A stretch of DNA of 64,000 nucleotides from Lachnospiraceae bacterium (GCA_017513125.1 JAFWDI010000006.1:1-64000), one strand, 5' to 3'. Positions 1 through 64,000 are shown, counted from the first letter of the stretch. A program made the numbers and translations. Notes: generated from the letters alone by a model not told the origin.

Positions 1-963
1 CTTCAGCAGGCCGGACTCATGAAATGCGAGTCCGCCGCTCAGATCCTTCCATGCCGCCCGGGGCGCGTCCGTGCCTTCCGCCGCAGCATTCCATTTCCCG
101 CAGAACAGATCCGCCATCTCCCCGGTGGTCAGGCAGTCGGCATCATCCGGGCCGATATTGTAATGCCCCGCCAGCGACGGGTCTTCCCACTGCCTCGCGC
201 AGATCAGCAGGTACGCGTACAGCGGATCCAGCACATGCTGGTACGGCCGCACCGAGTGCGGGTTCCGGACGGCGATCTCCTTCCCTGCGCAGACAGCGCG
301 GATGCAGTCCGGGATCAGGCGGTCCTTCGCGAAGTCTCCGCCGCCGATGACATTGCCCGCGCGGGCCGTCGAGACAGCGATCACGCGCGTCTCCCCCGTT
401 CCTGCCTCGGCCGCCTGCGCCGCCATGGCCTCCGGCGTGAAGAACGACCGCACATACGCCGCGGTCACGAGCTCGGAGCAGGACTTCGAGTTCGAGTAGG
501 GATCATAGCCGTCGAGCACCTCGTCCTCGCGGTAGCCCTCCTCGCGCTCGAGGTTCCGGTAGACCTTATCCGTCGTGACGTTCAGAAACGACCGCACGGA
601 CGGGCAATGCCGGACGCACTCGCAGACATTCACCGTGCCCATCACATTCGTCTCGTAGGTCAGGCGCGGCTCGCGGTAGGACTCGCGCACGAGCGGCTGC
701 GCGGCCATGTGAATCACGATCTCCGGCCGAAACTCCGTGAAGACCGCGGACAGATGCTCATAATCGCGCACGTCGCCGATCTCGTGGCGGATGCGCGCCG
801 CGTCCCCGGTCAATGCGAACAGGCTCGGATCCGTCGGCGGCTCGAGCGCGTATCCGCAGACTTCCGCTCCCGCGCCCAGCAGCATCCGGACGAGCCAGCT
901 GCCCTTAAAGCCGGTGTGGCCGGTGACCAAAACCCTTTTTCCGTGATAAAACGACAGATCCAT
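1..963 (-). CDS. rfbG: CDP-glucose 4,6-dehydratase, partial (3' end beyond window)
   Basis: The minus strand is open from an ATG at 963 to the window edge, giving 321 codons with no stop. The protein is an extended short-chain dehydrogenase. It starts with a Rossmann motif (VTGHTGFKG, about residues 14-22) and has the catalytic YxxxK as YSNSK. It converts CDP-glucose to CDP-4-keto-6-deoxyglucose, the step after RfbF and before RfbH, both of which lie nearby on the same strand. An AGGAGG ribosome site sits 7 bases before the start. It is separated from rfbH by a lipid kinase gene and by gtrA on the opposite strand, so it probably has its own promoter in 964-1060. The C-terminal end is not visible. 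Confidence 0.93.
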   Translation of the reverse strand, partial: MDLSFYHGKRVLVTGHTGFKGSWLVRMLLGAGAEVCGYALEPPTDPSLFALTGDAARIRHEIGDVRDYEHLSAVFTEFRPEIVIHMAAQPLVRESYREPRLTYETNVMGTVNVCECVRHCPSVRSFLNVTTDKVYRNLEREEGYREDEVLDGYDPYSNSKSCSELVTAAYVRSFFTPEAMAAQAAEAGTGETRVIAVSTARAGNVIGGGDFAKDRLIPDCIRAVCAGKEIAVRNPHSVRPYQHVLDPLYAYLLICARQWEDPSLAGHYNIGPDDADCLTTGEMADLFCGKWNAAAEGTDAPRAAWKDLSGGLAFHESGLLK

Positions 964-1020
964 GTATCCTCCTGCGGTCCGCAGAATATCGCGGGCTCCG
1001 AAAAGTTTCTACTTTTTTAA

Positions 1021-1049
1021 TTGAAAAAACCGCCTCATAAGAGTAAATT
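1021..1049 (+). promoter_or_regulatory. Predicted sigma-A promoter of gtrA
   Basis: TTGAAA (1021-1026) and TAAATT (1044-1049) are separated by exactly 17 bases. The predicted transcription start is only about five bases before the gtrA ATG at 1061, and no Shine-Dalgarno sequence is visible, so the message may be nearly leaderless. Confidence 0.55.
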
Positions 1050-1060
1050 AATGTGGTCTT

Positions 1061-1528
1061 ATGAAATATAAAGCGCTACAACTGTATGCCCGCTACGGGT
1101 ATCTCATATGGTACGGCGTTTTCGGCGGCGTGACGGTCCTGGCCAATCTGGGAGTCTACGCTCTTTGTTATCATGCCATCGGAATCCCGAACGTTCCCTC
1201 GAACATCCTGGCATGGTTCATCTCCACGGTCGTCGCGTTCTGCACGAATAAGCACTTCGTGTTTAAGAGCACCGACTGGAGCTGGAGTTCCCTGAAGCAC
1301 GAGGCTGCGGGCTTCTTCGGAATCCGCGGGTTCTCGGGCATCTTCGACGTCTTCGCGCTGTTCATCGCCGTCGACGTGCTCCACCGGAACAGCATCATCA
1401 GTAAGCTGATCATCTCGATCGCCGTGATCGTGATCAATCTGTTCGGGGCACGCATCATCGTCTTCCGGGACCAATTTAAGAACGAGGCCGCTCAGCAGGA
1501 CGGTGCGGTGACGCAGACCAGAAAATAA
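1061..1528 (+). CDS. GtrA-family membrane protein
   Basis: This 155-residue protein has four predicted membrane segments (about residues 14-35, 47-65, 85-105 and 110-132) and the conserved charged loop containing FCTNKHFVF, typical of the GtrA family (PF04138). Family members are proposed to flip polyprenyl-phosphate-linked sugars across the membrane or to help such transfer. They usually act with a GtrB-type glycosyltransferase, and one is encoded at 11113-12165. It is the only plus-strand gene inside the leftward glycan locus and interrupts the series between rfbG and the lipid kinase gene. No ribosome-binding site is seen. The start is chosen because it is the only ATG that gives the full first membrane segment. 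Confidence 0.88.
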   Translation: MKYKALQLYARYGYLIWYGVFGGVTVLANLGVYALCYHAIGIPNVPSNILAWFISTVVAFCTNKHFVFKSTDWSWSSLKHEAAGFFGIRGFSGIFDVFALFIAVDVLHRNSIISKLIISIAVIVINLFGARIIVFRDQFKNEAAQQDGAVTQTRK

Positions 1529-1557
1529 CCCCCTGACCCCTGAATAACCGTATTTTC

Positions 1558-1581
1558 CGCGCGCCTCCGGGGCGTTTTTTT
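1558..1581 (+). terminator. Probable terminator of gtrA
   Basis: A short GC hairpin (CGCC/GGCG around 1562-1574) is followed by seven T residues. The stem is short, so this is a moderate call. Confidence 0.5.
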
Positions 1582-2543
1582 CATGCCATCCAGCGGATCC
1601 TGTGCTCCGCGAGCTTCACGTACAGTTTCTCCGTCTTCGCCGAGACCTCGCCGTCCGTGTGGAAATACTGCGGGTAAGCCGTGCGCACCATGACTTTTCT
1701 GCCGCGCAGGATGGTCGCGTACTTCCCTCCGACATGGCTCCCGTCGTAGCAGGTGTGAAACTCCTTCAGGAACGCGAGCCGTCCCAGGTCGTGGATCACG
1801 CAGACGTCCAGCAGGCCGTCCGTGCCGTCGGCGTCCGGTGTGAACTGGAAGCCGCCTCCCTCGTATTTATGGTTTCCGCAGACCGCGAAGCGCGCCCGCC
1901 GGAACGAGTGCGTCGTCGGCCGTCCCTCGTCCTGGACCGTGACGTCCAGCGGGAACAGCGGGAACCGCATCAAAAGCCGCAGCGCGGAGATGATGTAGTT
2001 CAGCCGTCCCAGCCTCAGCAGGTTCAGGGGTTTCTTCAGCCGGGTGTGATCCGTAAACCAGGCGCTGTGTGCGTCGAAGCCGATGCCGGCCGCGCTCAGG
2101 AACCGGCGGATCACTTCGTTTCCGTTCTCCGAGTCCCGGCAGCGGATCTCCCCGAGGTCGCGCATGACCGGCGCGCCGTCCGCGAGGATCTTCCGAGCGG
2201 CGTCCTGTTCGTCCTCGATTCCGATCGAGCGGGCGAAGTCATTGCCCGAACCCGTCGGGATGTACCCGAGGGTCACCTGCGTCAGATCGCGGATGCCGTT
2301 GATCACCTCGTTCAGCGAACCGTCGCCGCCCAGCACGATCAGCTGGATCGGCCCGTCCGCGGTCTCCGTGATGTGCCGGGCCGAGATCTCCATGTTCTCG
2401 CCGGCGGTCGACAGGATCACCCTGCATTCCACACCCGCCTGCGCGAACAGCGGTGCGACTTCTTCCCACACCTTTACGCTGTAGCCGGTGCGGCTCGCGG
2501 GATTGATCAATACATAAGTCGGGAGTTCCAGGTCAATGGCCAT
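1581..2543 (-). CDS. Diacylglycerol kinase-family lipid kinase (YegS/DgkB-like)
   Basis: At 320 residues this protein has the expected family length. The nucleotide-binding motif GGDGSLNEVING and the following PTGSGNDFAR are intact (about residues 72-110). A C-terminal beta-sandwich half follows, as in YegS and DgkB. The family phosphorylates diacylglycerol or related lipids with ATP. The start codon lies 2 bases after the stop of rfbH, so the two genes are probably translationally coupled. This places lipid phosphorylation within the glycan locus. Whether the substrate is diacylglycerol, as in glycolipid or lipoteichoic acid turnover, or another lipid carrier cannot be told from the sequence. 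Confidence 0.9.
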   Translation of the reverse strand: MAIDLELPTYVLINPASRTGYSVKVWEEVAPLFAQAGVECRVILSTAGENMEISARHITETADGPIQLIVLGGDGSLNEVINGIRDLTQVTLGYIPTGSGNDFARSIGIEDEQDAARKILADGAPVMRDLGEIRCRDSENGNEVIRRFLSAAGIGFDAHSAWFTDHTRLKKPLNLLRLGRLNYIISALRLLMRFPLFPLDVTVQDEGRPTTHSFRRARFAVCGNHKYEGGGFQFTPDADGTDGLLDVCVIHDLGRLAFLKEFHTCYDGSHVGGKYATILRGRKVMVRTAYPQYFHTDGEVSAKTEKLYVKLAEHRIRWMA

Positions 2544-2545
2544 CT

Positions 2546-3892
2546 TTACGCCTCCAGTGCTTCGATGATCACCTTCGCCATGTAGTCGATCTTCTCGTCC
2601 GTCATGCCCGGGTACACGCCGACCCAGAACGAGTCGCGCATGATCCGGTCCGTCACCTCGAGGCTGCCCGCGACGCGGAAGCCCTCGCCGGAAGCACGCA
2701 TCTCGTCGAAGCAGGGATGCTTGATGATGTTTCCGGAGAACAGCAGGCGCGTCTGCACGCCGTGCCCTTCGATGTAACGGACGACTTTCTCGCGGTCGAT
2801 ACCCTCCGCCACGGTCACGATGAAGCCGAACCAGCTCGGATCCGAGTTCGGCGCGGGCTCGGGCAGGACCAGCCGGTCCGCCGCGGGTTCGAGCGCCGCG
2901 CGGAGCCGCGCCCAGTTCGCCTTCCGGCGCTCCACGAACGCCGGGAACTTCGCGAGCTGCTCGCAGCCGACCGCCGCCTGCATGTCGGTGACTTTCAGGT
3001 TATAGCCGAAATGGCTGTACACATACTTATGATCGTAGCCCGCCGGGAGCTCGCCGTACTGTCCGTCGTAGCGGTGGCCGCAGAAGTTGTCATGGCCGGA
3101 CGGGCACACGCAGTCGCGGCCCCAGTCGCGGTAGCTCCTGATAAGCCGCGACAGCAGCGGGTCGTTCGTGTAGACGCAGCCGCCCTCGCCCATGGTTATA
3201 TGATGCGGCGGGTAAAAGCTCGACGTGCCGATATCGCCGACCGTGCCGGTCAGGCGCCGCTCGCCGCCGATCTCATAGACCGAACCCAGCGCGTCGCAGT
3301 TGTCCTCGACCAGCCACAGTCCGTGCGCATCGCAGAACGCCTTCACCGCGGCGAGATCGAAGGGATTTCCCAGCGTGTGCGCGAGCATGACCGCCTTCGT
3401 CCTCTCCGAGAGCGCGCCCTCGAGTTTCGTCACGTCGATGTTATACTGCGGGATCGTCACGTCCACGAAGACCGGGACGGCCCCGTACTGAATGATGGGA
3501 TTGATCGTCGTCGGGAAGCCCGCGGCCACGGTGATGACCTCGTCCCCGCGGCGGATCCGGCGGTCGCCCAGCTCGGGCGCGGTCAATGCCATGAACGCCA
3601 GCAGGTTCGCCGACGATCCGCTGTTCACCAGATGTGCGAACCGCACGCCCAGCCATGCCGCGAACTCCTTCTCGAAGCGGTCCGAGAACCGCCCGGTCGT
3701 CAGCCAGAAATCCAGCCCGGCCTCCACGAGCGCGCACATCTCCTTCTCATCGTAAACGCGTCCCGCGTAACCCAGGCGGTCGCCCGGCTCGAACGGCTTC
3801 TCCTGCTCGGGTCTCTTAAACTCTTTATAATACTCCGCGACCAGCGCCAGGATCTGCTCCCGGGCTTCGGCTTCGTTTTTCCACTGATTCAT
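2546..3892 (-). CDS. rfbH: CDP-4-keto-6-deoxyglucose 3-dehydrase (E1, RfbH)
   Basis: This 448-residue PLP enzyme of the DegT/RfbH family removes the C3 hydroxyl of CDP-4-keto-6-deoxyglucose on the way to 3,6-dideoxyhexoses. The usual PLP lysine is replaced by histidine in [13 protein letters not shown], the hallmark of E1 dehydrases. A CxCx7C cluster ([12 protein letters not shown]) and an upstream Cys in EDNCDALG match the four-cysteine [2Fe-2S] set of E1, which normally works with an E3 reductase. No E3 gene is seen in the window. The ATG at 3892 is preferred over the upstream in-frame codon at 3937, because the latter would run into rfbF, whose stop ends 5 bases upstream. Confidence 0.95.
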
Positions 3893-3897
3893 GTCGC

Positions 3898-4677
3898 TCA
3901 CTCCCAGATCTTCCAGGGCGCCTGGCCCTTCGACCACATCTTCTCGAGCATCTGCTTCTCGCGGACCGTGTCCATGCAGCGCCAGAAGCCCTTATGCTCG
4001 TATGCCATCAGCTGCCCGTCCGCCGCCGCGTTCTGCAGCGGATCCTTCTCGAGCACGGTCTCGTCGCCCTCGATGTAATTCAGGAACTCGGGTTCGCAGA
4101 CCATGAAGCCGATATTGATCACATCGCCTCCGTCCTTCGGCTTCTCGTCGAAGCTCGTGACGTGCCCGTCCTCCGCCAGCGAGATCACGCCGAAGCGCTG
4201 TCCCGCGGAGTAGGTGCTCATCGTGACCAGCCCGCCGTGGTTCCGGTGGAACTCGAGCAGCTCCGGGATATTGATATCCGCCACCCCGTCGCCGTAGGTC
4301 AGCATGAACGTCTCGCCGCCGATATAGTCCTTCACGCGCTTCACGCGGCCGCCGGTCATCGTGTCGAGCCCGGTGTCCACTACGGTCACTTTCCAGGGTT
4401 CAGCGTGATTCGAGTGGACGATCATCTCGTTCTTCCCGCCGGTGAAGTCATAAGTGATATCGGAGGTGTGCAGAAAATAATCCGCGAAATATTCCTTGAT
4501 CACGTGCTGCTTATATCCGGCGAGAATCACGAATTCATTAAACCCGTAATGCCCGTAGATCTTCATGATGTGCCAGAGGATGGGCATGCCGCCGAGCTCC
4601 ACCATGGGCTTCGGCTTAAAGATGCTCTCCTCGCTGATGCGTGTGCCGTAACCGCCGGCCAGGATCAGAACTTTCAT
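3898..4677 (-). CDS. rfbF: Glucose-1-phosphate cytidylyltransferase
   Basis: The 259-residue enzyme makes CDP-glucose from CTP and glucose-1-phosphate, the entry step to CDP-dideoxysugars. The nucleotidyltransferase signature is at the N-terminus ([15 protein letters not shown]) and is followed by [17 protein letters not shown] and [11 protein letters not shown] near the C-terminus are typical of RfbF. The gene lies directly upstream of rfbH, 5 bases apart. Glucose-1-phosphate can be supplied by the phosphoglucomutase at 19158-20864. Confidence 0.96.
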
Positions 4678-4696
4678 GCGTTTTTCCTTTCCGCGC

Positions 4697-6553
4697 TCAG
4701 GCGCGCAGTATGTCGGACAATGCCTTCACCAGCCGGGCGTTATCCTCCCGGTTCCGGACTGCCAGCCGGACGAACTGTCCGGCGCCCGCCATCTTCGGCG
4801 TCAGGTCCTTTATAAGGATATCATATTCCGCGAGCAGGCGCTTCGTGATCTCGTGCGCGGTCTGCCCGTTTTTCAGCTCGCACATGACGTAGTTCGCCTG
4901 CGTCGGGTACACGGTCAGGCCGGGCAGTGCCGAAAGCTCCGCCAGGTACCGCTCCCGCTCCGCGCGGAACTCCGCGAGCGCCTCCTCGTAGAGCCCGTGG
5001 TGCTTTCCCTCGATCTGCAGAAAGTACTCCGCAAAGGAGTTGATGTTCCAGATCGCCACGTCTTTCTTCAGCGCCGCGATCAATGCCTCGTCGCGGGACG
5101 CCAGCACACCCAGCCGCAGGCCCGGAACGCCGTAGGACTTCGAGATCGACTTCACGGCGATCATGTGCGGATACGCCGCGAGGATCTTCTCATCGATCAG
5201 CGTCGGCTCCGGCTCGTCCGCGAAGTCCGCGAAAGACTCGTCGTACACGAAGCGGATCTCCCGTTCCTCACAGAACGCCGCGAGCCGGAGGACGTCCGCC
5301 TTCGGGATGTAGTTTCCGGAGGGATTGTCGGGATTGATCAGGACGAGGGCATCCGTGAAGCCGGCAGCACCGGCTTCCGCTCCGAGCCGCGCGCCAAAAA
5401 ACGCCGTGAGGTCGTCCGCGGTGTAGCGCAGGCCGGCATTGTCTGCAGCCGCACCCTGATCCGGGCGGAACACGACGGTCTTCTCCGGGTCATAGCGGTT
5501 CGGATACTCCTCAAAGGTCGGACGCACCACGCCGAGCCGGCCCGAAAAGCCTTCCATAAACGATTTGATCAGCTCTGCCGCGCCGTTTCCGACCAGGATG
5601 TGCTCCGGGCGCACCCCGAAGTTCTTCGCGGCGAGCAGGCTGTTCACCTTCATGCCGGAGGGATACTGCGTCAACAGCATCGGGAAGTTCGCCTGCAGCT
5701 CGTTCACGACCCGCGCATGCGGATAATAAGGGTTCACGAGATAGCAGAAATCGAGCAGCTTCGGGTAGCGCCAGTAGCCGCCGTAGCGCGCCATGATCCG
5801 CGAGAGGCGTCCCTCGTCGTCATCGAACATCGACTCCGCGATATCGAGGTCGGCCGCGTCGTCGATCTCGTACCAGCGCTCGCCCGAGAGGCGCTTCGCG
5901 CGGATCGAGCCGTCGCCCAGCAGCGCGATGACCTTCAGGACCTGCTCGTAATACTGGTTCATGCCCATCGTCTCGACGTATGCGCTCATGAAGGGCACGT
6001 AGCTCGTCTGCGAGAACTCGCGGCTGAACTTGTAGATGTTCACGGTCTTATAATAGCGGTCCGCCTTCGACCAGTCGAAATCGGCCTTCGAGACGAACGA
6101 GGTGATCTTATCCTCTTCGTCCAGTGTCACGCAGGTCCCGTCCATCCAGCTCTCGTAGGCGTCGACCAGCGCGAGCGAAGGGCGCGGATCGTCGAGGAGA
6201 TCGCGCAGGATCCGGTCCTCAAAGATGATGTCGGACTCGAGAAGCAGCGTGTCGTCCTCGATGAGCTGTTCCTTCGCGAGAAGGAGCGAATAAATATTGT
6301 TCGTGCGGTCGTAGATCGGGTTATTGACATAAATAACAGGTGTTATCAGATCCAGCGTGCCGATATGGTCGATCAGCTTCTGCCCTTCGTAGCCGACCAC
6401 GATCACGATGCGCGTGAGCCCGAGCGCGTCGAGCTGGCGCATGGTGCGGTCGATGAGCGGGGTGCCGCAGACGTCGACCATGCACTTCGTGTTGTTTTGG
6501 GTGAGTTCCTTCAGCCGTTTTCCCATGCCGGCTGCGAGGATAAGTCCCTGCAT
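4697..6553 (-). CDS. Fused nucleotidyltransferase / CobD-HisC-like PLP enzyme
   Basis: The 618-residue protein has two domains. Residues 1-245 form a LicC-like sugar/alcohol-phosphate nucleotidyltransferase (LILAAGMGKRL, then TKCMVDV). Residues about 260-618 form a fold-type-I PLP enzyme with INPDNPSGN, YDESFADF and the PLP lysine in SISKSYGVPGLRLG. The C-terminal half resembles threonine-phosphate decarboxylase CobD and histidinol-phosphate aminotransferase. I infer that it may make an amino-alcohol phosphate and activate it as a CDP derivative for the LicD protein at 8315-9148. The start at 6553 has a good AGGAG site; an upstream in-frame codon at 6598 has none. One copy of the ATAACA palindrome lies in this gene (6333-6346), written in rare codons. 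The exact substrate is unknown. Confidence 0.85.
   Translation of the reverse strand: MQGLILAAGMGKRLKELTQNNTKCMVDVCGTPLIDRTMRQLDALGLTRIVIVVGYEGQKLIDHIGTLDLITPVIYVNNPIYDRTNNIYSLLLAKEQLIEDDTLLLESDIIFEDRILRDLLDDPRPSLALVDAYESWMDGTCVTLDEEDKITSFVSKADFDWSKADRYYKTVNIYKFSREFSQTSYVPFMSAYVETMGMNQYYEQVLKVIALLGDGSIRAKRLSGERWYEIDDAADLDIAESMFDDDEGRLSRIMARYGGYWRYPKLLDFCYLVNPYYPHARVVNELQANFPMLLTQYPSGMKVNSLLAAKNFGVRPEHILVGNGAAELIKSFMEGFSGRLGVVRPTFEEYPNRYDPEKTVVFRPDQGAAADNAGLRYTADDLTAFFGARLGAEAGAAGFTDALVLINPDNPSGNYIPKADVLRLAAFCEEREIRFVYDESFADFADEPEPTLIDEKILAAYPHMIAVKSISKSYGVPGLRLGVLASRDEALIAALKKDVAIWNINSFAEYFLQIEGKHHGLYEEALAEFRAERERYLAELSALPGLTVYPTQANYVMCELKNGQTAHEITKRLLAEYDILIKDLTPKMAGAGQFVRLAVRNREDNARLVKALSDILRA
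6333..6346. repeat. Palindrome ATAACA-GG-TGTTAT, copy 1
   Basis: A perfect 6+2+6 inverted repeat inside the fused nucleotidyltransferase gene. It encodes Ile-Thr-Pro-Val-Ile with AT-rich codons that are rare here. The wider context CATAAATAACAG is shared with copy 2. Confidence 0.7.
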
Positions 6554-6832
6554 ATCGCTCTCCTTTGCAATATTTCTTCGCACAATATCCCGGAGCACCG
6601 CATCAGGCTCGCAGACCCGTCGTCTCCTTGCCGCGGCTCCGTCACCTGTTTCCGCACCGCTCCCGCAAACTCGCTCGCTCCGTATAAACCACAGGCCAAT
6701 GTTCGGAGCTCGCTCATACAGTGCTCCGCGGCGCGGGCTATACTCGCCGCGGCTTAACGTCGACTTCCGATGGTCTGCTCCGCCTGAATACGGCGCATCA
6801 CCATCATTGTCCGGAAAATCTCCGCAGGGAGA

Positions 6833-8287
6833 TCATTCCCGGATATCTCCATCTTCAGCCGGTATGGGGCCCTGCCCTTTTCTCCGTCTCATCAGCGCCA
6901 GCCCCACGATGATCACCACGACCAGGCAGAACACATACCGGATCACGATATGGTGTGTATACCCGAGGAAGAACGCGCCCGAAGCCGCGCACACCGCGAA
7001 CGTCCCTATGATCCAGCCCGGGTCCAGCACGAAGGTCCCAAGGAATTTTCTCGAGAGTCCCACATGCAGCGCGAGGTAGCACAGGTACGAAAACAGCGTC
7101 GTGTAAGCCGCGGCGACGTAGCCGAACCGCAGAATGAAGACGTAGTTCAGCACGATATTGATTCCCGCCGCGATCAGCGTTCCCAGCATGATGAAGCGGG
7201 TCTTTTTCAGATAATACTCGCTCGCGATCACGATGTTGTACAGGAACAGCACGAACGCGTCGAGGATCAGCGGCACCGCGACGTAGCGCGCGGCGTCATA
7301 GCGGGCGCCGCCGAAGAAATACACGAGCTCGGGCGAGATCGCCATCAGTCCCACGGTCAGGATCGTGAAGACCAGCGCGAAGTTCTTCGCCCGGTGTTTG
7401 ATCGCGGCGATCTTTCCCCCGTTCATCTGCTCGAAGAACCAGGCGGACCAGGCCGCGTCGACCGAGGCCGCGATCACGGTCAGAATGAGGTTGATGTTCC
7501 CGGCCAGGCTGTAAATGCCCGCGGCGGAAAAACTCACCATCGATTTTATCATCACGCGGTCGCACTGCCCCAGCAGCACCTGCGAGAGCCCGTGAGGGAT
7601 GATCGGCGACGAATACTTCACGCCGAAGCGCCAGTACGCACGCACAGGCCGCGGACGCGCCTTCCGGTAAAAGCCGAACATGATCGCAACGCCGAGCGCC
7701 ATGAAAACCGCCGACGCGCCGACGATCCGTCCCATGTCGCGGTGCTCCGAGAACACCGTGACCATCAGCAGGAGCGACAGGCCGACGCTGCCGAGCGAAT
7801 TGATCAGCGCGACGACCATATAGCGGACGTAGGAGTAGTTCAGGCTCAGGCGTTCATTGTACAGCGTCACCACAGCCGAGCCGAAGCTGAAGCACACCAG
7901 CATCAGGATCGCGGGATAAGGGATCCCGAGCGGCCCGGTCAGCAGCCGCCCGAACGCGGCCGCCGCGGCGAACAGCACCCCGAAGCCGATCCAGTAAATG
8001 ATCGAGACCGAGGATGTGTACTCGTCGATCTTCCCGGGGAACTCGTAATTCGCGCTCTTCACCGACGAGTGCAGCGCCAGCCCCACGACCACGAAGAGCA
8101 CGGCTTCGTAGGACAGGAAGACATTGAACACGCCGAACTCGTGCTCGGTCATCAGCCGCGAGAAGATCGGCAGGGTCAGAAAACTGATGCCCCGCACGAG
8201 CATGTTCCCGACCGTGTAGCCGAGGCCCGCCTTCAGGCTGCGGTCCGTTCCGCCTATTCGGTTTTTCAGTGTCTCCAAAAGTGCCAT
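6833..8287 (-). CDS. Oligosaccharide flippase (Wzx-like, MATE/MVF superfamily)
   Basis: The 484-residue protein has about 14 hydrophobic segments, beginning with GYTVGNMLVRGISFLTLPIF, the usual opening of the polysaccharide-transport family. Such proteins flip undecaprenyl-linked repeat units across the cytoplasmic membrane. Its place in the middle of the glycosyltransferase series supports this role. The ATG at 8287 is followed closely by the first predicted helix. The 279 bases downstream, before the next gene (6554-6832), hold no gene that I can support; a minus-strand open frame there lacks any recognisable feature. Confidence 0.9.
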   Translation of the reverse strand: MALLETLKNRIGGTDRSLKAGLGYTVGNMLVRGISFLTLPIFSRLMTEHEFGVFNVFLSYEAVLFVVVGLALHSSVKSANYEFPGKIDEYTSSVSIIYWIGFGVLFAAAAAFGRLLTGPLGIPYPAILMLVCFSFGSAVVTLYNERLSLNYSYVRYMVVALINSLGSVGLSLLLMVTVFSEHRDMGRIVGASAVFMALGVAIMFGFYRKARPRPVRAYWRFGVKYSSPIIPHGLSQVLLGQCDRVMIKSMVSFSAAGIYSLAGNINLILTVIAASVDAAWSAWFFEQMNGGKIAAIKHRAKNFALVFTILTVGLMAISPELVYFFGGARYDAARYVAVPLILDAFVLFLYNIVIASEYYLKKTRFIMLGTLIAAGINIVLNYVFILRFGYVAAAYTTLFSYLCYLALHVGLSRKFLGTFVLDPGWIIGTFAVCAASGAFFLGYTHHIVIRYVFCLVVVIIVGLALMRRRKGQGPIPAEDGDIRE

Positions 8288-8314
8288 GTCTTATGCGCGC
8301 TTCGCGGCGCGGAA

Positions 8315-9148
8315 TCAGTCTTTCGCGTACAGCCGGTAGTCGTGCTGCGGGTGCCGGTCCTTCTCCGGGGGCAATGCCATGTAATTCCCGTAATAGGTCT
8401 TCAGTACATCGTCCCAGTCCGCGGGTACCGAGAATTCCCGGCCCGCGAATGGAAGGCGCGCGGTCTCTTCGAACCACTCCCTGCGGTAGCGGACCACGCG
8501 GTCATCCCAAGCGACGACGCCCACGTAAGCGTCGTCGGGGGAAAACTCCTCCTCGATGATGTCGCGGAAATCCCGGTCGATCCTGCGGCAGTACTTCTTT
8601 CCGCCCTTAAACAGCTTCACATACAGCCAGCACAGATATTTCACCGGCTTCCGCCAGAGCTTCGTCTTCGCGCCGGGCTTCATCCAGGAACCGTAGACCT
8701 GGTTCATGGCATTGATCTTCCAAAAGACCTTCGCCGCGCGCTTCTCTTCCTCCGGCCCTTCCCCGCCGAAAGCGTCCAGCGGGTAGATATCGATGAACGC
8801 GCCGCCGTCATAGCCCAGCTCGTACTCGTTCGTGTTCTCGAACACATAGGAGGGATCGACGACGCGGTAGATTCCGTAGATATAGCGGTCGGTGTCCGCG
8901 CGGGTGCAGAGCTTCAGCTTTCCCTCGTACTTTTTCTTAAAATACCGGCGGAGCTTTTCGTAGTCCGCGCGCGGCATCATGATGTCCAGATCGTCGTCCC
9001 ACGGGATGAAGCCCTGATGGCGGACCGCGCCGATCAGCGTCCCGTAGGCCAGATAATAGGTCAGGTGCTGCTTCGCACAGATCCGGTCGATCTCGTCGAG
9101 AATCGCCAGCGACGCCTGCTGGATCTCTTCCAGTTTCAGTTCTCTCAT
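8315..9148 (-). CDS. LicD-family phosphotransferase
   Basis: This 277-residue protein carries the LicD core: YLAYGTLIGAVRHQGFIPWD followed by DDLDIMMPRADY near residues 32-63. LicD enzymes move phosphocholine or related phospho-alcohols from a CDP donor onto glycans, or act as nucleotidyltransferase-fold glycan modifiers. The fused enzyme at 4697-6553 on the same strand could supply such a CDP donor. No choline transporter or kinase is seen in the window, so a donor other than CDP-choline seems more likely. That is inference. Confidence 0.9.
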   Translation of the reverse strand: MRELKLEEIQQASLAILDEIDRICAKQHLTYYLAYGTLIGAVRHQGFIPWDDDLDIMMPRADYEKLRRYFKKKYEGKLKLCTRADTDRYIYGIYRVVDPSYVFENTNEYELGYDGGAFIDIYPLDAFGGEGPEEEKRAAKVFWKINAMNQVYGSWMKPGAKTKLWRKPVKYLCWLYVKLFKGGKKYCRRIDRDFRDIIEEEFSPDDAYVGVVAWDDRVVRYRREWFEETARLPFAGREFSVPADWDDVLKTYYGNYMALPPEKDRHPQHDYRLYAKD

Positions 9149-9149
9149 G

Positions 9150-10049
9150 TCATCTCCCCAGCTTCCTGCTGATGATTCCCAGATACTTCGCGATCCGCGA
9201 CGGAATGCAGAGTTCCGTGTCCCGGCCGCTCTTCAGCGCGCCGAGCAGATCGATCTCGGTGTTATAGTAATACATCTCGTACGGGCGCAGCCGACCGTCG
9301 GCCTGCGCCTGTTCCATCCAGACGTTCATCAGGCGCTCGCCCAGAAACGCCAGCTCGCGCTCTCCGTGCATCCCGAAGCGCTCCGCGAGCGCGCCGAAGA
9401 CCGTGAACATCCAGTTCATGTACTCGCGGAACAGTTCCCGCGGCATGATGAAGATGCACTTCAGGTAGTAGTCCTCGGACTTCATAACGCGATCGAACGT
9501 GCGCAGATACGCTGGGAAGCGCTCCGCGACGATCTCCCGCGACGCATCGAGCAGGTACGGGTCCCCGCAGTGCGCGTACTGGTTATAGAGGCCCGCGGGA
9601 AAACGTCCGGTCTTCCTCGGAAGGATACAGTTATAGCCTTTCGCGAACACGCGGGCAATGTCTGCGCGCCGCACCGCCCGGCGCAGCGCCAGCCGTTCGC
9701 GGGCCGCCGGATCGCGGACGAACGCCGCGAGCAGATACTCCGGCGTGCTCATCTTCACGAAGAAGCGGCGGTAGTGCGCCTCGCCGACGATCTCCTCCTC
9801 CGCGTGCTTCCACATCCAGTAGAGCGCGGTAAACTCCGAGTACGTCGGGTTTTCCGCGGAGATGTTCTCGCCGTCGTTATCAAACACATAACGCGGAACG
9901 CTCACTCCCTCCGCGGTCTTTCTGCGGCCGCGGAAGCCCGAAAGGTCCCGGCCGGCCGCACCGGCTACGATCGGGACGTAGTCCTTCGACGGAAGCTTCC
10001 CGCAGGGATCATATGTAACTGTGTAGATCTTCAGACTCTTCATATTCAT
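9150..10049 (-). CDS. DUF4422 capsular polysaccharide synthesis protein
   Basis: The 299-residue protein matches the DUF4422 family: an N-terminal KIYTVTYDPCG strand, PVxVAGAAG-like segment, YSEFTALYWMWKH, HYRRFF, and YNQY..HC further on. The family occurs in capsule and teichoic-acid loci and is considered a putative glycosyltransferase. Its ATG at 10049 overlaps the stop of the upstream glycosyltransferase gene (ATGA), so translation is probably coupled; an ATG at 10043 is also possible. The longer open frame back to 10133 starts with low-complexity Ala/Arg residues and is unlikely. The acceptor and donor are unknown. Confidence 0.85.
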   Translation of the reverse strand: MNMKSLKIYTVTYDPCGKLPSKDYVPIVAGAAGRDLSGFRGRRKTAEGVSVPRYVFDNDGENISAENPTYSEFTALYWMWKHAEEEIVGEAHYRRFFVKMSTPEYLLAAFVRDPAARERLALRRAVRRADIARVFAKGYNCILPRKTGRFPAGLYNQYAHCGDPYLLDASREIVAERFPAYLRTFDRVMKSEDYYLKCIFIMPRELFREYMNWMFTVFGALAERFGMHGERELAFLGERLMNVWMEQAQADGRLRPYEMYYYNTEIDLLGALKSGRDTELCIPSRIAKYLGIISRKLGR

Positions 10050-11116
10050 TGATCGAAAAACACGAAACGCCGCACCTGATAGTACACGCGCAGCACCGGG
10101 CCGAGCACGCCGAGCCGCTCGAAGCGCGCGCACCAGCGCAGGATCTTCGCCGCATACCCGCGGGCAATGCTCCGCTCCGACCGCAGGTTCGGGTTCCGCA
10201 GGTAGTTCGGGAACGCCGCGCGCATCGACGCGCGCATGCTCCGATAGACCGCCATGCGCTGCGCGGGCCGGACCGAGAGGTTCGCCATCAGCAGGTCGCC
10301 GTAGTAGATCTTCATGAGCTCAAGCTCGATCTCCTGCGCCTCCGTGCCCGTGACGGTCCCGCGCTTTCCGCGGGCGGACACGCGGTCTGCGGTCTCGCGG
10401 AACGTCCGGCAGTTGCGGCCGAAACGTTCGGTGATCTGCGGCACCTCCAGGACTTTCTTCCGGCGGCCTTCGGACTGATCGTTCACGAACCAGCGGTAGA
10501 CCGGCTTCCGCACGAAGGCCACGCGCTTCGAATGCTCGTGGAACTGCAGGTTAAAGACCGCGTCCTCGGGCATCTGCGTGAAGCGCAGCCCGTACCGTTC
10601 GATGATCTTTCTCCGGTACAGCGAACCGTGCAGCAGACTCACCATCCACTTCGAAGGCGTCCGCGAAAAGTCCTGGACCTGGATCACACGCCCCTGCGCG
10701 TCCACGTCCTGCACATATCCGACCACGCAGTCCGCGTTCGAAGCCTGCGCCGCGCCGCTCAGGATCGAGAGCGCCTCCGGGGCCAGCTCGTCGTCCGAGT
10801 CGCAGAACAGGATGTACTTTCCGCGCGCGTGATCGATCAGCCGCGACTTGTTCTCGAGGATCCCGCGGTTCTCCGGGTTCGCGAAGATGCGGATGCGCAT
10901 GTCGCGGTTCTCCGCGGCGAACTGCGCGGCCCGCGCCACGGAATCGTCGGTCGAAGCGTCGTCCGAGATCACGACCTCAAAATCCGCGTCGTCCTTCTGA
11001 TCCCTCAGGACCTCGAGCGCGCGGATCAGGTAGTCCGCGTAATTATAGGACGAGATGCAGACGCTGATCAGCGGCTCGCCCGGGCCCCAGGCCCCGTTTC
11101 CGGCCGGCGCGCTCAT
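10046..11116 (-). CDS. Glycosyltransferase family 2
   Basis: The 356-residue protein has an N-terminal GT-A domain. It opens with LISVCISSYNYADYLIRALE, then VVISDDASTDDS, and carries the metal-binding DSDD motif (ILFCDSDDELAPEA, about residue 103). The C-terminal part is basic and ends in a short hydrophobic stretch that may sit at the membrane. It probably adds one sugar of the repeat unit. Its start overlaps the stop of the GtrB-like gene by ATGA. The specific sugar cannot be predicted. Confidence 0.9.
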   Translation of the reverse strand: MSAPAGNGAWGPGEPLISVCISSYNYADYLIRALEVLRDQKDDADFEVVISDDASTDDSVARAAQFAAENRDMRIRIFANPENRGILENKSRLIDHARGKYILFCDSDDELAPEALSILSGAAQASNADCVVGYVQDVDAQGRVIQVQDFSRTPSKWMVSLLHGSLYRRKIIERYGLRFTQMPEDAVFNLQFHEHSKRVAFVRKPVYRWFVNDQSEGRRKKVLEVPQITERFGRNCRTFRETADRVSARGKRGTVTGTEAQEIELELMKIYYGDLLMANLSVRPAQRMAVYRSMRASMRAAFPNYLRNPNLRSERSIARGYAAKILRWCARFERLGVLGPVLRVYYQVRRFVFFDQ

Positions 11117-12165
11117 GCGCCGTCACCGCTTTTCGGCGCCGCGGGCTCTCCCGAAGGGAAGGTTTCCACCGGGGAAGACATGACCGCCGTGGCGGCCGAC
11201 GCCTCAGGAACCGGAGTCCGGTCCTGTGCGGGTCCGAAATTCAGCCGTTCCTCCTCAATCACGAGCGGCCGGTTCATCACGCGCTGGTTAATGTTCAGCA
11301 CATACTCGCCCATCAGCCCGATGAAGCACAGCTGCACCGCGCCCAGGAAGAACATGCCGATGACGATCGGGGCCATGCCGGCATTGAAGCTGTACCAGTG
11401 CGTCAGCTTCATGACCAGGTAGAAGATCGCGATGCCCAGGCTTGCGAGTCCCAGCAGGAAGCCCACCATCGTCGCCAGGCGCAGGCCCACTTTCGTATAG
11501 CTCGTGACCGACAGCATCGTCGCGTCATAGAGCGTGTAGAAATTATTATGCGTCTTTCCCGCGCGCCGCTGCGGCTGCTCGTAGGGCACCTCGCAGCGCT
11601 TATATCCGAACTCCGCGACGACGCCGCGCATGAACGGGATCGGGTCGTGCAGGTCGCGTAGGATGTTCACGAAATCGCGGTCATACAGGCCGAAACCGGT
11701 GAACTGCTCGATCATCTCGACGTCGGACATCTTCCGGATCATCTTGTAATAGATCCCGCGCAGCGCGTAGATGAACGGATTTTCCTTCGAAGAGGTCTTG
11801 ATCGCGGAGACGATCTTATAGCCCTCCTCCCACTTCGCGACGAAAGTCGGAATCAGCTCGACCGGATCCTGGAAGTCGCAGCACATCGAGACCGTGCAGT
11901 CGCCGTCGGTCTGGCAGATGCCGTGGTAGGGAGAATTGAACTGTCCGAAGTTCCGCGCGTTGAAGATGGCCTTGATCCGCCGGTCTTCCGCGCACATCTG
12001 CCGCAGGTAGACGCGCGTCCTGTCCGTCGAGCAGTTGTCGATGAACAGGATATCGTAGTCGTACTGCGGAAGATCCCGCGCGAACATTTCCTTCAGCGCC
12101 TGCGCGATCTCTCGGACGTTCTCCTCTTCGTTATAGCAGGGTATCAGCACACTGATCTTTTTCAT
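11113..12165 (-). CDS. GtrB/DPM-like polyprenyl-phosphate glycosyltransferase
   Basis: The 350-residue protein has a family 2 glycosyltransferase domain (ISVLIPCYNEEENVREI, then FIDNCSTDRT) and two C-terminal membrane helices (about residues 225-252 and 262-288). This layout is typical of GtrB and ArnC enzymes, which transfer a sugar to undecaprenyl phosphate. The GtrA-family gene at 1061 would be its natural partner. The ATG at 12165 is chosen; the longer frame starts with TTG at 12198 and adds only a charged dipeptide-rich stretch. The tail after the last helix is Pro/Ala rich. Confidence 0.9.
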   Translation of the reverse strand: MKKISVLIPCYNEEENVREIAQALKEMFARDLPQYDYDILFIDNCSTDRTRVYLRQMCAEDRRIKAIFNARNFGQFNSPYHGICQTDGDCTVSMCCDFQDPVELIPTFVAKWEEGYKIVSAIKTSSKENPFIYALRGIYYKMIRKMSDVEMIEQFTGFGLYDRDFVNILRDLHDPIPFMRGVVAEFGYKRCEVPYEQPQRRAGKTHNNFYTLYDATMLSVTSYTKVGLRLATMVGFLLGLASLGIAIFYLVMKLTHWYSFNAGMAPIVIGMFFLGAVQLCFIGLMGEYVLNINQRVMNRPLVIEEERLNFGPAQDRTPVPEASAATAVMSSPVETFPSGEPAAPKSGDGA

Positions 12166-12201
12166 GATGCTTCTCTTTTCTTCCGCCCTGTCGGGCAATG
12201 C

Positions 12202-13218
12202 TTACAGCGGTAACGATCCTTCCGCTGACGCCGGCGCCTGCAGCGGATGTTCCGCACACCAGCGCACGGTCTTTCGGATGCCTTCCTCCGGCGCGGTGCC
12301 GAAGCCTTCTCCCCGGACGAGTCCGAGGTCTCTCTCGATGGCGGATACGTCCGCCTTCAGGTACATGACCTGCTTCTCCGCGTAGGGCCGGGCGCCGAGC
12401 CGCGGCTCCGTCATCCGTCCGGTCACCTCGGCCGCAGCCGCCGCGATCATGCGGATGTAATCCGCGAGCGGTCTGGCCTCGCCGCTGCCGACGGGATAGA
12501 TCTGTCCGTCCCTGCCGGACTCCGCGAGCCGGAACAGGATCTCCGCCGCGTCCTCCGCGAACAGGTAATCCCACTGCTGCTCCCCGGCGGTGAAGTCCGG
12601 GGAAACGCCCGCCAGAAAGCTTCTGGCCGCGCTCATGACCATCGACTGTTCGCCGTCATACGGCCCGTAGACGCTCAGGATCCGGGGCCAGATGTGGCGG
12701 ATCCCCAGCTCTTCGCAGCGCTTTCTCGTCATCTGGCCGGCCGCCAGTTTCGCCATACCGTAGCCGTTCTCCGGGAAGCAGGGCGTCTCCGGGGTCAATG
12801 CCCCTTCCACGCGCCCGTACTCCGCCTGCGAGCCCGCGCCGATGAATGTGTGGCACTCGAGTCCGGACGCAGCCCGCACCGCGGTCATCGTGCGGGCAAT
12901 GTTCTGCGCCTGGAGGTCCATGTCATTGCGCGACGGACCGCTGGTCCCCGCCCAGGCGAAGTGATAAAATACGTCGCCCGTGATGAACTCGCCCGAAGCC
13001 ATGTCGTTCTCGCCCGCCAGCTTCAGCAGGTCCGGGAGCACTTCATACTCCTCCATCGAACAGTATACCCGAACCAGGCGCTCATGCTCCGGCAGCCGGT
13101 CATTCCGCGCCGAGTCCTGGTGCAGGACCGCGAACACGCGGTCGCCGTTCTCCAGATATTTTCGTACCAGGGTCATGCCGACCGCGCCGGTGACTCCGGT
13201 GATGATGATGTTTTTCAT
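12202..13218 (-). CDS. NAD-dependent NDP-sugar epimerase/reductase (RfbJ/YerF-like)
   Basis: The 338-residue protein is an extended SDR with the Rossmann motif TGVTGAVGM at residues 7-15 and catalytic YGMAK. Other landmarks are HFAWAGTSG, FIGAGSQAEYG and WPRILSVYGPYDG. Family members epimerise or reduce 4-keto NDP-sugars, for example CDP-abequose synthase. Next to the thiamine-diphosphate enzyme at 13266 and near rfbF/rfbH, it is a good candidate for reducing the keto group of a branched CDP-dideoxyhexose. The exact product is inferred only from context. Confidence 0.82.
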   Translation of the reverse strand: MKNIIITGVTGAVGMTLVRKYLENGDRVFAVLHQDSARNDRLPEHERLVRVYCSMEEYEVLPDLLKLAGENDMASGEFITGDVFYHFAWAGTSGPSRNDMDLQAQNIARTMTAVRAASGLECHTFIGAGSQAEYGRVEGALTPETPCFPENGYGMAKLAAGQMTRKRCEELGIRHIWPRILSVYGPYDGEQSMVMSAARSFLAGVSPDFTAGEQQWDYLFAEDAAEILFRLAESGRDGQIYPVGSGEARPLADYIRMIAAAAAEVTGRMTEPRLGARPYAEKQVMYLKADVSAIERDLGLVRGEGFGTAPEEGIRKTVRWCAEHPLQAPASAEGSLPL

Positions 13219-13265
13219 GTCATTGTCCCGCGCGTCCGTCCGCGCCCCTTCAGAGATCCGGCGGA

Positions 13266-15191
13266 TCAGTCCTTCGGAAAGCGAATTGCTTCAAACTCCT
13301 CCCTCGGAAGGAAAGGCGCCATGTCATCGAGCGACGGCGACACGATCCGCCCGTCGGGCAGGACCTTCGAGGACGATTTCGGCTGGAAATTCCGCTCCGG
13401 GTCCACGACCGCCTCGATGATGCAGGGCCCCTCGCCGTTCAGCGCCTCCTCGAGCACCGGCCCGCAGTTCGCCTCGGTATCCAGCCGGAAGTATCCCACG
13501 CCGAACGCCTGTGCGAGGATCCGGAAATCCGGGAAGCTCACGCCGCTCGACGGGTCAATGCCGATAAACGGCGGCTGAAACAGGTTCCGCTGGGTCTGGC
13601 GTATCGAATGATAGCCGTTATTGTTCAGCAGGATGATCTTAATATTCAGGCGGTTCTGCGCCACAGTGGCGAGTTCCTGCAGGTTCATCATGAAGCTGCC
13701 GTCACCGTCGATGCAGACGATGCGCTTCGAAGACGCCGCACGGCTCCCATCGGACGAGGCCGCGGCATATGCCCGATCCGCGACCGCGGCACCGACCGCG
13801 GCCGGGAAGCCGTAGCCCATGGCCGCACAGCCGGAGTTCGTGAACATCCGCTGGCCCTGCTTCACACGCAGAGCCTGGAACGTGATCACGCAGGCGCTGC
13901 CGTTTCCACAGATGATCCGGTCATCCGTGCGCAGATGATCCGACAGCATATCCATGAAAATGTACGGGTCGATCGTGCCGCCCTCCGGCTTTCGGTACGC
14001 GGGATCCGCCGCGGGATAGCGCGTGACCAGATCCTTACACCACGCCAGCCAGTCTCTGTGATCCCCCGCAGGGAAGCACTCCAGTCCGGTGCATCCCTGC
14101 GCGACGCGGCGGGCCGCCGCCCGGAGCAGCGCGCCGATAAAGTCCTTTACGTCCGCCCACACCGGCATATCCGGCCGGATCGTGGGTTTCTTCAGCTCCT
14201 TCGGGTCGATATCCACGATGATCTTCTCCGCATTCTTCGCGAAGTCGAAATGATTATAGCCGATCATCCGGATATTCAGCCGGCAGCCCAGAGAGACCAG
14301 CAGGTCGCAGTTCTGGACCGCGAAGTTCCCGGGCCGCGTACCCACGGTGCCGGGCATTCCCGCGAAGCAGGGATGGTCCGCCGCCACGGTATCATTCGCA
14401 TTCCAGGCTGTGACCACCGGAATCTTCAGCACGTCCAGCAGCTTCAGCAGCTCCTCTTCGGCACCGCCCAGCCGAATGCCCGTGCCTGCCAGCAGCAGAG
14501 GCGCCTTCGCCTGACGGATCTTCGCGAGGACCGCGTCCGCGGTCTCGTCCGACACGGCGGGAACCTCCCCGAACTCAGCCAGCAGGTCCTCGTCTCCCAG
14601 CGAGCGCGCCCCGGCGATCTCCTCTTCCGGATCGAAATGGATCAGTTCTTCCGTCTCGATCTTCGCGCCCTGCACGTCCAGCGGAACGTCGATCCATACC
14701 GGCCCCGGCCGCCCGTGCAGCGCCAGATACCACGCCTTCTCGATCTCATAGGCCGTCCGCGCCGGATCCTGCAGCCGGACCGCGTACTTCGTCATGTTCG
14801 AGACCGACGGGACGATATCGAACTCCTGATCGCCCAGCTGGCGCAGACCCAGTTCGGGGCAGGCGTGAATCGTCGTCTCGCGCTTCACCTGGCCCGAGAC
14901 CACGAACATCGGGATCGAGTCCAGATAAGCGCCCATAACGCCGGTGATCGCGTTCGTGCCGCCGGGGCCCGAAGTCACGCACAGCGCCGCGATCCGCCCG
15001 GTCAGGCGCGCATAGCCTTCCGCGGCAATCGAACTCGCCTGCTCGTGATGATTAAATACGCAGTGCAGACCTTCCTGATGGCCCAGCGCGTCGTTCAGAT
15101 GCATGGCGCCGCCGCCCGTGACCAGGAAGCAGTCCGTCACGCCCTGCTTTACCAGAAAATCCGAGATGTATCCCGCAACTTTAATTTCCAT
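13266..15191 (-). CDS. Thiamine-diphosphate enzyme, acetolactate-synthase-like (YerE-like candidate)
   Basis: The 641-residue protein has all three domains of the acetolactate synthase family. The N-terminal pyrimidine domain carries the catalytic Glu in NHHEQASS and TSGPGGTNAITG. The central domain begins near residue 215. The C-terminal domain has the ThDP/Mg motif CIDGDGSFMMN followed by NNNGYHS. A Ser/Ala-rich insertion precedes the GDG motif. In an rfbF-rfbG-rfbH locus, such a homologue recalls YerE, which adds a two-carbon unit from pyruvate to a CDP-4-keto-3,6-dideoxyhexose. No regulatory small subunit or other branched-chain amino acid gene is nearby, which argues against a role in valine/isoleucine synthesis. 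Confidence 0.85.
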   Translation of the reverse strand: MEIKVAGYISDFLVKQGVTDCFLVTGGGAMHLNDALGHQEGLHCVFNHHEQASSIAAEGYARLTGRIAALCVTSGPGGTNAITGVMGAYLDSIPMFVVSGQVKRETTIHACPELGLRQLGDQEFDIVPSVSNMTKYAVRLQDPARTAYEIEKAWYLALHGRPGPVWIDVPLDVQGAKIETEELIHFDPEEEIAGARSLGDEDLLAEFGEVPAVSDETADAVLAKIRQAKAPLLLAGTGIRLGGAEEELLKLLDVLKIPVVTAWNANDTVAADHPCFAGMPGTVGTRPGNFAVQNCDLLVSLGCRLNIRMIGYNHFDFAKNAEKIIVDIDPKELKKPTIRPDMPVWADVKDFIGALLRAAARRVAQGCTGLECFPAGDHRDWLAWCKDLVTRYPAADPAYRKPEGGTIDPYIFMDMLSDHLRTDDRIICGNGSACVITFQALRVKQGQRMFTNSGCAAMGYGFPAAVGAAVADRAYAAASSDGSRAASSKRIVCIDGDGSFMMNLQELATVAQNRLNIKIILLNNNGYHSIRQTQRNLFQPPFIGIDPSSGVSFPDFRILAQAFGVGYFRLDTEANCGPVLEEALNGEGPCIIEAVVDPERNFQPKSSSKVLPDGRIVSPSLDDMAPFLPREEFEAIRFPKD

Positions 15192-15230
15192 GTTCGCTTC
15201 CTTTATCTTTTCGCAATGCTGCGTTCTGTC

Positions 15231-15887
15231 TCACATACTCAGCAGAAGCTTCCTCAGTTCCTCCGTGCTTTCCGCACACGCCGCGGCCCCTTCGGCCAGG
15301 GCCTCTTCCCGGCTCTTAAAGCCGTACCCATACGTCAGCCCCAGGAAGTCCGCGCCGGCGATCCGCGCTCCGTTCGAGTCGCTGACCGAATCGCCCACCA
15401 TAAGCGTACGCAGCAGCGGCACTCCGCACTCTTCCGCACACATGACGATCAGGTCCGGCTTCTTCAGAACACCCGCGTCGTCCGGTCCGTGGATCACGTC
15501 GAAAAGCGGCGCGAGCCCGAAATGCTCCAGCATCTTCTTCGCATAGTCTTCACGTTTATTCGTGCCGACCGCGGTCTTCGCGCCGGCTGCCCGCACCGCC
15601 CGCAACACGTCGAAGATCCCCTCGTACGGCTCCGCGATCAGGCATCCTTCCGACGCGTAATATTTCCGAAAGACCCGCGTCATCTCCTGCGCGGCCCCGG
15701 TCGTAAGGCCGAACTCCTCCTGAAAACTCTTCTGAATGGGCGGGCCGATCCAGTTCAGCATCCGCTCCCACGGAGGCGCTTCATAGCCCAGTTCTTCGAT
15801 CGCCTTTACCGCCGAGCCGAGCACGCCGTCTTCGGTCTTCATCAATGTTCCGTCCAGATCGAAAACGATCAGATCATACTTTTTCAT
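15231..15887 (-). CDS. HAD-superfamily phosphatase (Gph-like)
   Basis: The 218-residue protein has the HAD motif I VFDLDGTL at residues 7-14, a small helical cap, Lys in GTNKRED and motif IV VGDSVSDSNGA. It resembles phosphoglycolate phosphatase and pyrophosphatase PpaX. It sits between the aldolase gene (10 bases upstream) and the thiamine enzyme, so it may remove a phosphate from an intermediate or donor of the unusual sugar pathway. A general house-cleaning phosphatase cannot be excluded. Confidence 0.87.
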   Translation of the reverse strand: MKKYDLIVFDLDGTLMKTEDGVLGSAVKAIEELGYEAPPWERMLNWIGPPIQKSFQEEFGLTTGAAQEMTRVFRKYYASEGCLIAEPYEGIFDVLRAVRAAGAKTAVGTNKREDYAKKMLEHFGLAPLFDVIHGPDDAGVLKKPDLIVMCAEECGVPLLRTLMVGDSVSDSNGARIAGADFLGLTYGYGFKSREEALAEGAAACAESTEELRKLLLSM

Positions 15888-15896
15888 GTCCGCTCC

Positions 15897-17489
15897 TCAT
15901 GCCTCATACCTTGATGTCGTCACGAACTCCGCTGCGAACTCATCCTTCATCTCATCCAGGAACGCCCGCATCCGGGCGTTCAGCCCGTCCGCCTTCGCTT
16001 TCACGAAATCGTACTCCCGCTCGGCATTGTAATAATTCGACTCCTCCGCGCTGTAACCGTCGAAGCCGGCGAACGCCGCGCCCTTAACTCCCAGCCCGGC
16101 CAGCGCCTTGATCAGCATGATCAGCGAGTTATCGATAAACTCGGCTTCCGCGTCCATCAATGAACTGAAATTCAGCACGTACTCGAACGCGCCCTCCGCA
16201 GTCGGCGTCACGTTCGATGTCGCGATGATCCGGTGCCCGCCCTCGAGCAGCCGCGTCGCGAGCTGCACATAGCGCTTCGAATTCGAGAGGAAGATATAGT
16301 CCGTGTCCCAGGCCTCCGGAATCATGTTGATCGAAATGACCGTCGGCCGCTCCGCAGCGATGTACGCGTCGACACGCTCCTTCTCGGTGCGGATGCTCGT
16401 GCCCGGTCCGAGGACCAGGATCTTCCGCCCGGAAAGCGCCGCGCGGAGCCGCTCTCTGTCGGCCTCGTCATTGATATCGTTCGTCTGATAATCCTTATAG
16501 AGCTCCTCGATGTAAGCCTTATCGAAGAGCAGTTTCTTCTCTCCCTGCAGGCGCTTCAGCAGCCCGTCGATCTGCCGGACCGAGAGCGTGCGCTTCTCCA
16601 TCAGGAAGGAGACGTAGTTCGGGTGGCAGTCGTTCGACGCCGCCAGATAATAAAACAGGTTATATCCCCAGGTCGCCGGGCGGTAAAACTTCGTGATGTT
16701 CGCGTCGATCGCCTCCATAAGCTGACTGATGTCGTAGCGCTTCCCGAGCCGCTCGTTCATATACATCGCGATCAGTTCGATCGGGGCATTGCCCGCGCTC
16801 TTCCCCATGCCGTAGATGGAGCCGTCCACCAGGAGGTCCCGCTCCGTGTCGTAGGAAAGCATCGTGATGCAGTTCGCATAGCCCATCTGGAAATTATTAT
16901 GACCGTGGTATCCGAGGGCAATGCCCGGATCCAGGTTCCGGTCCAGAATGTCGATCAGGTGCTGCAGGTTATTCTGGTGCATCAGCCCGTAGGTGTCGAC
17001 CATCGAGACCGCGTAGGGCTTCACCTCGTTCGCGAGGCGCACCAGGTCGAGCATCTCCTCGTCGGAGTAGCTCGTCACCGAGACCAGCTGCGCGAAGACT
17101 TTATAGCCCAGCGCCTTCAGCTGCGCGCAGAACGCCAGCGCCGGCTCTCGCAGATGCTTCTTAAAGATCACGCGGATGCCGTCGAGGAAGCATTCGCCGC
17201 AGGGACGGATGTTTTCGATCGCGCAGGTTCCGTAATCGATCATGCCCACGACCAGCGTGCGCTTCCGGTCCAGTCCCCCGTAGATGCGCTCCATATCGTC
17301 CGAATGCGGCATGATGCTGCGGTCCGGGTCGAACGGCCGGCGGTCGTCCAGAAAGCCGACCTCGATAAAATCCACGCCCGCGTCGACCACGCGCTCGAAC
17401 ACGCTGACGAGGTCATCGTGCCCGAATCTCCAGTCATTCACATATCCGCCGTCCCTGAGCGTGCAGTCCAGTAGCAGTTTTTTCCCCAT
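15897..17489 (-). CDS. DRE-TIM aldolase with C-terminal Rossmann-like domain
   Basis: The 530-residue protein begins with LLLDCTLRDGGYVND, the DRE-TIM metallolyase signature found in HMG-CoA lyase and 4-hydroxy-2-oxovalerate aldolase. HGHNNFQMGYAN (about residue 205) supplies the metal-binding histidines. Residues about 345-530 form a second alpha/beta domain (KILVLGPGTSI) that I do not recognise with certainty; it is reminiscent of MptE/DUF115-type domains. The start at 17489 follows GGAGAAG; an upstream frame to 17537 lacks support. Linked to the thiamine enzyme and phosphatase, it may make or rework a 2-oxo acid or aldehyde used in branched-sugar synthesis. The reaction is unknown. Confidence 0.82.
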   Translation of the reverse strand: MGKKLLLDCTLRDGGYVNDWRFGHDDLVSVFERVVDAGVDFIEVGFLDDRRPFDPDRSIMPHSDDMERIYGGLDRKRTLVVGMIDYGTCAIENIRPCGECFLDGIRVIFKKHLREPALAFCAQLKALGYKVFAQLVSVTSYSDEEMLDLVRLANEVKPYAVSMVDTYGLMHQNNLQHLIDILDRNLDPGIALGYHGHNNFQMGYANCITMLSYDTERDLLVDGSIYGMGKSAGNAPIELIAMYMNERLGKRYDISQLMEAIDANITKFYRPATWGYNLFYYLAASNDCHPNYVSFLMEKRTLSVRQIDGLLKRLQGEKKLLFDKAYIEELYKDYQTNDINDEADRERLRAALSGRKILVLGPGTSIRTEKERVDAYIAAERPTVISINMIPEAWDTDYIFLSNSKRYVQLATRLLEGGHRIIATSNVTPTAEGAFEYVLNFSSLMDAEAEFIDNSLIMLIKALAGLGVKGAAFAGFDGYSAEESNYYNAEREYDFVKAKADGLNARMRAFLDEMKDEFAAEFVTTSRYEA

Positions 17490-17533
17490 GTCTTCTCCGT
17501 CAACGTCACGGCCGGTATGCCCGCCGGCCGAAC

Positions 17534-19075
17534 TCAATGTCTCGCCAGATACTGATAGAACAGGTTCCCCTCGGTCTCTCCGCTGAAGTTCACCTGATAC
17601 AGCAGCCGGTCTCCGTCCTCGAGGCCCACCTCGCCGGCCGTCGGGTCTTCCCCTGCCGCATAGGCATTGCGTGTATACTGCACGGATCTATGGATCTCGT
17701 GCAGCGGCGTGAATGCGCCCAGAAACAGCAGCGCGATCAATGGTATCAAAAGCGTGAACCTCCGCGACAGGCCCCAGGCGTCCAGCGAATCGATGACCAT
17801 GATCAGCAGGATAAACAGGGCCGGAACGCTCGCGCGCATCGAAAAGTCATATGCCGTCCCGATCCGGATCAGCGGGCAGACCAGAAGCCACGCAAAGACC
17901 ACGATCTTCAGGCCCGGCCATCGCCCGGCCCTCCGGCAGAGGAACGGGAAGAACACCGCGAACTCCAGCACGCAGAACAGAATGTAATTCCCCAGCTCCG
18001 AAGTGACCCAGATGTACTGTTCCGTGCTCACCGAGGCGCCCGCGCCGCCGACGCTCGCGCCGGCCAGGTTTCCGAGCACGTAGAGCACGCAAGGAATGCC
18101 GATGCAGATCACCCCGACGATATTCTCGAAACTGAAGATCTCGCGCAGCCGGTGCAGGAACGCTCTCCCGAAGCCCTCTCCCTTCACGTCCATGCCGGAG
18201 AGGAGCAGGAAGGCATTGACCGGAATAAAGCCGATGAAGGGCAATGTCGCGGTCAGCACCAGGTTCGAATGCAGGAACAGCAGGTTCTTCTTTTTCCGCT
18301 GCATCAGGCAGAACATCACGACGATCCAGGCTGGCACGGTCTGGTTAAAGACCCAGAAGAGCTGTGTCGTGATCGAAGAATACTGCTGGAACAGAGACCA
18401 CCACTCCAGCTCCATGATCGATCGGAAAGTGCCCCACGGTAAATGGTAAAACGTGGATCCGACCACATCCAGACCGGAAAATGCCACCAGGACGACAAAA
18501 GGCCAGATCGATACTTTCCCCCGCCAGCGGCAGATCAGCAGATACAAAAGCGTGATCCCGACGACCGTCCAGACGTACTGCGCCGCGAAGCCCGCGGTCA
18601 GGCCGAAGACCTTTCCGATCAGCGCGGAAGGCAGCCAGTAGCCCATGTAATAAACGAGCATGCGGCTCCCGTCCGCGGTCACGACCGGCCACCGATACTC
18701 GACCAGCGCCCGGAAGATCGTGTTTCTGGCGACGTGGTCGCCGTTCTGGAAGCTGAAGCCGCCGATGCCGGAAAAGCCGACCCAGATGCAGATAAAGACC
18801 ACACAGATGAGGAAGCGGACTTTCTCGCTCCCGGTCCATCTGCGCAGCGTGTCGACCACGGAAGCCGCGTTCATGCGCCCGGACTTCGAGTAGATGTCCG
18901 GGACCGCGCTTCCCTCGAGTCCGTCGGCGTCGACGAAGGACCGCCAGCCCGCCAGGACCGCGAGAGCGGCCAGCGGAATGCCGACGGCCGGACGCAGCCA
19001 GCCCAGCAGGAAAATGACGGTGGGCAGCAATATGAAGATGTGTACCGCCAGGTTCAGGCGATTATATCTGATCAT
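17534..19075 (-). CDS. Polytopic membrane protein, possible polymerase or GT-C enzyme
   Basis: The 513-residue protein has about 11-12 hydrophobic segments and a large non-membrane loop (about residues 95-140, starting FSFQNGDHVARN). I do not recognise a family. Its size, topology and place in the glycan locus resemble O-antigen polymerases (Wzy) or GT-C glycosyltransferases, and no other Wzy candidate is present. The C-terminal 60 residues are soluble and end at a stop just before the aldolase gene. The ribosome-binding site is weak (GAGAG). The functional call is inference from context. Confidence 0.6.
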   Translation of the reverse strand: MIRYNRLNLAVHIFILLPTVIFLLGWLRPAVGIPLAALAVLAGWRSFVDADGLEGSAVPDIYSKSGRMNAASVVDTLRRWTGSEKVRFLICVVFICIWVGFSGIGGFSFQNGDHVARNTIFRALVEYRWPVVTADGSRMLVYYMGYWLPSALIGKVFGLTAGFAAQYVWTVVGITLLYLLICRWRGKVSIWPFVVLVAFSGLDVVGSTFYHLPWGTFRSIMELEWWSLFQQYSSITTQLFWVFNQTVPAWIVVMFCLMQRKKKNLLFLHSNLVLTATLPFIGFIPVNAFLLLSGMDVKGEGFGRAFLHRLREIFSFENIVGVICIGIPCVLYVLGNLAGASVGGAGASVSTEQYIWVTSELGNYILFCVLEFAVFFPFLCRRAGRWPGLKIVVFAWLLVCPLIRIGTAYDFSMRASVPALFILLIMVIDSLDAWGLSRRFTLLIPLIALLFLGAFTPLHEIHRSVQYTRNAYAAGEDPTAGEVGLEDGDRLLYQVNFSGETEGNLFYQYLARH

Positions 19076-19157
19076 ACGTTTCTCTCATACGGCCCGCACG
19101 GAAGGCGGCAGGCCGGAACGGCCGGATCCCGGATCGGACCGGAAGGGCCGGAACGGG

Positions 19158-20864
19158 TTACAGGCTGCGGATCAGCTCCGCCGTCTTCGCGGTAAGATCC
19201 TTCGACTCCGCCTCCGCCGCGGCGCGCTCGGGCGCGGTCACGGACAGGTAGATCTTGATCTTCGGTTCGGTGCCGGACGGACGCACGATGATCGTGCCGC
19301 CGTCGAAGAAATACCGCACCACGTCCGCGGTCGGAAGCCCGTCCACGCCCTCGGCGTAGTCCAGATACTTCACGATCTTCTTTCCGGCGATCTCATCGCG
19401 GATCCCGCGGAAGGACTCCATGATCTGCTGCATCTTCCGGAAGCCGCTCGCGCCCTCGAACTCGTAGGATGCCACGGAATTGATCCGATAGCCGAACGTG
19501 CGGTAGAGCTCGTCGAGCTTCCCGATCAGGCTGATGCCCTGCGTTTTATAATATGCGAACATCTCGCAGATCAGGAACGCACCGTCGACCGCGTCCTTAT
19601 CCCGGACGTACCCGCCCGAGAGATAGCCGTAGCTCTCCTCGAAGCCGAACACGTAGTCGTCCGCGCGGCCTGCCTCTTCGAGGCTCTTTATCGTCTCGCC
19701 GATGTACTTGAAGCCGGTCAGGACCTCGGCGCAGGTGAGCCCGTAGCTCTCCGCGATCTGCGCCGCCATATCCGTCGTAACGATGCTCTTCACGGCCACT
19801 CCGTTCGCGGGCAGCGTCCCGTTCTTCTTCCGCATCGCGCAGATGTAGTCGAGCATGAGCATGCCCGCTTCATTGCCCGTAATGAGAACGAACTCTCCGT
19901 CCGCGTCCTTCACGGCCATGCCGATGCGGTCCGCGTCGGGGTCCGTCGCGAAGAACAGATCCGCGTCGGCCTTCTTCGCGTATTCGATGCCCAGCTGCAT
20001 CGCCTGCAGGATCTCGGGGTTCGGGTAAGGGCAGGTCGGGAAGTCCCCGTCAGGCTGCTCCTGCTCCTTCACGACCGTGATGTTCGTGTAGCCGCACTCC
20101 TTCAGGACGCGCATGACGGGCACGAGGCCGGTGCCGTTTAAAGGCGAGTAGACGATCGAGACGTTCCGGTCGATCGCGTCGTCCGGACCCAGCACGCTCT
20201 GCGCCTTCACGCAGGCAATGAACGCGTCGTCGACTTCCGGGCCGATTTCGCGGATCAGGCCGTCCGCCACGCCCTTCTCCCAGGCGCTCCCGTCGACGAG
20301 ATCCTTCACGTCGTCGAGCACGTCGAGTTTTCCGATCTCGGCGGAGATCTCATCCGCGGCTTCCGAAGTGATCTGGCAGCCGTCGTCATTGTACGCCTTA
20401 TAGCCGTTATACTTCGCCGGGTTGTGCGACGCGGTCATCATGATGCCGGCCGCGCAGTGCAGATACCGCACCGCGAACGACAGGCAGGGCGTCGGCATGA
20501 TCTCCCGGTACATGTGGACCGTGATCCCGCTCGCGGCGAGGACCCCGGCGGCCACCTGACAGAACAGAAGGCCCTTATGGCGCGAATCGCGGCTGATGGC
20601 CACGGCGCGCTTCCCTTCCGGATAATGTTTCAGCACGTAGTTCGCGAGACCCTGCGAGGCTTTCGCGACCGTGTAGACGTTCATGCGGTTCGTGCCCGCG
20701 CCGATCACGCCGCGCAGGCCCGCGGTCCCGAAGGCCAGATCCTTAAAAAACGCGTCCTCGATCTGCTCCTCGTCCATGGCCGCCAGTTCCGCGGTCAGGT
20801 CCGCGTCGGCCAGAGGCTGCGCGCTCCAGCGCTCATATTCTTTTTTGATCTCTTCGCTCAGCAT
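19158..20864 (-). CDS. Phosphoglucomutase / phosphomannomutase
   Basis: The 568-residue protein is of the alpha-D-phosphohexomutase family, PgcA type. The phosphoserine loop is TASHNPAKYNGYK (near residue 145), the metal loop is DPDADRIGM, and the sugar-binding loop is GFEESYGY. The C-terminal phosphate-binding motif is RPSGTEPKIK. It interconverts glucose-6-phosphate and glucose-1-phosphate, which feeds RfbF at the other end of this locus. A strong GAGGGG site lies 6 bases before the ATG, and a promoter with a perfect TATAAT box is seen upstream. Confidence 0.95.
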   Translation of the reverse strand: MLSEEIKKEYERWSAQPLADADLTAELAAMDEEQIEDAFFKDLAFGTAGLRGVIGAGTNRMNVYTVAKASQGLANYVLKHYPEGKRAVAISRDSRHKGLLFCQVAAGVLAASGITVHMYREIMPTPCLSFAVRYLHCAAGIMMTASHNPAKYNGYKAYNDDGCQITSEAADEISAEIGKLDVLDDVKDLVDGSAWEKGVADGLIREIGPEVDDAFIACVKAQSVLGPDDAIDRNVSIVYSPLNGTGLVPVMRVLKECGYTNITVVKEQEQPDGDFPTCPYPNPEILQAMQLGIEYAKKADADLFFATDPDADRIGMAVKDADGEFVLITGNEAGMLMLDYICAMRKKNGTLPANGVAVKSIVTTDMAAQIAESYGLTCAEVLTGFKYIGETIKSLEEAGRADDYVFGFEESYGYLSGGYVRDKDAVDGAFLICEMFAYYKTQGISLIGKLDELYRTFGYRINSVASYEFEGASGFRKMQQIMESFRGIRDEIAGKKIVKYLDYAEGVDGLPTADVVRYFFDGGTIIVRPSGTEPKIKIYLSVTAPERAAAEAESKDLTAKTAELIRSL

Positions 20865-20947
20865 AGTATCCCCTCACGATCAAATAAATAATGTGGTCTT
20901 CCGCGCCGTTTTCGGGCGCAGGGCACAATAGCCCATAATTCATCTGC

Positions 20948-20976
20948 ATTATAGCATTACCGGCCTTTAAGGGCAA
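20948..20976 (-). promoter_or_regulatory. Predicted sigma-A promoter of the phosphoglucomutase gene
   Basis: On the minus strand, TTGCCC (20971-20976) and a perfect TATAAT (20948-20953) are 17 bases apart. The -35 box lies inside one of the GGGCAATG octamers. The leader is about 75 bases long and contains a small GC hairpin (GCGCC..GGCGC). Confidence 0.65.
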
Positions 20977-21006
20977 TGCTCAGGGCAATGTCCCCGGCCC
21001 GCGGAA

Positions 21007-21035
21007 TTGACATAATTATTCCGGTCTGCTATCAT
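21007..21035 (+). promoter_or_regulatory. Predicted sigma-A promoter of the Ste24-type protease gene
   Basis: A perfect TTGACA (21007-21012) is followed after 17 bases by TATCAT (21030-21035). The gene starts at 21082 with GGAAGGAG in front. Confidence 0.7.
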
Positions 21036-21081
21036 TGGTTTCGGACGCCGCAAAAGCGGCCGCCCGACAGGAAGGAGCATC

Positions 21082-22500
21082 ATGTCCGCACGCGTATTTA
21101 TCCTCATCATGAGTCTCGTCAGCTTCGCCTACCACTGCGTCCTGATGCGGCTGGCCGATCTGCAGCGGAGGCGTCCGCTGCCCGCGGAAGTCGCCGACGT
21201 CTTCGAGCCGGAGCGCTATCAGACGTATCTGAACTATACCGCGGATAACCGGAGGTTCTCGGTCGTGCAGCGGATCGTCACGCTGGTCATCGACACCGCG
21301 ATCTGGTTCTCTCCGCTCTTCGGTGCGGTCGAGCGCGCCGCGGGCGGGAACGCCTATGTGATCTTCCTGCTCACGTTCCTGGTGTTCTGGGCGGTCGAGA
21401 CCGTCTGCGACGTGATCTTCGGCTGGTACGACACGTTCCGGATCGAGGAAAAGTACGGACTGAATAAGAAAGACGGCCGCGAGTTCGCGAAGGACGAGAT
21501 CATCGAGGCCGTGACTTCGTTCCTGCTGATCGGGGTCCTGGGCATGATCCTGACGTTCTTCGGAGAGCATCTTCCGGTGTGGACCGGAGGCCGGTCGGTC
21601 GGAGCCGCGAAAGCGATCCTGACCGGCGCGGTGATCGCGGGAGTCATTGCCCTGTTTTTCGTGCTGGCGACGCTCTTCTCCTACCGGATCCTGAGGCTGC
21701 GCTACACGTTCACCCCGCTTCCGGAAGGGCCGCTGCGCGACGAGATCATGCGGCTGCAGGAGGGCTCGAAGAAACAGGTGCATGATATCTATGTTTATAA
21801 CGAATCGAAAAAGTCCACCTCGAAGAACGCCTTTCTGCTGAAGCTGTTCTTCCACCGGGAGTTCGGGATCGCGGATAACTTCCTGACCGGGAACTCCGAG
21901 CGCGAGCTTCTGGCGGTGCTGAGCCACGAGGTCGGACATCTGAAACATAAGAAGACCGTGCTGAACATCATCACGTACGCGGTCCCCGTACTGCTGTTCG
22001 TGATCCTGATCGCACTGATCGCGCGGCCGCAGCCGGTGCTGGCGCTGACCGCATGGGTCCGGGCTTCGTTCGGCGTCGTTTCGAATAACTATTACGCGCT
22101 GATCTCCGTCGTCATCAGCGTGCTGCTGCCGGTCATTCGGGTCGCGGGGATCTTCTCGAACTATCGCTCCCGTTCGGAGGAGTACGAAGCGGACCGCGAG
22201 GCGGTAAAGAACGGCTACGGCGAGGAACTGATCGAGACGTTTAAACGTGTGTCCAGCGACGAGCTGGTGAACGTCGACCCGCACCCCGCGATCGAGATTC
22301 TCGAGTATAACCACCCCGGGATGTACCGCCGGATAAAGGCGATCCGCGAGGCGGCGGACGCACTGGAATATGTGCCGGAGGGATACCGGCCCGCCGAACC
22401 GGCAGACGAGGAGGCGGACGGACCGGCAGACGAGGAGGCAGCAGTCCCGGCGGAGCCCGAAGAGGCCCCGGCGGAAGACCCGCAGAAGGAGGAGTCATGA
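21082..22500 (+). CDS. M48-family CAAX-protease-like membrane peptidase (Ste24 type)
   Basis: The 472-residue integral membrane protein has seven or so hydrophobic segments. The zinc motif HEVGH (SHEVGHLKHKK) lies near residue 290, and a second metal ligand region is EEYEADREAV. N-terminal GLNKKDGREFAKDEI is typical of Ste24-type proteases. In bacteria the substrates are unknown, but roles in membrane-protein quality control are proposed. The last 45 residues are a Pro/Glu/Ala-rich acidic tail with near-repeats (PADEEADGPADEEA). The stop overlaps the next gene by ATGA. Confidence 0.9.
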   Translation: MSARVFILIMSLVSFAYHCVLMRLADLQRRRPLPAEVADVFEPERYQTYLNYTADNRRFSVVQRIVTLVIDTAIWFSPLFGAVERAAGGNAYVIFLLTFLVFWAVETVCDVIFGWYDTFRIEEKYGLNKKDGREFAKDEIIEAVTSFLLIGVLGMILTFFGEHLPVWTGGRSVGAAKAILTGAVIAGVIALFFVLATLFSYRILRLRYTFTPLPEGPLRDEIMRLQEGSKKQVHDIYVYNESKKSTSKNAFLLKLFFHREFGIADNFLTGNSERELLAVLSHEVGHLKHKKTVLNIITYAVPVLLFVILIALIARPQPVLALTAWVRASFGVVSNNYYALISVVISVLLPVIRVAGIFSNYRSRSEEYEADREAVKNGYGEELIETFKRVSSDELVNVDPHPAIEILEYNHPGMYRRIKAIREAADALEYVPEGYRPAEPADEEADGPADEEAAVPAEPEEAPAEDPQKEES

Positions 22501-22967
22501 ACCTGAACAGTATCGGTGTGGGGGGCGCCGGACGCGGCGCGGCAGGCGGTGCGAAAGGCCGCGTGATCATCTTCGCCCCGCCGGAGGGCGAGGACGGCAG
22601 AAAGCTGAAAAAAGCGCTCCGCAGAGCGGGCGCCGAAGTGATCGTTCCGGTCCCGGACGAGTACGGCGCAGCGCTCGGACAGTTTGCGGGCGTGCGCGGG
22701 ATCCCGGCGCCGGAACTGCCGGAGGATATCAGGGAGAAGGCGATGACGGCATTGTCCTTAAGGCCTACCTACCCGGAGCTCCCGGACACGCTCATCGTTT
22801 TCGCGCTTCAGGAAGAGGAAGCGCTGGAGCGCGCGCTCGAAGCGGTAAAAAACTGCGGGGCCGGACCGTTCCCCTATAAGGCGGTCCTGACCCCGACGAA
22901 TATGACCTGGAGCGTATATGAGTGCTTCCGTCAGATAAAGGAAGAGCACGAACAGATGACCTCGTAA
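22497..22967 (+). CDS. DUF3783-family protein
   Basis: The 156-residue protein starts with a glycine-rich stretch and has an alpha/beta segment (VIIFAPPEGEDG) before the conserved C-terminal part. The motif KAVLTPTNMTWSVYEC with a following acidic helix is characteristic of DUF3783 proteins of Clostridia. The function is unknown. It is translationally coupled to the Ste24-type protease (ATGA overlap), which suggests a shared role. Confidence 0.72.
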   Translation: MNLNSIGVGGAGRGAAGGAKGRVIIFAPPEGEDGRKLKKALRRAGAEVIVPVPDEYGAALGQFAGVRGIPAPELPEDIREKAMTALSLRPTYPELPDTLIVFALQEEEALERALEAVKNCGAGPFPYKAVLTPTNMTWSVYECFRQIKEEHEQMTS

Positions 22968-22971
22968 GACG

Positions 22972-23454
22972 TCAGTCGGCCGGGCCTTCTTCGACTTCCG
23001 GGAAGCGCTCCATGCAGTTCCCGCAGTCTTCTTCGCTGTCGAAGTAAAGCTCGACGTCGATCACGTGCGTCTCCTGGAACGCGCGGATCGTCTCCACGGC
23101 GATCTCCGTCTCGATATCGACCGGGCAGCCGGATTCACCCGCGGAGACCAGCGGGAACGCCGCGCCGCGGCAGTCGTGCTCGACCGCCAGCTGAAGGCAT
23201 GAGCGATAGCACTCCGCGAGTTCTTCCCTCGCTTCGGGCGTGTCGCCCTCCCAGACAGGGAAGACTCTTCTGATCACGTAAAGACAGTAGATGTCGTCCG
23301 CGTTTTCCTCATCCTGCGCCATCGAGATCCGAATATCCGCCGGCAGGACCCATCCGTTCGGAAGGATCTCTTCCGGAATCGGCTCTTCCGAATGAAGAAC
23401 GATCACGTCGCACTCGGACTCAGTCACTTCATCAAGCACCGCATAGATAGCCAT
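22972..23454 (-). CDS. Macro-domain-like protein
   Basis: The 160-residue protein ends with the pattern typical of macro domains: [20 protein letters not shown], then [13 protein letters not shown], and a final strand VELYFD. The N-terminal part, which in macro domains carries the ADP-ribose-binding GDIT-like and NAAN-like motifs, is not recognisable, so binding of ADP-ribose is doubtful. The start at 23454 has GGGGAGG in front; the longer frame to 23523 does not. It converges with the DUF3783 gene. Confidence 0.68.
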
Positions 23455-23561
23455 AGATACCTCCCCGCATCTTTCCTGACAGCTTTCGCTGTCGACCTCT
23501 GTCTCTGTATAAAAGTAAAACATCCGCGAATGTCTGTAAAGAAATTCTTCCGGAATGCGAA

Positions 23562-23583
23562 AACCCGCGGGAGTCCGCGGGTT
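23562..23583 (-). terminator. Hairpin terminator downstream of tRNA-Gly
   Basis: A 9-bp stem (AACCCGCGG with CCGCGGGTT) and 4-base loop lies 16 bases after the tRNA. The T-rich tail is short. Confidence 0.6.
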
Positions 23584-23598
23584 TCAGGGTAAGAAAAA

Positions 23599-23670
23599 AG
23601 CGCGAAACGGGATTCGAACCCGCGACCCTCGCCTTGGCAAGGCGATGCTCTACCACTGAGCCATTCGCGC
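23599..23670 (-). tRNA. tRNA-Gly(GCC)
   Basis: The 72-base minus-strand sequence folds as a tRNA. The acceptor stem is GCGCGAA with TTCGCGC, the D-loop region is GGCTCAGTGGTAGAGC, the anticodon loop is CTTGCCAAG (anticodon GCC), and the T-arm is GGTTCGAATCC. The 3' CCA is not encoded. Confidence 0.97.
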
Positions 23671-23749
23671 ATTCCTGTTTCAAACAGGCAAGTGCTATCT
23701 TACAGCACCCCGGGATTTCTGTCAAGAAATCATTGAAAGTTTTTTTCGA

Positions 23750-25558
23750 TCATTTTCCGGTCTCCGGACCGGCCCCGCCTTCCGCTGCAGTCAGCCCGGC
23801 GAGCCTGTGGCATGCCGCAAAGTGTTCCTCGCCTATCTCCCGGAGTTTCGGATCTTCCTCCCGGCAGCGCTCTGTCGCGTAGCGGCAGCGCGGGGCAAAC
23901 TTGCAGCCGGGCACGTCCTCCCTGGAGTCGTTCGCATTCCGCTCCAGCAGTTTCCTGCGCTCCTCCCGGTCTTCGTAAACGTCAAAGACCGCCTCCAGAA
24001 GGACCTGTGTGTAGGGATGTGCGGCATCCGTAGTCAGATCTTTACTGTTCATGACCTCGACGATCTCGCCGCGGTACATGACGATGATCCGGTGGCTCAC
24101 CTGACGCACGAGCGCCAGGTCATGGCCGATGAACATATAGGACAGATGCCACTGCCGCTGCAGGTCCACGAGCATATCCGCCACCTGGTTCTGGATCGAC
24201 ACGTCCAGTGCACTCGTCGCTTCGTCGCACACGATCAGGTCGGGTTCCAGCAGAGCCGCGCGGGCAATGACCACGCGCTGCAGCTGTCCGCCGGACAGCT
24301 CATGCGGGTGCCGCCCCAGAAACTCCATCGGGAGCCCCACGGCCGTCATGTATTTCTCGATGCGTTCCCTGGCCCGGCTCCTGCTCATCTTCTCGTAATT
24401 CTTCAGGGGCTCATACAGGTAATCGCCGATCGTCATTCTCGGACTGAAGGACGAGATCGGATTCTGGAACACCATCTGCACATGCCGGCGGAAATTCTTC
24501 TGTTCCTTCGCGCGCATGTCCGCAAACTGTTTTCCCTGCAGCGTGATCTCGCCTTCGGTGGGAGGATAGCTCCCGATGATCATCCGCGCGAGCGTGCTCT
24601 TTCCGCACCCGCTCTCGCCGACGATTCCCAAGCACTCGCCCTTAAACAGGCTGAACTCCGCGCCGTTCACGGCCACGACGCCTTTCTGCTTCTTATGATG
24701 CGCCGCAAATTCCTTCACGACGTTCTTCACAGCCAGCAGTTCCTCGTTCCGTTCGTGTTCCCCCCGCAGTTCTTCCTCCGGGCGCTCCAGTTTCGGGACT
24801 GCCGCCAGCAGCATTTTCGTATAGTCGCTCTGCGGCTGAAAGATCACCTGTTCCCTGGAGCCGTACTCGACCACCTCGCCCGTTTTCATCACAAGGATGT
24901 CGTGCGAGAGGTAGGAAGCCACGCCCATATTGTGCGTGACCATGATGATGGCCGTGTCATACTGCTCCGTCAGCTTCTGGAGCTCGTAGACCACCTGCGC
25001 CTGCACGGTCACGTCCAGCGCGCTGGTAGGCTCATCCGCGAGCAGGAGCTTCGGGTTCTGCGCCATCGCCATCGCGATCGCCGCGCGCTGCTTCATGCCG
25101 CCCGAAAGTTCGAAAGGATAGGACTCCATCACCCGCTGCGGGTCGTTCAGGTTCATGCGGAGGAGCCACTCCTTTGCGAGATCCTTCGCCGCTGAATTCG
25201 ACAGATCCTTATGCGTCTGGATGTACTCAACGAACTGCCGCCCGATCGTCTGAATCGGGTCCATGGCCAGCCCTGCGTCCTGAAAGATCATGGCAATGTC
25301 TTCCCCGCGCAGCTTCTGCATCTGCCGCTTCGACAGCTTCCGCAGGTCCTTTCCGTCGAACAGGATCTCGCCGCCGGTGATCTGTCCGTTTCCCGAGAGC
25401 AGCCCCAGGATGCCCCGGATGACCGTGGACTTCCCGCTGCCGCTCTCACCGACGATGGACAGAATCCTGCCCGGCTCCAGCGAGAAGGTCACATCCTTCG
25501 CCGCGGGAGCCCCGCCGCCGTAGCTGATGGTCAGGTTTTTTACTTCCAGAAGGCTCAT
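23750..25558 (-). CDS. Fused double ABC ATPase of a peptide/nickel-type importer (DppD-DppF like)
   Basis: The 602-residue protein contains two complete ABC ATPase domains. The first has Walker A GESGSGKST, signature LSGGMKQR and Walker B LLLADEPT. The second (from about residue 280) has GESGCGKST, LSGGQLQR and LIVCDEAT. A cysteine-rich oligopeptide-transporter C-terminal motif (GCKFAPRCRYATERC) ends it. In most systems these are two proteins (DppD/DppF, NikD/NikE). It is the last gene of the operon running down from 29126. The start at 25558 is better placed behind GAGG than the ATG at 25570. Confidence 0.92.
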   Translation of the reverse strand: MSLLEVKNLTISYGGGAPAAKDVTFSLEPGRILSIVGESGSGKSTVIRGILGLLSGNGQITGGEILFDGKDLRKLSKRQMQKLRGEDIAMIFQDAGLAMDPIQTIGRQFVEYIQTHKDLSNSAAKDLAKEWLLRMNLNDPQRVMESYPFELSGGMKQRAAIAMAMAQNPKLLLADEPTSALDVTVQAQVVYELQKLTEQYDTAIIMVTHNMGVASYLSHDILVMKTGEVVEYGSREQVIFQPQSDYTKMLLAAVPKLERPEEELRGEHERNEELLAVKNVVKEFAAHHKKQKGVVAVNGAEFSLFKGECLGIVGESGCGKSTLARMIIGSYPPTEGEITLQGKQFADMRAKEQKNFRRHVQMVFQNPISSFSPRMTIGDYLYEPLKNYEKMSRSRARERIEKYMTAVGLPMEFLGRHPHELSGGQLQRVVIARAALLEPDLIVCDEATSALDVSIQNQVADMLVDLQRQWHLSYMFIGHDLALVRQVSHRIIVMYRGEIVEVMNSKDLTTDAAHPYTQVLLEAVFDVYEDREERRKLLERNANDSREDVPGCKFAPRCRYATERCREEDPKLREIGEEHFAACHRLAGLTAAEGGAGPETGK

Positions 25559-25697
25559 ATCCGTCCTCATCGGAAAAGGGGGTGCGGGGACCGGCCGGAA
25601 AGGAGGGGGAAGCCGGCCCCCGCAAGGGTAATGTCACTGCATCGTCCCGTCTCCTGCCGCGGAAAGCATTCCCCGCGGCGGGACCGCGTCGCTTAAA

Positions 25698-27296
25698 TTA
25701 CTGCGCAAACGTGGTCTGCGGAGTCAGGAAGTAGTAGTCGATTGGGAACGTGGACATGTTCTCGACGTTGCTGTGGCAGACGTTGATGTTCGTGACATCC
25801 ACCAGGAAGCAGCCGAATGCCTCATCGATGATGATCTGGCTGGCCTGGCCCGCGATGTTCATTCTCTCGTCCGCGTCAAAGGTCGTGGTGAGCTGTTCGA
25901 TCAGGGCATCCAGCTCGGCGTTGCTGTAGCCGCTGTAGTTGTCGGTCGCACCGGTCTTGAATACCTGATCCAGGAACCACTGCGGATCTCCGGTGGACAG
26001 AGTCTGCCAGTTCGCGAAGACCAGCTCGAAGTCGCCCGCGTTGCGGGTGTCGGACACGTTCTCGGCCAGAGTGATCTCGACGTCGATGCCGCACTCCTTC
26101 GCCCAGTGCTGGACCATCTCGGCCAGCGGCGTGCTCTCGCTCATCAGGATGTGGCAGACCAGCCGCTCGCCGGCCGCGTTCACGACATAGCCTTCATCGT
26201 CCGTCTCGGTATAGCCCGCAGCCGCCAGATACTCCGCGCACGCGTCAGGATCATAGGTGTCACGGTTCAGGCTCCCGAAGAAGCTTGCGCTCGGAGGGAA
26301 GGGACTGCCTACGCCGGTGAGTCCGCCGCCGATGGCGCCCGCGATCGCGTCATAGTTCATCGCCGCGTTGAACGCGTGGCGGATGTTCTCGTCATCGAAC
26401 GGAGCAGCCTGCGTGTTCATGAACAGGAACTGCACACGGGTGCCGGTCGCCATCTGGACCTCATAGTCGTCATTGCCCTCGAACAGGCTCAGGTCGGTCG
26501 CGGCGACACGCTGCATCATATCCAGCTCGCCGGACTGCAGGGCGCTGGCTCTGGAGTTGTCATCCGGGATATTGTAGCAGGTAATGCTTTCGAAGCCCGG
26601 GGTGCCGCCCCAGTATCCGTCATAAGCCACCGCGTCGAAAGAAACTTCCGGCTCAAAATCGGTGACCATGTATGCGCCGGTGCAGATCGGGTGATTGCCG
26701 TAGTCACTGGTATCCACCGAGGTGTCCACGATGACGAACAGCGGCTCGGTCAGGTTCGCCAGGAACGCGCCGTAAGGCTCCTCGGTCGTGAACACGACCC
26801 AGTCGCCGTCCGCTTCGACGCTCGCGAGCTTCAGGTTCGTCTGGCCGCGCTCGTTGACCTCGAGCGAACGCTGGATGGAACCGACGACCGCTTCCGCGTC
26901 GCAGACATTACCGTTCTGGAACGTCACGCCGTCGCGGATATGGAACCGCCAGGTGACCTGGTCGTCATCGACCGACCACTCGTCCGCGATCTGGCCGACG
27001 AAGTTCAGGTTCTCGTCCACGGTGACCAGCGTCTCGCCGACCGCCGCTCTGGTCAGGGTCCAGCCGTTCCAGCCGTTGCCCGGATCCAGGTCATCGCCGA
27101 ACCAGTAGATGCCGAAGTCCAGATGCGAATCCTCTGCTGCCGCCGCATCCTCTCCGCCGCCGGCAGGCGCCGCTCCGGTCTCGTCCGACGCTCCGCCTCC
27201 GTTTCCGCCGGATCCGCCGCTTCCGCCGCACCCGGACAATGCCACGGACAGTGCCATGACGCCGACCAGAAGTAAACTAAGCCATTTCTTCTTCAT
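25698..27296 (-). CDS. Substrate-binding lipoprotein, family 5 (DppA/NikA-like)
   Basis: The 532-residue protein has a lipoprotein signal (basic KKK, hydrophobic core and lipobox LSGC at about residue 23) followed by a Gly/Ser-rich linker. The mature part has the SBP family 5 fold: WRFHIRDGVTFQNG, TGAYMVTDFEP and the C-terminal lobe. It would capture the substrate outside the cell. Because a cobalamin riboswitch controls the operon, cobalt or nickel (chelated) or a corrinoid precursor is more likely than peptides. The gene overlaps the end of the upstream permease by 20 bases. Confidence 0.92.
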   Translation of the reverse strand: MKKKWLSLLLVGVMALSVALSGCGGSGGSGGNGGGASDETGAAPAGGGEDAAAAEDSHLDFGIYWFGDDLDPGNGWNGWTLTRAAVGETLVTVDENLNFVGQIADEWSVDDDQVTWRFHIRDGVTFQNGNVCDAEAVVGSIQRSLEVNERGQTNLKLASVEADGDWVVFTTEEPYGAFLANLTEPLFVIVDTSVDTSDYGNHPICTGAYMVTDFEPEVSFDAVAYDGYWGGTPGFESITCYNIPDDNSRASALQSGELDMMQRVAATDLSLFEGNDDYEVQMATGTRVQFLFMNTQAAPFDDENIRHAFNAAMNYDAIAGAIGGGLTGVGSPFPPSASFFGSLNRDTYDPDACAEYLAAAGYTETDDEGYVVNAAGERLVCHILMSESTPLAEMVQHWAKECGIDVEITLAENVSDTRNAGDFELVFANWQTLSTGDPQWFLDQVFKTGATDNYSGYSNAELDALIEQLTTTFDADERMNIAGQASQIIIDEAFGCFLVDVTNINVCHSNVENMSTFPIDYYFLTPQTTFAQ

Positions 27297-28188
27297 GTTC
27301 CTCTTTTTCCTTTCTGTCTCTTCTGCTGAGAAGGCGCGCCAGAAACGACGTTCCCTCTCTCTTGGTGATACCTCTGGGATCCAGGATATCCCGGAGGCTG
27401 TCTCCCAGCAGGTTGAAGATGATCACGCAGATCAGAATCACCATGCCGGGAAATATAAGCATCCAGGGAGCGGTCTGCATGTAGCGCTTTCCTTCGCTGA
27501 GCATGAAGCCCCACTCCGGTGTGGGCGGCTGCGAACCCAATCCCAGCAGGGACAGGCTCGCGAGCGTCAGAAGGTTGCTTCCGATATCCTGCGTGATCAG
27601 CACGATCAGGTACGGAATGACGTTCGGTACGATGTATCGGAACATGATCGCGGGCTTGCTCGCACCGGAGAGCCGCGCCTGCTCCACATAGTCTTCTTTC
27701 TTTATCGTGATCACCAGGGATCGCGTGACACGCGCGAACATGGTCCAGCTGATCACGGTCATGGCCAGAATCAGGTTTCTGGTGCCGGTGCCCAGCACTG
27801 CCACGATGGCAATGACGAACACGATGTGCGGGAACGCCAGCAGCATGTCCGTGACGCGCATCAGGATCGTGTCGACGATGCCGCCGAAGTAACCGGAGAC
27901 CATGCCGATCACGACGCCGATGACCGCCATCAGGAGCGTCACGACGATCGCGATCACGAGCGAAGTCTTTCCGCCGTAGAGCAGCCGGGACAGCAGACAG
28001 CGTCCCACCGCGTCCGTACCGAACGGATACTCGCGGCTCGGCGGCTGCAGAATCGCGTCGTAATTCTGCGCGATCGGGTCATGCGGCGCGATCGCTCCCG
28101 CAAAGATCGTGAGCAGCACGAACGCGATCGTGATGCACAGCATGATCATAAATTTTTTGTCATGGAGGGCCCGCTTCACGTAATACAT
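27277..28188 (-). CDS. ABC importer permease (DppC/NikC-like)
   Basis: The 303-residue inner-membrane protein has about six helices and the EAA loop GASKPAIMFRYIVPNVI that contacts the ATPases. The N-terminal FAGAIAPHDPIAQ segment is typical of DppC/NikC. An ATG at 28188 lies at good distance behind GGAGGTG. A GTG at 28194 would overlap the stop of the first permease but is too close to the ribosome site. It is the second gene of the operon. Confidence 0.93.
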   Translation of the reverse strand: MYYVKRALHDKKFMIMLCITIAFVLLTIFAGAIAPHDPIAQNYDAILQPPSREYPFGTDAVGRCLLSRLLYGGKTSLVIAIVVTLLMAVIGVVIGMVSGYFGGIVDTILMRVTDMLLAFPHIVFVIAIVAVLGTGTRNLILAMTVISWTMFARVTRSLVITIKKEDYVEQARLSGASKPAIMFRYIVPNVIPYLIVLITQDIGSNLLTLASLSLLGLGSQPPTPEWGFMLSEGKRYMQTAPWMLIFPGMVILICVIIFNLLGDSLRDILDPRGITKREGTSFLARLLSRRDRKEKEEHEEEMA

Positions 28189-28190
28189 GA

Positions 28191-29126
28191 TCACTCACCT
28201 CCCAGACGAAGCCGGGGATCCAGCACCCGGTAAAGAATGTCGACGGCCAGGTTTACACCGACGAAGATCAGTGCCATCCACACAACATATCCCTGGATCA
28301 GGTTATAGTCGCGGGCAGTCACCGCATCGGCCGCCATCTTTCCGACGCCCTGATAGCTGAAGACCGTCTCGACGATGGTCGCGCCTCCCAGCACGCCGCC
28401 GATGGACATGCCGAACATCGTGATGATCGACAGGAGCGCGTTCGGAAGGACGTGCTTCAGGTTCACTTTCCACTGCGGGATGCCCTTCGAGAGCAGACCG
28501 GTCACGTAATCCTTATTGATCTCCTCAAGGATGTTCGCGCGGAGACGGCGGATATAGGTCGCGGTCATCCACACGGACAATGTGATCGACGGCAGGATCA
28601 GGCCGATCACGTTATTTCCGCTTATGGACGGCAGCAGGTTCAGTTTTATCGCGAAAAAGTAGATCAGAAGCATACCCAGCCAGAAACTGGGCATGGAGAC
28701 TCCCACAAAGGAGAGAAAACGTATGATGTAATCCGCAAGTTTGTTTTTATAGACAGCCGAGAGGATACCCAGAGGAATCGAGAAAACGACCGTGATGGCC
28801 AGTGCGCAGACCGCGAGCTTGATCGTTCGCGGGAGACGTCTCGCCATCTCCTCCGCCACGGGATGATTATAAGAGACCGATTCGCCGAAATCGCCGCGCA
28901 GGGCATTTGCGACCCAGCGGCCGTAGCGGACCAGAAGCGGATCGTTCAGACCCAGCTCTTCGCGCTCGGCCTCCATGACTTCCGCGTCTCCGGAGACGCC
29001 CATATTCAGATATTTCATCGTGACGGGATCGGACGGTGCAAAAGAAAGCAGGAGAAACGTGAGAAATGTCACTCCGATCAGAACAGGAATCGTATGAAGA
29101 AGCCGTACAATGATGTATTTCAGCAT
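28191..29126 (-). CDS. ABC importer permease (DppB/NikB-like)
   Basis: The 311-residue protein opens with YIIVRLLHTIPVLIGVTFLT, the standard start of DppB/NikB permeases, and has six predicted helices with the cytoplasmic EAA loop (PQWKVNLKHVLPNALL). It is the first gene after the cobalamin riboswitch at 29168-29345 and starts the operon of two permeases, binding protein and fused ATPase. Confidence 0.93.
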   Translation of the reverse strand: MLKYIIVRLLHTIPVLIGVTFLTFLLLSFAPSDPVTMKYLNMGVSGDAEVMEAEREELGLNDPLLVRYGRWVANALRGDFGESVSYNHPVAEEMARRLPRTIKLAVCALAITVVFSIPLGILSAVYKNKLADYIIRFLSFVGVSMPSFWLGMLLIYFFAIKLNLLPSISGNNVIGLILPSITLSVWMTATYIRRLRANILEEINKDYVTGLLSKGIPQWKVNLKHVLPNALLSIITMFGMSIGGVLGGATIVETVFSYQGVGKMAADAVTARDYNLIQGYVVWMALIFVGVNLAVDILYRVLDPRLRLGGE

Positions 29127-29167
29127 GAAAAAGAGCCTTTCTTATACACCGTAAGATCAGCCGGACA

Positions 29168-29345
29168 TCGGAAAGAGCAGGTCTCCTGACTCGAGGTCAT
29201 CATCCTCTGCCGCCTTCCCGCTTTCGCAGTGGCATCTGTGGCATCGGACTCGCTCTCACAGTGGCGGGACCGTACCGGATTTTCACCGGTTTCCCTTTTC
29301 ACCTCCGCCCGCCGCGCAAAACGCGGCCCGGAGGCACTCTATCCT
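29168..29345 (-). promoter_or_regulatory. Cobalamin (B12) riboswitch
   Basis: The minus strand has the conserved elements of the adenosylcobalamin aptamer in order: GGGAAACCGGTGAAAATCCGG, a GGTCCCGCCACTGTGA segment (B12 box region), and the closing GAGTCAGGAGACCTGC. It lies in the leader of the ABC-transporter operon, which starts at 29126. With B12 bound, such elements normally reduce expression of the downstream genes. The rest of this 327-base gap, up to larE, holds the promoter. Confidence 0.95.
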
Positions 29346-29382
29346 GTAAAAAGAGATACAAGAATTAAGTACTTATGGAATA

Positions 29383-29411
29383 ATAATAGGTGCGTATTCA
29401 GAATAGAACAA
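29383..29411 (-). promoter_or_regulatory. Predicted promoter upstream of the riboswitch
   Basis: On the minus strand TTGTTC (29406-29411) and TATTAT (29383-29388) are 17 bases apart, about 40 bases upstream of the riboswitch. Confidence 0.6.
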
Positions 29412-29453
29412 TATTACGGCATTGATAAAAGAATGTCTGGATTTGACAAGCTA

Positions 29454-30284
29454 TTACAAATCATCCCTTTCCAGACTCTCGTTCAGGCTCCCCGTCCGGT
29501 AACCCAGAAGATCCGCGGCGGCATAGGAGAAACCGATCTGCCGCAGCCGCCCGTAAATGTTCGCCGCGAGCGCAGAATCCGTCAGGTCCTTCCTGCGCTC
29601 CGGCGCGACTTCGATCCGGGCCACGCCCCCTTCGTGCACGCGCACCCGGACCTGGTCAAAGCCCAGCGACGTCAGATACTCTTCCGCTTCTCCGACCATC
29701 CGGAGTTTCTCATCCGTGATCCGCTCCCCGTAGGGAACGCGCGAGGCGAGGCAGGCCGCGGACGGCTTCTTCCAGGTGGGCAATGCCATCTCCCGCGACA
29801 GCGCACGGATCTCCTGCTTCGACAGGCCCGCCGTCTTCAGCGGGCTGGCGATGCCGAGCTCCCCGAGAGCCCTCATCCCCGGCCGGTAGTCGCCGTCGTC
29901 ATCGGTATTTGAGCCTTCCGCCACGACGGAAAAGCCGCGCTCCGCGGCGGCCGCCGTGATCTTTTCGAACAGCGCGCGCTTGCACAGGTAGCAGCGGTCC
30001 GGCGGGTTCTCCCGAAATCCCGGGATGGCGTCCGCCTCCGCGGTCAGGATCACGTGTTCGATCCCCCGCTCTTCGCAGAAACGCACCGCCTCATCCAGCT
30101 CGCGGTCCGGGACCCAGGCCGCCTTCACGGTCACCGCCAGGACCCGGTCCCCCAGCGCCTCCTTCGCGGCGGCCAGCAGAAACGTCGAGTCCACGCCGGA
30201 TGAAAACGCGACGGCACAGCCGGCCGTCGCTTTCAGGATGCCCAGAAGGGTCTTTTTCTTCTCTTTCAGTTCTTCACTCAGCAT
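29454..30284 (-). CDS. larE: Nickel-pincer cofactor sulfur transferase LarE
   Basis: The 276-residue protein has the PP-loop AFSSGVDSTFLLAA near residue 27 for ATP-dependent AMPylation. The segment AACLASRVPYGE holds the cysteine that in single-turnover LarE enzymes donates its own sulfur to the nicotinic-acid precursor. A CYLCK pair is also present. LarE acts after LarB and before LarC in making the NPN cofactor of lactate racemase and related enzymes. It is the last gene of the larB-larC-larE series. Confidence 0.94.
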   Translation of the reverse strand: MLSEELKEKKKTLLGILKATAGCAVAFSSGVDSTFLLAAAKEALGDRVLAVTVKAAWVPDRELDEAVRFCEERGIEHVILTAEADAIPGFRENPPDRCYLCKRALFEKITAAAAERGFSVVAEGSNTDDDGDYRPGMRALGELGIASPLKTAGLSKQEIRALSREMALPTWKKPSAACLASRVPYGERITDEKLRMVGEAEEYLTSLGFDQVRVRVHEGGVARIEVAPERRKDLTDSALAANIYGRLRQIGFSYAAADLLGYRTGSLNESLERDDL

Positions 30285-30303
30285 GGTTCTCTCCCGCTGC
30301 CGC

Positions 30304-31665
30304 TCACAGTTTCTCTTCGATCCTCCGGCGGACCTCCTCGAGGCTCATCCCCCGCTCCGCCGCGATCCGTGCGAGATCCTCATACTCAAGCTTCGCGCGC
30401 TTCACGCCGTAGCCCTCGGCGACCTTCCGGCGCACCGGCCCGAATTCCGTCTCCAGTGTCTCGATCCGGCGGTCCATGACGTACCTTCGTGTCTCCGTCT
30501 CGCGGATCCCGATCGTCGTCGTATGCGCGAAGATCAGGCCGACCATCTTCTCTCTCATATCCGCCGTGCACATCACGCGGATCAGGGTGCCCGGGCGGCC
30601 CTTCTTCATGCCGACCGGAACCGTGTAGACCTCGCGGGCGCCGCCTTCCAGGATGCGCTCGCATGCGTAGGCGACAGCCTCCGCGGTCATGTCGTCGACA
30701 TTGGCCGACAGTTCATAAATGATTCCGTGGTCGTCCGCATTGGAAGGCAATGCCGCGCCGGCGCAGTCGTCCGTCGTCCCGCTCTCCCCGAGCATGGCCC
30801 GCACGCAGTTCGCCGCCTCGAAGTCTTTCTTACCCATGCCGTAGCCGGTCTTCTCCGTGCGCATGACGGGCATATCCCCGAAGCGCGTCACGAAGTGCTT
30901 CAGCAGCGCTGCGCCGGTCGGCGTGCAGAGCTCGCCGCGGATCTTTCCTCCGTAGATCGGGACGCCCTCCAGGATGCGCGCCGTCGCGGGCGCGGGCACC
31001 GGCAGGATCCCGTGGGCACACTTCACTTCGCCTCTTCCGACGTGGACAGGCGAGCAGACGACTTCGTCGGGCGCGATCTCGTGCATCAGCAGGCAGACCG
31101 CGGCGACGTCGGCGACCGCGTCGAGGCTGCCGACCTCGTGGAAATGAATGTCCGTGACCGGCACGCCGTGCACCGCCGACTCCGCATCCGCGATGAGCCC
31201 GTAGACCGCCAGGATGTCGTCCTGCACGCTCTCCGGGATGTTCATGTGGCCGCGGACGATGTGTTCGATGTCGTGCATGCCGTAGTGTGTGTGACCGGCA
31301 TGGTCATGATGGTGATGCTCATGATCATGGTCATGTTCGTGATCATGGTGATGCCCGCTATCGTGGTCATGATCGTGATCATGATCGTGGCCGTGATCAT
31401 GGTGATGCCCGTGATCATGATGATGCGCATGCTCATGATCATGCGCATGCTCCGCACCCTCCTCGGCCCCGTGCACCAGCACGGACATATGCGTGCCCGT
31501 GATCCCGCACTTCACCGACGGTTCCGGGCAGTACTCCACGCCCGGAACGCCCAGCGCATTCAGTTTTTCCGTGAAGCCGGCCGGATCCGGAAGCAGCTCC
31601 AGCAGAGCCGCGGTCAGCATGTCGCCCGCCGCGCCCATGCCGCAGTCCAGATATAAAACCCTCAT
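30304..31665 (-). CDS. larC: Nickel insertase LarC
   Basis: This 453-residue protein inserts nickel into the pyridinium dithiocarboxylate precursor using CTP. The N-terminal YLDCGMGAAGDM and the C-terminal KKGRPGTLIRV are typical. It is a single continuous frame, while some lactobacilli split it into larC1 and larC2 with a frameshift. Residues about 73-130 are an unusually long His/Asp repeat (31275-31449) that probably stores or binds nickel. Its start overlaps the stop of larB by ATGA. No larA homologue is seen in the window. Confidence 0.95.
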   Translation of the reverse strand: MRVLYLDCGMGAAGDMLTAALLELLPDPAGFTEKLNALGVPGVEYCPEPSVKCGITGTHMSVLVHGAEEGAEHAHDHEHAHHHDHGHHHDHGHDHDHDHDHDSGHHHDHEHDHDHEHHHHDHAGHTHYGMHDIEHIVRGHMNIPESVQDDILAVYGLIADAESAVHGVPVTDIHFHEVGSLDAVADVAAVCLLMHEIAPDEVVCSPVHVGRGEVKCAHGILPVPAPATARILEGVPIYGGKIRGELCTPTGAALLKHFVTRFGDMPVMRTEKTGYGMGKKDFEAANCVRAMLGESGTTDDCAGAALPSNADDHGIIYELSANVDDMTAEAVAYACERILEGGAREVYTVPVGMKKGRPGTLIRVMCTADMREKMVGLIFAHTTTIGIRETETRRYVMDRRIETLETEFGPVRRKVAEGYGVKRAKLEYEDLARIAAERGMSLEEVRRRIEEKL

Positions 31666-32453
31666 CGTCTGGCCTCCATGTGATTGATCATATTCGCGAG
31701 GTAGCCCGCGCCGAAGCCGTTGTCGATATTCACGACCGAGACTCCGCTCGCGCAGGAATTCAGCATCGACAGAAGCGCCGAGATGCCGCCGAACGAAGCG
31801 CCGTAGCCGACGCTCGTGGGCACCGCGATCACGGGGCAGTCCGCCAGCCCGCCGACCACGCTCGCGAGCGCGCCCTCCATGCCGGCGACCGCCACGATCA
31901 CGCTCGCGCTCATGATATCCTCGCGGTGCGACATCAGCCGGTGCAGCCCCGCCACGCCGACGTCGTAGAGCCGCACGACCTCGCTGCCGTGGATCTCGGC
32001 GGTCAGTGCCGCCTCCTCCGCCACCGGGATGTCGCTCGTGCCGCCGGTCGCGACCACGACCTTCCCGATGCCGTCCGGCTCGGGCATGCCGCCGATGACC
32101 GCGAGGCGGGCGTCCTCATGATACTCGATATCCGCCTGTTCCCCCGCGGGCAGCTCCGCCTCCAGGGCCGCCTTCACCTGCGCGAAGCACGCCGCGTCGA
32201 TCCGGGTGACCAGCACCCGGTCCTGCCCGTGCCGCCGCATGACCCCGACGATCCCGGCGATCTGCTCCGGCGTCTTTCCCGCGCCGTAGATGACCTCGGG
32301 CGCGCCCTGCAGCACGCGGCGGTGCAGGTCCACCTTCGCGAAGCCGATGTCCTCGTAAGGCTCGTTCTTCAGTTTCAGCAGCGCTTCGTCCACGGAGAGG
32401 TCCCCGTTCCGGACCGCCTCGAGGATGTGTTTCGTTTCATTGATCATGTGCAT
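31662..32453 (-). CDS. larB: NaAD carboxylase/hydrolase LarB
   Basis: The 263-residue protein carboxylates nicotinic acid adenine dinucleotide, the first step to the nickel-pincer cofactor. The N-terminal helical part is followed by a PurE-like C-terminal domain with ATGGTSDIPVAEEA and the glycine-rich GAGYLANMINH end. The ATG at 32453 is only 3 bases from GGAGG, so the ATG two codons later (32447) may be the true start. It lies 33 bases after the iron-type alcohol dehydrogenase gene. Confidence 0.94.
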   Translation of the reverse strand: MHMINETKHILEAVRNGDLSVDEALLKLKNEPYEDIGFAKVDLHRRVLQGAPEVIYGAGKTPEQIAGIVGVMRRHGQDRVLVTRIDAACFAQVKAALEAELPAGEQADIEYHEDARLAVIGGMPEPDGIGKVVVATGGTSDIPVAEEAALTAEIHGSEVVRLYDVGVAGLHRLMSHREDIMSASVIVAVAGMEGALASVVGGLADCPVIAVPTSVGYGASFGGISALLSMLNSCASGVSVVNIDNGFGAGYLANMINHMEARR

Positions 32454-32486
32454 GATCCTCCGCGCGCCGGGCGCGCTTTTCGCCTC

Positions 32487-33653
32487 TTATTTCCAGGATG
32501 CCTTCCAGATCGACAGCATGTCCTCGTTCGACAGGATCAGCGGATCCGAATTCGGAATGCCGCCGCTCACGGTGCGGCACTTCGCGGGATAGAGCTCCAG
32601 CTCCTCCTCGGTGATTCCGTAATCGCTCATCTTCAGGTCCGCGCAGCCCACGTCCGCGATCAGACGGTCGAGCGCCTCGACGAACGCCTTTCCGGACTTC
32701 TGATGGTAGCGGCCCATCGCGCGCGCCATCTTCAGCATCTGCTCCTCGCAGGCCTCGCGCTGCGCGAAGAAATCGTAGTACGCGTGCGAGATCATGATCA
32801 GGCCGGCGCCGTGCGGCAGGTCCGGATGGAAGCTGCCCATCGTGTGCTCCATGGTGTGCTCGGAATTGCACATCATGTAATAGCCCGCGTACGAGTTTGC
32901 GAGCGCCATGTAGGCTCTGGCCTCGCGGTCATTGCCGTCCGCGACCGCGCGCGGCAGGTACTTCGCGACGTACTCGATGGTCTTCAGCGCGAACATCTCC
33001 GCCATCGGGTGGCAGTAGCGGTTGATCACGGTCTCCGACGCGTGGAAGAACGCGTCCATGCCCTGATACGCCGTGAATTTCGGAGGGACGCTCATCATGA
33101 GCTCGCTGTCGACGACCGAGAGCACGGGCTGCAGGGTCGGATAGACGATCGCGGTCTTCTCGTTCGTCGCGTCGTTCGAAATGACGCCGCCGCAGTCGAC
33201 CTCGCTCGCGGTTCCGGCGCTCGTCGTAATGCACACGAGCGGAGCGGCCTTCTTCTCAGGAGTCTGCTTTCCGCCGGCGCCGCAGTGCGCGTAATCCCAG
33301 ATGTCGCCGGGGTTCGTCATCATCAGGGCAATGCACTTCGAGCAGTCCATGACCGAACCGCCGCCCAGCGCGACCACGAAATCGCAGCCGGTCTCCTTCG
33401 CCTTCGCCGCGCCGTCCATGACGTTCTCGCGCGTGGGATTCGGACGGATCTCCGGAAAGAGCTCGTACGGCACGCCGGCCAGATCCAGCTCCTTCTGCAG
33501 GCGGTCCAGATAGCCGTACTTCTTCACGGAAGTGCCGTTCGTGGTCACGATCAGCGCCTTCGTCCCGGGAAGCTTCTCATCATGCAGTTCATTCAGCTTT
33601 CCCTCGCCGAACAGCACTCTGGTGGGCATGTCAAACTCAAACGAATAATACAT
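32487..33653 (-). CDS. Iron-containing alcohol dehydrogenase (type III)
   Basis: The 388-residue protein has the NAD-binding GGGSVMDCSK and the iron-ligand motifs GMDAFFHASE and HTMEHTMGSFH..LPHGAGL. It belongs to the Fe-ADH family, whose members reduce or oxidise alcohols or aldehydes such as butanol or lactaldehyde. The substrate is not predictable. It starts the transcript that continues into larB-larC-larE, so it may act with a nickel-pincer enzyme on a 2-hydroxy acid or sugar. AAAGGAGAG precedes the ATG. Confidence 0.92.
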   Translation of the reverse strand: MYYSFEFDMPTRVLFGEGKLNELHDEKLPGTKALIVTTNGTSVKKYGYLDRLQKELDLAGVPYELFPEIRPNPTRENVMDGAAKAKETGCDFVVALGGGSVMDCSKCIALMMTNPGDIWDYAHCGAGGKQTPEKKAAPLVCITTSAGTASEVDCGGVISNDATNEKTAIVYPTLQPVLSVVDSELMMSVPPKFTAYQGMDAFFHASETVINRYCHPMAEMFALKTIEYVAKYLPRAVADGNDREARAYMALANSYAGYYMMCNSEHTMEHTMGSFHPDLPHGAGLIMISHAYYDFFAQREACEEQMLKMARAMGRYHQKSGKAFVEALDRLIADVGCADLKMSDYGITEEELELYPAKCRTVSGGIPNSDPLILSNEDMLSIWKASWK

Positions 33654-33710
33654 ATGCTCTCCTTTCGTTCATGCGTATCTGCCCTCTTCGGGCAGCAAAA
33701 TTCCTCTTAT

Positions 33711-33739
33711 ACAATATCATATATCGGGCCGGTTTGTAA
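33711..33739 (-). promoter_or_regulatory. Predicted promoter of the ADH-larBCE operon
   Basis: TTACAA (33734-33739) and TATTGT (33711-33716) are 17 bases apart on the minus strand, upstream of the alcohol dehydrogenase gene. Confidence 0.5.
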
Positions 33740-33765
33740 CCGCGCGGCTCTCCCCGGTCCGTGCG

Positions 33766-34989
33766 CTAACAGGATGACGCCTCTGTCCTGAGAATGTCAT
33801 ACGGCCGCAGCTCGATGCCCAGATCGGGCAGGATCACCTGCCCGGGATGCGGGCAGCTCTGCACGGGATGTCCCCCGGCGTCCCGCAGGCCGCGCACCCT
33901 CACCGGAACGTCTCCGCCGTCCGGCCGCATGACCACGATCTCATCCCCGACCGAGAATTTGTTTTTCTGCCGGAAGAAACAGCGTCCCTCCGCGTCCCGC
34001 TCGATCAGTCCGAGATACCGGGCGGTCTGCTCCGCCTGTCCGCCTTCATAGTCCTGTGCGGACGCGTCCGGCTGACCGAAAAAGAACCCCGTGCAGAACT
34101 CTCTGGCGCCTCCCTGCCTGATCTCCGCGAGGTAGGACGGAACGTTCGCTTCATAGGTCTCCCGCGAACGCGCCAGATCATCCAGCGCCCTGCGGTAGGC
34201 GCGCGCCACGCCCGCGACGTAGAGCGCGTTCTTCATGCGGCCCTCGACCTTCAGACTGTCAATGCCGGCTTCGGCCAGCTCCGGCAGATGGTCGATCATG
34301 CAGAGGTCCTTCGAGAAATACAGATACGTCCCCCGCGCATCCTCCTCCACCGGGAAATACGTGCCCGGGCGGGTCGCCTCCTCCAGCCTGTACGAAAACC
34401 GGCACGGATGCGTGCACGCTCCGCGGTTCGCGTCGCGTCCGGTCAGGAAAGAGCTGATCAGGCAGCGCCCCGAATACGAGATGCACATGGCGCCGTGCAC
34501 GAAGCATTCGATCTCCATGTCTTCCGGAATCTCCGCGCGGATCTTCCGGAGCTCGGCCAGACTCAGCTCGCGGGCCGCCACCAGCCTGCGCACTCCGAGT
34601 TCGTACCAGAACCGCCAGGTCTCCGCGTTCGTGTTGTTCGCCTGCGTGGAGATGTGCACGGGCACTTCCGGCGCGCACTCCCGCGCGGCGCGGAACATGC
34701 CCGGGTCCGAGATGATGAAGCCGTCCGCTCCCGCCGCGGCATACACGGGCAGGAGCTCTCTCGCGGCGGCGATGTCGCCGTCACGTGCGAAGACGTTCGC
34801 CGCGACATACACCTTCACGCCGCGCTCGTGCGCGAACGCGGCCGACTCCGCCATCTCCGGCAGCGTAAAGTTCCCGGCCTTCGCGCGCAGGCTCAGCCGC
34901 TCACCGCCGATATAGACCGCATCCGCTCCGTATAAAACAGCGACCCGGAGCGTCTCCGGGTCACGTGCTGGGATGAGAAGCTCAGGCAT
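33766..34989 (-). CDS. U32-family peptidase-like protein
   Basis: The 407-residue protein starts [20 protein letters not shown] and carries the U32 signature region around residue 165 ([16 protein letters not shown], then CTHPCRFSY). Bacterial relatives with this core (TrhP, RlhA) take part in hydroxylation of tRNA or rRNA rather than classical proteolysis. The four cysteines around the signature fit an iron-sulfur or metal site. Its start overlaps the end of cysE by 8 bases, so the two are co-transcribed. Confidence 0.9.
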
Positions 34990-35671
34990 CGCGCTCCTCC
35001 AGTTTTTTCTTTATTTCGTCGATCATCGAACGCAGCTCGGCATTCTCCGCCTTCAGGTTCTCGATCTCGGTCTCCAGCGGATCCGGCAGATCCTCGTGCT
35101 GCAGCTTCGTCTGCGGAGCGCTGTGGTCTTTCCGCTCGACGACATGGCCGGGGACGCCGACCACCGTCGAGTTCGGCGGGACGGGCTGGATCACGACCGA
35201 ACCCGCGCCGATCTTCGAGTTCTCCCCGACTTCGAACGAGCCGAGGACTTTCGCGCCCGCACTCACCATGACATTGTCCCCCAGGGTGGGGTGGCGCTTT
35301 CCCTTCTCCTTACCGGTACCGCCGAGGGTGACGCCCTGGTACAGCGTGACATTGTCCCCGATCTCGGAGGTCTCGCCGATCACGACGCCGTGGCCGTGGT
35401 CGATGAACAGGCCCTTCCCGATCTTCGCGCCGGGGTGGATCTCGATGCCGGTCTTCCGGGCCGTCAGCTGCGAGATCAGCCGCGCCGGGAAGTAATACCC
35501 CTTCTGATACAGGCGATGCGCGAGGCGGTACCAGAAGATCGCGTGAAACGACGGGTACAGGAAGACCTCCGCGTCCGAGTGGATCGCGGGGTCGCGCTCG
35601 CGGATGACTTTCGTCTCCTCACGGATAAATTTTTTCAGATCGCGGATCGGATCCGTCACTTTTCTGCTCAT
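34982..35671 (-). CDS. cysE: Serine O-acetyltransferase
   Basis: The 229-residue protein makes O-acetylserine for cysteine synthesis. It has the left-handed beta-helix with hexapeptide repeats ([46 protein letters not shown]). The His and Asp of the active site are visible in FIDHGHG. The last 45 residues form a charged coiled coil rather than the usual Ile-ending tail that binds cysteine synthase. The start at 35671 follows AGGAG; the frame extends upstream without support. Confidence 0.94.
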
Positions 35672-35742
35672 AACCGTCTCCTGTCGAAGCCGCGGCCCGG
35701 AGGCCGGCGACCAACCTATCATTTTGCTTATATTTTCCGACT

Positions 35743-37281
35743 TCAGAACATATGTGTCAATGCCCGTTCCGAATACGCGGTGCGGATCAGCTCTTTCAGC
35801 GCCTCGCCGTCGATCAGGATCACGGTGTTCTTCCGCGCCAGGCTGACCGCCTGCTTCGTGTATGTCGAGTTCGTGACGACGATGCCGGCGTTTCCGGTGT
35901 AATAGCGGACCGCGGCCGTGACTTCCTGTACGGCCTTATTCCCGACGGGTTTTCCGTAGAATTTCGCCTGGACCACGTAGACGATCCCCTGTTTCTTCAG
36001 GATCAGGTCCGCGCCCTGGTCGCCGCCGGCCTTGCTCGTGAGCTGCGCGTCGTAGCCGAGGCGGAAAAAGATGTTCTGCAGGAACTCCTCGAACTCCTCC
36101 CCGGTCCGGATGCCGGCCAGGCTCATGTCCCCGTCGAGATAGCGGTGCTCGGGCGAGAAATCGCCCCGGATAAACCGGTCGCGCTCGCTGTCCGTCCGCG
36201 CCTCCGCCACACCCGCCGCCAGGTCCGCCTCCCAAGCGCCGGCGTTCATGAACAGGCGGCAGACGCCCTCGAAGCTCAGCGCCCCGACGAGCGGCCGGAG
36301 CGCGGCGCCGGCATAAAAGTGCAGCGCCTTCGGGTGCGCCATGTCGTAAGCCTGCGCGTTTTCCGTCAGCTCGCGGAAGATGCGGGCGCGGTACTCGCCG
36401 ATGTCCGCCGCGCGGTTATAGGCGTCGACGATCACGGGTTTCAGCGCTTCCTCGTAGGGCTCGTAGACGTGGTCGGTCCCGTCCAGGAGATATTTGGCGA
36501 CGAAGATTTTATAGGCATTGATCATCATGCGGCCGCCGGTCTTCGCCGTATAGTCCCGGCAATAGATCTCCCAGGTGTGCGCGGTCACGGTCTCGACGTT
36601 CCGATACTCGGCGAGCGTGTTTTCGATCATGCGCACGAAGTCGTCGTTCGCGGGCAGGCGCTCCTTCACCGAGTCGATCTGCATCGCGGTCTTCAGCGCG
36701 TAGAGGACCAGCATCACGATACCGGTCGTGACCGCTTCCTCATCCGCCTGCTCCACCCGGTCGAGGCGCTCGTAGATCCGGGCGGCGGCCTGGCTGTGGT
36801 CGTCGACGCTGATGCACTCGGTCAGAAACAGTCCGTCGGCGTCGGTCTCCTCGATGTAGCGGGTGATCCAGTCGACGAGCGCTTTCCGGTCCTGAGCGTA
36901 GCCGCGCATGGTCTGCGCCCCTACGTTTTCCTTCCACGTCTCGCGGAAGCCGGGCTCAAGTTCGGACAATGCCGCCTTCACGTAACTGAACAGGTCGGGT
37001 CCGGAAACCGTCCGCGCCGAAGGGCGGATGGCACGGCTCAGGCGCGCGGCCACCGAGCGGTCCGGCTCCATCACCGTGATGCCGTCCGAGTAGATCAGGC
37101 CCGCGCAATCGAGCATATAATCATAAATAACAGTTGTTATTTTTTCGTCGCTCATGTCTGTATACGCGCGCAGCTGCCAGAACGCCTCGCTCAGGATGCT
37201 GTTCCAGTACCAGTAGCCGCGCTCGACGTGTTCCGTCATGATGCGGTCGTTGGGATTGGTCTCTCTGGTTCGGTTCTTCAT
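35743..37281 (-). CDS. Mrr-type restriction endonuclease domain protein with unknown N-terminal region
   Basis: The C-terminal 130 residues (about 385-512) are an Mrr_cat nuclease domain: [19 protein letters not shown], the catalytic GDQGADLI and VVQAK (D..QxK), then VVTNSTYT. Residues 1-370 are mostly helical, rich in acidic residues, and not recognised. No methyltransferase or helicase is beside it, so it is not an ordinary R-M operon; Mrr-like enzymes can cut modified DNA. It lies between cysE and hemW. One copy of the ATAACA palindrome lies near its 5' end (37127-37140). Confidence 0.8.
37127..37140. repeat. Palindrome ATAACA-GT-TGTTAT, copy 2
   Basis: A perfect 6+2+6 inverted repeat inside the Mrr-like gene, encoding Ile-Thr-Thr-Val-Ile. 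It shares CATAAATAACAG with copy 1 upstream of the centre. Confidence 0.7.
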
Positions 37282-37327
37282 CAGATCTCCCCCGAATCGT
37301 CTGCCGCGGATCGTTTCACTCGCGCGT

Positions 37328-38557
37328 TCAGAAAAGAATCTCCGCGAAAACGGTATTGCTCACGTCCTGCCCCGCGCGCGTCAGCCGGAAGCCGCCCGCG
37401 GTCCGCTCGAGAAAGCCGTCCCGCTCCAGGCGCTCCATCGAGGGCAGATAACGGTCCCAGCCGTGCCCGAAGCGCTCCGCGAAATCCGCCGCTTCGACGC
37501 CGTCCGTGCGGCGCAGCCCGAGGAAGAAAAACTCCTCCTCGCGCTCGGCCTCCGTCAGGACCTGCACATCGGTCTTCTCCGGGATGAATGCGCCGTCCCC
37601 GGCCGAAGCCGCCTCCAGGTACGCGTTCAGATCGCGCGGGTTCGCCCAGCGGACGCCGCCGAGGTAGGACGAAGCCCCCAGTCCGAAGCCGATGTAGGGC
37701 ACGTCCGACCAGTAGCCCAGGTTATGGCGGCAGGCGAAGCCGGGCTTCGCGTAGTTCGATATCTCATACTGTTCGTAGCCGTACTCCGCGAGGATCTCGC
37801 CGGTCATGTGCTCCATGATACGGTCTTCCTCCTCGTCGGGCAGGCGGAGCGTCTCTTCCCCTTTCGGGGCGTCCGGCCCGGAAGCCCCGCCGGTCACGCG
37901 GTCATACTCCGCGCCGACCGTGCCGACACGTTCCTCGCCGGCAATGTCTCCGAACCGCTCGTAAAACGGCGTCCCCTCCTCGATGATCAGGCTGTACGCC
38001 GAGATGTGCTCCGGTTCCTTCTCCGCGACGAAGCGCAGCGAGCGCTCCCAGTCCGCCGCGGTCTGCCCCGGCAGCGAATGGATCAGGTCCACGCTCACGT
38101 TCCGGAAGCCGGCCTCCCGCACGAGCCGGAAGCTCTCCTCGAAGTCCGCCGCGGTGTGGATGCGGCCGAGCAGCCGCAGAAAACCGTCGTCCGCGGACTG
38201 CAGGCCGATGCTGATGCGGTTCACGCCCGCGAAGCGCAGCCGCGAGAGCTTTCCGATATCGACCGCGCCGGGGTTCACCTCGCAGGTGACCTCTGCATAC
38301 TCCGAGAGACGGAAGCGCTTCTTCACCGCGGTCATGATCCGGAAGAGCTGTTCGCCGGTCAGGATCGAGGGCGTGCCGCCGCCGATATAGACCGAGGAGA
38401 CCTCCGCGTCCGCGGGGCTCTCAGCGCCCGCGATCTCCGCGCAGAGCGCCTGCACGTAAGCTTCGCGCGTCTCCTCATCGGCAGGCGCGCTTAAGAAATC
38501 GCAGTACCCGCATTTGCGCAGGCAGAAAGGGATATGGATATAGAGTTCGAGGTTCAT
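37328..38557 (-). CDS. hemW: Heme chaperone HemW (radical SAM)
   Basis: The 409-residue protein begins MNLELYIHIPFCLRKCGYC, with the radical-SAM CxxxCxxC cluster at about residue 12. GGGTPSIL follows, and the C-terminal HemN-like domain starts near residue 320. HemW hands heme to respiratory proteins; it was long annotated as an oxygen-independent coproporphyrinogen oxidase. The gene follows lepA, as in many Firmicutes. The start at 38557 matches the family, but the ribosome site is weak and start codons at 38575 and 38590 remain possible. Confidence 0.93.
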   Translation of the reverse strand: MNLELYIHIPFCLRKCGYCDFLSAPADEETREAYVQALCAEIAGAESPADAEVSSVYIGGGTPSILTGEQLFRIMTAVKKRFRLSEYAEVTCEVNPGAVDIGKLSRLRFAGVNRISIGLQSADDGFLRLLGRIHTAADFEESFRLVREAGFRNVSVDLIHSLPGQTAADWERSLRFVAEKEPEHISAYSLIIEEGTPFYERFGDIAGEERVGTVGAEYDRVTGGASGPDAPKGEETLRLPDEEEDRIMEHMTGEILAEYGYEQYEISNYAKPGFACRHNLGYWSDVPYIGFGLGASSYLGGVRWANPRDLNAYLEAASAGDGAFIPEKTDVQVLTEAEREEEFFFLGLRRTDGVEAADFAERFGHGWDRYLPSMERLERDGFLERTAGGFRLTRAGQDVSNTVFAEILF

Positions 38558-38592
38558 GGCATCGTCCCGGAACATGCCCGATCCCGGCATGA

Positions 38593-40404
38593 TCAGTCTT
38601 CGTCTAACTTAAGGACGGACAGGAACGCCTTCTGCGGGATCTCCACGCTGCCGATCTGGCGCATGCGCTTCTTGCCTTCCTTCTGCTTCTCGAGCAGCTT
38701 CCGCTTCCGGCTGATGTCGCCGCCGTAACACTTCGCGAGGACGTCCTTGCGAAGGGCCTTGATGGTCTCGCGGGCAATGATCTTCCCGCCAACCGCGGCC
38801 TGGATCGGAATCTCGAACAGATGCCGCGGGATCTCCTCTTTCAGGCGCTCGCACATCCGGCGGCCGCGCTCATAGGCGGAGCCCTCGAACACGATGAACG
38901 AGAGCGCGTCCACCTCCTCGCGGTTCACGAGGATATCCAGCTTCACGAGCTTCGAGCGCTGATAGCCCTTCAGTTCGTAGTCCAGCGACGCGTAGCCGCG
39001 GGAGCGCGACTTCAGCGCGTCGAAAAAGTCGTAGATGATCTCATTCAGCGGCATGTCGTACTTCAGGACCGCGCGGTTATCCTCCAGATAATCCGTCCCG
39101 ATGTAGGTCCCGCGCCGCTCCTGGCACAGCGTCATGATCGCGCCGATGTACTCGGTCGTCAGCATGATCTCCGCGCGCACGACAGGCTCCTCCATATAAT
39201 CGATCTCGGAGGGATCCGGCATGTTCGTCGGGTTCGTGAGTTCGATCATCTCGCCGTTCGTCTTATAGATGCGGTAGATGACGCTCGGACTGGTCAGGAC
39301 CAGATCCAGATCGTACTCCCGCTCAAGGCGCTCCTCGATGATCTCGAGGTGAAGCAGCCCGAGGAACCCGCAGCGGAAGCCGAAGCCCAGCGCCACCGAC
39401 GTCTCGGGCTCGAACTGGAGCGCCGCGTCGTTCAGCTGAAGCTTCTCGATAGCCTCGCGCAGGTCCTGGTAGTGTGCGCCGTCGGCCGGATACACGCCGC
39501 AGTAGACCATCGGCGTGACCTTTTTATAGCCGGGCAATGCCTCCGCGCACGGCCGGTCCGCTTCTGTCACGGTGTCGCCGACCCGCGCGTCGCGGACGTT
39601 TTTGATGCTCGCGGTAAAGTAGCCGACCATGCCAGCGGACAGATCGTCGCAGGGGATGAACTGTCCCGCGCCGAAAGTCCCGACCTCGACCACCTCGGCG
39701 GTCGCGCCGGTCGCCATCATCTTTACCTTCGTTCCCTTCCGGATCGTGCCGTCCATGATGCGGAAGAACACGATCACGCCTTTATACGAATCGTAGACCG
39801 AATCGAAGATCAGGCACTTCAGCGGCGCGTTCGGGTCGCCCTCGGGCGCCGGGATCTTCCCGACGATCTGCTCGAGCACGTCCTCGATCCCCAGACCCAG
39901 TTTCGCCGAGATCTTCGGCGCGTCCTCGGCCTCGATGCCGATGATGTCCTCGATCTCGCTCACGACGCGCTCGGGATCGGCGCTCGGTAGGTCGATCTTA
40001 TTGATCACCGGAAAGACCTCCAGGTCATGGTCCAGAGCCAGATAAACGTTCGCCAGGGTCTGCGCCTCGATGCCCTGCGCCGCGTCGACGACCAGGATCG
40101 CGCCGTCGCAGGCCGCCAGGCTCCGCGAGACCTCATAGTTAAAGTCGACATGGCCGGGGGTGTCGATCAGGTTAAAGATGTACTCCTCCCCGTTCTTCGC
40201 GCGGTAGACCGTGCGCACCGCCTGCGACTTGATCGTAATGCCGCGCTCGCGCTCCAGATCCATATTGTCCAGGACCTGGTTCTGCATCTCGCGGCTCGTC
40301 AGCAGGCCGGTCTGCTCGATGATGCGGTCGGCCAGCGTGGATTTACCGTGATCGATATGGGCAATGATGCAAAAATTGCGGATGTGATCCTGAGGGATAT
40401 TCAT
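38593..40404 (-). CDS. lepA: Translation elongation factor 4
   Basis: The 603-residue GTPase has all G motifs ([28 protein letters not shown]) and the LepA-specific C-terminal domain. It binds ribosomes and is thought to help initiation and back-translocation. The length and motifs are typical. It starts the lepA-hemW pair. The 113 bases upstream, up to the HAD gene, are AT-rich and may hold its promoter, but no clear -35/-10 pair can be fixed. Confidence 0.97.
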
Positions 40405-40517
40405 AGGAATGCCAAATCGTCCTTCACATTAGATTGATCTTATCATTATCAAATTGATTTTATCACAGATGATGGCCTGTTACCAATCTCATCCGGATCA
40501 GCCGCTTCTGCGAAAAC

Positions 40518-41303
40518 TCACCGCGCCGCCGCCGCGATCCGTCTCATCTCCTGCGCGGGATCGCTCATATGCCGCGGGTAGCGCCCCAGCAGTTCGGCCG
40601 CCGCGGTGTCCATGATAAACGGCTGCCCGACCAGGTCGAGCATGGGGCAGTCATTGTAATTATCCCCGAACGCGGCGGTCTCCGACAGTCCGATCCCGAG
40701 CCGCTCGCAGACCATGCGCACGCCGTCGGCCTTATCCGCGCAGCCCGTGTCCATCCAGTCGACCGCGGCCGCCGCGGGATGCCAGTTCTTCGTGACCTCG
40801 CTCAGCCGTTCCAGATACGGTCCGACTCCCTCGCGCACGAACAGCGCGACCTTGCAGACGTCGGGGTCCGCCACGTCCTCCGGCCGGTCGACGAGCCGAT
40901 ACGCGACGCGCTGGATGTCCATCGCGTCCCGGATCCCCCGCCCGTGATCGATCATGTACGCCGCGTGCGGACTCGTCACGAGCACCTCGCCTTTTCCGTC
41001 GGTCATCTCCAGGAACGCGTGCGCCACGCGCAGCCACTCGGGCCGCGGCATCACGCGGTTCGCAGCCAGTTCCCCGCGGTAAAAAACCGCGGCTCCGTTC
41101 TCGCAGATGAAGTAGACATCGTCCGCGACCGGCGCGAACATCTTCCGCAGGCTCTGGTGAGTCCTCCCGCTCGCCGGACAGAAAACGATACCCGCCTCCG
41201 TCAGCTCGCGGATCGCGTCAAAGATCTCCTGCGTGATCTCCGGCTGGCGGTAGCGGATCAGCGTGCCGTCGAGATCGGAGAAGACGATCTTCGGAATCCG
41301 CAT
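40518..41303 (-). CDS. Cof-type HAD hydrolase
   Basis: The 261-residue protein has motif I IVFSDLDGTL, the Cof-type cap after residue 85, and the C-terminal GDNYNDCPML motif with the metal aspartates. Family members dephosphorylate sugar phosphates or cofactors. The ATG at 41303 puts the DxD motif 9 residues from the start, as expected; another ATG at 41351 overlaps the stop of the YggS gene and would add 16 residues. It is likely co-transcribed with that gene. Confidence 0.88.
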   Translation of the reverse strand: MRIPKIVFSDLDGTLIRYRQPEITQEIFDAIRELTEAGIVFCPASGRTHQSLRKMFAPVADDVYFICENGAAVFYRGELAANRVMPRPEWLRVAHAFLEMTDGKGEVLVTSPHAAYMIDHGRGIRDAMDIQRVAYRLVDRPEDVADPDVCKVALFVREGVGPYLERLSEVTKNWHPAAAAVDWMDTGCADKADGVRMVCERLGIGLSETAAFGDNYNDCPMLDLVGQPFIMDTAAAELLGRYPRHMSDPAQEMRRIAAAAR

Positions 41304-41347
41304 GACTTCTGTGCTCCTGTGCCCTTCCGTGCTGTTCTTGCCGCAGT

Positions 41348-42142
41348 TCATACCGCGTAGTTCCTCGCGCCGAAAATGGCGGTGCCCACGCGGATCATGG
41401 TCGCGCCCTCCTCGACGGCGACCTCGAAATCTCCGGTCATGCCCATCGAGAGTTCCCTCATCTCCGCGCCGGGAATCTTCTCCGCGGCGATCTCGTCCCG
41501 GAGCGCCCGCATCCGCGCGAAGTGCCCGCGGTTCTCCTCGGGATCGTCCACGAACGGCGCAATACACATGAGTCCGCGGACTTTCACATGCGGCAATGCC
41601 GCCGCCTGCCGCACCAGCTCCGCCGCCTCCGCGTAAGGGACGCCGGTCTTCGACTCCTCGTTTCCGATGTTCACCTCGATCAGGACCGGGATCTCCGCGG
41701 GGGCTCCCGAAACCGCTTCCAGCTTCACGGCTTCCTTTTCGATCTCCTGCGCCAGGCGCAGCGAATCCACCGAGTGGATCAGTGCCGCCCGCCCGACGAT
41801 ATACTTCACTTTATTCCGCTGCAGGTGGCCGATCAGATGCCAGCGCACTGCCGACGCGGTCTCCGCCGGAACGTCGAACGCATCCGCCTCGCCCGCTGGA
41901 ACATGCGCGTCCTCACCGACCTTTTTCCTGCCGGCGAGTACGTCCTGCTTTCCGACCAGTTCCTGCACTTTATTCTCTCCGAAATCGCGAACGCCCGCCG
42001 CGATCAGGTCGCAGACCTGCTCGAGCGGCTTCGTCTTGCTCACCGCGATCAGCGTCACCTCGCTCCGGTCCCGCCCCGCGCGTTCGCAGGCCGCCCGGAC
42101 CCGGGCGTCGACTTCCGCGTAATTATCTGCCGTAAATCCCAT
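41348..42142 (-). CDS. YggS/PLPBP-family pyridoxal phosphate homeostasis protein
   Basis: The 264-residue protein binds PLP without a known enzymatic reaction and balances the PLP pool. The lysine is in IAVSKTKPLEQV, GENKVQEL and HLIGHLQRNKVKYI follow, and the C-terminal RVGTAIFGARNY is intact. Between the last two blocks there is an insertion of about 30 residues (after GKQD, containing VGEDAHVPAGEADAFDV) that most relatives lack. AGGAG lies ahead of the ATG at 42142. It overlaps the upstream gene. Confidence 0.92.
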   Translation of the reverse strand: MGFTADNYAEVDARVRAACERAGRDRSEVTLIAVSKTKPLEQVCDLIAAGVRDFGENKVQELVGKQDVLAGRKKVGEDAHVPAGEADAFDVPAETASAVRWHLIGHLQRNKVKYIVGRAALIHSVDSLRLAQEIEKEAVKLEAVSGAPAEIPVLIEVNIGNEESKTGVPYAEAAELVRQAAALPHVKVRGLMCIAPFVDDPEENRGHFARMRALRDEIAAEKIPGAEMRELSMGMTGDFEVAVEEGATMIRVGTAIFGARNYAV

Positions 42143-42144
42143 GT

Positions 42145-42816
42145 TCACTCCTGTGCGATCTTCAGATCCACCATCTTCACCAGGTTCCGCGGATGCACCT
42201 CCAGCATGATCGGCGCGTCGTACAGATCGCGGTCGGCATAGTCCGAGACGATGATCCGCGCAGCGGCGTCCTCGTCCGCGGGTTCCTCATACCCGGTCAC
42301 CAGGACCCAGTGCCATATCTCATCCTGCATCTCCGGCGCGCGGTGGTACAGCACCAGCATCGGCACCGGGATCCCCGCGTCGATATGCGTTTTCACGAAC
42401 GCGAACGCGTCCTGCCAGCGTTCCCAGCGGTCGTAAACGTCCGCCTCCGCAGCGACCCCTTTCTCCCCGGCATAGGTGCGGAAAGCGCGGCCCCATTTCC
42501 CGGCGTAGGGATACCCCATCATCTTCGGGGTCATGCGCGAGAACATCTCGAGCATCAGGTCCACATAGGCGGCCTTCGGGACAGGTCCGCACGCCTCCGG
42601 CGGGTTCCCGCCGATCGCCTCCGCCAGCGGTCCGGCCAATGCCTGCGCGCCCGGGACATTGGCCGCGAGCACCGCGGCTGCCCCCGCGCCGGCCGTCGCT
42701 CCGCAGCCGGACATGCGCTTCCAGCCGTCGGGGAACCAGTCCTGCGAGCCTCCGTAACCTATGACATTCCCCGCGTCGTCGATGACGCGGGGGACTTTTA
42801 ATTCGACTGTTTTCAT
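42145..42816 (-). CDS. C39-like putative cysteine peptidase
   Basis: The 223-residue protein has the layout of papain/C39-fold proteins of Clostridia. A Trp-rich YGGSQDWFPDGW is followed by MSGCGATAGAGA, where Cys would be the nucleophile, near residue 38. A His is in HWVLVTGYE near 170, and Asp in VSDYADRD. Unlike true bacteriocin C39 domains, no transporter is attached and there is no signal peptide. The substrate is unknown. The 152-base gap upstream (42817-42968) holds no gene that I can support. Confidence 0.62.
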   Translation of the reverse strand: MKTVELKVPRVIDDAGNVIGYGGSQDWFPDGWKRMSGCGATAGAGAAAVLAANVPGAQALAGPLAEAIGGNPPEACGPVPKAAYVDLMLEMFSRMTPKMMGYPYAGKWGRAFRTYAGEKGVAAEADVYDRWERWQDAFAFVKTHIDAGIPVPMLVLYHRAPEMQDEIWHWVLVTGYEEPADEDAAARIIVSDYADRDLYDAPIMLEVHPRNLVKMVDLKIAQE

Positions 42817-42968
42817 AGATGGGCTCTGTTCCTTGTTAAATCAAGCGACGAGTTCACTCGCAGCCCTTCGGGCCGCTCGTGACCGTTGCACTCAGATCGT
42901 CCCCGTCAGACCGAATCGAGCGCTCGCTCGTTCCGGTCTCCCGGTGCCGACCCTCGTCGCTTATCGCC

Positions 42969-44597
42969 TCAGTTATCCTCTTCGACCGAGGTGTACACCG
43001 TCCGCTTCCTGGCCTCCTCGTCCGCGGCCAGATACTCGTCGTAGGTGGTCAGCTTATCGATCAGTCCGTTCGGCGTGAACTCCATGATCCGGTTCGCCGT
43101 CGTCTGCACGAACTGATGGTCGTGGCACGAGAACAGGATCAGCCCCGGGAATTTGATCAGCGCGTTATTCAGCGCGGTGATCGACTCCATGTCGAGGTGG
43201 TTCGTCGGCTCGTCGAAGATCAGGCAGTTCGACTCCTTTATCATCATCATCGACAGCTGCACGCGCACGCGCTCGCCGCCGGAAAGGACGTTCATCTTCT
43301 TCATGCCGTCGTCGCCCGAGAACAGCATGCGCCCGAGGAACTGGCGGACGTACGTCACGTCCTTTACCTTCGAGAACTGCATGAGCCAGTCGGTGATCGG
43401 CAGCTCGGTGTCGAAGATGTCGTTATTATCCTTCGCGAAGTAGGACAGCGAGGTCGTCACGCCCCATTTATAGCTGCCCTCGTCGGGCTCGATCTCGCCG
43501 GCCAGGATCCGGAACAGCGTGGTCTTCGCGACCTCGTCCGAACCCACGAACGCGACCTTGTCCGTGCGGTTCAGCGTGAACGTGATGTTATCCAGCACCT
43601 TCACGCCGTTCACGGTCTTCGACAGCCCCTTCACCTCGAGCGCGTCGTTTCCGATCTCACGCTCCGGGCGGAAATCGATGTACGGATATTTCCGGCTCGA
43701 AGGACGGATCTCGTCGAGCTCGATCTTCTCCAGCGCCTTCTTACGGGCGGTCGCCTGCTTCGACTTCGAGGCGTTCGCGGAGAAGCGCTGGATGAACTCC
43801 TTTAACTCCTTGATCTTCTCTTCCTTCTTCTTATTCGCTTCCTTCATCTGGCGGATCATCAGCTGGCTCGACTCGTACCAGAAATCGTAGTTTCCGGCGT
43901 ACAGCTGGATCTTCGCGTAGTCGATATCGGCGATCTGCGTGCAGACCTTATTCAGGAAGTAGCGGTCGTGGCTGACCACGATGACCGTGTTCTCGAAGTT
44001 GATCAGGAACTCCTCGAGCCACTCGATCGCGTCCAGGTCCAGGTGGTTCGTCGGCTCGTCGAGCAGCAGGATGTCCGGGTTTCCGAAGAGCGCCTGCGCG
44101 AGCAGGACCTTCACCTTCAGGGCGTCCGGGATCTCGCCGACGGTCAGGTAGTGGTACTCGGTGTCCACGCCCAGACCGTTCAGCAGCGTCGCCGCGTCGG
44201 ACTCCGCTTCCCAGCCGTTCATGTTCGCGAATTCGGTCTCGAGCTCCGCCGCGCGGATGCCGTCCTCGTCGGTGAAGTCCTCCTTCATGTAGATCGCGTC
44301 CTTCTCCTCCATGACCTCGAACAGGCGCGGGTTACCGCGCATGACCGTGTCGAGAACGGTGTTGTCGTTATAGCGGAAATGATCCTGCTTCAGGAAGGAC
44401 AGGCGCTGGCCTGGCGTGATCGCCACGAAGCCCTTCGTAGGCTCGAGCTCGCCCGAGAGGATCTTCAGGAACGTCGACTTTCCGGCGCCGTTCGCGCCGA
44501 TGATGCCGTAGCAGTTTCCCTCGGTGAATTTGATGTTTACGTCCTCGAAGAGCGCCTTTTTACCGAAACGCAGAGTGACGTTATTCGCTGAGATCAT
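42969..44597 (-). CDS. ABC-F ribosome-associated ATPase (YbiT-like)
   Basis: The 542-residue soluble protein has two ABC domains joined by a linker with a basic Lys-rich segment (about residues 245-285). The first Walker A is GANGAGKST and Walker B is LLLDEPTNHLD. The first signature is degenerate (TVGEIPDALKVKV), as in YbiT-type proteins. The second Walker A is GSDEVAKTT, with Ala in place of the last Gly; the second signature LSGGERVR is intact. ABC-F proteins act on ribosome tRNA sites and some give antibiotic resistance. This one looks like a housekeeping type. Confidence 0.9.
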   Translation of the reverse strand: MISANNVTLRFGKKALFEDVNIKFTEGNCYGIIGANGAGKSTFLKILSGELEPTKGFVAITPGQRLSFLKQDHFRYNDNTVLDTVMRGNPRLFEVMEEKDAIYMKEDFTDEDGIRAAELETEFANMNGWEAESDAATLLNGLGVDTEYHYLTVGEIPDALKVKVLLAQALFGNPDILLLDEPTNHLDLDAIEWLEEFLINFENTVIVVSHDRYFLNKVCTQIADIDYAKIQLYAGNYDFWYESSQLMIRQMKEANKKKEEKIKELKEFIQRFSANASKSKQATARKKALEKIELDEIRPSSRKYPYIDFRPEREIGNDALEVKGLSKTVNGVKVLDNITFTLNRTDKVAFVGSDEVAKTTLFRILAGEIEPDEGSYKWGVTTSLSYFAKDNNDIFDTELPITDWLMQFSKVKDVTYVRQFLGRMLFSGDDGMKKMNVLSGGERVRVQLSMMMIKESNCLIFDEPTNHLDMESITALNNALIKFPGLILFSCHDHQFVQTTANRIMEFTPNGLIDKLTTYDEYLAADEEARKRTVYTSVEEDN

Positions 44598-44615
44598 AAA
44601 TACTCCCTTTCAGGA

Positions 44616-44641
44616 TAAAAAGAGGGCGTTTGCGCGCCCTC
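44616..44641 (-). terminator. Intrinsic terminator downstream of the SCIFF gene
   Basis: The minus strand reads GAGGGCG-CGCAAA-CGCCCTC followed by five T. The hairpin lies between the SCIFF gene and the ABC-F gene. Confidence 0.8.
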
Positions 44642-44673
44642 GGTCAATGACATCGTTACAGACAGGAACTGTC

Positions 44674-44820
44674 TTATCTGTCCTTATTCTCGCAGGCCTG
44701 GTTTCCGACCGTGCAGGAGGTCTTGCACGCGGACTGGCAGGAGGTCTGGCACTCGCCGCAGCCGCCCTTCTTCACGCTCTCCTTCAGGGTCTTTCCGGTA
44801 AGGGTCTTCACTCTCTTCAT
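44674..44820 (-). CDS. SCIFF ranthipeptide precursor
   Basis: This 48-residue peptide matches the six-cysteines-in-forty-five-residues family of Clostridia. A leader with KTLTGKTLKESVKKGG is followed by CGECQTSCQSACKTSC, with the six cysteines in their usual places. In the family a radical-SAM enzyme forms thioether bonds on the core. That maturase usually follows or lies close to the gene; it is not found in this window. AAGGAAGGA lies before the ATG. The start at 44820 gives the normal family length; frames reaching further upstream are not supported. Confidence 0.93.
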   Translation of the reverse strand: MKRVKTLTGKTLKESVKKGGCGECQTSCQSACKTSCTVGNQACENKDR

Positions 44821-44940
44821 GTTCGTCCTTCCTTTCTGTCTTCTTACGGGCCCGGCGGCCATGCCGCCCACCCCTTATATACTGCAGAGATTTTACTCCG
44901 AACAGGGGCAATAGTCAAGCAGCGCGGGCGGCTCCGCGCG

Positions 44941-45198
44941 TCACCTGTTCTCCTCCTCATACGCCTGCCGCACCGCCTTCGCGAGCTGGTCCGGGCAGGA
45001 CGTGTTCCGGAAGCCGCAGGTGTTCCCGTCGAGCTTCGAGGTGATCTCCTCCACGGTCAGTCCGTCGGCGAGGATCGAGATGGCTTTCAGGTTTCCGGGG
45101 CACCCTCCGTGAAACACGATATTCTTCACAACGTTTCCGTCAAGATCGAAATCGATCTTCCGCGAACAGACTCCGCTGGTGGTAAATGAATGTCTCAT
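44941..45198 (-). CDS. TSCPD-domain protein (TIGR03905-like)
   Basis: The 85-residue protein is a stand-alone TSCPD domain. It has Cys in TSGVCSRKIDF, GGCPGNLKA, and the closing NTSCPDQLAKAV. TSCPD domains are found at the C-terminus of B12-dependent ribonucleotide reductases and in small proteins linked to nucleotide metabolism. The cysteines may bind a metal. The start at 45198 follows AAGGAG. Confidence 0.9.
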   Translation of the reverse strand: MRHSFTTSGVCSRKIDFDLDGNVVKNIVFHGGCPGNLKAISILADGLTVEEITSKLDGNTCGFRNTSCPDQLAKAVRQAYEEENR

Positions 45199-45237
45199 AT
45201 GTGATCTCCTTTTCTGGTCATTGTCAATGACTTTCCT

Positions 45238-45267
45238 ATGATATAAAATAGAGTGGATTTTTTGCAA
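45238..45267 (-). promoter_or_regulatory. Predicted promoter of the TSCPD gene
   Basis: TTGCAA (45262-45267) and TATCAT (45238-45243) lie 18 bases apart in an AT-rich divergent region. The same stretch may serve the plus-strand ecfA gene. Confidence 0.4.
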
Positions 45268-45331
45268 GGGGTTTTCCGGGAAATATCCCGGCGGGGAGGC
45301 ATTGCCCCCTGATCTCCGCCCCGGAGGGAAC

Positions 45332-47185
45332 ATGATCAGAGGCGAACACATCCGCTATTCCTATAAGGAGTACGACGACGAAGGCCGGGTATCCGGCTCC
45401 TTCCCCGCGCTCCGAAACGTGAACGTCCGGGTGACCCCGGGCGAATTCGTGGCCATTCTGGGCCCGAACGGCTCCGGCAAGTCGACGCTGGCGCGGCACA
45501 TGAACGCGCTTCTGCTTCCGGACGAAGGGACCATGTACGTGGGCGGGCTCGACACGCGTCCCGCGGAAAATCTGCTCGAGGTGCGCCGTACCGCCGGCAT
45601 GGTCTTCCAGAATCCCGATAACCAGATCGTGGCGGGCATCGTCGAGGAAGACGTGGCTTTCGGGCCCGAGAACCTCGGCGTTCCGACGGAGGAGATCCGC
45701 GAGCGGGTCGACCGGTCTCTCGAGGCGGTCTCGATGACCGAGTTCCGCGAGAAGTCCCCGAACCGGCTCTCCGGCGGCCAGAAGCAGCGCGTCGCGATCG
45801 CCGGCGTGCTGGCCATGAAGCCCGGCTGCATCGTGATGGACGAGCCCACGGCCATGCTGGATCCGGCCGGCCGCAAGGAGATCCTCGCGACGATCCGGCA
45901 GCTGCACGCGGAGGGCATCTCGATCATCCTGATCACACATCATATGGAAGAAGCGCTCGCGGCGGACCGCGTGATCGTCGTCAGCGAAGGGCGCATCGTC
46001 ATGGACGGAACACCGGCCGAGGTGTTCACGCAGGTCGACCGCGTGAAGGAGCTGCGGCTGGACGTGCCGCCGGCGGCGGAGCTCGCGCATGAGCTACGGC
46101 TGGCAGGCGCGGCATTGCCCGAGAGGGTGCTGACGAACGAAGCGGCGGCGGAGGCTCTGGCTTCCGCGGTGAAGGCTTCGAAGGGTTCCTCGGCGGAATC
46201 ACCCGCGGCGGAAGCGCCTGCGGCGGCAAACGCGGCGGCAGCGGCCGGCGCGGCGGAAACGGCCGAAGCGCCGCAGCCCGATCATAAGAAGACGCTCCGT
46301 GCGGAGCACCTGACCTTTAAATATCATCCCGACACCCCGATGGAGACCGTCGCGCTGGACGACGTAAGCGTCGAGATCGGCGAGGGAGAGTTCGTGGGCA
46401 TCATCGGCCACACGGGCTCCGGAAAGTCGACGCTGATCCAGCACCTGAACGGGCTGATCCGTCCCACGTCGGGCGACCTGCTCTTCTGCGGCGAGAGCAT
46501 CTATCAGAAGGGTTATTCGCTGAAGGACCTGCGCGGGCAGGTCGGACTCGTCTTCCAGTACCCCGAGCATCAGCTGTTCATGGAGACGGTCCTGGAGGAC
46601 GTCTGCTTCGGGCCGAAGAACCTGGGCCTCTCCGACGAGGAAGCCGAAGCCCGGGCGCGTGAGGCGCTCGCGGCGGTCGGCATGGCCGAGGAAACGTTCG
46701 ACCGCTCGCCGTTCGATCTCTCCGGCGGACAGAAGCGCCGCGCAGCCATCGCCGGCGTACTGGCCATGCAGCCTTCGTTCCTGATCCTGGACGAGCCCAC
46801 GGCCGGACTGGATCCGGCGGGCCGCGACGAGATCCTGCACGAACTGCGGCGGCTCCACGACGAGAAAGGCACTACGATCATCCTCGTCTCTCACAGCATG
46901 GAAGATATGGCCGAGTACACGAAACGTCTGCTGGTCATGGATCACGGAAAACTCGTCTTCGACGCCAACACGCGGGAGGTCTTCTCCCACCGCGCCGAGC
47001 TCGAGGCGATCGGACTGGCGGTGCCGGAAGTGACGGTCATCGCCGAGCTGCTGCGCGAACGCGGCGTGGACGTTCCCGCGGACCTGCTGACGGTCCCGGA
47101 GGCGAAAGACGCTGTGCTGCGGGCGATGGGCATGGACCCGGCGCCGGACGGCGCAGTCATGGACGGAAAGGAGGCCGGCTTATGA
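45332..47185 (+). CDS. Fused ECF transporter ATPase (EcfA1-EcfA2)
   Basis: The 617-residue protein has two full CbiO-type ATPase domains joined by an Ala/Glu-rich linker (about residues 265-320). Domain 1 has GPNGSGKST, LSGGQKQR and CIVMDEPT. Domain 2 has GHTGSGKST, LSGGQKRR and FLILDEPT. In most Firmicutes these are two genes, ecfA1 and ecfA2. The pair powers vitamin uptake with EcfT and various S components. GGAGGGAAC lies before the ATG at 45332. The stop overlaps ecfT by ATGA. No S component is encoded in the window. Confidence 0.95.
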   Translation: MIRGEHIRYSYKEYDDEGRVSGSFPALRNVNVRVTPGEFVAILGPNGSGKSTLARHMNALLLPDEGTMYVGGLDTRPAENLLEVRRTAGMVFQNPDNQIVAGIVEEDVAFGPENLGVPTEEIRERVDRSLEAVSMTEFREKSPNRLSGGQKQRVAIAGVLAMKPGCIVMDEPTAMLDPAGRKEILATIRQLHAEGISIILITHHMEEALAADRVIVVSEGRIVMDGTPAEVFTQVDRVKELRLDVPPAAELAHELRLAGAALPERVLTNEAAAEALASAVKASKGSSAESPAAEAPAAANAAAAAGAAETAEAPQPDHKKTLRAEHLTFKYHPDTPMETVALDDVSVEIGEGEFVGIIGHTGSGKSTLIQHLNGLIRPTSGDLLFCGESIYQKGYSLKDLRGQVGLVFQYPEHQLFMETVLEDVCFGPKNLGLSDEEAEARAREALAAVGMAEETFDRSPFDLSGGQKRRAAIAGVLAMQPSFLILDEPTAGLDPAGRDEILHELRRLHDEKGTTIILVSHSMEDMAEYTKRLLVMDHGKLVFDANTREVFSHRAELEAIGLAVPEVTVIAELLRERGVDVPADLLTVPEAKDAVLRAMGMDPAPDGAVMDGKEAGL

Positions 47186-47979
47186 AAGAGATCACTCTGG
47201 GCCAGTACTATCCTTCCGGTTCGCTGATTCACCGCCTCGATCCGCGTGTGAAGCTTCTGGCGACGCTCATCTATATCGTCACGCTGTTCATCTGCCCGAA
47301 GTGGCAGGGCGTCTTTATCTCGGCCCTCTGGCTCGTGACGATCATCCGTATCTCGAAAGTGCCGTTCCTCTACATGGCGCGGCAGCTGAAAGTCGTCATC
47401 GTCGTGCTGATCATCGCCTCGGTCTTTAACCTGTTCCTGACCGACGGCGAAGCTCTGGTGCAGCTCGGCCGGTTTTCGATCACGAAGGAAGGCATCTGGC
47501 AGGCCTTCTTTATCGCGGTGCGCCTGATCATGCTGGTCATGGGCACCTCGCTGCTGACGTTCACCTCCACGCCGAACGAACTGACCGACGGCATGGAGAC
47601 CGGTCTGCGGTTCCTGAAAAAGATCCGCGTGCCGGTCCACGAGGTCGCCATGATGATGTCGATCGCGCTGCGGTTCATTCCGATCCTCGTCGAGGAGGCG
47701 GATAAGATCATGAAGGCGCAGAAGGCGCGCGGGGCGGACTTCGAGACCGGAAACATCTTCAGGAAAGCGAAAAACCTGATCCCGCTCCTGGTCCCGCTGT
47801 TCGTCGCGTCGTTCCGGCGCGCGGACGATCTCGCGCTCGCGATGGACGCCCGCTGCTACCACGGCGGCGAGGGGCGCACGAAGCTGCATCCTCTCGTCTA
47901 TACCCGCGCGGATAAGATCGCCTATGTGATCCTCTTCGCGTATCTGGCGGTGATCATCCTGATCCGGATCTTTCTGTGA
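47182..47979 (+). CDS. ecfT: ECF transporter transmembrane protein EcfT
   Basis: The 265-residue protein has five or so membrane helices. It carries the two cytoplasmic coupling motifs of the family: the first near IMKAQKARGADFETG and the second near ALAMDARCYHGGEGRT. Coupling helices with the Ala-Arg-Gly pattern bind the ATPases. It follows the fused ATPase and precedes truA, a common Firmicutes arrangement. Confidence 0.95.
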   Translation: MKEITLGQYYPSGSLIHRLDPRVKLLATLIYIVTLFICPKWQGVFISALWLVTIIRISKVPFLYMARQLKVVIVVLIIASVFNLFLTDGEALVQLGRFSITKEGIWQAFFIAVRLIMLVMGTSLLTFTSTPNELTDGMETGLRFLKKIRVPVHEVAMMMSIALRFIPILVEEADKIMKAQKARGADFETGNIFRKAKNLIPLLVPLFVASFRRADDLALAMDARCYHGGEGRTKLHPLVYTRADKIAYVILFAYLAVIILIRIFL

Positions 47980-47988
47980 CGGTGGTCT

Positions 47989-49119
47989 ATGAAACGTATT
48001 CTGCTCGACATTGCCTATGACGGCACGAACTACTGCGGCTGGCAGTTTCAGCCGAACGGAATCACCGTGGAGGAAGTCCTGAACCGCGAACTTTCCGCGC
48101 TGCTCTCCGAGGACGTCCATGTCATCGGGGCGAGCCGCACGGACTCCGGCGTCCACGCCTGGCAGAACTTCGCGGTGTTTGACACGGATACGCGCATTCC
48201 TCCCGAAAAGATCTGCTTCGCGCTGAACCAGCGGCTGCCGGAAGACATCTCCGTGCAGGCGTCGCGCGAGGTCGCGCCGAACTGGCATCCCCGGAAGATC
48301 AACAGCATAAAGACCTACGAGTACCGCATCCTGAACCGGCGCATTCCGTTCCCTCCGGCGCGGTTCGATGCGTATTTCATGTATCAGCCGCTGGACACGG
48401 AGAAGATGCGCGAAGCCGCCGCATACCTGGTCGGGGAGCACGACTTTAAGAGCTTCTGTTCGGTGACGACGCAGGCCGAAGAGACCATCCGCACCATCTT
48501 CAGCGCGGACGTGCTCTGCGAACCGTATCCGGCGAGGGACGACGCAGGCCGTCTCATCACGATCCGTCTGCGCGGAAACGGCTTCCTGACGCATATGGTA
48601 CGGATCATCGCGGGAACACTGATGAAGATCGGAACCGGACAGTATCCGCCCGAAAAGATAAGGGAAATGCTGGCCGCGCGGGACCGTTACGCGGCAGGGC
48701 CGAAAGCGCCCGCCAAAGGCCTGACGCTGGTCTCCTTCGAGGAAGTCTTCGGACTGCTGCCCGAGGAACATGTGGAAAGCCCGGACTGGGTATACACGAT
48801 CACGCGGGCGGGGGATTTCCCGCGGGCCGGCGAATACGCCTCGGCGCGCACCGGCGACGTCCTGCCCTGCGGCGCGTATGACGCGCGCATCCGCATCGAG
48901 CGGTCGGCCGACTGCTGTTTCGAACGAAACATTGCCCGCCTCGTCAAACACGCCTTCCAGGACCGCGCCGCGCGTGTGCTCGTGACAGATGACGCCGGGC
49001 GGCTGACCGAAGGCATCATCGGCGATTACTCATTTAAAAAAGCCGGCGCAGAGGCCGGCTCTTCAGCGATCATATTCGAGGCGGAGGATCTGCATCCGCG
49101 CGGTCAGACCGCTCCGTAA
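47989..49119 (+). CDS. truA: tRNA pseudouridine synthase TruA with C-terminal extension
   Basis: The first 260 residues are a normal TruA, which makes pseudouridine at tRNA positions 38-40. The catalytic Asp is in GASRTDSGVHAWQ, and FLTHMVRIIAGTLMKIG and APAKGLTLVSFE are present. The frame continues for about 115 further residues (from VESPDWVYTITRAGDFPRAG) with no family that I recognise. The end overlaps the convergent gene by 16 bases and contains its terminator (49036-49060). Whether the extension is a real domain is unproven, but codon use and periodicity look normal. Confidence 0.9.
   Translation: MKRILLDIAYDGTNYCGWQFQPNGITVEEVLNRELSALLSEDVHVIGASRTDSGVHAWQNFAVFDTDTRIPPEKICFALNQRLPEDISVQASREVAPNWHPRKINSIKTYEYRILNRRIPFPPARFDAYFMYQPLDTEKMREAAAYLVGEHDFKSFCSVTTQAEETIRTIFSADVLCEPYPARDDAGRLITIRLRGNGFLTHMVRIIAGTLMKIGTGQYPPEKIREMLAARDRYAAGPKAPAKGLTLVSFEEVFGLLPEEHVESPDWVYTITRAGDFPRAGEYASARTGDVLPCGAYDARIRIERSADCCFERNIARLVKHAFQDRAARVLVTDDAGRLTEGIIGDYSFKKAGAEAGSSAIIFEAEDLHPRGQTAP
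49036..49060 (-). terminator. Intrinsic terminator of the convergent minus-strand gene, inside truA
   Basis: The minus strand reads AGCCGGC-CTCTGC-GCCGGCT followed by T residues. It serves the gene that ends at 49104 and lies within the coding sequence of truA. Confidence 0.75.
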
Positions 49120-49913
49120 CGCGGCCGGGCGAAAAACGCCGGCTCCCGCTCATGGAAGACGGACGTCACCGAGACGCCCGGCAGGCCCGCGTTCTTCCAC
49201 GGCGCACCGTCTCCCGAAAGTCCGGTGCTGTTGATCATCAGCCCGGTCTCCTCCGAAACGATGCCCACGTGGTTCACCTGCCGCTCTGCGGGGAAGCTCA
49301 TCTCCCCCTCCGTAAACTTTCCGGAAGACAGATAAAACGCCAGATCCCCGGGCTCCCGGCACGCAGGATCCGAGAAGCACGCGCCCTGTTCCAGGAAATA
49401 CCGCGCGAGCTGTTCCGACCGCCGTCCGCCGCCGGCAGCGCGGATCTCCTCCCGCAGCGTATCCATTCCGATCCCGAGCTCAGCAGCCTTCTTCAGGTCC
49501 AGCCCCTTCGGGCCCTCCAGATACGGGCGCCCGATCCGATCCGCGATTCCGATAAACTTCTCCGGAAGATCCGAAAAATCAAACAGTACCGAATACCCTT
49601 TATGCCCCGCATCCGCTCCGAAGCCGGGCCGTGCGCGCAGTCCTTCTGCCGTGCCGGAAGCATAGGGGCTCTCCTCATAGGGTATCCCGGCCAGCACCAG
49701 CACGATAAAGGTCGAACAGTCGATGAACCCGCGCCCGTCCGCGCCGCAGACGTCATATCCGGACAGGAACGTCCGGCTCCCGAAGGAGTAGACCAGACGG
49801 TCGGCGCGGTCCAGATAGGAGCGCGCGACACGCAGGACCTTCTCCGCCGCTTCGCGGTCATACGGCTGTTTCGGTGACGCGGGGATCTTCACATCATTCC
49901 TCTCTTCCGTCAT
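49104..49913 (-). CDS. NlpC/P60-like cysteine peptidase family protein
   Basis: The 269-residue protein has a central papain-like pattern: RGFIDCSTFIVLVLAGI with the probable nucleophile Cys, PGDLAFYLSSG, and NHVGIVSEETG with His. It recalls NlpC/P60 cell-wall peptidases, but there is no signal peptide, so the place of action is unclear. A GTG at 49892 has a better ribosome site (GAGAGG) than the ATG at 49913, which would overlap the 5'-nucleotidase remnant. The family call is moderate. Confidence 0.68.
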   Translation of the reverse strand: MTEERNDVKIPASPKQPYDREAAEKVLRVARSYLDRADRLVYSFGSRTFLSGYDVCGADGRGFIDCSTFIVLVLAGIPYEESPYASGTAEGLRARPGFGADAGHKGYSVLFDFSDLPEKFIGIADRIGRPYLEGPKGLDLKKAAELGIGMDTLREEIRAAGGGRRSEQLARYFLEQGACFSDPACREPGDLAFYLSSGKFTEGEMSFPAERQVNHVGIVSEETGLMINSTGLSGDGAPWKNAGLPGVSVTSVFHEREPAFFARPRYGAV

Positions 49914-50307
49914 GGATCACGATGCGGCCCTGCCCGTACGGATCCGCGTAATCGCCGCCGATCTCGCCGCCGAGAGTCACGGTGATATATTCGATGAGCA
50001 CCTGGTTATCCACACCGATCTGCTCCGCCAGCATCGTGCATCCGTCAAATGCCGTCATGCCGTCGCCGTGACCGGTCAGGAGATAATCCGAACCCGCGAC
50101 CGTATAGGTCCCCGCCGGATCCAGAGGCTCGCCGCCAACGAGAACATGGCTCACACGGCGCGCACCCTCAATGCCGCTCATCATGCCGTTTTCATCCTCG
50201 ACACACCCGCTCGCAATCGTCGCGTCCACCTCATAGCTCAGGCCGGACACCTGCAGGAAGCCGCCGAACTCGCCCGGGATCCCCTGCGCGCCCCACTCGA
50301 GCGCATC
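49894..50307 (-). pseudogene. Remnant of a 5'-nucleotidase/metallophosphatase C-terminal domain
   Basis: The minus strand from about 50307 encodes GGFLQVSGLSYEVD, then VGGEPLDPAGTYTVAGSDY and GHGDGMTAFDG, which are landmarks of the 5_nucleotid_C domain of UshA-like nucleotidases. The catalytic N-terminal part and any proper start are missing: directly upstream in the same frame are two stop codons that end the thioesterase gene. An internal ATG at 50250 could give 118 residues, but these would not fold as a full domain. I take it to be a deletion relic. Confidence 0.7.
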
Positions 50308-50313
50308 TCCTTA

Positions 50314-50703
50314 TTACTGCTCCGCTTTCGCCGCCGCTTTCCTGAGAAAGCGGTCATTATCCACGATAAATCTCTCGTGCGTCCCCTCGGCCACCGGTTC
50401 TTTTTCGTCGAACACGCGCACCGAGAACACCAGCCTGCGGCGGTCGACCTCCGTGAGTTCGGTCTCGCAGGTCACTTTCATGCCGACCGGGGTCGCGGCC
50501 AGGTGTGCGAGGTCCATCCGCGTGCCGACGGTTCCCTGGCCGGGTTCCAGTTCCCCCGCCACGCTGCGCCAGGCGCACTCTTCCGCGAGCGCGATCAATG
50601 CCGGCGTCGCGTACACCGGAAGCTCCCCGCTCCCGACGCGGGCCGCGGTCAGATCCTCCGTGACCGTGACGGTCTTCGTTCCCCGGATGCCCGCGCTCAG
50701 CAT
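50314..50703 (-). CDS. Thioesterase-family protein (FlK-like hotdog fold)
   Basis: The 129-residue protein has the hotdog-fold pattern of the fluoroacetyl-CoA thioesterase group: ELPVYATPALIALAEECAW near the N-terminus, GTVGTRMDLAHLAATPVGM, then the DRRRLVFSVRVFDE strand and THERFIVD. Such small proteins hydrolyse acyl-CoA or serve as house-cleaning thioesterases. The ATG at 50703 overlaps the upstream gene by 7 bases. The longer frame up to 50826 has low-complexity charged residues and is not supported. Confidence 0.82.
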   Translation of the reverse strand: MLSAGIRGTKTVTVTEDLTAARVGSGELPVYATPALIALAEECAWRSVAGELEPGQGTVGTRMDLAHLAATPVGMKVTCETELTEVDRRRLVFSVRVFDEKEPVAEGTHERFIVDNDRFLRKAAAKAEQ

Positions 50704-51026
50704 GATTCCGCCGCCTTTATCAGCTGGTCGATCACCTTCCGGCAGGCTTTCTTCGGGATGACGCCGGCGACCCCGTCGAGAGCCTGCTCCAGCATCTCCG
50801 CGCTGCCGAGGCCTACCATGATCCATCCCTGGATGGCCGCGGCGCCGACATTGTAATCGATCTTGATATACATCATGGCAGTCGCTACCCCGACGCCCTT
50901 CTTCCAGACGTTTTCACCCTCAAACATATAGGGATGGTAGCCGTTCTGCGCGAGAATGCCCTCGAAGCGGTTCTTCAGTTCCTGAAAACCGCAGGAGTAC
51001 GTTACCTCAAATACACTGCGCGACAT
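50697..51026 (-). CDS. Hypothetical protein
   Basis: I do not recognise this 109-residue protein. It begins MSRSVFEVTYSCGFQELKNR and has a central hydrophobic stretch (IQGWIMVGLGSAEML) with a C-terminal KKACRKVIDQLIKAAES helix. It may be a small alpha/beta protein. It lies 15 bases after a zinc-ribbon gene and overlaps the thioesterase gene, so the three are probably one transcript. Confidence 0.7.
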   Translation of the reverse strand: MSRSVFEVTYSCGFQELKNRFEGILAQNGYHPYMFEGENVWKKGVGVATAMMYIKIDYNVGAAAIQGWIMVGLGSAEMLEQALDGVAGVIPKKACRKVIDQLIKAAESC

Positions 51027-51041
51027 GTCGTGACCTCCCTT

Positions 51042-51386
51042 CTAATGCATGATCCGGGCGCCGCAGGCCTTGCAGAAGCGGGCCCCGCCGTCATTTTTCG
51101 TGCCGCACATGGCGCAGAAGACCGGCTTTGCGGCCTGCTCCGTCACGGGCTGCTGCACTGCGGGCTGTACCGGCTGCTGCAGAGGCTGCACCGGCTGTTG
51201 CGGAGGCTGCGCCGGCTGCACGGGTCTTTCATTCAGAACAAGCTGCCCCGCTCCTGCCGGCGCCTGTACCGCGGGCGGCACGTTCTCACCACACTGCGGA
51301 CAGACAGCCGCATCCGGCGTCAGGTTCAGTCCGCACCGCGGACACATGCGGTTCAGGGGCCGCTGCTTTATGACAAAAGTGTTCAT
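51042..51386 (-). CDS. Double zinc-ribbon protein with Pro/Gln repeat linker
   Basis: The 114-residue protein has two zinc ribbons of the CxxC...CxxC type: CPRCG..CPQCG at residues 15-34 and CAMCG..CKACG at the C-terminus. The linker is made of QPVQP-type repeats (about residues 55-85). It has no membrane segment. It may be an adaptor that binds a partner through the linker. The function is not known. Confidence 0.8.
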   Translation of the reverse strand: MNTFVIKQRPLNRMCPRCGLNLTPDAAVCPQCGENVPPAVQAPAGAGQLVLNERPVQPAQPPQQPVQPLQQPVQPAVQQPVTEQAAKPVFCAMCGTKNDGGARFCKACGARIMH

Positions 51387-51438
51387 GAATCATTCTCCTT
51401 TCACCGCAGATCTTCCCGACCTGCCTGCGCCGGCGGCT

Positions 51439-52377
51439 TCATCCCGCGAAATCGTACGCCTGCCGCTCGCCGCTGTACTTCACATAGGCGTCCTCATAGC
51501 CCGCGGCCCGCACTCCGGGCAATGCCGCGTCTGCCTCTTCCTCGGTCGCATAACAGCCGGCCGTGACGACGTACCAGGGCTCCGTATTCAGGTTGCTCCA
51601 GTCCGTGGTGTAAAACACCGCCGCGCCCGCGTACCCCTGCGACTGCAGCCGGCTCACCATATCGCGGCATTCGTCCGGATCATGCGACCCCAGGACCCAA
51701 ATGCCGTAGAACGGCTGCGACGCGGCAGTATCCGCGGCGGCCGGGGCGGCAGTCTCACCGGAGGAGCCGGCATTCTCCGGTCCGGCGGTCCCGCCCGGAG
51801 CGCTGCCGGTCACCAGAGAAAGATCAAACTCCGGGTTCGTCACATATGCTCCGGCATCCGCGATATCGCACAGATATAGATAATCCCGGTCGTCCCACCA
51901 TCCGTCCGGATAGTTCACCGTGATTCGGTCGTTCCGCAGGCGGAATGTATCGACCTGGTCACTGCCGTTCCCGAACGGTTCGGTCGCGGTCATCGCGTCT
52001 TCGTCCGCGATATCCCAGGCAAAAGAGCGCATCCCGAAATCTCCCGCGGCGGTCTCATATAGATACCACCCCGTGACGGTCTGACCGTCCGCGTTCAGGA
52101 CCGCGAAGATCTCGCCGGCGGGATCCCCGTCCAGCGCATAGATGCCGGGCCAGACAGCCACGGTGCGGGCGCCCGCCTCTGCCGTGCCGCTCCCGGTCGT
52201 TCCTTTTCCGGAATCCTGCGGATCCGCTGCGCGATCCGCGCTGTCCCGGGAGACTTCCGCATCGGAAGCTCTGCCCCGCGATACCGCCTCGCGGATCAGG
52301 CCGATCCCGCAGCCTGCGGTTCCGACGCATAAAACTGTGATCAGAGCGGCAGCCGCAAGCCGAATTCCTTTTTTCAT
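51439..52377 (-). CDS. Putative lipoprotein with C-terminal SPOR-like repeats
   Basis: The 312-residue protein has a hydrophobic signal (LAAAALITVLCVGTAGC) whose Cys22 could be lipidated, although Thr at -3 is unusual. A Ser/Asp/Gly-rich linker leads to a middle domain with WPGIYALDGDPAGEIFAVL. The C-terminal 85 residues (from FYGIWVLGSHDPDECRDMV) look like a SPOR-type fold with YGIWV and YVVTAGCYATEEEADAA. It is probably displayed on the outer face of the membrane. GGAGG precedes the ATG at 52377. Confidence 0.68.
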   Translation of the reverse strand: MKKGIRLAAAALITVLCVGTAGCGIGLIREAVSRGRASDAEVSRDSADRAADPQDSGKGTTGSGTAEAGARTVAVWPGIYALDGDPAGEIFAVLNADGQTVTGWYLYETAAGDFGMRSFAWDIADEDAMTATEPFGNGSDQVDTFRLRNDRITVNYPDGWWDDRDYLYLCDIADAGAYVTNPEFDLSLVTGSAPGGTAGPENAGSSGETAAPAAADTAASQPFYGIWVLGSHDPDECRDMVSRLQSQGYAGAAVFYTTDWSNLNTEPWYVVTAGCYATEEEADAALPGVRAAGYEDAYVKYSGERQAYDFAG

Positions 52378-52418
52378 GATGTCATACCTCCATTGCCGTT
52401 CATCCCGGGCGGCGCAGT

Positions 52419-52988
52419 CTACAGATCCGCCGCGCCCAGCTCCGTGTAGATCATTCCGTGCTTTCCCTGCGTCGAGCACATCAGCGAAATGCGCTCCGCA
52501 CGCATGGCCGCGCGCGGCACCCGGATCTCTCCCGGCCTGAAATACCGCCCGGTCGCCGCCCTGCGGATCAATGTCACGTGCGGCGAGAACTTCTTCCTGT
52601 CGTAAGGAATCCCTGCTTCCGCCAGTGCGTGCCGAAGCCTGCGCACCAGCGCCTTCAGCGCCGCGTTCTCCGCGAGCCCGGCCCACCAGAGATCCCCGAA
52701 GGCGCCGACGCCGTCGAGTTTCAGGGCGATGGGGCCGCAGTCATCCCCGCATCCCTCTTCCGGCGCCGCGGCGTCCGATCCGCACGCGGCACCGACGCCG
52801 ACTGCAGCATCCATGGCTTCGAGCACACGTTCCGGGTCCGAATACTCCCCGATGAACGCCAGGGTCAGGTGCAGGTTTTCCGAACGCGTGTAGTTTCCCC
52901 GTACGCCCTGCTGCCGGAAAGCCTCCTGCGCGGCGATGAGCGCGTTCTTCATTTCCCTGTCAAACTGTATCGCGATAAACAGTCTCAT
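52419..52988 (-). CDS. thpR: RNA 2',3'-cyclic phosphodiesterase (LigT/ThpR)
   Basis: The 189-residue protein has both HxT motifs of the 2H phosphoesterase family, in NLHLTLAFIG and FSPHVTLIRR. It opens RLFIAIQFD, as ThpR does. Enzymes of the family open 2',3'-cyclic phosphates of RNA ends. An insertion rich in Gly, Ala and Asp (about residues 66-85) separates the two halves. It lies 3 bases after the deoxyribosyltransferase gene. Confidence 0.9.
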   Translation of the reverse strand: MRLFIAIQFDREMKNALIAAQEAFRQQGVRGNYTRSENLHLTLAFIGEYSDPERVLEAMDAAVGVGAACGSDAAAPEEGCGDDCGPIALKLDGVGAFGDLWWAGLAENAALKALVRRLRHALAEAGIPYDRKKFSPHVTLIRRAATGRYFRPGEIRVPRAAMRAERISLMCSTQGKHGMIYTELGAADL

Positions 52989-52991
52989 ACG

Positions 52992-53417
52992 TCACAGCAT
53001 CGCTCCGTGATACTCACGTTCCGGCATCGCTTTGAAATCGTAGGTCTCCAGCTCTTCCAGGCGGATGTTCGCCCGGCAGCCGCAGTGCATCATGATATTC
53101 GCGTCCGCGTCCGGATCCGCGTGGACCAGCACGGCCGGTTTCCCGAGCGCGCAGGCATAGCCGCACTCCCAGGCAGTGCCGCTGTCGCTGTAATTCCCGT
53201 AGTACATCACCGCCATGGCGTCCGCCTCCGAAATGGCGGCGCGGTCCATCTCGAAGATCTTCCGCGCCCAAGCCGAAGAACCGGACTCCTCGTCCCGGAC
53301 CTCGTGGCGCATGGGGCTGAACACGTCGAACCCTCGCCCGGCCAGCACCCGCTCGGCGTACTCGATGTTTTTTATTTCCGTGTCGTTAAAAAAAGGACCC
53401 GCGAGATAGATCTTCAT
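52992..53417 (-). CDS. Nucleoside 2-deoxyribosyltransferase
   Basis: The 141-residue protein begins KIYLAGPFFND, the phosphate/base-binding start of the family. It has the catalytic Glu region DSGTAWECGYACALGKP and Asp in EMDRAAISEADA. These enzymes swap the base on deoxynucleosides, and related members hydrolyse deoxynucleotides. The length is as expected. It is followed by thpR. Confidence 0.9.
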   Translation of the reverse strand: MKIYLAGPFFNDTEIKNIEYAERVLAGRGFDVFSPMRHEVRDEESGSSAWARKIFEMDRAAISEADAMAVMYYGNYSDSGTAWECGYACALGKPAVLVHADPDADANIMMHCGCRANIRLEELETYDFKAMPEREYHGAML

Positions 53418-53445
53418 GCCGGTTCCTCCCGTCGATCTGATTATA

Positions 53446-54840
53446 CTACCTGCCCGTCCGCTCCGCCAGAAGCCTCCCGCTCACATGCCGGAACGCCAGC
53501 GCGAAGGTCACTCCCTTCGCGATCGAAGTGACCGCCAGTGCGGTCCAGACGCCGCTCAGGCCGAGCGCGGTACCCGACAGCGCCGCGGCCAGAGGGATGC
53601 GGGCAGCGGTCAGCGTGATGCTGATCAGGCTGCACAGCCGGGTCCTACCGAGTCCGGACAATGCCCCCGTCGTCATGATCTCCACACACATCAGAGCTTC
53701 GGAGAGACCCACGATGCGGAAATACGGGACAGCCGTCAAAAGCGCGTCTGCCTCATGGAAGAAGATTCCGCCGATCCGCGCCGGGAACAGCTCCATCAAC
53801 AGCGTGATGAACAGACCCCAGCAGAAGATCGCGAGGAACGCGATCCGGTATCCCCGCCGGATCCGGTCCGGCTTTCCGGCGCCGTAATTCTGTGCACAGA
53901 ACGCGTTCATCGAAGAAGAAAAGCCGTCCGCGATGTTCCAGGAAACGGACTCCACATTTCCCCCGACGTTCTGGACGGCGACCGCAGCCGCGCCGAACAC
54001 GGCGATCCTGCGGGTCAGTGTCATCGAGATCAGGCAGTACGCCATGCTCTGCAGGCTCGCGGGGACCCCGATATGTACGATATGGCGGTAAAATGACTTT
54101 CCCGCAGGACGCAGCAGACGAAGGCCGGAAAGCACGTTCGCACTGTCCCTGCGCGAGCGGAGCGCCATGATCAGTACGCTCAGGAACTGCGCCGTGACCG
54201 TCGCGCAGGCCGCACCGACGACCCCGAGCTGCGGGAAAGGCCCCACGCCGAGAATCAGCATCGGATCCAGGAACATGTTCACGGCCAGACCGATAAAATT
54301 CGCGAGAAGCGGTGTGCGCGAGTCGCCCTGCGCGGTGTAGATGCCGCCCAGAACGCCCGTCAGATAAGGGAGGATCACGCAGCCGGCCGTGATCTTCATG
54401 TAGCGGACCGCGGAAGCCTCGGCTACCGCGTCATGCAGCCCGAACAGCGAGACCAGCCGTCCCGTAAAACACACGAGGACGAACGCGTAGACCGCCGCGA
54501 GCAGGATCGCGAGATGGACCGCCCCGCGCGCATACCGGACCGCAGCATCGCGGTCGCCGCGGCCGATCGACTGCCCGACCATGACCTGTCCGCCCATGCG
54601 CGCGGTCGCGCCGAAGCCCTGGGCAAGCCACATGAACATGCCGCCGACGCCGACGCCGGCCACCGCGCGGGAGCCCAGGAGGCCGATCCATGCCATGTCC
54701 GTTATACTGTATACGGTATTCAAAAAAGACGATACCATGATGGGCATCGCCAGTGTGATCAGCGTCCGCAGGATCGGACCTCCGACGAGATCCAGCCTGC
54801 GGCTTCCGAATACCGCTTTCTCCTTTTCCATCCGTTCCAT
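53446..54840 (-). CDS. MATE-family efflux transporter
   Basis: The 464-residue protein has 12 predicted helices in two similar halves, with the usual PILRTLITLAMPIMVSSFLN opening and the WIGLLGSRAVAGVGVG block. MATE proteins export drugs or metabolites with Na+ or H+. The substrate is unknown. The gene stands alone between the ferredoxin-type gene and the deoxyribosyltransferase gene; 85 bases upstream are GC-rich without clear signals. Confidence 0.94.
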   Translation of the reverse strand: MERMEKEKAVFGSRRLDLVGGPILRTLITLAMPIMVSSFLNTVYSITDMAWIGLLGSRAVAGVGVGGMFMWLAQGFGATARMGGQVMVGQSIGRGDRDAAVRYARGAVHLAILLAAVYAFVLVCFTGRLVSLFGLHDAVAEASAVRYMKITAGCVILPYLTGVLGGIYTAQGDSRTPLLANFIGLAVNMFLDPMLILGVGPFPQLGVVGAACATVTAQFLSVLIMALRSRRDSANVLSGLRLLRPAGKSFYRHIVHIGVPASLQSMAYCLISMTLTRRIAVFGAAAVAVQNVGGNVESVSWNIADGFSSSMNAFCAQNYGAGKPDRIRRGYRIAFLAIFCWGLFITLLMELFPARIGGIFFHEADALLTAVPYFRIVGLSEALMCVEIMTTGALSGLGRTRLCSLISITLTAARIPLAAALSGTALGLSGVWTALAVTSIAKGVTFALAFRHVSGRLLAERTGR

Positions 54841-54925
54841 CGTATGTCATACGGCTCCGGCCGTCAAATAAAACCTCCGGCCGCGGCTCCGGCTCCCGGC
54901 TCCGCAGGTCCGGCCACCCGACCGC

Positions 54926-55768
54926 TCACGCGGAAGGATCCGCGCACTCGCAGGGCACGCCGGTCTGGCACAGCCCGCAGCCGTAGCGCGGCGCGAACCG
55001 GACCTTCATCTCTTCCTGAAATACCCAGCAGGTATGATGGTCTTTTCCGTTTTCCAGCGAGATCGCTTCCACGGGACATCTCCCGACGCAGGCGCCGCAG
55101 CGGATACAGTAATCGTAGATGCCTTCATAGGGCCGCGGGTCCGGATCGATCTTTTCTTCGGTCAGGAGGCTCCCGAAGCGGCCCGCGATCCCTTTCGCAG
55201 TGATCAGGCCTTTCGAAAGCGCGAACGTGCCCAGGCCGCACACATAAGCCGCGTGGCGTTCGGACCAGCGGCTCCCGAACGTCTGTTCATCGATCTCCGG
55301 ATAGCCGGTGATGCCGCGCCCCGCGGCCAGAGGCGCCCAGCGCGGGTCCGCCGAAGGCACGCAGACCGCGGTCCCGTCAGCCGCAAGGCGGTCCTTCAGC
55401 CGGGCCACGAACGTGTTCAATGCATCCTGCCCCTCGATGCGCCCGTGCAGCCAGGCCGGTGCGGGCAGATCCTTCATTGCCCGGTTCGCGGCGCGGATCG
55501 TCTCACTGAAAGGGAAAAACAGCGCAATGACGGTCTCCGCCGCGGGCAGCCACTCCCGCGGGCTCATATGCCAGGGTCCGATAACACCTGTTATTTTATA
55601 TTTTTCGAACAATTCATCGTCCGCCGAGCCAAAACCGACCAGCGGCTCATCGAAGATCCGCACCCCGGCGAGCCCGGGTTCGAGCGCAGCTTCCGGGGTG
55701 ATGACATTGCCCCAGTCCGTTTCATACAGTTCCCGGATCGTTTCGCAGATTCCTTCTCGTCCTTTCAC
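54926..55768 (-). CDS. 4Fe-4S protein related to epoxyqueuosine reductase
   Basis: The 280-residue protein resembles the C-terminal half of QueG-like proteins. A region with GLGTFALSKGLITAKGIAGR precedes the ferredoxin motif CIRCGACVGRCPVEAI, and further cysteines are in GCGLCQTGVPCEC. It lacks the full cobalamin-binding region of QueG, so the true substrate is not known. One copy of the ATAACA palindrome lies within it (55581-55594), again encoding Ile-Thr-X-Val-Ile. Confidence 0.82.
   Translation of the reverse strand: MKGREGICETIRELYETDWGNVITPEAALEPGLAGVRIFDEPLVGFGSADDELFEKYKITGVIGPWHMSPREWLPAAETVIALFFPFSETIRAANRAMKDLPAPAWLHGRIEGQDALNTFVARLKDRLAADGTAVCVPSADPRWAPLAAGRGITGYPEIDEQTFGSRWSERHAAYVCGLGTFALSKGLITAKGIAGRFGSLLTEEKIDPDPRPYEGIYDYCIRCGACVGRCPVEAISLENGKDHHTCWVFQEEMKVRFAPRYGCGLCQTGVPCECADPSA
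55581..55594. repeat. Palindrome ATAACA-CC-TGTTAT, copy 3
   Basis: A perfect 6+2+6 inverted repeat inside the 4Fe-4S protein gene. Reversed, its flank reads ATAAAATAACAGG, very close to copies 1 and 2. It encodes Ile-Thr-Gly-Val-Ile. Confidence 0.7.
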
Positions 55769-55803
55769 GGCTCCCCCTTCCTGCCTCCGTCCGTCCCGGG
55801 CGG

Positions 55804-56982
55804 TCAGTCAAAATAATACCCCATGACCTCCATCGCCAGCCGCATCCCGACCGGCAGACTCGCGATCTCGACCCACTCTTCACGTGTGTGGCAGCCCTCC
55901 GCGGTCACGACACCGATGCAGCTCGCGGGGATGCCTTCGGACAGCGGGATGTTGCAGTCCGTCGACGAGGACATGCGGAGCGGTTCGACTCCGACCGCGC
56001 GCACCGCGTCCTCCATCCGCGCGATCAGTTCCTCGTGCCGCGCCGGATCGACCTCGCCCGTACAGGGGCGCTCGCCGACCCGCTCGACCTCGACCTCCAC
56101 GCCCATCGCACGGTACGCGTCGAAGATCTCCGCGAACGCGTTCTCCATCATCCGCAGACACTCGCGGTCGTCCGAGCGGTACTCGCAGAGCATGGACGCT
56201 TCCTGCGCGATCGTGTTTACGGAAGTGCCGCCTTCAACCGTCCCGACATTGTACGTCGTCTTCGTCCCTTCTTTATCGGGGACCCGGATCTGATAGATGC
56301 TGTCAATGATCCCGGCCAGATACCGGATCGCGTTCCGGTTCCCGAAGGCTCCGTAGGAATGGCCGCCCTCGGTGCGCACGGTCACGCGGTACCGGTGCGA
56401 ACCGACCGCGTTCGCCACGACGTGGCGCAGGCTCGGCCCGTCAAATGAGATGTGTTCGCGCATCCGCGCGCCGTAGGTCCGCACGATCTCGCGGATGCCT
56501 TTCAGGTTTCCGAGGCCCTCTTCGCAGGAGTTCGCGATAAAGAGCATCCCGCAGTGCGCAGGGATCTTCCGCTGCACGAAATACCGCGCGGCCATCATCA
56601 GGACCGCGAGGTTCGCGGTGTCGTCACAGACGCCCGGGCAGTAAAACCGCTCCGCATCCTCGCGGAACAGCAGCGGTTCCGTGTCCGGGAAGACCACGTC
56701 CGTGTGCGCGGAGAACGCGACGATATCCCGGTCCCCGGCCCGCTCCCGGCCGAATGCTTCCGGGCTGCGGGCAGCCGGAACGCCGTACGCGGCGATGACA
56801 TTGAGCGCTTCATCCGTGTGCACGTCCTCGAAGCCGTTCGTGCGGAACCACTTTTCGCAGAACTCCGCGCGCAGCTCCTCATGATGCGAAGGCGCCGGAA
56901 TCACGGCCAGTTCGCGGATGAGCTGCTTCAGCTCCTCCAGGTTTTCCTCGATGTAAGCGGTCATCTCATCGTTCAGATACAT
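55804..56982 (-). CDS. M20-family metallopeptidase
   Basis: The 392-residue protein has the M20 metal motifs: AFSAHTDVVFPD (His, Asp), GVCDDTANLAVL (bridging Asp), SCEEGLGNLKG (catalytic and metal Glu) and a late His (AEGCHTREEWV). The dimerisation domain lies between about residues 190 and 300. It resembles peptidase T and dipeptidases. The start at 56982 follows GGAGGAG; a start at 57006 would overlap the endonuclease IV gene. Confidence 0.92.
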   Translation of the reverse strand: MYLNDEMTAYIEENLEELKQLIRELAVIPAPSHHEELRAEFCEKWFRTNGFEDVHTDEALNVIAAYGVPAARSPEAFGRERAGDRDIVAFSAHTDVVFPDTEPLLFREDAERFYCPGVCDDTANLAVLMMAARYFVQRKIPAHCGMLFIANSCEEGLGNLKGIREIVRTYGARMREHISFDGPSLRHVVANAVGSHRYRVTVRTEGGHSYGAFGNRNAIRYLAGIIDSIYQIRVPDKEGTKTTYNVGTVEGGTSVNTIAQEASMLCEYRSDDRECLRMMENAFAEIFDAYRAMGVEVEVERVGERPCTGEVDPARHEELIARMEDAVRAVGVEPLRMSSSTDCNIPLSEGIPASCIGVVTAEGCHTREEWVEIASLPVGMRLAMEVMGYYFD

Positions 56983-56984
56983 GG

Positions 56985-57830
56985 TCAGTCTCCTCCGCTC
57001 TGCCATTCCTTCACCGTGCGGATCTCGCGTATGTATCCTTCGTCGTCATTGGGCGTTTCCAAAATGAACGGCCGCCCCGCGAGCGCCGGGTGCAGCGCGA
57101 TCCGCTTCATCGCCTCCGCGCCGATGTGACCCTCACCCAGCTTTTCGTGACGGTCCTTATGCGAACCGCGGTCGTTCTTCGAGTCATTAAAATGCACGGC
57201 GCACAGCCGGTCCAGTCCGATCACCTCGTCGAAATGCCGGAGCACCCCGTCGAGATCGCCGGCGATGTCGTACCCGGCGTCCCAGGTGTGGCAGGTGTCG
57301 AAGCACACGCCGATCTTCGCGCGCAGTCCCTCGTCGACCCGGTCAATGATCTCCCGCAGTTCCTCGAAACTGCCGCCGATCTCCGAGCCCTTTCCTGCCA
57401 TGGTCTCCAGCAGGACCGTTGTGGTCATATCCGGACGCAGCGTGCGGTTCAGGGCGTCCGCGATCTGGGCAATGCCTGCCTCCGCGCCCTGCCCGGTGTG
57501 CGAGCCCGGATGGAAATTGTACAGCTGTCCCGGAAACAGCTCCATGCGCTCCAGATCCTTCGAAAACATGTCCAGACCGTTCGCGCGGGTCTCCTCTTTC
57601 GCGGAGCACAGGTTCATCGTGTAGCTTCCGTGCGCGACCAGCGGGCCGAAACCCTCGCTGCGCACATGTGCCATCAGCGCCCCGGCATCCGCGGGATCGG
57701 CGGGCTTCGTCTTTCCGCCGCGCGGGTTCCGCGTGAACCAGGCGAACGTATTTCCTCCGAAACTGCTCATGGTGCGGCCCATGGCCTCATAGCCATCCGT
57801 GACGGAGAGATGGCAGCCGATGAAGATCAT
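56985..57830 (-). CDS. nfo: Deoxyribonuclease IV (AP endonuclease)
   Basis: The 281-residue TIM-barrel enzyme cuts DNA at abasic sites. The zinc-binding segments are present: FHPGSHTGQG, LLETMAGKGSEIG, FDTCHTWDAGYD, HFNDSKNDRGSHKDRHE and the GEGHIG end. The length and motifs are typical. It overlaps the flavodoxin gene by 4 bases upstream and nearly touches the peptidase gene downstream. Confidence 0.96.
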   Translation of the reverse strand: MIFIGCHLSVTDGYEAMGRTMSSFGGNTFAWFTRNPRGGKTKPADPADAGALMAHVRSEGFGPLVAHGSYTMNLCSAKEETRANGLDMFSKDLERMELFPGQLYNFHPGSHTGQGAEAGIAQIADALNRTLRPDMTTTVLLETMAGKGSEIGGSFEELREIIDRVDEGLRAKIGVCFDTCHTWDAGYDIAGDLDGVLRHFDEVIGLDRLCAVHFNDSKNDRGSHKDRHEKLGEGHIGAEAMKRIALHPALAGRPFILETPNDDEGYIREIRTVKEWQSGGD

Positions 57831-58633
57831 CCTTTTTCCTCCAATGCCCGCGCGAACGCGTCGATCGCGGTATCCGTCCCATCGGACCGTTTGGTCATCG
57901 GGTCGATGAAGACCGCCTCCGCCTCGAACGCATCGATCCCGAGGAACTCTTTCAGCTGCGCCAGGGCCTTCGGGGCTCCCCCGCCGCTCTGGCAGGCAAA
58001 CGCAGCGATCCGTTTTCCTTTCAGACCGCTCCCCTGCTCCGCGATGAAGGTGCGCAGCGGGGGCGTAAACCGCGAAGCCCAGACCGGAAAGCCGAACACG
58101 ATGCGCTCGTACGACGCGAGGTCCGCCTCATAGGGTTCCAGCGCGGGTCTCTCTGCCATGACGGCGCTCTTTCCGCCCCAGAGAAACTTCGCGAAGCCTT
58201 TATCCGCGTAGGCTTTCTTCGGAACCAGCCGCAGAAGATCCGCCCCCGCGGCTGCGGCGATCCGCCGGGCCGCGTAATCGGTATCTCCTTCCAGCGAGAA
58301 ATAAACGATCAGCGTGCGCGGGCCAAATGCCTTATCTCCCTTGATCGAAGCGAACTTTTCACAATCCGGCAGCTCCGAGCAGTCCCGGCAGGTCTGCACC
58401 TGTTTTTCCAGCGCGCACTGTCTGACCGGGCAGAGCGACTCGCAGAACACGGTCTTCTTCCCGTCGATCCGGCAGCCGTCGCAGTTGATCATCTCCGGCG
58501 TGATCGCGACTCCGTTCAGCTCCGACCAGTGTGCGGCGACCTTCGCGCGCAGGGCATCGTCGTCACGGACCGTGGCGAGACGGGCTTCGCAGGTCTCGCA
58601 GTCGAGTCCGCAGTATGCGATATAGGTGTTCAT
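57827..58633 (-). CDS. DUF3795-flavodoxin fusion protein
   Basis: The 268-residue protein has an N-terminal cysteine-rich DUF3795 domain (YCGLDCETCEARLAT, CDGC, CPVRQCALEK, CRDCSEL). From about residue 105 it continues as a flavodoxin-like domain: LIVYFSLEGDTDYAARRIA, GFPVWASRFTPPLRTF and AFACQSGGGAPKAL. The Cys-rich part may bind a metal or cluster and pass electrons to FMN. The two domains are normally separate proteins. The function is not known. Confidence 0.82.
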   Translation of the reverse strand: MNTYIAYCGLDCETCEARLATVRDDDALRAKVAAHWSELNGVAITPEMINCDGCRIDGKKTVFCESLCPVRQCALEKQVQTCRDCSELPDCEKFASIKGDKAFGPRTLIVYFSLEGDTDYAARRIAAAAGADLLRLVPKKAYADKGFAKFLWGGKSAVMAERPALEPYEADLASYERIVFGFPVWASRFTPPLRTFIAEQGSGLKGKRIAAFACQSGGGAPKALAQLKEFLGIDAFEAEAVFIDPMTKRSDGTDTAIDAFARALEEKG

Positions 58634-58654
58634 GAGGGACCTCCGTTCGATTTT

Positions 58655-59515
58655 TCATTCCAGGAAAAATGCGTCGACATCATCTACGGTCTTCAACACA
58701 TCTTCTTCTTTCACTCCGGCAGCACGAGCCAATGCTGCCGACTGCAGGAGCGCTTCATGAAGATTCGGGGAAAAGGCTTCGTCGATCAGCTGACTGAACC
58801 GTTCAGCCTCCGCCCGTACATCCATGATGAAAGTCTCATAATCGTGCTGCAGCTCTTCATCGAGAATCCGCTGGTTCTCAAGATATCTCTCCAACAGCTT
58901 GCGTTCCCTGACATAGTAAACGTAACGGCCGTATTCGAAAGCCAGTTGGGAGACCGCCAAGGCGAGATCTGCCAGATCCTTTCCCATTGCGAACGCCAAT
59001 GAAGCGGAAAGCAATTTGATCATGCCCTCAAGGGAAAGCCACAGACATTCATCGATGTAATCGGCTTCCGTCATCTTCCCTTTGCAGAGAAGATCCGTGT
59101 TCCGGCGGATCTTAGAAGCTGTTTCAGCTATGGCCAGGGAACTCTTTTCACTGATTTTCCTGCGAAGAATCGATGCGGAGACATCAATGTAATCCGCATA
59201 CAGTCTGAAAACAAACGCACTGTAACTCTGTTCTTTTTCCAGGACTGCATTGTGAAGCACTTTCACTGCCAGCTCTTTCCAATCTTCGCTTGTCATAGTC
59301 TTCGGATCTTTTCCTGATGCCAGAATATCAACGAAAAAGATCTGAAAGGCCGTTCCGATCTTCAAAAGGTTCAGCTGATCACTGTCCTCACTTGCTGCCA
59401 GGTTATATAAGCTTTGCTGAACAACGGTAATGTTTTCCATTACCTCTTTCAGCTTCTCCGCAGCGGATGCCGGCACCAGGTATTCTATTATTTTCAAAAG
59501 TTGTTCTTTATCCAT
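58655..59515 (-). CDS. Unrecognised all-helical protein, second gene of island cassette
   Basis: I do not recognise this 286-residue protein. It is predicted to be nearly all helix, with KEQLLKIIEYLVPASAAEKL at the start and a long charged region after residue 210 that should form a coiled coil (RERKLLERYLENQRILDEEL). A moderately hydrophobic stretch near residue 170 (LSASLAFAMGKDLADLAL) may pack in a bundle. It lies 15 bases after the cassette's first gene and is visibly less GC-rich than its neighbours, suggesting later acquisition. Confidence 0.72.
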   Translation of the reverse strand: MDKEQLLKIIEYLVPASAAEKLKEVMENITVVQQSLYNLAASEDSDQLNLLKIGTAFQIFFVDILASGKDPKTMTSEDWKELAVKVLHNAVLEKEQSYSAFVFRLYADYIDVSASILRRKISEKSSLAIAETASKIRRNTDLLCKGKMTEADYIDECLWLSLEGMIKLLSASLAFAMGKDLADLALAVSQLAFEYGRYVYYVRERKLLERYLENQRILDEELQHDYETFIMDVRAEAERFSQLIDEAFSPNLHEALLQSAALARAAGVKEEDVLKTVDDVDAFFLE

Positions 59516-59530
59516 ATCCGTTCTCTACAG

Positions 59531-60535
59531 TCAGCTCACGGTCTTTCCAAACAGCGCCGCAAGCGTCCTCGTGTGGTTGACCAGAGCGCCGAGACGTCCC
59601 TTCTGTTCGCCGCTGAACCCGGCGTAGTCCTTTCCGAACAGTTCCAGGCATCCGGCATATGTTCCGGTTAAACCGGAGTGTAAAGAGATCGTAGACGAAA
59701 GGATCTCCTGGATCTCCGCATCCATCTCCCGAACTTTTTCCGTATTTCTTTTTACTGTTTCGATCTCTTCATTTTTTTGCTTATTAAGTTTTGTCTTTTT
59801 CTTTGCAAAAATGATGATCGTGGTCAGCAGCGTCGCCCCGGCGATCGACCATCCGATGGGTCCGGCCATCGCCAGCAGCGCGCTTCCCGCAGCTATTCCA
59901 TGGCCGCCTGCAGCCAATGCGCCGCCGCCGAGCCATGCCAGCGCGGCATTGGTCGCTGCCGCCCCGGACAGAGAAGAGATCGCAGCACCGGTAGATGCCG
60001 TGCCAAATGTCGTGGCAACCCACATTGCAGCAGTGGGAGCCATGAAAGCGACCGACGCACCGGCTGCCAGACCGGCTCCCGCTCCGCCCGCAGCTTCACG
60101 GGCTGCTCGCAGTTCTCTCTCTCCGAAGTCGCATGAATTTAGAAAAACATCTCTGTTCGTTTTTATCTCCTCAAACTCTGCATCGAATTCTTTGGGATGG
60201 TTGGCAATGCTGTTCACCAGACACTCTACAAACCCGATCAGGTCCACGGAGCGGGTACGCTCCATGAACAGTCGTACACCTTTGTCATTCATAAGTGTAA
60301 ACGCATCATTATACTCCGTAACGGATGACTCGAGCATGCGGTCGAGTTCGGTCAGTTTATCTGTGATATCTTCTTTAACCGCCATCGCGGAATCCTTAAT
60401 GCCGGCCGCTTTACTTCCAATCGCTTCGGCAGCTTTCTTCGCTCCACTGATCACATTTTCCTTATCGATCGAAGTGATCCTGTCGACAGTGTTTCTCCGG
60501 ATGCGGCCCAATGAACTTTCAGTATCCATAGCCAT
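59531..60535 (-). CDS. Unrecognised protein with central Gly/Ala-rich hydrophobic hairpin
   Basis: The 334-residue protein has three parts. Residues 1-145 are amphipathic helices. Residues about 148-255 are a long Gly/Ala/Ser-rich hydrophobic stretch ending with GPIGWSIAGATLLTTIIIFA, with several glycine-zipper-like patterns. Residues 256-334 are again helical and charged (KKKTKLNKQKNEEIETVKRN). Helices flanking a hydrophobic hairpin recall alpha-helical pore-forming proteins. That is only a resemblance, and no signal peptide is present. AAGGAGG precedes the ATG. Confidence 0.75.
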   Translation of the reverse strand: MAMDTESSLGRIRRNTVDRITSIDKENVISGAKKAAEAIGSKAAGIKDSAMAVKEDITDKLTELDRMLESSVTEYNDAFTLMNDKGVRLFMERTRSVDLIGFVECLVNSIANHPKEFDAEFEEIKTNRDVFLNSCDFGERELRAAREAAGGAGAGLAAGASVAFMAPTAAMWVATTFGTASTGAAISSLSGAAATNAALAWLGGGALAAGGHGIAAGSALLAMAGPIGWSIAGATLLTTIIIFAKKKTKLNKQKNEEIETVKRNTEKVREMDAEIQEILSSTISLHSGLTGTYAGCLELFGKDYAGFSGEQKGRLGALVNHTRTLAALFGKTVS

Positions 60536-60550
60536 ATTATCCCTCCTTGT

Positions 60551-60581
60551 AAAAAATGATGGATCAATAACGTTCCATCAT
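60551..60581 (-). promoter_or_regulatory. Terminator-like hairpin in the leader of the island cassette
   Basis: The minus strand reads ATGATGGA, a 10-base loop, TCCATCAT, then six T, immediately before the ribosome site of the gene starting at 60535. It is placed like an attenuator between promoter and gene. A 13-codon frame (ATG at 60605) ends with TGA inside the loop. Confidence 0.5.
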
Positions 60582-60614
60582 CTTTCCTTTTACGACAAGC
60601 GGCATTTCATCATC

Positions 60615-60620
60615 ATTATA
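60615..60620 (-). promoter_or_regulatory. Predicted -10 element of the island cassette
   Basis: A perfect TATAAT on the minus strand lies 80 bases before the first cassette gene. No good -35 box is found at the right distance (TATGCA is the nearest), so the promoter may need an activator. Confidence 0.45.
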
Positions 60621-60732
60621 GCCCACTTCCCAAACTATGCATACATTTAGGACAGGCATACACTCGTTCCACGCTCCGTAGGTAGCCGCCCCGCCCCGCA
60701 TGTGATAGTCTGGGAACAGAAGGAGGCAAAAC

Positions 60733-61317
60733 ATGGACAGATACGTTACCGGCGCGGTCATCCGCAGCCTGCGGGAAAGAAATCACCTGACCCAGGATGA
60801 ACTGGCGTCGAAGATCCACGTCAGCGGAAAAGCCGTGAGCAAATGGGAGACCGGACAGGGCTTCCCGGACGTCAGCCTGCTCGAACCGCTCGCAGAGGCG
60901 CTTCACATCTCAGTGATCGAGCTGCTCTCGGGCGCGGACGTCCGAAACCGGAACCGGGCCGCGAACATGCTGCGGACCCGCTTCTATGTCTGCCCGGTCT
61001 GCGGCAATGTCATCCAGGCTGCCGGCGAGGCCGTGGTCAGCTGTTGCGGCATCACGCTGCCGCCGCTGGAACCGGAAGACCCGGACGACGCACACGCGAT
61101 CCGCGCGGAGATCGTCGAGGACGAGTACTACGTCACGGTCGATCACCCGATGACGAAAGATCACTATATCTCATTTCTCGCAGCATTGTCCGACCAGCAG
61201 ATCCAGTTCGTAAAACTGTACCCGGAAGGGCCCGCCGAAGCGCGGTTTAAGATGAACCGCGTGAAGATCCTGTACGCGTACTGCAACCGGCACGGAGCGT
61301 TCCGGGTGAAAGCATAG
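60733..61317 (+). CDS. XRE-type regulator fused to a desulfoferrodoxin-like domain
   Basis: Residues 1-66 of this 194-residue protein are an XRE helix-turn-helix (RSLRERNHLTQDELASKI, then VSKWETGQGFPD). Residues 81-194 look like a complete desulfoferrodoxin. CPVCG and VVSCCG give four cysteines as in centre I. A His (DDAH), both His in HPMTKDHYI and the pair in YCNRHGAF match the four His and one Cys of superoxide-reductase centre II. The usual Lys before the first His (EKH) is replaced by Ala. It is divergent from the island cassette and may control it in response to redox state or superoxide. An AAGGAGG site is present. Confidence 0.85.
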   Translation: MDRYVTGAVIRSLRERNHLTQDELASKIHVSGKAVSKWETGQGFPDVSLLEPLAEALHISVIELLSGADVRNRNRAANMLRTRFYVCPVCGNVIQAAGEAVVSCCGITLPPLEPEDPDDAHAIRAEIVEDEYYVTVDHPMTKDHYISFLAALSDQQIQFVKLYPEGPAEARFKMNRVKILYAYCNRHGAFRVKA

Positions 61318-61335
61318 CGCCGGGTCGGAAGGTAT

Positions 61336-61366
61336 AAAAAAGCCGCACATCTCTGTGCGGCTTTTT
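61336..61366. terminator. Bidirectional terminator between convergent genes
   Basis: AAAAAAGCCGCACA, loop TCTC and TGTGCGGCTTTTT form a strong hairpin flanked by A and T runs. It serves the HTH-desulfoferrodoxin gene on the plus strand and the URO-D-family gene on the minus strand. Confidence 0.9.
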
Positions 61367-61413
61367 ATTTATCTTCTCTTCCGAGGCGCAGATGTCAAAA
61401 CGCTCTGCCCGAA

Positions 61414-62454
61414 TCAGAACATGATGACCGTCGGCGGCGCCATGGCAGCCTGCTCTTCCGGCGTGAAGCCGAACTTCTCCTGGTTATACAGGCGGATCTC
61501 GTCGATCAGTCCCTGATAGGTTCCCGGGAACAGCGAGCCGGGACCTCCCTGCGTGATGCAGGGGATAAAGCCGGTCAGCGAATTCACGGAGTCAAGCGTA
61601 TCGCGGACAGCCTTGCGGCAGTCTTCCTGAGTCCAGCCGGTGAAGTCGACGAGCTTATTATCCAGGTCTCCCATGAAGGTGATCTGACCCTGATACTGTT
61701 TCACGAGCTCGGGGACATTATTCGTTCTCATCGGTCCCTGCCAGACGTCGATGCCCATCTCGATCATCTGCGGGATAATGTTCACGCAGTAAGAGTCGGA
61801 GTGATGGACGATGAACTCCACACCGTGATCGTGATAATAACCGTAGATCTTCTTATACGGCTCCAGGAAGTAATCCTCGAACATCTCGGTGCGGAGGAAC
61901 GTGTTCGTCTCCGAACCCCAGTCGTCGTGGTGGAAGATCATCTCGGGGTGCAGGTGATCGCAGATCTGCTTCGCGAGCTCCAGTTCCCAGTCAGCCAGAT
62001 AGTTTACCAGCTCCTCCATCTCGTCCGGATAGACCACGTAATCCAGCAGGGCTTCATCGATGGAGAGCAGGTGGTGCGTCTGCTCAAACAGACCGGGGGC
62101 AATAAAGACCGCTTTAAAGGCCGTATCGGGAGCCGCGTCCATCTTGGCTTTAATGCTGTCCCACTCCTCATCCGGAAAATCCAGTGCGGGAGCATGGACA
62201 TACTCGCGCCAGTTTTCAATATCCTTAATCACGATCTTGTCCGGAGTGTGGACCGGGAACGAAGCGGGAACATGACTCGGATACGAGTAAGTGACTCCCC
62301 AGGCGTTCTTCACATCCGGTTCCCCCTTCGCGGGACGCGGATTATGAAATGAGAATGCCGGCATGAAGAACTGGATCGCCTCATACTGGTTCACATAGCG
62401 ATCGGGCTTTCCTCCGATGATGCACTGACGCATGTTTTCTTTTGCTGTGAGCAT
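61414..62454 (-). CDS. Uroporphyrinogen decarboxylase-family methyltransferase
   Basis: The 346-residue protein belongs to the URO-D superfamily, which includes corrinoid-linked methyltransferases (MtaA, MtbA and relatives). Features seen are HHDDWGSETNTFL, FIVHHSDSYCVNIIPQMIEM and GIDVWQGPM. The catalytic residues of true heme-synthesis URO-D are not evident, so a methyltransferase or demethylase role is likelier. No corrinoid protein is next to it. The ATG at 62454 follows GGAGATT; upstream frame to 62511 is not supported. Confidence 0.87.
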   Translation of the reverse strand: MLTAKENMRQCIIGGKPDRYVNQYEAIQFFMPAFSFHNPRPAKGEPDVKNAWGVTYSYPSHVPASFPVHTPDKIVIKDIENWREYVHAPALDFPDEEWDSIKAKMDAAPDTAFKAVFIAPGLFEQTHHLLSIDEALLDYVVYPDEMEELVNYLADWELELAKQICDHLHPEMIFHHDDWGSETNTFLRTEMFEDYFLEPYKKIYGYYHDHGVEFIVHHSDSYCVNIIPQMIEMGIDVWQGPMRTNNVPELVKQYQGQITFMGDLDNKLVDFTGWTQEDCRKAVRDTLDSVNSLTGFIPCITQGGPGSLFPGTYQGLIDEIRLYNQEKFGFTPEEQAAMAPPTVIMF

Positions 62455-62585
62455 GTGAATCTCCTTCCATATATATGATTTTTTAATGATGTTCCCGTTC
62501 GGAACGATCATTCAGGGATACGGCTTAACGAAGCATGATCATGATGCACATTTTGATTATAATCCGTATTTTATATTTTGGGTAT

Positions 62586-62616
62586 AAAAAACGGAGTGCT
62601 TTTCAGCACTCCGTTT
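62586..62616 (-). terminator. Terminator of the rpoA-rplQ operon
   Basis: The minus strand has AAACGGAGTGCT, a 4-base loop and AGCACTCCGTTT followed by T residues, just after rplQ. Confidence 0.88.
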
Positions 62617-62642
62617 CCTGACGATCATATCATCCGTCCCGA

Positions 62643-63182
62643 TCAAACGAGCTCGATCAGAACCTCCATCGCCGCGTCGCCCTTTCTCTGGCCGATCTTC
62701 ACGATGCGCGTGTAGCCGCCCTTGCGGTTCACGTACTTCGGAGCGATCTCGTCGAACAGCTTCGCAGGCATGTCGATCTTCTTCGCCTTCACCTTGCGGC
62801 CGGCCACTTCCTTCGCGGTCTCGGTCACGGGGTACAGGAACGCCAGCATCTTTCTTCTGGCGGCCAGGCGGCTGGGCTTATCTTTCTTGATCGTCTTCTG
62901 GATCTCGTCATACTCGGTGACTTTCTTTCCGTCGACGACCTTCTTCACGCGATGACCCTCGGCGTCCTTCTTCGGGACTTTCGCGGTCACGGTGACCGTC
63001 TCAAAGTTATCCTTCTCCTTCACAGCCAGAGCGATGAAACCCTCGGCGATCCGACGGATCTCCTTCGCGCGAGCCTCGGTGGTGACGATCTTTCCGTTAT
63101 ACAGGAGAGCCGTGACCTGCTGGCGCAGCATCGCTTTTCTCTGGCTGGCGGTTCTGCCTAACTTACGATAACCTCTGGACAT
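62643..63182 (-). CDS. rplQ: Ribosomal protein bL17
   Basis: The 179-residue protein starts SRGYRKLGRTASQRKAMLRQ, as L17 does, and closes with GGYTRIVKIGQRKGDAA. A lysine-rich insertion of about 60 residues (about 67-125) makes it longer than the 115-130 residues of most L17 proteins. Similar insertions are known from Lachnospiraceae-type genomes. AAAGGAGG lies before the ATG. It follows rpoA by 155 bases, a gap in which I see no gene. Confidence 0.97.
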   Translation of the reverse strand: MSRGYRKLGRTASQRKAMLRQQVTALLYNGKIVTTEARAKEIRRIAEGFIALAVKEKDNFETVTVTAKVPKKDAEGHRVKKVVDGKKVTEYDEIQKTIKKDKPSRLAARRKMLAFLYPVTETAKEVAGRKVKAKKIDMPAKLFDEIAPKYVNRKGGYTRIVKIGQRKGDAAMEVLIELV

Positions 63183-63337
63183 TTTTTTACCTCCTTTTGT
63201 TGGAGCGCGGGCGCCCTGCTTCTTCGGTCTTACAGGCCCCGTGCAATGTTTTCGGGACGCCGCTCATCGGACTTACGCGTCTCTGTTTCGCTTCGAACAG
63301 CTGCGGGCCGCTTCACGGTCCCGCTTTCGGGAATGCC

Positions 63338-64000
63338 TCAGGCATCCTCCTCGCTGTTCAGTTCCAGACCGAGATCCTTCAGTTTTCCGAGGACTTCCTC
63401 CAGGGACTTCTTGCCCAGGTTCCTCACCTTCATGATCTCCTCCGCCGTCTTACTCGTCAGCTCTTCAACGGTGTTGATGCCGGCGCGCTTCAGGCAGTTA
63501 TAGGAACGTACGGAAAGTTCCAGCTCGTCGATGTTCATCTCGAGAATCTTGTCGTTCTCGGTCTCGGGCTTATCCACGACGATCTCGACGTTTCTCGTGT
63601 TCTTCGACAGGTCGATGAACAGGTCGAGGATCGCGCTCTGGACCTTCGCCGCCAGGCTGACCGCCTCATCGGGCGACAGCGCACCGTTCGTGAAGACGTC
63701 CAGCGTCAGCTTATCGAAATCGGTGGACTGTCCCACACGGGTGTCCTCGACGGTCATGTTCACGCGCTCGACGGGCGTATACATGGTGTCCATCGCGATC
63801 ACGCCGATGGCCTGATCCTCGGTCATGTTCTGGTCAGCGCTGACATAGCCGCGGCCGTTCGAGATCGTCAGCTCCATGACGAGCTTGCTCTCGGCGCCGC
63901 CGCTCAGGGTGGCGATGACCTGATCGGGATTCACGATGACGATGTCCTGATCGGCCTTGATGTCGCCCGCGGTGACGATGCCGTCACCCTCGAACTCGAT
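63338..64000 (-). CDS. rpoA: RNA polymerase alpha subunit, partial (5' end beyond window)
   Basis: The visible 220 residues run from the middle of the N-terminal domain ([22 protein letters not shown]) to the complete C-terminal domain. The alpha-CTD helices are in [20 protein letters not shown] and [20 protein letters not shown], the parts that contact UP elements and activators. The frame is open to the window edge. It ends with a stop at 63338 and is followed by rplQ. Confidence 0.97.

Follow-up and report, generated by a model that had tools for sequence, protein, structure and literature searches.

Organisation of the locus

The window, i.e. the whole stretch of 64,000 nucleotides that was analysed, belongs to a draft genome (2.23 Mb, 36 contigs) of a Lachnospiraceae bacterium. 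Its minus strand carries a series of four genes with gaps of 9, 39 and 47 bp. These encode, in this order, a two-domain aldolase of DRE-TIM (HMGL-like) type that belongs to an RDGGY subgroup (15897..17489, 530 aa; PF00682, E 2e-22), a HAD phosphatase of a phosphoglycolate-phosphatase-like subfamily with a DLDGT motif (15231..15887, 218 aa; HAD_2, PF13419, E 3e-29), a YerE-like ThDP enzyme predicted to be a C-branching lyase (13266..15191, 641 aa; TPP_enzyme N, M and C domains) and an extended SDR with GxxGxxG and YxxxK motifs (12202..13218, 338 aa; Epimerase, PF01370, E 8e-28). A GT2 glycosyltransferase gene that is co-conserved with this module follows (11113..12198, minus strand; PF00535, E 1e-20). 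Further downstream on the same strand are genes encoding RfbF, a glucose-1-phosphate cytidylyltransferase (3898..4677; TIGR02623, 370 bits, cut-off 300), RfbH, a CDP-6-deoxy-4-hexulose 3-dehydrase (2546..3937; NF011936, 700 bits, cut-off 423), and RfbG, a CDP-glucose 4,6-dehydratase (1..963; TIGR02622, 360 bits, cut-off 278). All three thus exceed curated NCBIfam cut-offs. The rfbG gene is incomplete because the window begins at base 1 of the contig. The four ORFs are at the positions given by the sequence-only reading, and both the Pfam domains and the Rfb cut-offs agree with its gene list.

The rfbH gene is the sole full-length copy in the genome. No E3 reductase partner of RfbH was recognised among the operon genes or elsewhere in the window; three NAD-binding oxidoreductases are encoded elsewhere in the genome. 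A phosphohexomutase (19158..20864, minus strand; PF02878-PF02880 and PF00408) is, from its domains, a possible source of Glc-1-P for RfbF.

Several other genes were observed around the rfb genes. A GtrA-type membrane protein (1061-1528, plus strand) and a YegS-like, diacylglycerol-kinase-like lipid kinase (1581-2543, minus strand) are encoded between rfbG and rfbH. The gene at 4697-6598 (minus strand) encodes a protein in which a LicC-like cytidylyltransferase (1jyk) is joined to a threonine-phosphate-decarboxylase-like PLP domain (6oux). From its sequence, this protein may make CDP-ethanolamine or CDP-aminopropanol on its own; its identification as PntC (phosphonate) was rejected, its aminotransferase half resembling threonine-phosphate-decarboxylase-like enzymes. 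A LicD transferase is encoded nearby (8315-9148). Since LicD is found in only 4 of the 80 module loci described below, the region of the fusion and LicD is a local decoration. At the other end of the window (58001-64000), the G+C content drops from about 0.64 to about 0.55, and this part is possibly a foreign stretch.

The ThDP enzyme is related to YerE-like enzymes

The sequence of the ThDP enzyme sets it apart from biosynthetic acetolactate synthases. Its weak likeness to this family (325 bits against TIGR00118) is the one point in favour of an acetolactate synthase brought here by chance neighbourhood. However, this score is far below the cut-off of 538, which two further genes in this genome exceed (665 and 647 bits). 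Furthermore, in a maximum-likelihood tree of 49 rows, the IlvB proteins form a single clade (100/100) that leaves out the ThDP enzyme of the module. Because of this score and this placement, we rejected the IlvB identity, whose probability we regard as negligible. The ThDP enzymes of the modules constitute a clade of their own (100/99), which joins JanthE with the same support (100/99), JanthE being the only characterised YerE-like member of the tree and lying on a long branch. The assignment to the YerE type rather than to IlvB, made earlier by the sequence-only reading, is therefore borne out; a firm grouping with IlvB, which that reading had named as evidence against itself, was not seen.

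Among 149 matched PDB sequences, the closest to the ThDP enzyme is 8rph (385 bits), which is the YerE-like enzyme JanthE from Janthinobacterium (PMC12188165); the next one is an AHAS (210 bits). The tryptophan of the AHAS motif VRQWQ is replaced by a threonine both in JanthE and in the enzymes of the module. At the AHAS arginine position, most module members have an arginine, three have a tyrosine and JanthE has a proline. JanthE differs from the module enzymes by a CDG motif where they have GDG, and its identity to them does not exceed 39% in the tree alignment. The ThDP gene of the window is located in the same operon region as the CDP-4-keto-3,6-dideoxyhexose genes (those of RfbF, RfbH and RfbG).

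A two-domain aldolase found in two genetic settings

The barrel of the aldolase (residues 6-260) corresponds to an HMGL-like domain (PF00682, 80 bits, cut-off 29), which on sequence grounds places the protein in the DRE-TIM / HMGL-like superfamily. Its nearest named families are 4-hydroxy-2-oxovalerate aldolases, all of which score below their cut-offs (78.8 bits against the equivalog TIGR03217, cut-off 286). Structures related to the barrel are 3dxi, which is uncharacterised, and 1nvm. The AF2 model of the aldolase has a pLDDT of 88.7. With the 4-hydroxy-2-oxovalerate aldolases DmpG and MhpE, the protein shares the HMGL-like barrel, the Asp and the two His of the metal site and a GMGxxAGNAPxE motif. 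It differs from them by RDGGY in place of RDGxH, by an added C-terminal domain and by its sub-cut-off scores. R12, D13, H195 and H197 are invariant in the 52 aldolases aligned, as is Tyr16, which aligns with the catalytic His21 of DmpG. Since this tyrosine stands in place of the catalytic histidine, pyruvate aldol chemistry is not assured.

The C-terminal domain (residues about 338-530; 15897..16478, minus strand) matches no Pfam family, and Foldseek gave no match below 1e-3. Its AF2 model has a pLDDT of 93. VIA-align Z scores were 11.1 for CstI, 11.0 for CstII, 10.8 for an MptE-type HPPK, 10.7 for Maf and 10.5 for SteA, with a sharp fall to 3.8 beyond the CstII/Maf/MptE fold group. According to this model, the domain has a Rossmann fold like that of the CstII sialyltransferase, Maf and MptE, i.e. 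the GT42/Maf glycosyltransferase fold. The description of this domain as unknown thus holds for its Pfam family but no longer for its fold. Near-invariant positions among the 52 sequences are GPG, N388, N403, N426, D453-N454 and GFDG. No conserved histidine was found in the domain, no column having more than 10 His among these 52 sequences; CstII requires a catalytic histidine. Taken with the modelled fold, the domain is probably a nucleotide-binding relative of enzymes that handle CMP-ulosonates and not a working sialyltransferase.

Two variants of the protein were also observed. An aldolase encoded on the plus strand of locus L022 (5009-6520) has a normal barrel and a shortened, divergent C-terminal domain, which suggests that this domain may be dispensable or degraded. 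In locus L028 (6466-9666, minus strand), a 1066-aa protein combines an aldolase domain of the same family with a GT2 domain, and its gene adjoins a ThDP gene and that of RfbH.

The two-domain aldolases from the family and class samples of the window are found in two settings: about 12 of 25 have a ThDP gene as a neighbour, about 12 have a gene for a KdsB/PseF-type cytidylyltransferase, and 1 has neither. The loci of the second type often include a HAD or KdsC-type phosphatase. For instance, KdsB exceeds its cut-off in locus L025 (158 bits, cut-off 155), a protein of locus L026 scores above the cut-off for the KdsC family (131 bits, cut-off 107) and a Leisingera plasmid shows the order aldolase-KdsB-HAD, its KdsB passing via a subfamily model. 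On the aldolase tree, there were at least three switches between the ThDP and the CMP settings. Since more distant copies of the aldolase lie beside CMP-ulosonate genes, the enzyme probably forms a 3-deoxy-2-ulosonic acid phosphate, from which, by the same guilt by association, the phosphatase would then free the acid.

Recurrence of the module in other genomes

GTDB genomes were scanned with an alignment of six aldolases, which yielded at least 578 related stretches. The best 80 were examined, and the presence of genes in these loci was scored by tblastn. They belong to members of the Lachnospiraceae and other Clostridia, of the Selenomonadales and of the Bacteroidales, to Fibrobacter and to a Flexilinea, and the module is common in gut and rumen Clostridia. 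Among these 80 loci, 76 have a ThDP gene, 59 an SDR, 52 a HAD and 46 a GT2 gene, while RfbF, RfbG and RfbH are found in 41, 38 and 41 of them, respectively. In the 53 loci longer than 20 kb, the ThDP gene is almost constant (51/53) and at least one Rfb gene lies within 10 kb in 40 cases. The recurring order is rfbF-rfbG-rfbH-aldolase-HAD-ThDP-SDR-GT2, the aldolase and ThDP genes being mostly adjacent or separated by the HAD gene alone. Since a ThDP gene accompanies 76 of the 80 closest aldolases, the grouping of these genes is not due to chance. The sequence-only reading had suggested looking for aldolase, HAD and ThDP genes together at other rfbFGH loci, and this search was strongly positive.

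As an informal control, we looked at RfbH loci on six plasmids from bacteria that are not related, namely Azospirillum, Qipengyuania, Sphingomonas, Methylovirgula, Sulfitobacter and Salmonella; none has an annotated aldolase-ThDP pair. Therefore, RfbFGH alone does not bring the aldolase and the ThDP enzyme along. Two genomes of the class (L160 and L161) carry near-identical operons that encode the aldolase, a weaker relative of the ThDP enzyme, a classical SDR and proteins of 239-246 aa and 470 aa.

An AroB-related gene is present in the module of 10 of the 80 loci, mostly with a classical SDR, and 9 of these 10 have no HAD gene. The two AroB-related proteins tested match TIGR04425 ("AroB-related putative sugar phosphate phospholyase"; 438 and 433 bits, cut-off 400) and are below the AroB cut-off. 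The substrate of AroB is a seven-carbon 3-deoxy-2-ulosonate 7-phosphate; the AroB-like protein would be a further enzyme of phosphorylated 2-oxo-3-deoxy acids, so these neighbours fit a donor derived from a sugar phosphate, possibly from erythrose 4-phosphate. An exchange between HAD and AroB-like genes was discarded as a statistical law: the Fisher test gives p 2e-4 when loci are treated as independent and is not significant on independent pairs. Eighteen of the 80 loci, 6 of them shorter stretches, have no HAD, AroB-like or transketolase gene.

Split transketolase genes were found in locus L082. They also occur on a Desulfobaculum plasmid (L144), with genes for RfbH and an aldolase of the same family, and on a Methylovirgula plasmid (L171); on both plasmids, they come after rfb genes. 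A transketolase-based branching pathway possibly acts on the same acceptor in L144 and L171.

Proposed function and alternative explanations

The gene identities, the synteny, the ThDP phylogeny, the two aldolase settings and the C-terminal fold are established here; we infer every reaction described below. Our main reading, to which we give a probability of about 60%, is that the locus encodes a cassette for C-branching of a CDP-3,6-dideoxyhexose, with a long polyhydroxylated, acyl-derived branch coming from a donor made by the aldolase and the phosphatase. RfbF, RfbG and RfbH, together with an E3 reductase, would produce CDP-4-keto-3,6-dideoxyglucose. The aldolase would join pyruvate to an aldehyde that most likely bears a phosphate, giving a 4-hydroxy-2-oxo acid phosphate (a 3-deoxy-2-ulosonic acid of the Kdo/DAHP kind), from which the HAD enzyme would strip the phosphate. 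The YerE-like ThDP enzyme would then decarboxylate this long keto acid and add the acyl anion to the C4 ketone of CDP-4-keto-3,6-dideoxyglucose, and the SDR would reduce the new branch ketone, i.e. play the role of YerF. The predicted product is a 4-C-(1,3,...-polyhydroxyalkyl)-3,6-dideoxyhexose, like erwiniose or caryophyllose, and the GT2 encoded at 11113..12198 would probably transfer it. Our best guess for the aldehyde, although a doubtful one, is erythrose 4-phosphate, which would give a six-carbon branch. Several observations weigh against the main reading: Tyr16 at the catalytic position of the aldolase, the 18 of 80 loci in which neither a HAD nor an AroB-like nor a transketolase gene was seen, the 13 of 53 long loci devoid of Rfb genes within 10 kb, the alternation of HAD and AroB-like genes losing its significance once relatedness is allowed for, and the E3 reductase that was not recognised in the operon.

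The sequence-only reading had taken the additional enzymes as a sign of a donor other than pyruvate and hence of a longer or different branch. This suggestion gains independent support from the CMP-ulosonate synthetases and KdsC-type phosphatases that neighbour the aldolase in other loci and, by analogy, from YerE-like enzymes that use 4-hydroxy-2-oxo acids (PMC12247030). More tentatively, at somewhat less than even odds, we propose that an ulosonic-acid machine, made of the phosphatase and an aldolase with a domain like that of CMP-sialic acid transferases, feeds the YerE-like enzyme in a widespread and undescribed pathway. A 3-deoxy-2-ulosonic acid would thus be decarboxylated and grafted on a CDP-4-keto-3,6-dideoxyhexose, and different branches would arise where a split transketolase or an AroB-like phospholyase takes the place of the HAD enzyme.

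The ThDP enzyme might instead use pyruvate and add a two-carbon branch as in yersiniose, the aldolase and the HAD phosphatase making a separate ulosonic acid in the same operon. YerE itself prefers pyruvate (PMC12247030) and the aldolase does serve ulosonic-acid pathways elsewhere. However, none of the genes recognised in the operon of the window encodes a cytidylyltransferase of the KdsB/NeuA kind, the ThDP and CMP settings are alternatives, and the aldolase gene is accompanied by the ThDP gene in 76 of 80 loci, mostly side by side or with the HAD gene alone between them. This explanation thus seems unlikely to us. We give just as little credit to another one, in which the product of the aldolase, HAD and ThDP enzymes is an acyloin or a deoxyketose that remains separate from the RfbFGH sugar, so that the 3,6-dideoxyhexose bears no branch. 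It would account for the 13 of 53 long loci in which no Rfb gene was recognised within 10 kb and for the short aldolase-ThDP pairs found with other sugar genes (L029 and L163). Against it, RfbFGH genes adjoin the module in many loci. Moreover, a separate oxidoreductase/epimerase gene adjoins the rfb genes at the RfbH plasmid loci devoid of the module, whereas the only SDR recognised in the operon of the window, besides RfbG, is that of the module.

Finally, the aldolase could work in the direction of cleavage and provide the ThDP enzyme with pyruvate or an aldehyde, as its DmpG-type relatives are catabolic enzymes that cleave 4-hydroxy-2-oxovalerate. A special supply of pyruvate would not be needed, however, and homologues of the aldolase lie by CMP-ulosonate synthetases, which consume a condensation product; we consider this direction very improbable.

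Comparison with known systems

The C-branching pathway of YerE type and long branches such as those of erwiniose and caryophyllose are already known. By comparison, the module that supplies the donor by means of an aldolase and a phosphatase, the occurrence of this aldolase in CMP-ulosonate loci as well, the CstII/Maf-like domain fused to it and the breadth of the module in gut Clostridia appear to be undescribed in the literature searched, which included few subscription journals. In that literature, nothing was found on an aldolase combined with acetolactate synthase and O-antigen, or on TIGR04425.

The route to CDP-yersiniose in Yersinia pseudotuberculosis has the same RfbFGH-type acceptor, a YerE-like ThDP enzyme and a reductase step. 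It differs from the module by the absence of the extra aldolase and phosphatase, YerE taking pyruvate to make a two-carbon branch. The formation of erwiniose in Pectobacterium atrosepticum is closer to our main reading: ErwE is a YerE-like enzyme acting on the same acceptor, whose preferred donors are 4-hydroxy-2-oxo acids and for which pyruvate is not a donor (PMC12247030). The origin of this donor is not stated in that review. Caryophyllose, a 3,6-dideoxy-4-C-[1,3,4,5-tetrahydroxyhexyl]-hexose (PMC5706390), involves the YerE-like enzyme MMAR_2332 in Mycobacterium marinum. Its six-carbon branch has hydroxyls at 1' and 3' and a CH2 at 2', and a pyruvate aldolase route would lead to this same 1',3'-dihydroxy-2'-deoxy pattern; unlike the predicted branch, that of caryophyllose ends in CH3. 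Its donor source is likewise not stated in the literature searched. Hence, the module offers a testable answer to the supply of donors for long C-branched sugars, which that literature leaves unexplained. It also leads one to expect C10-C12 sugars at the cell surface of commensals and provides a set of ThDP enzymes likely to accept functionalised keto acids, which is of interest for biocatalysis.

With the pathways of Kdo and other CMP-ulosonates (KdsB, KdsC), the proposed pathway would share a phosphatase acting after the formation of a C-C bond, and the same aldolase family is found by KdsB/KdsC-like genes elsewhere. In contrast to these pathways, the ulosonic acid would here be decarboxylated into a branch and not activated by CMP. 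One aldolase family would thus link CMP-ulosonates and C-branched CDP-sugars, two types of pathways that are usually kept apart.
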